Shown here: positions 1 through 21,244 of the stretch, piece by piece | Numbering within the stretch: the stretch's first letter is position 1 | Layout of the letters: every line of letters starts with the position of its first letter | NCBI GenBank assembly: GCA_022539475.1 | Contig: VCMS01000293.1 | Location: forward strand, 1-21,244 | From: Gracilaria domingensis | Taxonomy: Eukaryota; Rhodophyta; Florideophyceae; Gracilariales; Gracilariaceae | Direction: 5' to 3' | Length of the DNA: 21,244 nt | Made by a program: the position numbers and the translations under genes | The notes under the pieces: model-generated | What the model was told of the DNA's origin: nothing | What the model saw: only the letters and a program-made list of their open reading frames with translations | Database searches by the model: none

Positions 1-2423
1 AGGTTTTCAACGAATTCCGTTTGACACACGCACCAGATTGATTCTAAGTGCATACGTACTGGGTTTAAACCTTGACAAGGGCCACGATTTCAGAAGACTG
101 TTATGAATTTTCAATTGGGCCATCAGGAGAGGCTGGCCCGGTCTTTCCCAGCCTCATCCGAATGGTTTGCTAGTTTCACAAACAGGACATTCAGTCTGGT
201 AGACCCACTTCCAGAAGGCGCCTTCTTAATCGGTAGTCGGCGCAAGCGATGCTGCTCTGACCTGCTCGCTGCATTGGAGCACATGTGTTCTTTTCCATGT
301 CAATTGCATCCACCTTGTCACCCATGAACTTCGTCGTGGCCTACGTTGCCACGCGTTGGTGGCTTCTTCGTTCTATTTATTTCACTTCTCAAACACGCAC
401 GTGGCGTCGATGAAGTGTTGGTGTGAATTTCTTCGCCTTAATTTGTGGAAGCAGCCTCTAGAGCTCCGTTGTTTTAAAACCTACACGCATTAGCAGTTTG
501 CTTTCCAGTTATCAACACTGCAGTTTCTTAATCTGAAACAAACTATTCACCGCGTAGTACAAGGCTGAATCACACTTTATTTGTAAGTGCAACGCCAGCA
601 CGTACTATTAGATGTGATGTAACAAGGAGGAGCAGCGGGGGCTGCCAGTTGAAAGAAAGCGACATCAATTCAGTCACGTATCTTCGTAAAACGTTTCTCT
701 GCTTCAATATCCTCAAGGTTTCTTGGGATGAAGATCACAAACAAGCCCTGCATTTTTCATGACTGCTCGGGCACAGGCTACTTCTTCATAGACCGCTTCA
801 ACAGAATACAGAGCTCTTGTTTCTAATATTTCGCCCAAAATGAATTGACGATTATCTGAGCGGCATTAGATGCTTTGTCCGTGTTTCTGGATACGAAGTT
901 CCTTAAGAGCCTTTTTCTGTCCCTGTACCGACTTACTTACACTGCTGACAATGAATGTCTTTCTCGATTGTAAGTCTATCATTGAGACAGAAAGGTATTT
1001 CGGTCTTGTCTTTGGGCACCATCTGCTGCCCTGGTTACTCGCTACTGGCATGGTCCGCTTCGGTTTTTGGTACACCAAAACCAAACCTTCCCTTTTTCCG
1101 ACACCGAGAACCACCAGCCGATATGGGTTTGCATATTGGATATATCATACGATAATACAGGTTTCTGTATCAAGACTTTAAATCTGTGCGCCTCCTCAGC
1201 TGGAATAGAAGATCATTGGTCACTTTTCGTCTCTCCTCTCCCGTCCAATGAGATCCAGTGCTCAGCGCTTTCGTATCCCCCTCTGTACCCAATCCGCACG
1301 CTTCCTTCGCATTGAACGCCGAATCCCTCACAGCCCATTCAAACCACTGTCACCACAATGCCCCTAAACATCGACAACCAATTCCGAGATGCACACTTCT
1401 GTTTCGCGTATGCAACCTTCATGACCGCTTCGAAACGGTCTATTGCCGTTTTCGCCGTTCTCTGTCCTCACAAGAGACGTCTATGCATCTTAGATGGACA
1501 TCTTCGAAACTTTTCCACTTCGCGGTAATATCTGTCATGGAACATAAACCGACAGATTCAAGAGGTACGATTGGAGACACTGAAATGCATTAGTGAGAAA
1601 AAAAGGCGGGGCCTTTTTCGTAGAAAAGTAAACGGGCCCATTGCTGGTGGTGCAAGATGGATATCATTGGCCGCAATAGAAGCGGTGACATATCTCTCAC
1701 GGTTGCAATTCTGCAAATGGTTCGAACTGAAGAAAAATTGATTTGCGTAGATGGTACACGCTTTGGTGAATATGCACAGAGCGCTTCAATTTGGATTCAT
1801 TCAAACTTTACTTTGACATCGATCTGTATGATACGTTGGAGGAAACGGTTATGAAGCAGTTTGTGATAGAATTGGACCGGAGACTGGGCACGCAGGTTGC
1901 CGATAGCGGACAGGATATGTGTGCTGAAGAAAGTAATTTTCGTGACATGCGCTCTGCTGCAGTGGTCCAGGATTTTTATCTTCTACAAAGCTGGCAGTTC
2001 TCTCAGTATGGTGACTGAGAAACTACTTCGAAACACCGTCTCCAGATATTTAAAGGATGCAACCATTTTGACAAATGTGCATCGACTGTTCACACTTGCG
2101 GAATAGGACACATTCCGTGTGTCAGAAGACATGAACGCGACAATATTGTATTCTCCGCGTAAGTGGTCGGTCAGGCAGATGATAAGCTTTGGGACTTTGA
2201 CCAATCGATGAGTGCGAATCCTCCGGCACACTGTAGACCAGAGGTGACCAGTGGGCGGTCATCTCCGTCACAATGGGGCGTTCCCCGCATTTCAAACACG
2301 GAGAAAGGTATTGCAGGTCATAGGGAAAGCTCGAGTTTCCTTGGCTGGGGGTACCTTTATCGTCACCTTGAATATCCGCAACCGCATTTCATAGCACTGC
2401 GTAGTTTTCAATTCACATCATTT
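1..2423. other. No supported gene
   Basis: I see no convincing gene on either strand. Open frames are short (under about 110 codons), lack recognisable motifs and are interrupted everywhere. Two overlapping plus-strand frames at 1657-1854 and 1791-2018 could be pieces of one old coding region, because they differ by the same one-base step seen in the real genes of this window. They match no family I know. The stretch is probably intergenic or decayed transposon sequence. Confidence 0.5.
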
Positions 2424-4118
2424 TCAACAATAACTTTCGTTGAATGAAGTGTACGAATGACCGGCTATTTCGAAGAATCTCATTTTCCTTGGTTCAGATG
2501 CGCTGTCGGGAATTAATGACATTCGTTGCGTTGGACCATAAGAGCGCGTGACAAACCATGGATCTGGAATGAAAAGCACTGGACGATTGATTTTCTCACA
2601 AAGAACAACATCCAGAATCACGTCTGCTTCAGAATGAGATGTCTTGGCATACTCGAATCTCTTGTGATTGCAACGACTAACAACAAGCTTGTTGCCGGGC
2701 TCTGGTTCAATTTCTGTTAAGCGTCTGATGATTGCGACCTTGATATTCGGCATAGCTTCGTGGCGAAACAAAGACTGCAATAGTCCGTATTTCCTCTCAT
2801 TGTTGAGGGAGTAATGCACACCATCGCGTCTATCCGATGTGCGATACACCTTCTCACCTGCGTAAACTGCAGTACGGAAAGAATGTTCCGCCCACCAATC
2901 AGGTATCGCCTCGAACGAGTACCTCTTGAACAGAATCCCCGTTTTCTTGTCGCTCTCATTCTTAATCAGATGCAACCGCTTAATCCTGTGCTCCACAGAA
3001 CTATTGCACTTCAATATATTCTTCATCTCGTCGAAAAGGTTTTGAAGCATCTGTGGGTTGCCGGGGCTGCCTTGTAACTGTATATCATTTGGTGTGGAAT
3101 GAACTTCATTCTCTGCTTCTGTTTGAATTTGAGTTTCGACCACAGTTCTCGAAAGTACTAATTGAGCAAATTGGAACGGCTGGGTTTCTCTCTCTTGAGC
3201 AGTGGCGTCATTGTTCACATTTATGCTTTCTCTGCCACATAACAGCCGTGGTGTAATGTCATCCAAGTGCTTATTTGTGGAGAGAAAGGCTCGTTTCGTG
3301 ACTTTATGTTTAGTCTCGTTTTCTTCTGTTGAACCTTTCAGAATGCAACCGAAATCTCTGATATGGTTTCCAACGTGATATATCAGACGGTGGAACTTCG
3401 TGTTGATAGAAGAGTTCAGAACTTTCACTACCTCTTTTCCGGTTTACAGACAGATCATTTCAAGATTTTGAATGTTTTTTTCGCTTCTATTGGCATTTGC
3501 AGGTGACTGATTGATTTTAAAGATCTCTATATAAATCAGGTCGGTCTTGAGGCATGCCTGCAAAAGTGGATCAGAATCTGGATTGGTATCAAGAGCTAAG
3601 CCCATAATTGCGTACCAATAGAAGGGCAATGATGACCTGCGTAGTTTTCCAGACAATCCAGCCTGGCGTTCGTTTTCGTTGAGTCGAAAGGGACCTACAT
3701 GACCAATTCTTGCTGCCTTTGGAAGATCCAGTATTCTTTGGTTCGCTATTCTTACGATCATGGCTTTTGACAATCGTTGGTACTGGTTCAGAGCAAAGAA
3801 GGCTTTGTGGTAGTCATCCGGTATCTGTTTTAAAATGCCCAAATCACAAACGTGAAGTTTATTGAACCCAATGCACTTGAATAATCTCCAAGGCGAGCTC
3901 CCCAAACCGTTGATTGCGGCTATCGCAGGAGGGAATTCTAGCGCATAGGAATCCAGTAAGAACTTCTTGGCAGCACGTAGTTCACACGTGGAAACTATTC
4001 CGATTTGGCTTTGCCATTTGTGCCATAGCTTATCATTTTGGTCCACAACAAGTTGACAATATCGTCTGTGTTTCCGGGATGCTAGTTTACAGTCCAAAAA
4101 TCGCAGAAAAAAAATGCT
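2424..4118 (-). pseudogene. Decayed Plavaka/CACTA-like DNA transposase
   Basis: One frame runs from about 4118 to 2424 on the minus strand, broken by a single in-frame TAA at 3444-3446. It would encode about 560 residues, the middle and C-terminal part of a transposase. Family-like features appear in the expected order: a segment with SSPWRLF and KLHVCDLGILK near 3830-3910, where the family has its conserved Leu-His-x-x-x-x-Gly stretch, then HRLIYHVGNHIRDFG and a STEENETKHK segment just after the stop, then a C-terminal region ending in a PDPW motif. The N-terminal zinc finger and first catalytic part are missing, and no ATG opens the frame. Unlike the other long genes here it has a nonsense codon but no frame shift, so it looks genuinely dead. 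The family call rests on remembered motif order, not on an alignment. It is oriented opposite to the transposase at 6203-9335. Confidence 0.6.
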
Positions 4119-4286
4119 AGTATTTCATATGTTAAATTGCGATTAGTGGAAGTTTGAAGTGGAAGAAAAACTAGAGTAAACTCCATATTCTGCAGTATGG
4201 TTCGAATGGAATACTAGGCTTGACTTTCAAACTACGAGTTATTTCTAAGAAATATGAAAGTTGCTAGAATCTTAGAACTAACTTCC

Positions 4287-4376
4287 ATTTCTGCTAGTTC
4301 ACTAGTACTACCGGTCCATCGGTCCAAAAGAGCCATCGGTCGGAAAGCACGGTGGAAGTTCCATCCTAGCAGAAAT
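4287..4376. repeat. Short inverted repeat beside the dead transposase
   Basis: A perfect 11-bp inverted repeat (4287-4297 against 4366-4376, core CTAGCAGAAAT) is extended outward or inward by an imperfect pair around AACTTCCA and TGGAAGTT. Between the arms the words CCATCGGTC and ACTAGT recur. It lies just upstream of the dead minus-strand transposase and contains CACTAG, so it could be a remnant of a CACTA-type terminus. No partner end was found on the other side of the transposase. The right arm also overlaps a possible 3' splice site (CTAG/G) of the intron-rich minus-strand gene. Confidence 0.35.
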
Positions 4377-4760
4377 GAATGTTATTGATGCAGTATTGCA
4401 GGTTCATGCAAGGTATAGCACCACATGAAAACAGGTCCAAACCGGTCATCGTACACATCTCCACCCTACTTCCCACCCCCGAAAATCCATTCTGACATCA
4501 CCAAAGAAGCTCTGTATCATTTGGAAGACAATTACGCATCGAAACTCACCGAATAGATACCCTGAAAATGCTCTCGTTGCCCTCAATGTAGACATCCCCT
4601 TGGTTAGTTTTCTGTTGCCTAGTCTCTTCGTCCATCCCAACATGGAAATAAACACACTTACCTCAACATTCTTCGCCATCTTCATCTCCCCAACTCCCTC
4701 GAAAACATCTCAACTGCACAATTTCCAGCACCGCCACCGATCCATTGCCATCCAACGCAC

Positions 4761-4981
4761 CTGCACATGCACAAACACAAGCTAGTCAAATACTCCGTTA
4801 GATACTTTTCCATCTTCGAAACTTTCCCAAATGCACACTTATCTACTTACCATGTGTCCCTACCTCACCAATAGCCTCGAAAAGACGAATCAAACTGTCC
4901 CGAAAATCCTGCACATACACATAAAACAGTAACCAGTTAGCATTCTTATCAGAACTCGAACAAAGAACATCTCGTACTTAC
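4761..4981 (-). repeat. Duplicated intron-exon-intron block, copy B
   Basis: This block (intron 4981-4909, exon 4908-4851, start of the next intron) closely matches 5535-5299 in layout and sequence. Both have a 73-nt intron with the AATGCTAACTGG branch region, an exon containing GACAGTTTGAT and ATTGGTGAGGTAGGG, and a donor CATG/GTAAGTAGAT. Intronic and exonic sequence are both conserved, so this is a fairly recent tandem duplication about 555 bp apart and not convergence. Confidence 0.7.
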
Positions 4982-5008
4982 CCCGACGCGTACCTTGCCA
5001 TCCACACC

Positions 5009-5118
5009 GAACTCTGACGAACAAGAATTTGGAGTAATGGCAAAGAATGATTACCTGGAAGGCCTCCGTTGAGGTAATCATTCTTTCCATGACCCCAAAC
5101 TCTTGTTCGTCAGAGTTC
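5009..5118. repeat. Hairpin, 47-48 bp arms with 15-nt loop
   Basis: Arm 5009-5056 is the reverse complement of arm 5072-5118 with three mismatches and one unpaired base. The loop is 5057-5071. It lies inside what should be the exon between the introns at 5299 and 4981 of the minus-strand gene. Its stem is long and nearly perfect, like a small foldback insertion or an RNA hairpin precursor. Which of these it is cannot be told from sequence. Confidence 0.75.
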
Positions 5119-5298
5119 AGGGTCATTAGCATGATTCCTCTAGAAACCCAACCACCCAGCCACATCGTAACCATTCTCCCTTATCCACTTCACCTCAAAA
5201 AACACGTTACACATAGGAAACGAAGTAAACCACCGCCTTCCGCCCCATCCCCATTCCACTTCCAATCCAAAGATCCCGCATGCTATAACTCCATGAAC

Positions 5299-5535
5299 CT
5301 ATCGCGCTCATTCTCGCAAACAGCCCCCGCCGCGCAGTCACATATCCCGTTAGCTAACTCTTCGCTATTCGAAACATTCTCAAATGAACACTCATCTACT
5401 TACCATGTGTCCCCTACCTCACCAATACCCTCGACAACACCCATCAAACTGTCCCAAAAGCCCTACGCATACGCATACAACATTATCCAGTTAGCATTCA
5501 CATCAAAAGTCGAACAAAAAGCTTCTCAAACTTAC
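5299..5535 (-). repeat. Duplicated intron-exon-intron block, copy A
   Basis: This is the partner of the block at 4761-4981: intron 5535-5463, exon 5462-5404, intron 5403-5299. The 3' part of its second intron plus the following exon (about 5350-5240) is in turn duplicated at about 5805-5700. The shared words are GAATGAGCGCGA, GTTCATG and GGATCTTTGGATTGGAA or a near variant. The gene therefore seems to have grown by overlapping tandem duplication of intron-exon units. Confidence 0.65.
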
Positions 5536-5904
5536 CCATAGGCCCCCGCCCAAGACATTGACGCTAACCTGCTTCCAAATCCTCTCCGTGCGTCTCGCAA
5601 AATCACGTAACGTTCCGCAGTTAGACTTCGCAAACACCATCAGCATCAAAAGGTCTCACTTACATTGAACCCATTCAGTACCCATCCCAAACATAAAAAA
5701 CCTGAACTACTCCGGTTCCAATCCAAAGATTCCGCACGCTGCAGCTTCATGAACCTGTCGCGCTCATTCTCGCACACAGCCGCCGCCGCGCAAAAACACT
5801 GGTCAGAGTCGCGCATATTCGCCATATCAAACATTTACGCCTCGACTTACCTGTTTCGCACGTTTCACATCCCAGGACAGGACTCTGAGAGGCAACGCCA
5901 CTGA

Positions 5905-6202
5905 AGCTTACAGAAGAAGAACTTCAATCGCAGCCACACTGTACGTCAATCATCGCCGGCCGCGTAATGCGCCGTCCGCGATAATTTTTGAAAGTTGTGT
6001 TCAGAAAAGTTCGAAATCCTCCCCACACTGAAACATGCAGGAAAGGTACGTAAACAATCACGTGCACGGTGGAGTTGGTGGCGTATAAACACACTTTATA
6101 CTCTCCCCTGCAAGGTGCTCCAAGATTCTGCGCCGCACCATCACCACCGACCTCCCTCTGCAAGCAACTTCCCTCACTACTTTCATACCCTCTCACCCAG
6201 CC
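5905..6202. other. Intergenic, likely promoter of transposase
   Basis: No gene is seen. The stretch lies between the start of the minus-strand intron-rich gene and the ATG at 6203 of the plus-strand transposase, so it should hold the transposase promoter and perhaps its left transposon end. I found no clear CACTA-type terminus and no TATA box I would defend. Confidence 0.4.
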
Positions 6203-9200
6203 ATGCACAACTGTTGTTTCTCCCGCTGCTCATTCCATACACAGTCCCTCGCCTCTCTCGCCCAGCATCAGGAGCGATGCAGACACAGGACTGACCCAAA
6301 CCCGTTTCTCACCCCAACACCTCATCGAGGATCCCACTTCCCTCCCCGAACCAAGCGCCGCAGACTCAACAACACCGAACCCCATTTCTTCCCCCCCTGT
6401 AACCGCCCGTCCGATAACGTAGCACTCGCAGACGACGACCCTTATCTCCTGGAACAGCTTGCTCTCTCCCTACGCTCATCCGACGCAGCACAGATACTCA
6501 GCCCGCATCACCAACTCGCCTCCCAGTCCCCTTCCATAGGCTCAGGTAACGCCTTCTCCCCCTCTCCACCCTCACAGAAAGACCACATCCATAACCTCGT
6601 CACCTACATATCCTCCATCGCCACAAAACTCGGAAAGCGTTCTGCTGACGAGCTCATCAACATTCTCAAGCAATCCACCTTTCCCTCTTCCCTCTTCCAG
6701 ACCTCCATCACTTCCGCTGCCGAATGTCTGAAACTGCACTCCAAAATCTTCGAAGAAACAGTCAGCTCCATTGGGTTCACCTCAACCATCATCCATGACA
6801 AAAACCATAGCTTCTCCGCCACCCTCTACCTCAGGGACCCCGTTCAGGTTCTCCTACAACAACTTCGTCTCGCATCCCACAGCAACTCCTTCTTTTATCC
6901 AGTCAAACAAGCTTCAAGAACAGGAACTACCGCAATCGCACACCCTATGGCTTCAGAACTCGGCCGCCATGTCGTCCCGACTATCAAGAGGCATATCATG
7001 CATTCTCCGGACCCCGACGTCATCTGGCACGATCCCAGTATCACCGGCACAGACTCGTTCGTCGGCCTCGTTCAACTATATTCAGACAAGTCTTCCACCT
7101 CTTTGAAAAGTTCTTCTGTTACGTCGTATCCTCTTCACATCACCCTCCTCAATTTCAATGACTCCTTCCGCAGAAGTGCATCACGCAGAACTACACACTC
7201 GTCGGATACATACCCACATCCTTCACCTCCGATTCGTCCTCCACTGACACAGATTCCTTGGGAGTAGCTCCCTCAACCCCCAGCGTGACCCGCATTGTGC
7301 GCATGCAGCTCGTCCAGGAGTTCCTAGAAACCATCCTCAAACCTCTGTATCATATCGGTATGAAGGGTTTTCCCTTCCGCGACGCCAAAGGAGTCCTTCG
7401 TCAATGCCATCCAGTCATCTCCAACTACAGCGCTGACATCCCCGAAGCCAAGGACATTCTCGCATTACTTCATGGCACAAAGCCAAGCAAACCCTGCCAC
7501 CGGTGTCTCCTCCCTCGTTCAAAACTCAACCTCTACCAACCTACTCTCACAGAGCGAACCCTCTCACACACTTTGCAAACCAGAAAAAGACATGATGACC
7601 TACTTCTCGAGGCAGATTCTGCTCTCCTCTCCCATAGATCACGGGTTGCAAGGAACCTCAAAGAAGAAGCTGCAGAACTTCTCCACTCCACCTCTCTCTC
7701 TCCATACAAGTCCTTTCTGGAATCTTACCCTCTTCTCAACATCTCTTCACTGCTCACTCCTTATTCAATCTTCTCCTTGGAGCCCCTTCACAACTTTCAC
7801 CTTGGCATCTCTAAACTCATCAAACTCGCCACAATCGAACGCCTGAAGTCCGATTCTCTTCACACTTCCGTGGGCTTCAATGGATCCTCCAGGTCGTTTC
7901 GGTCCATCAGAACATCTATTCTTACTCACGCCAACTCCATCTTAGCTGACATCGAACGCTCGTTTCCGGCTCCAGGGCTTCATATTGATTTCTCGACATC
8001 TGAAAAGGGTAAGTCTCTCAACGGCTTCTTCACCACTGACGGAATCAGAGGCATGCTAGAAGCAAAGGACTATCGCGCCCTCGACATGGTCTTCCCCTTC
8101 ATCGGTGCATTCTTCGACCGTTGCTGCGGTGAAGTATCTCCCGCCCCAATAACCACCATTTTCACCTCTTACGTCGATCTCGTCAATAACGTTCTACACT
8201 ACCACACTGCCACAGAATGGACTGATGATCGCTTACGCTCTTTGGAGACTCTCATCAAGAACTTCAAGACTCAAACTGTCTCAGTTTTGGGTCCATACCA
8301 GGCCTCCAACTTTTGTACTCTCAAATTTCATCTCCTGGATCACATCATTCCAGACATCCGTCGATACGGAGGCCTCCATTTCGGTGATGCAGGTGTGTAC
8401 GAGCACGCGCATCTCCTGTTCAAGAACCACTACCGCCGTACCTCTCGCAGAAGATCAACTGCGCATAAGGAAACAGTGGACTCAATCCAAGAGTCGCAGG
8501 ATTTCTTACACTCCATCTCGGTAAGGAAACACTTCTCCATGTCTACCAACTCGGCCAGTCGTTTGTCGCAGCGGTGTTCCTCCATGGTTCGTGATGGTAG
8601 TTCATTCTCCCTCTTCGACATCATCACGGCCGACAAGTATCTACGGTCCGATCCAAACGTCCCGTCATCTGCTCTCACAGATTTGTTCTCCAAAACTACA
8701 TTGCAGTTCATCAACCAAATCTCTCGCGACGCCCTCTCTTCCTTCCGTACCCTAAGCTTAGAAACTCTTCAACCGTTGGACAACCCCCATGACATCAAAA
8801 TCACCGTCGTTAACTCCGCTTACATTGTTTCTGGATTCTGCCCCTCGCTGGATGACTACGATCGTCACTTTCAATGCATTAGACTGCGAGAGCCGGAGGT
8901 CTCTTTGTGTGAACGTATTTTTGCAACCACTTCTTTCGGCCCTTCCAAGTCCCCAAAATTCTCTACCGTCCTGGTTAATGGAACTCTTCCTCCCGGTTGT
9001 GCTTCCCGACCGCATGGGTATTCAAAGTCTTTGCCCTGGTTCGCTTTAGCAGATGTAACCAAAGCAATTCCGATTCTGAATTTGCCTTTGTTCGCTTCTT
9101 CGAGGTAACGGAGCCGTTGGATAACATTGACGAATCCTTGAACTGCATTTCCCTCCGCTGGGCCACGGATGACGAGGAAGATCACACATTGCAAACCTCC

Positions 9201-9335
9201 AATTCTCTAAAACGGTCAACAACTGCATCTGTATCCCCATGGTTCGGTCTCGTCCCATTCTCTTCGATCAAAGGCTCGGTACACATCCTCCGACAAAACT
9301 ATCCCGCACGCCCCTTTTTCCCTCCATTGCACTAG
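6203..9335 (+). CDS. Plavaka/CACTA-like DNA transposase, two frame breaks
   Basis: About 1,040 residues in three successive frames: 6203-7267, then 7258-9108, then about 9000-9335. The ATG at 6203 opens a C2H2-like zinc finger (residues 1-30: a CC...C cluster, then H and CRH), as is usual at the N-terminus of this family. Later landmarks in family order are HDPSITGTDSF and LYSDKSSTS (about 7029-7090), LVGYIP (about 7198), a Cys cluster KPCHRCLLP (about 7490), EPLHNFHLGISK (about 7782), a helical stretch with KFHLLDHIIPDIRRYGG and H-rich residues (about 8320-8420), and a C-terminal SSIKGSVHIL. Restoring one base in each window (7162-7267, and 9000-9108, most likely the AAA at 9061-9063) makes one continuous protein. 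No internal stop otherwise occurs, so the copy may be functional. It would catalyse cut-and-paste transposition by DDE chemistry; the individual acidic residues were not assigned. TIRs and target duplications were not identified. Confidence 0.75.
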
Positions 9336-9435
9336 AAGTTCCACCGATTCTACATGAACAGATTCTATCGCAATCCCCGAGCTCGTTTACACTACCATCC
9401 AATCACCAAAATTTCGTAACGTAAACCATAATGCA

Positions 9436-11363
9436 TTAGTGATGTTCTATCCAATTCTCCTCATGTAATCCTTCTTGCACAGACCTTTCCGTCACATCCC
9501 TCTCTGCAGTTATTTCGTAGAACATACGGTGTCCCCGACTGCAGCATCCAACATAGCAATCCAGTACAGCTCCGAGCTTCTCAGAGATCTCTCCCATAAA
9601 CATATCTTCTCGGACAGCAAGGTACATTTTCCTTTTCGACGGAATCCAGTAAACCACAGTGCCCACCCGGTCATCATTTCCATGCGGCGCATCTTCAGCA
9701 TTCGATGGGCCATTTCTGAACTCTGTTGGATAACTCTGCTGCATGCGGACCCTCACGGTCTTCAGTATAATCTCAAGTGCCAGTGGTAGATATTTCCCGA
9801 ACAAGTTGGAGAACAACACTTGTCTCTTACCACCTCTCCCTCGTTCAGACTCTGTCGCGCGAACAACGGACGCTATCCAGGCATCAAGACGTGCCAGATG
9901 CATAATTGTTCCATCCACTGGATCCCTCTCTTCGGTATTCCTCGAACTTGTTTGTAAAACGTCGTAGCCCATGAACTCACGCAGCACCTCCAAGCTCAGG
10001 CTGTTCCGAAAAAGCAAGTCACATGGTTCATCTTCGGTTGCATGATATGGGTTAAAGCCCGAGAAACATATATCTTCTACCTTCTGAGTTCTCCACGACG
10101 ACAGAATCTCACATCCATTTGCATCTTCGGGTAGGAGTTTTTCACGTACCTCTCTGGTTTGTATTTCATACTTGTTCTGCTCCCTTTCATCATTTTTTAT
10201 CGGGGTCCTTACAAGCATGTCGTAACCTAGTCCCATCAATAACTTCTCCTTCGCATGGCGTTTTCGAACACCTATTGCATCACTTAAAGCCTGTTTCAAC
10301 CTTCTGCGCAAACAAATGTCGTGCGTTAACTGTTTCACACAGTCATCTTCCATTTTCATTTCTCGGATAGATTCCGAACGTGGCTTCATTACCTCCGTCT
10401 CCACAATTTGCATCAAAAAATGGTCGCCTCCACCACGTACGGATGGCGTGTACGCCCTCATCTCCATGGCAAGATCCATTGGGCACCGTGGCACTATCTC
10501 CTTCCCATCAACAACCAGCACACTGTCGTCTTTCTCAGGTCCAACTGTCTCACTTCGGTTGCCCCAGTTCCTTGCCGGTATACTCATCTCGAAGCATAGC
10601 TCTCTTGTCTCGTCTTTGGCGTATTGAAGTATGGAGTAATAGACGGTCTTCGCAACACCAACAAACTCGTCGTTCACGTCAATGTTGTACCGCTTCCTGC
10701 TCTTGTTACTGTCACGTTCGTTCCTTTTCCCTCCACGTCTGAGAGCCTCTCTCAAAGAGTGTATGAGAACCTCTTGTTCTCTGACCTTAACCTCCAGTTG
10801 CTCTATGTTCTTCTGAGCAAGTCGTACGCTCATTTTCAGACTTTGTTTGTCCTCTATTGTACGATACAGATCTCCCTTCAGTTTCCCGATCTTTTCCAAA
10901 AGCTCGTATCGCGGAGTAAGGGATTCATCTTCATCTTCTTCCATTGCACCATGCAGGGAAAAGCTCCGTGACAAAGCACCACGATCAACATCTTTATCGT
11001 TCCATACTTCTCTACGGGCGTTTGCTATGACAGGTTCTCGATCGTTCCCCACCCGTCTATTCTCATTTCCATGGTTCGTCCTTCTTCTGACCTGATTGAA
11101 CCTGTTTCTCTGTGACTCACCTGTGACTGGTGTCGGTTGTATCTCGTCTTCGTCTTCGTCTTCCTTGTGTCTGGACCCAACATGAGGGACGGAATCATGC
11201 CTGCCTTCGATGGGAGCCATATGCGTTGCATTTCCGGCGTCCACGTTGTCGTTCGCCTCCACGTTATCCTTGTCCTCGACGTCACTTGGGATATCTACTG
11301 CCTCCGTGGACTCCCGCTCCTTTTTCCACTGCCTTTCTTGGCACGAGAGACACCCTCATTCAT
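9436..11363 (-). CDS. Coiled-coil protein of unknown function
   Basis: About 642 residues. The main frame (11262-9436) has no ATG near its open 5' end. An ATG at 11363 in the neighbouring frame gives a natural basic start (MNEGVSRAKKGSGK) that passes into the main frame if one A is restored in the AAAAA run at 11321-11325. I therefore place the start at 11363. The N-terminal 150 residues are charged and disordered with DEDEDE and EEDEDE clusters. A heptad-like coiled coil follows (about 160-210: LLEKIGKLKGDLYR, then EQLEVKVREQEVLIHSLREAL), then a basic patch (RRGGKRNERDSNKSRKR) and a C-terminal region of about 400 residues with no family I recognise. It is the last gene of the leftward block, 27 bp after the stop of the small basic protein, so the two may even be parts of one product. 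No catalytic motif is visible. A structural or DNA-binding partner is a guess. Confidence 0.65.
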
Positions 11364-11390
11364 TTTCTCGTTCCTCTTCACTTATCCGAA

Positions 11391-12002
11391 TCATGATTCA
11401 CTCGAATCATAACTGTTACGTTCTGTTCCGGCAGCGCTTCTGGGTATCTCCCTATCCCCAGGTTCGGCTCTAGGTTCGGCTCTCACGATGGCGCAATCCA
11501 CGGTTTCCATCTCCGCATTGTCATCCGCAGTTCTCACCTTGTCGAAACAATCATCGATACGAGGACCTTCTGTTCCTCCACTGCCTCTTGTCCTCCTTAC
11601 ATTCTGACGTACAGCCGTTCTTCTCTTATTTCCTTTCATCGCTTTGATATCTACATTTCCATCATCACTGACCCTTGGCTCTTCCATTGCAGCCATGTAG
11701 CGTGTAACAGGCCCACGCATTGCACTATCCTTGGCTTGAACGGTTTCACTTACTGTGCGTTCCGTAGTGCATGTGGAAGCTCCTGACCTCCTTCTCGGTT
11801 TTACTTCCGATACTGTAGATGAAGATTTTGGTTTGCGAAGTCCAGCACGAGGTGCTCGGCCTCGGCTACCTCTCCCATTAGTAGCACTACTTCGTGAGAC
11901 GACCGCGCTCCTACGTTTGGCCACCCCAGTATCCCAGCGCTCCGGCGGTACCGATGCCTTTCGCGGTTTACCACCTGCATGCTCCGCACGTTGAGGGGCC
12001 AT
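11391..12002 (-). CDS. Small very basic, disordered protein
   Basis: 203 residues from the ATG at 12002. The frame stays open further upstream to about 12296, but that part reads like non-coding DNA. The MAPQ start resembles the MAPQLRSGTK start of the divergent gene at 16864. The sequence is low-complexity and rich in Arg, Lys and Ser (KPRRRSG, KGNKRRTAVRQNVRRTRG), with an acidic C-terminal stretch and a RAEPRAEPGD repeat. No fold or catalytic motif is recognisable. Such composition suits a nucleic-acid- or chromatin-binding tail protein, but that is inference. The stop lies only 27 bp before the ATG of the coiled-coil gene, with no room for a separate promoter. Either the two share a transcript in some way, or a further sequence error separates two parts of one long protein. 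Confidence 0.5.
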   Translation of the reverse strand: MAPQRAEHAGGKPRKASVPPERWDTGVAKRRSAVVSRSSATNGRGSRGRAPRAGLRKPKSSSTVSEVKPRRRSGASTCTTERTVSETVQAKDSAMRGPVTRYMAAMEEPRVSDDGNVDIKAMKGNKRRTAVRQNVRRTRGSGGTEGPRIDDCFDKVRTADDNAEMETVDCAIVRAEPRAEPGDREIPRSAAGTERNSYDSSES

Positions 12003-12466
12003 CCGAGATCCTTCGGCCTTCGTGCGCGGTAGTATTACGGAACAGATGTAGAAACGTGAACGATACTGAAGGTATATGATTGAGAGTGATATGTGAGGGT
12101 CACGTACTCGGTGTGCAGGACTGATATGTGAAGGGGAGGGGAATTTAACCTCGTACTGCATATATCGAGAAAAGCATTCTGCAGCATTTGTGGCGGATCG
12201 GCATTCAATTTTTGGACCTTTCCCGGGTCCATATTCCGGACTTGGTCCGATTTTCCCGGATGTTGCGCCTTGCATATACAAGTACGGCACTTTCAACCAT
12301 CTTTCATACCACTATATGCATCAATATGTTACATAGTACAGCTTGAGTGTACATATGAGTAGTATTTCTGCAATCATAGCAGAAGTGTTCAATACAATTT
12401 ACTTCAACAAAAAGCTTTTCTCACTACATTAAGCCCATACGAAGTTCAAGGACATTGTCTGAGAAC
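12003..12466. promoter_or_regulatory. Intergenic 464 bp: 3' end of MTase-SET gene, promoter of basic gene
   Basis: No gene is supported here. Read on the minus strand it must hold the end of the MTase-SET transcript and the promoter of the small basic gene. Visible items are a short hairpin TTCTGC...GCAGAA (about 12366-12386), two copies of TGATATGTGA (about 12087 and 12121), and AT-rich sequence at 12297-12420 with no coding character. None of these is diagnostic. Confidence 0.3.
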
Positions 12467-15400
12467 CTAGGTTAACCTTTCCAATGGATATGTGGGTCCA
12501 TAGTCAACGTAAATTTCGTCGTGCTCCTTAATGTCCCTTGAGGCCGTGACTACGAGGAGTCTGTAGTTCTCCAAAAGCCCCAAAGTTGTAGCCTGATACT
12601 CTGTGGGCTGGCGAATGAATACATTTGGTTTGCGTGCCATGTTAGAATCCATTTCTTCCAATTCCTTGTCCTCATCACCTTCACGATATGACGCGTCATT
12701 GATATAGCCCGCTACACAGAAAGGAGCAGGAACTATCCAGTCATGACCAGCGTTGACTTCAGTATCATAATGCGGGAGAGTGTTGTACATTTGCCCCTTC
12801 ACCCTCACTTGCATGCAATACTTCCTGAACCGAGATGCAGTGGCCCCCAGCATTCCGTCTCCATACGTCAAATGTGTGGTATTGCGTCGGCTTAGATCAT
12901 GATACACCAAGGTCCCATAAAAGTATCCAATAACCTCCCCTTCGGAAAACGCCCTACTCGTAAATACTCCATTTCCACTTGCTGCATGTTTGATATTCGA
13001 CTTCTTCACATAGAGCCATAGCGATGTCGCCTCGACAGAGAGTAAAGTGTGACTGTCCAACGTAGTCATCTTCCCTTGTAAGGCAAGTGGCCACTCATGG
13101 AACGGTTTCTCTTTGTACGTAGTGATAAGACCAGGTTCATTCCAATAGGTGGATAGGTACGACATGATATGGAATGGGAAAGATTGGTACGATGGGAATC
13201 CCTTGGGTGCATTCCATATAGTCGAAGTCTTTCGTTTCCGTTCAGGAAATTTGGCATCCACCACATAAGACGCTTGAACTACCTCATTCGTAACCGGTTC
13301 TTTCATCTTCAATTCATTGCGCCACACCTTTCTTGCGTAGTGCACAATAGCATTGTGCTTGGCATGAGAGAAACACTGCTCATCTTGCTCACATCCAATG
13401 AAACGCCGAGGCCCCTCAATATCCATACATGCCAGCGCGCACGAGAACGTCCCGGAGTAGAGATCAACCACAACATCCCCGGGATTCGAGAACCTCGCTA
13501 TCAGCTCCATCAGTAGTTGCCTCGACTTTTTTCTGGACGAGCCTTCGCGGTTCGAATTCTTCTACCACTCTTCACTCTCCATCGGAGACTCTCCCCAGGC
13601 GTAAGATTTGGAACCTGGTCAATGATAGAATAGTGCCCAGAATAGCGAGCTGAAACGTAGTTGAAGTTCTGATAGTTCACCATTACCTTCTGTTCCGCGT
13701 ACGGGTTTCCATTCCTCACGCCATGCACGGCGTACTCCGTCGCCCCAAACAGGCGAGTAGTATTACGCGCAGGGTTCTTCAAGGGGTTCGAACGAGAACG
13801 AATGAAGTTCATGGGCGTCGAATCCACTAAGAATGATGCGGTTTTCTTTCCGCTTGCGTCCTCCGACTTGTGCTCTCGCAAAATCTCTTCCCAGTCTCCA
13901 AACTGGTCGATACTGCAGAACAAAACGAAATGTCCTCCTGGTCGAAGCATGGATGCCATGATGTCCGCAGTATTGTCCATATCATCGTCAGCCAATTCGT
14001 CGTACTCGCTGTCGCGGATGCCATATGGTGGGTCTGTGAGCACGAACTGAACGTTGCCTTCCAAAGATGTATCCGATGGGAAGATAGTACCATGGGCCTC
14101 CACCAGTTCGTCATATCCGACACAATGCATTGAGAATTGCTTCTCCATGCTTCCTCGCACCACATCTAGAGCATTTAACGTGCGCGTGTCATCAAAGTCA
14201 TGAGGGGGGAGAACCCCATCTGGAACGTTATCTTTCGCCCCAACAGAGGCACCAGGTGTATCACCTTCTTCATTGTCGCTATCGAGGATGACGATGACAT
14301 CGGAGTTAACTGAGCTTTTCCCTGCGGCGTTCCTCTTGGAGGAGCTCGGAATCTGTATCGAGTCCTCAACCTTAACCGTGACGGTATTACTTCCTCCATC
14401 CTGCCCTGAAGGAGCGGCCCTAGGGATAAGTCGAGATGGTTGGAGTTATGTACAGACATCGCTTGACGAATAGAAGACACGTACTCTTTGGAGAATACAT
14501 TGAAACGGGGTGGTACTCGTGCGGGGCGGCCAGGTCTGAAGCTTTCCAACAAATTCCATCTTGACGTTGGGGACATTTTGTATAGGAAGCCATTCAACAC
14601 AATCTTGCTGAAATCTGCCAAGAATTCCTTTGCCAACTCCCGTAAGTTGGCGTCGATAGTATCCGGAAGAGTATGAACCCAAGAAACGGTGTCGTTCACA
14701 TCCAACGTGGGTTTCAGTTCTTCCCCCAACGTATGAAAAGCTGACTCCGGACTGTACCCAACAGAGCGGGATTCAATGACATGGAACCCAAGCGACTTCT
14801 TTTCTACAAGCAGGTATGGCAGCAACATCTGCTCACCATCACCAAAGCCTAAGGTTGAGGCAAAGAAATCCCATCCCTTACAAATCGTTTGCACTGCATG
14901 TGCCATCCGTCTCCCGTGCGTCTCATTCGAAGCTATGTAGCCGTCGACGAACTGCACAGCTCTATGGGTTCCCTTCCCGGTCTTTCCTCTCTTCGCCGCT
15001 GGGAGATTTCTCTCCGAAGTTATATGCTTCACGAAAGAGAGATAGAGTAACTGCTGAAAACGAGTGGGAGGCCCAATCCTGAACGTAGTTCTCTTCGTCT
15101 GCTTACTGCCTGGACCATGTCGTTTGAAAAGGTCATTCCAGAAAGCCCGTTCTATGAACGAGTTACCGTTGTCGACATCCTTTTCAAGACTCCAGGTAAA
15201 CAAATCTCTCACGCGCCGATCAGAATTCTCGTCGTCTAGATCAGTGATACGCGTATATTTGTAGACCCTGCTCAGAAAACGCACGTCCAGACAGATCTTC
15301 GTGACTTCTTTTGCGGAGTAGTTTTGGAAAGGACCCTTGACCGCAGTGGTGATGAACTCTCGTGCACATGCCAGGTGTTCACGGTTTGATACAGCGTATT

Positions 15401-15632
15401 CCACAACTTCCGTGTACCCAACTTCACGCGGATTACCAGTACCACTTCTTGAAGCGGCATACGCATCTCGCAACTCAATGAACAACCCCCAACATTTCAA
15501 GAAACGCGTTGCCATGCTGGCTGAATCGAACGACGCGCTAGAGGATGCGCTAGAGGATACCGTGCCGTGGTTCTCATCGGCCAGCACACTCTGCTTAACA
15601 GTCCGAGGAGCGTCATTTCCGGTGGACGCCAT
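12467..15632 (-). CDS. DNA amino-methyltransferase - SET domain fusion, two frame breaks
   Basis: About 1,055 residues in three successive frames: 15632-14175, 14445-13510 and 13543-12467. Residues 1-395 are mostly helical and match nothing I know. A disordered acidic linker follows, with VKVED (14362-14376, SUMO-acceptor type) and VIVILDSDNEEGD (14260-14298, SUMO-interaction type). Next comes a beta-class (IV before I) amino-methyltransferase: DPPYG at 14020-14034 (about residue 533), then SMLRPGGHFVLFC, then the SAM motif GDVVVDLYSGTFSC and RFIGCEQDE (about residues 715-745). DPPY suggests N6-adenine methylation; N4-cytosine is not excluded. The last 180 residues form a SET domain: GNGVFTSRAFSEGEVIGYFYG, GYINDASY with KPNV, and EIYVDYGPTY. 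The A6 run at 13527-13532 splits the methyltransferase; one extra A joins its halves exactly as in the family. The first break lies between 14445 and 14175. The gene is divergent from the ParB-dioxygenase gene. Confidence 0.8.
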
Positions 15633-15911
15633 GTAAGAACTGAGAATCGGAAAGGACGCGAAGTAAACGAGTATTGTGAACGGTAGAAGTTTCGGAGATG
15701 TTTAAATGGGTGGGAAGCGTCGGAAACGTCGGGAAGCGTCGGAAACAATGGTGGAGAGCGCGGTTGCGACGGATTACCGAGAACTGAGCGGGTAATGAAA
15801 TAGAGAGACGAGAGTGGGATCTAAACACATCAAACCGGTGGGGCACCTCAGTATGTGCAGTGCATTATATGTCTAGTATGTAAAACCAACGTAGAAAACA
15901 CTGGGTTCGTA
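15633..15911 (-). promoter_or_regulatory. Probable promoter of MTase-SET gene
   Basis: This 279-bp non-coding stretch lies between the ATG at 15632 and the foldback edge at 15912. It contains a perfect tandem 16-bp direct repeat, GGGAAGCGTCGGAAAC, at 15712-15727 and 15731-15746 (19-bp period), about 80-115 bp before the start codon. That spacing suits a protein-binding pair. I see no clear TATA box. Confidence 0.4.
15712..15746. repeat. Two tandem 16-bp repeats, candidate operator
   Basis: GGGAAGCGTCGGAAAC occurs twice without mismatch, 19 bp apart, in the presumed promoter of the leftward block. Two identical 16-mers this close are very unlikely by chance. It could be a binding site for a host factor or for one of the element's own proteins. 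Confidence 0.7.
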
Positions 15912-15941
15912 CATCTTTGAACATCGCCCGAGCGCCGTGTG

Positions 15942-16017
15942 GGAACCGCGGTTCGCCGAGTTCATAGCCGAGATCATAGCTATGATCTCGGCTATGAACT
16001 CGGCGAACCGCGGTTCC
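15942..16017. repeat. Perfect 76-bp palindrome, left arm
   Basis: Bases 15942-15979 are the exact reverse complement of 15980-16017, centred on CATAG/CTATG with no spacer. Imperfect symmetry extends to GCGCCGTG (15932-15939) and CACGGCGC (16020-16027). An identical copy is at 16439-16514. It could extrude a cruciform on its own. Confidence 0.95.
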
Positions 16018-16093
16018 GGCACGGCGCATCTGACGAAACGCCACGTGTATACCGCCGAAAGGACCCCCCCTGATGACCCCCCTGGAGGACCCC

Positions 16094-16260
16094 TTGCTGG
16101 CGTTTATGTGGGCAGTGACGTCGAATAAACGGGAGAGCGATGGAGACGCGGATGACACTTCGGACACATTGTGTAGCAAGCGTGGAAGACGGAGGGGAAG
16201 GGCTTGAGGAGGAGAGACGATGCGGTGGGAGCGGAGCAGCGCACGGAGGGCGGCGGCCAT
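16094..16260 (-). pseudogene. Captured 5' exon of an organelle-targeted protein (likely)
   Basis: On the minus strand an ATG at 16260 in strong context (GTCGATGGCC) opens about 55 codons that read like a transit peptide: MAAALRALLRSHRIVSPP, then Leu/Arg/Ser-rich sequence without acidic residues for about 35 positions. After DVTAHINAS the frame runs into the foldback arm and palindrome and becomes meaningless. The fragment is GC-rich with a coding look, and it lies inside the foldback spacer. It is therefore probably a piece of a host gene picked up by the element, as Pack-MULE-type elements do. The inner arm pair repeats the codons for VTAHINAS, so capture or duplication extended into the arm. 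The parent protein is not identifiable from so short a piece. Confidence 0.45.
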
Positions 16261-16438
16261 CGACGGGGCGTCACTTATTCACTGCCCACATAAACGCCAG
16301 CAACACCACCAGGTAGTGGTGGTGTGGGTGAGAACAGGTGCTTTGGTGCGCATTGTGTAGTAGAAGTGGTCTCCAGGGGGTCCTCAGGGGGGTCCTTTCG
16401 GCGGTATACACGTGGCGTTTCGTCAGATGCGCCGTGCC

Positions 16439-16514
16439 GGAACCGCGGTTCGCCGAGTTCATAGCCGAGATCATAGCTATGATCTCGGCTATGAACTCGG
16501 CGAACCGCGGTTCC
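16439..16514. repeat. Perfect 76-bp palindrome, right arm
   Basis: This is identical to 15942-16017, so four copies of the same 38-bp unit occur within 573 bp. The flanks are mirror images of those of the left copy: GTGCCGG precedes it and CCCACACGG follows it, the reverse complement of the left arrangement. Confidence 0.95.
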
Positions 16515-16544
16515 CACACGGCGCTCGGGCGATGTTCAAAGATG

Positions 16545-16863
16545 ATGAAAGGCGGGGACAGTGGTCAACCAGGACGGAATCAGACATTGATCCAACCATT
16601 TATAACCATCAGGAACTGTACCCACACTGCTCACGTGGGCATTGCAGCCGTTTTGAACGTGAGTGGTTGCGTCCATTGTGCTCACGCGAGAAAGGGCGGA
16701 GATTCGAACACGAGCGGTTGCAACTTCACGGGAGCAAACGTACGATTTGAAGAACACCAGGACTCGTGTATATCACACACACTGGCACCATATAATGGAT
16801 ATGAGGGGACTGGGAAAGGGTCAAATGAGACGCTCTCGAAAGGTGAGAAAGCCTCGACGAACC
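16545..16863 (+). promoter_or_regulatory. Probable promoter of ParB-dioxygenase gene
   Basis: This non-coding stretch lies between the foldback edge and the ATG at 16864. It contains two imperfect tandem copies of a 51-bp unit (16628-16729), a CACGTG word at about 16632, and a TATAATGG word at about 16790, roughly 70 bp before the chosen start. The frame is open through part of this stretch, with an alternative ATG at 16798. Confidence 0.4.
16628..16729. repeat. Two imperfect tandem 51-bp repeats
   Basis: TGCTCACG recurs at 16628 and 16679. GAACGTGAGTGGTTGC at 16655 is matched by GAACACGAGCGGTTGC at 16706, again 51 bp apart. The repeat is about 65-75% identical by eye. It sits 130-240 bp before the rightward start codon, so it may be a duplicated regulatory module. 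Confidence 0.5.
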
Positions 16864-19800
16864 ATGGCACCACAACTTCGGAGCGGGACCAAAACTGCTG
16901 AACCGAACGCAGCGACGGGGAACGCATCCACAGCTATGAAGTCGAAGCCCGCACCAGGCGAAGAAGTGACCTTGTTGTTGGGAGGGGCAGGAGGGAACAA
17001 AGCAGCGATTGGGAAAGCTGTTCTCGTTGAAGTGGACGCTGGTGGAGGGAAGACAACGTTCAGAAGGGAAATGCATGGACATGCTCTGCAGGGAAAACCA
17101 GGGGAAGATGTAGTTGGTATATGGCGAGCGAAGATATCTCATGAGCTTGACACTCCCTATCCCTATCCCTTTAAGTGTACCGATGAAGATTCTGTTCCGA
17201 AGACATTGAAGGACATGAACAGGCCCGGTTTCTACGCCTGGGACCTGAACTTAATGTCTAAGGTGGGTGACGTCGTAAGCGCTGATGAAGGGACAAGGGT
17301 GCTCCGAGTTCCAAATTCGTCGCCCCTGAGAAGCCATCGAATACTGCTGGGAAACGGGTGCGAGTGGTAGAACCTAAAACTCCATCCAGTGCCCGAAAGC
17401 GAATGCAGATGAAAGTGGCTCATGTGAAAACCCCGTCGAATGCTAAAAAACCCCAAGGCGGGAAACAAGCGCCAGTACCAAAGCTGAAAACACCATCGAA
17501 CGTTCACGGTGGTGGAAAGCAGATGCAAGAATTCAAGATGACCACGACCCCAGAGAGTGCTGTATCGGCATTTCGTAAACAAACTGCTACGATTGTGCAG
17601 TCTGGAGCATCGAGGAACAGCACTGCGGAAGCTATTACTCAGGCTGGAAATCGCAGTGGAGTGACAATGGAAGTGATTGACGTGGATGAAGACGAAGACG
17701 AAGACGTGGTTCTAGTGAAGGAAAGCCTTGGAAGCAACGTCAATGAACTCTTTGATGAAGGTGATGTGATACCTCCTGATGATGTCGATACGAGTTTAGC
17801 GAGTTTGGTATTTGACTTAGATCATTACGAGTATGTGTCTGTTCAAGTCGATATTGAGCTCATTCAAGTTCCGGAAATGACTGTGAGAGGGTTGTTCCGG
17901 AATCATGTCGAGGCTCTGAAAGAAGAGATTGGACGAAAAAGCTTCTTACAGGCACTTGGGACCATGAGCGTTGCTGTTCTGTCTCAGGATGTGTCCGAGA
18001 AGGACATAGTGCAGAACAATCGCTTGAAAGTGAATTGTGTGCTGATTGATGGAGCTCATCGTTATGTAGCACTCAAAGAGCTCTGTGAATCTATGCCCAA
18101 CATTAGGAATCTATGTGGAGGTCTTTCTGTTTCGCTGTGGAAGAGAAAAGATGGACAGAAGATGACCACGAGGGAAATCTTGAGCCTTGGCAATGTGCTA
18201 AACGATGGATTGAAGCAAGCTCGTCTTATGGGTTTTGCTGACAAGGTGCATTCTATTGTGTCATTTATAAGGGTCCTGGTTGAGGAAGAGAAGAAGGACT
18301 TGAGCAAGATGACGAGGACCTCTGTCGCAGGTGCACTAAGTGTTTGCGGTATCATTGGCCAGTACAATATCAAGCATTTGGCAAGATTTGCAGAGATGGG
18401 GTTGAAGGTGGCGAAAAGTCCTGGATTGCTGGAACATTTGGAGCGGATTTGTGGGGACTACCATGAGATTGGAATTTCTTGTATATCAAGTGATGAATTC
18501 TTTACCATGGATGAGCATACAACCCACTTCACGCTCGACGCTCTGGTTGCATACTTTTCCAGGAGGCGAGTGTCGAAACTGACGGGTCGTTTTGAAGACG
18601 TACGCAAATACTTCTTTATCTGCTGCAGGAGGCTTCAATCTTTGGCAGAGAAGCTTTCGAAGAAGAAGAAAGTTACATTGGAAGAAGCGTATGCCATGAA
18701 GGTGGAAGTGACAAAGTTTGAAATGCGCACCGTTCGTGAGTACCTTGCAACACAGGCAGCACGAATTGAAGTACCTTCGAATAAGAAGCTCTGGGAAGGA
18801 AGGATTTCGAGAAGAGTCTGGATTGCTCGTGATAAGCTGGCAAAGAGTTTAGGGGTGGATATGTTGAAACCTGCCACTGGTACTACGCCGACTGAAACAC
18901 AGTCTGAGACCAAAGCGGTAGACGAGTCTACAACGCAGAGAATGGCCACACGTTCGGCAAGTAGGAAGGCCAAAGCGCCAGTGCGCAAGGGCTCTAAGGA
19001 CTCTGATGTAGAAAGTGAAGAGAATATGCCATCGAAGACAAGAAGCATGAGGAGTTCAAGACGAAGCCGTCGACGAAGGAATGCAATGAGAGACGTGAAC
19101 CCTAATCAACGGAAGAAGTCAAGGACGGAGGGTATTCAATCTGTTCAGGATGAAGCTATCAGTCATCTGCGAAGTCTTGGTGCGAAGGGGGTGAGAACGT
19201 ATTGAAAAGTCATCAGATATCCATTGGCAGCTACACACACTCAGATGGAGTACCAATTGCGGTCTCACAGGCAGAGGACACTGACCCGTTCGATGACACA
19301 GTACCGCAGGTGTTGGCGCCAGGTCTGAAGAAGGCTGAAGAAGTAGCATATGAAGGTGACGATTCGTGGCTAAAGTTGGTGAAGACCTTACCAAGCAAGT
19401 GGCCGACTGGAGTGGAGAATGTCATTAAATCTGTGTACCCGTGGATGGATGCGATACATCTCCAGAAGCAACACCGAGGCCACTTGTTGAGCCCAAGGAC
19501 TTTGAAAGTGTGCACCATGCAGTCTTTTGGCATGCAGCGTATCATGGCCATAAACTCCTGAACGCGGCAATGGGAGGCATGGAGGTCGACGAGAAGACGT
19601 TATGGGGGGATGCACTGAAGAACGACTCTCTTGCGTATGTCTATTTTGTGAAGAAGAACGTCGAGCTTCGAGAGAGAGGTTTCTGTATTCTGGACGGCTT
19701 TGCATCGGATGGAGAGTTGGTGAAGCTGACAGAAAGTTTGAGAAGCTCATTGACGGGGATGTTAGTGTGGAATTACTGGACTTCTTCCGAAGGACTTCGA

Positions 19801-20637
19801 GAGGGCTCCAGACCTTAGGATACCAGAGAACCGAATCACATGGATACCGATCATCAACGCAGATGGTGGGAGGTACATGACTACGAGAAGAGGCATAGTG
19901 GATGACATGGAGGCAGCCGTAGAAAGACATGTGCTTGTGAAGAAGAGAGCTTTACTGGATGCCCGACTGGTACAGATATGTGCTTTAATGGGTTTACAAG
20001 ATAATAGGGTGGAAAAGGAGAGGATGTATGCGCCGAAGACGGGGGGGAGGGTGTTATGTACTGCAGTTGGATGCAAGCGGCAGCAGTTACATACGGATTT
20101 CCCGACCTTGGCGAATGAGGATAAGCTGGAAGAAAAGAAGAACCTGGGGTACTTTATGATGGTGTCCGGAAGTGTGTCGTTTCCAATTTGGGTATGTGAA
20201 GGGTCTCATACACACTACGCAGTTACTCCCAAGGCATTTGAAGGTTTGGCACGGGGGATGTTTGTGAGGAAGTTTTTCGTTCCACCTAGGTCTATATTTA
20301 TTGGAAGAGGTGATGTGTTCCATGCAGGCGCTTCAAATGAGGATGGAAGATTCCCGAGATTCCCTTGTTTCGTTACCATATGTACATGGTACCTGAGAAA
20401 TACAACCTCCCGGATGCGGTACACCTTAACCCACACTTTCGACCTCAGTTCAAGGAGGATGAAGACCTGGTTAGTATGAAGGAGAAGAGGAAGAATCCAG
20501 AACCGTCGAATTTGGAGGAGGAGAATGATGAGGTGATAGTAGAGGAAGGGGAAGAACAGTATGAAGAAGATGACGAAGATGAGAATTATGAAGTGGAGGA
20601 GATTGAAAACGATCTTGAGGATGGCGAAGAGGACTGA
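16864..20637 (+). CDS. ParB-like domain - 2-oxoglutarate/Fe(II) dioxygenase fusion, six frame breaks
   Basis: About 1,260 residues if six single bases are restored (about 17323, 19187, 19438, 19733, 19792 and 20362). The ATG at 16864 has an ideal context (ACCATGG). Order: a small unknown N-terminal domain (30-140); a basic tail with three KTPS repeats (155-216); a SUMO-interaction-like VIDVDEDEDED (17673-17705); a ParB/sulfiredoxin-like domain with VLIDGAHRYVALKEL (18039-18083); a helical region (420-670); a basic stretch SSRRSRRRRNA (NLS-like); and a dioxygenase (about 930-1190). The dioxygenase has ERGFCILDGF at its start, the iron-binding HTD at 20090-20098, the distal His in DVFHAG at 20321-20323 and the 2-oxoglutarate-type Arg at 20371-20373 in FRYHMY. 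The tail is strongly acidic. Distal His and Arg lie on either side of the last break, so the enzyme is complete only when joined. ParB and dioxygenase parts meet at GGGGG (19187-19191). The second part has no in-frame ATG near its start, which favours one fused protein. Substrate unknown; DNA is plausible. Confidence 0.72.
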
Positions 20638-20963
20638 GTGAATATGTGATGAAACTTTGTAGTAATCTATGTGTCGAATATAGTTTCGAAGTAAATGATC
20701 TTGTGAATCGAGAGAAAGTTTAAGAATTGTGGAAGCGACGACTCTACCCAAGATTGAAGGGTAGGATAGGATACCATACCAAACACTTCAATCCTGGAGA
20801 GCGTCATGAATATGTGGGAACTATGTTTGTAGAGAAGAGATTCTGTTTAGTTGAAACATGTATCAGTTATGTACTTATGTTCGTATACTACTTGTCTCGC
20901 ACTTGGTGAATACGTCAGCCAGAAGGCAGTAGATGTTGTGTCGGGGGTCTAGGGTGCTCACCA
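20638..20963. other. Intergenic 326 bp, no gene seen
   Basis: AT-rich sequence between the acidic tail of the ParB-dioxygenase gene and the ATG at 20964. It should hold the 3' end of the former and the promoter of the latter. A small run of GGATAGGATACC-type words lies near 20763-20777. No polyadenylation signal of the AATAAA type stands out. Confidence 0.35.
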
Positions 20964-21244
20964 ATGGCGCACAAGTATCGCTTTGCGTTGATTCTTGGTG
21001 CGTGTTTGACGACTCCGGAGCATACAAGTAGTACAATGAACAAGGTGTTTGTGAGGAGGGGCGGGATACCTCTGTACGAACCAAAGGATTCGGGGTCCAA
21101 AGACTCGGAGAGTGTGTGTGCGAAGAAAACTGGACCTACTCTGCTCAGAAAAAGTTTGATAGAAAAAGCAGGAAATCCTGAAGGACAAAGCTTTCCGAAG
21201 AGTTTAAGAATAAACGGCCAGTCCCTCTTCTCCGGTATACCACC
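20964..21244 (+). CDS. Unknown protein, cut by window edge
   Basis: An ATG at 20964 (ACCAATGG) opens 93 codons without a stop up to the last base, so the gene continues outside the window. The start reads MAHKYRFALILGACLTTPEH. This is followed by a basic, Ser/Lys-rich stretch (VFVRRGGIPLYEPK, KKTGPTLLRKSLIEKAG). No family is recognised. A weak hydrophobic segment (FALILGACL) near the N-terminus is too short for a confident signal peptide. It runs in the same direction as the ParB-dioxygenase gene, 326 bp after it, and could be a further member of the rightward block. The open length alone is moderate evidence; chance cannot be excluded. Confidence 0.45.
   Translation, partial: MAHKYRFALILGACLTTPEHTSSTMNKVFVRRGGIPLYEPKDSGSKDSESVCAKKTGPTLLRKSLIEKAGNPEGQSFPKSLRINGQSLFSGIP

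Follow-up and report, generated by a model that had tools for sequence, protein, structure and literature searches.

The divergent cassette belongs, as its cargo half, to a family of large Plavaka-type DNA transposons in a red alga, the host being shown as such by 14 matches to phycobilisome linker genes. Four linked genes move as a single unit: a Plavaka transposase, a coiled-coil-like protein, a fusion of an N6/N4 DNA methyltransferase (MTase) with a SET domain and, divergent from the latter, a gene with ParB-like and 2OG-like parts. The element is recently active. The window (the whole 21,244-nt stretch analyzed) holds a copy with interrupted frames that extends from 4063 to about C293:27170, its right end (C293:27149-27170) lying outside the window. 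The features are as follows.

4063..4084, plus strand: left terminal inverted repeat, beginning CGTCTGTGTTTCCGG, from alignment of other copies
6203..9335, plus strand: Plavaka transposase gene (PF18759), frame interrupted in the window copy
9439..12002, minus strand: coiled-coil-like protein gene, frame interrupted in the window copy
12467..15632, minus strand: MTase-SET gene (Pfam), interrupted in the window copy
~12497-12976, minus strand: SET domain, part of the MTase-SET gene
~13358-14052, minus strand: MTase domain, part of the MTase-SET gene
15932..16027, no strand: 96-nt near-perfect palindrome in the divergent promoter, with GAACCGCGGTTC at either end of its 74-nt perfect core
16429..16524, no strand: second 96-nt palindrome in the divergent promoter, mirror-placed
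16795..20637, plus strand: ParB-like plus 2OG-like gene, from open frames of other copies and motif alignments, interrupted in the window copy
~17814-18320, plus strand: ParB-like part, from motif alignment
~19700-20390, plus strand: 2OG-like part, from motif alignment
20638..21244, no strand: right arm of the element up to a sequence gap, aligning with other copies, no gene recognized

The element termini are CGTCTGTG..CACAGACG. Among four other copies fetched, left ends were sharp in three and right ends in all four; at the left, the alignment of three copies stopped precisely at 4063, with different flanking sequence beyond. The left-end pattern (≤1 mismatch) occurred 88 times in the genome and not once in the reversed control. 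Target duplications of 2 bp flanked 8 of 13 paired elements and were absent from five pairs, including the window's own. At least five of the 13 had paralogous empty sites, a lower bound given that the search scored 40 of 1911 candidates; among these elements, each of the four genes was matched, in some cases only in part, in C25 (20.4 kb long), C277 and C281. The 2-bp duplications and paralogous empty sites show transposition. The dinucleotide CG, which flanked 13 of 13 ends, was first read as the target duplication; this reading was rejected because, judged by the empty sites, CG is part of the element and the 2 bp following it are what is duplicated. The large mobile element proposed in an earlier note on this DNA is thus borne out by terminal repeats, duplications and empty sites, in a unit larger than that note stated; its description of the contents holds for a cargo set of putative epigenetic enzymes but overlooked the transposase at 6.2–9.3 kb. 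After 21244, the next 1084 contig bases are N. In a coding test, the frames of the right arm slipped between copies.

Assignment to Plavaka rests on PF18759, which matched the window at 9.8e-14 (7162-9105) and a 1100-codon family-3 relative at 1e-18, above the 26.3-bit cut-off, and on the duplication length, Plavaka duplications being 2 or 3 bp. Transposase open frames reach ~1110 codons in other copies. The ends match neither fungal type (TGT..ACA in PlavakaA, CATCA..TGATG in PlavakaB), so that the element represents a lineage of its own, placed either inside the fungal Plavaka groups or alongside them. The neighboring coiled-coil-like gene, which is 953 codons long in several other copies, had no Pfam match over cut-off; judged by eye, its protein starts with a basic and probably disordered stretch, and the middle resembles a coiled coil. 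The gene is conserved in family 3, its C-terminal piece being 37% identical there.

The same neighborhood recurs elsewhere in the genome. Matches to pieces of the four proteins numbered at least 120 for MTase-SET, at least 75 and at least 125 for the two parts of the ParB-2OG gene, at least 74 for the transposase and at least 78 for the coiled-coil-like gene, all lower bounds from scoring, in the same order, 112 of 699, 69 of 584, 124 of 618, 68 of 1317 and 69 of 811 candidates. For each of the four proteins (120, 75, 74 and 78 as the minimum) this is far more than chance would give. Gene order and orientation were kept across dozens of copies. From 108 MTase matches, the nearest ParB match lay ≤12 kb upstream in 46 cases (45 divergent), the coiled-coil-like gene ≤8 kb downstream in 57 (all on the same strand) and Plavaka ≤12 kb downstream in 46 (all on the opposite strand); 28 had no partner in range. 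The linkage analysis used 108 of 120 MTase, 66 of 75 ParB, 68 of 74 Plavaka and 68 of 78 coiled-coil-like matches, those omitted being extra fragments of genes already counted, one of which (C142) remained in the coiled-coil list. Copy number and target duplications rule out a host gene cluster, and copy number with linkage excludes what the earlier note had named as contrary outcomes, that the genes never co-occur or are single-copy host genes.

The MTase-SET and ParB-2OG genes have evolved under purifying selection: dN/dS between families 1 and 2 was 0.094 for MTase-SET, 0.086-0.095 for 2OG and 0.175 for ParB. This strong constraint, the identical four-gene order of family 3 despite 36% MTase-SET identity, and the lack of internal stops in 41 of 42 2OG matches at 45-46% identity make it very improbable that the cargo consists of hitch-hiking passengers without function, although near-neutral dN/dS among young copies (0.42-0.99 in three pairs) and the interrupted genes of many copies would fit such passengers. 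Many apparent stops are best explained by frame-shifting small indels because 12 copies of the SET region differed from the majority by just 0.1-2.7%; these indels could also be assembly errors. CpG decay was rejected as a source of the stops.

The two blocks diverge from one center at ~15.6–16.8 kb, as the earlier note had described, and its reading of one block as a DNA amino-methyltransferase plus SET domain is upheld by firm profile matches. Frame 12467-13561 matched N6_N4_Mtase (PF01555, 1.8e-07) and SET (PF00856, 3.6e-07), both above cut-off, and a second copy carries both (1.3e-14 and 1.9e-06) within a single open frame; open frames in other copies reach ~1118-1135 codons, with an N-terminal region whose fold was not recognized. 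Relatives elsewhere comprise 31 database proteins, one of them from Chondrus crispus. DPPY/F was present in 32 of 33 aligned proteins, and PF01555 together with DPPY/F preceding a D..AGTFS motif I identifies a beta-class N6/N4 DNA methyltransferase. N6-adenine is a more likely target than N4-cytosine because of DPPY/F and the CcrM/DpnA-type matches. The GTLVY-like, IND and DYG stretches of SET were retained in many of the 33 rows and lost in some, IND being found in 20 of the 31 database proteins. The classical SET motif carries NH; the SET part here has ND at that position. Methyl transfer to a histone is putative, and the proposal that the system marks DNA and histones fits the MTase-SET fusion with its activity likewise putative.

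The MTase also matched the phage-like phrog_67 at 1.1e-25. Together with the size of the element this might suggest an endogenous virus or viral relic, a reading with hardly any probability: the frames tested, which partly covered the right arm, gave no capsid, polymerase or packaging match, and the ends, 2-bp duplications and transposase are typical of a DNA transposon. Moreover, among the viral_contigs matches listed (at least 64 loci), MTase-SET aligned at residues 507-792, which is the MTase part, and the 2OG part had no match there.

The plus block is one gene of 1282-1283 codons in two intact copies (L016 1003-4851; L015 1003-4854), and intact copies span 1282-1308 codons (L237 has an open frame at 378-4301). 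The ParB-like motif (VDI..P...RG...HVEAL...I...FLQ ... IDGAHR..ALKEL) and the 2OG-like motif (HTDF ... FPLW...GSH ... GRGDVFHAGA ... R) are largely conserved in three families; H-T-D, GRGDxxHAGA and the later R were retained in families 1-3 where covered, and in one broken copy (L058) Y replaces the D of HTD. Neither part reached Pfam or NCBIfam cut-offs, so that both names are plausible and unproven; the earlier note's block is thus visible as motifs, and of the four domains it listed for profile searches N6_N4_Mtase and SET matched Pfam and ParB and 2OG did not. Comparison of the ParB-like part with a ParB profile gave an hhalign E of 0.0042 (controls, 0.38 and 0.67); a larger, narrower ParB set gave only 0.029, and 2 of 100 column shuffles were equally good. 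Single-sequence structure models were poor (mean pLDDT 43 for the ParB-like and 29 for the 2OG-like part), and Foldseek with the former model found nothing in the PDB below E 0.19. The 2OG-like part had no profile match and no PDB match. Protein database searches with the ParB-2OG gene found none at E 1e-3, in each case among the best ~8000 candidates by shared words, and a tblastn search of phages with the ParB-like part gave nothing below E 3. A cyanophage 2OG was rejected as a profile seed; it gave one locus only, identical and in a record of equal length, hence the same phage.

Between the two blocks, both palindromes lie inside a 158-nt perfect inverted repeat (15912-16069 / 16387-16544). 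Long palindromes occur in the divergent promoter of all three families, and family 3 has further ones outside the center. CCGCGG sites fell within palindromes in 4 of 4 cases in the window and 10 of 11 in L057; they mark both palindrome ends in families 1 and 3 and one end only in family 2 (2 of its 4 sites). The promoter palindromes, newly recognized here, are candidate sites at which the ParB-like protein would bind.

Since the cargo comprises putative chromatin enzymes, the element may control how host chromatin treats it, and self-marking or anti-silencing is the function that we infer. We see an even chance that the MTase-SET/ParB/2OG cargo would keep the element in a privileged state, as anti-silencing or self-recognition. 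The ParB-like part would bind the palindromes of the mirror-image promoter and thereby keep the activities local to the element. There the MTase would place an amino-methyl mark, likelier on N6-adenine than on N4-cytosine, on element DNA; the SET domain would methylate a protein, whether a histone or another; and a base or protein at the same site would be oxidized or demethylated by the 2OG-like domain. The outcome would be expressible, transposition-competent chromatin rather than silencing. Anti-silencing cargo has a precedent on transposons in the available part of one report (PMC12730594), and elsewhere among eukaryotes 6mA accompanies H3K4me3 and permissive chromatin, according to the portion of a second report at hand (PMC12695648). 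A more specific version, which we consider doubtful, is a self-contained marking system in which the ParB-like protein would nucleate on parS-like palindromes while MTase-SET and 2OG would set and revise a combined methyl state of DNA adenine and histones. Bacterial-style partition and modification logic would then serve a transposon against silencing where the host has no 5mC.

The MTase, ParB-like protein and palindromes might instead be transposition co-factors that time or target transposition, for example through the methylation state that follows replication or by drawing the two ends close to each other, and have little to do with silencing. That the cargo genes share a unit with the transposase favors this, as do three derivatives (C120, C202, C266) that gave no matches to parts of the gene set yet retain both ends and target duplications; the cargo therefore can act in trans or is dispensable for individual copies. 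We regard co-factors as possible but unlikely: SET and the 2OG-like domain have no obvious role in them, and the window's long palindromes sit in the promoter, not at an end.

Removal of 5-methylcytosine by the 2OG domain, i.e. TET/JBP-like anti-silencing, is improbable. Fungal members of the same transposon superfamily carry TET/JBP in the part of the source available (PMC12730594), and the HxD...H...R-like pattern is conserved; however, the 2OG-like part had no Pfam match to a TET/JBP profile up to E 10 and is for that reason not classed as TET/JBP. No C5 DNA methyltransferase was found in the host assembly (the positive control was detected in 10 of 14), and CpG observed/expected was 0.90-1.07; lacking both the enzyme and CpG depletion, the host makes 5mC removal unlikely. 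C-to-T differences summed over 12 copies showed no CpG excess (9 of 1209 CpG versus 32 of 4717 non-CpG C/G sites). The earlier suggestion that the system reads or removes marks is thus doubtful, the 2OG assignment coming from motifs and the host giving no support if the mark is 5mC. An MT-A70 search gave no host matches, the control being likewise unmatched.

Transposons bearing chromatin enzymes are natural experiments in defeating silencing. Here a single enzyme combines DNA and putative histone methylation and faces a putative oxidizing enzyme over a palindromic promoter, in a host without a C5 methyltransferase found, which raises the question of whether a eukaryote's mobile element can set up a 6mA/4mC-plus-histone mark of its own. 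If so, such elements would be a source of compact, site-directed dual writers.

The earlier claim that no described system has this set was too strong for the parts, because epigenetic cargo on Plavaka is already known in fungi; the red-algal gene set was not found in the papers searched, as far as their available text goes. TET/JBP genes on Plavaka and other fungal transposons have been published (Kojima 2025, PMC12730594). In the accessible text, the Agaricales elements share the Plavaka transposase, 2-bp duplications and dioxygenase-type epigenetic cargo but end in TGT..ACA or CATCA..TGATG; the red-algal element differs from them in its own termini, in a dioxygenase-like part fused to a ParB-like part and without a TET/JBP profile match, and in additionally having the MTase-SET fusion and palindromic divergent promoter. 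The same partial text cites SET genes on HarbingerS and MuDR transposons of Phytophthora (oomycetes), likewise DNA transposons with SET cargo, but with a different transposase and no mention there of a SET-DNA methyltransferase fusion. The giant repeats of Amoebidium are also large Plavaka-flanked units, whereas many of their genes are tyrosine recombinases and the host uses 5mC, as described in the available part of that paper (PMC11244446).

Phage proteins fusing ParB to an N6/N4 methylase were found in L152-L154. As in the red-algal element with its ParB-like part, a ParB-type domain goes together with a DNA methylase of the beta class, but in one protein, whereas here the ParB-like part and the MTase are encoded by separate, divergent genes that both have an additional domain. 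Retrotransposons carrying cytosine methyltransferases were reportedly described by de Mendoza in 2018; these are said likewise to be mobile elements with their own DNA methyltransferase, of the cytosine C5 kind in retroelements, in contrast to the N6/N4 type in the red-algal DNA transposon.

Six-frame reading and Pfam placed four genes in the window:

6.2-9.3 kb, plus strand: Plavaka transposase (six-frame reading and Pfam)
9.4-12.0 kb, minus strand: coiled-coil-like (coil) protein gene (six-frame reading)
12.5-15.6 kb, minus strand: N6_N4_Mtase and SET gene, MTase-SET (six-frame reading and Pfam)
16.8-20.6 kb, plus strand: gene with ParB-like and 2OG-like parts, ParB-2OG (six-frame reading)

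This reading bears out the divergent two-block arrangement described in an earlier note, with MTase-SET on the minus strand and ParB-2OG on the plus strand. All four genes in the window copy are, as assembled, split into overlapping frames; copies with single long open frames occur elsewhere. The window is the opening 21,244 bases of contig C293 in a eukaryotic assembly of 77.9 Mb. Fourteen matches to phycobilisome linker domains in that assembly, four on contig C680 (which resembles a plastid genome) and 10 outside it, show the host, as judged by its protein domains, to be a red alga.

The element carrying these genes is almost certainly a Plavaka-type transposon. The match between the window and the left flanks of copies on C12, C140 and C277 ceases at 4062/4063; the C8 copy, the fourth fetched for this end, has no match to the window on its left side. 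The right ends of the C12, C140, C8 and C61 copies all stop at the same point. The ends are inverted repeats, CGTCTGTGTTTCCGG, a pattern that at ≤1 mismatch occurs 88 times in the genome versus 0 in a reversed control. A 2-bp direct duplication outside CG was present in eight of 13 end pairs (C25, C277, C96, C120, C202, C266, C42, C281) versus about 0.8 expected by chance, and absent from the window's own pair (C293) and those on C12, C140, C233 and C469. For five of the 13 pairs (C25, C277, C266, C281, C120) the joined flanks matched full-length elsewhere in the genome. Ten candidate empty sites were fetched and nine aligned (L137 had no alignment row); eight of the nine lack the element and carry the 2 bp just once, and the ninth, L130, has other changes at the junction. 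The inverted repeats, duplications and empty sites thus uphold the earlier suggestion of a large mobile element. Because on C25, C277 and C281 the duplicated ends enclose matches to each of the four genes, some of them partial and C277 with no row for the 2OG part, the four-gene set has transposed as one unit. A gap of 1084 N falls in the right half of the window's own element. That half appears chimeric, 87% like the family in its right part and about 97-98% in the rest.

Whole-assembly searches showed the unit to be repeated: matches numbered at least 120 (MTase-SET), 75 (ParB part), 125 (2OG part), 78 (coil protein) and 74 (Plavaka). Among 108 MTase rows, 46 had a ParB row ≤12 kb upstream (divergent in 45 of the 46), 57 the coil gene ≤8 kb downstream (same strand in all 57) and 46 Plavaka ≤12 kb downstream (opposite strand in all 46); for 28, all three partners were out of range. 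The commonest MTase-to-ParB gap was near 3,760 bases. The neighbourhood therefore recurs elsewhere in the genome, with orientation almost always kept.

The copies fall into three families. In family 1, that of the window, 12 copies of a 1.1-kb piece were 0.1-2.7% off the majority. Protein identity is 60-70% for family 2 and, for family 3, 36% (MTase-SET), 29% (ParB part), 45% (2OG) and 48% (Plavaka). Family 3 has the four genes in unchanged order on C218 and C81; for family 2, direct reading of C231 showed ParB-2OG together with MTase-SET, and coil rows lie beside other copies (C351), the full set not being seen in any single family-2 copy. At the identity that marks family 3 (45-46%), 41 of the 42 2OG matches are free of internal stops, which shows family 3 to be abundant and young. 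Comparison of families 1 and 2 gave dN/dS values of 0.094 (MTase-SET), 0.086-0.095 (2OG part) and 0.175 (ParB part), which are only rough because synonymous sites are near saturation; a coil piece compared between families 1 and 3 gave 0.34. Inside family 1 it was 0.42-0.99 (three pairs), as would fit young, individually dispensable copies. The gene set is real, mobile and under selection, and extends the known epigenetic-cargo transposons by a new variant; no paper on it was among the matches listed in open-licence PubMed Central.

Of the domain names first proposed, N6_N4_Mtase and SET were confirmed by Pfam within a single frame (PF01555, 1.3e-14; PF00856, 1.9e-06). The best relatives by sequence were DpnA, CcrM and MboIIA in the PDB and, among phage families, phrog_67 (1.1e-25). 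A database search with MTase-SET gave 31 proteins, 27 of 900-1100 residues, with precomputed MTase domains in all 31 and SET in 21; one, from Chondrus crispus, is named adenine specific DNA methyltransferase at source. DPPY or DPPF was present in 32 of 33 aligned rows, and SET stretches were retained in many, not all, of them.

ParB-2OG had no homologues at E 1e-3 among the roughly 8000 candidates scored in each of two database searches. Its ParB-like part is likely ParB: in hhalign the motif block falls where expected along phage ParB_N, with E 0.0042 compared with 0.38 and 0.67 for two unrelated profiles. Against 38 phage sequences, a set forming one narrow group (33 of 80 loci plus 5), E was 0.029, a score reached by two of 100 shuffles. 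In family 3 the same place gave a weak match (E 0.22) to GmrSD_N, a family with a ParB-like fold. The 2OG-like part is likely 2OG by motif; it had no match in viral contigs and none to a TET/JBP profile. In phage proteins L152-L154, three of the five ParB_N matches among 36 phage records, ParB_N precedes an N6/N4 DNA methylase in one protein, the same pairing as in the two divergent algal genes; the records were fetched via their methylases and are thus a non-random sample for this pairing. A prokaryotic source common to both algal genes is, because of these fusions, an attractive idea.

The divergent promoter at 15912-16544 has mirror symmetry: it carries a perfect inverted repeat of 158 nt, and each arm contains a 96-nt palindrome with a perfect 74-nt core. 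A script search found palindromes with arms ≥16 in the window only in this centre. At least one such palindrome was present in all 11 other fetched family-1 ParB loci (L014-L024) and on C25 (L138), the exact search string occurring once only in L014, L020 and L138. In family 2 (L056) there is a single palindrome, 146 nt long; it is 88.6% like family 1 over 70 nt and is the only part of the centre with a blastn match to that family. Family 3 has five palindromes of unlike sequence on C164 (L057), shorter ones on C81 (arms 16-19), and others beyond the Plavaka gene (arms 22-24; L055, L238). In families 1 and 3 CCGCGG lies close to both palindrome ends (all four window sites, with 4.1 expected anywhere by composition; 10 of 11 sites in L057), but in family 2 it accompanies a single end (two of four sites). 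Palindromy is retained across families despite sequence change. This would follow from a dimeric binding protein encoded by the element, most obviously the ParB-like protein, and also from copying of one arm onto the other. The decamer GAG(A/T)TCATAG occurs four times per palindrome, two per strand, at 12-bp spacing (15958-16001, 16455-16498), with no exact match elsewhere in the window.

The earlier note envisaged a self-contained marking system. A fungal-type TET explanation for the cargo presupposes 5mC, which is probably absent or rare in this host because the assembly yielded no C5 DNA methyltransferase (control positive in 10 of 14 genomes), CpG observed/expected is 0.90-1.07, and C-to-T (or G-to-A) differences summed over 12 copies show no CpG excess (9 of 1209 CpG positions versus 32 of 4717 other C/G positions); that explanation therefore does not carry over. 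According to PMC12695648, 6mA accompanies H3K4me3 and permissive chromatin in other eukaryotes; a word search there gave no mention of red algae. That association suggests that a fused adenine-type MTase and SET would apply an activating mark to the element itself. We regard the anti-silencing mechanism as a whole as evenly balanced between right and wrong.

Several smaller features concern element history. Family-1 elements on C12 and C233 adjoin a family-3-like 2OG gene at an identical position (right flanks L026 3824-4396 and L041, respectively) and differ in their left flanks; because of this shared junction and the unlike left flanks, elements are taken to be nested in each other and have probably recombined. 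C1, C40 and C215 (first 3 kb, L239-L241) start inside a family-3 ParB-2OG gene, with similar 2OG rows on other contigs; perhaps the palindromic centre breaks assembly. Open frames at 2424-4124 (minus) adjoin the left end; 3444-4124 includes a short stretch like a Plavaka stretch (FEPLHNLHLGISKLI; BLASTP E 0.023, one comparison) and 2424-3443 lacks such resemblance (E 1.3). The element may have inserted here into a Plavaka-like gene that is older and of another kind. In the stretch from the left end to the transposase gene there are two pairs of subterminal direct repeats, 4794-4983 and 5336-5527 (about 190 bp) and 5260-5336 and 5716-5792 (77 bp), both revealed by secondary blastn matches that other copies gave at 81-90%.
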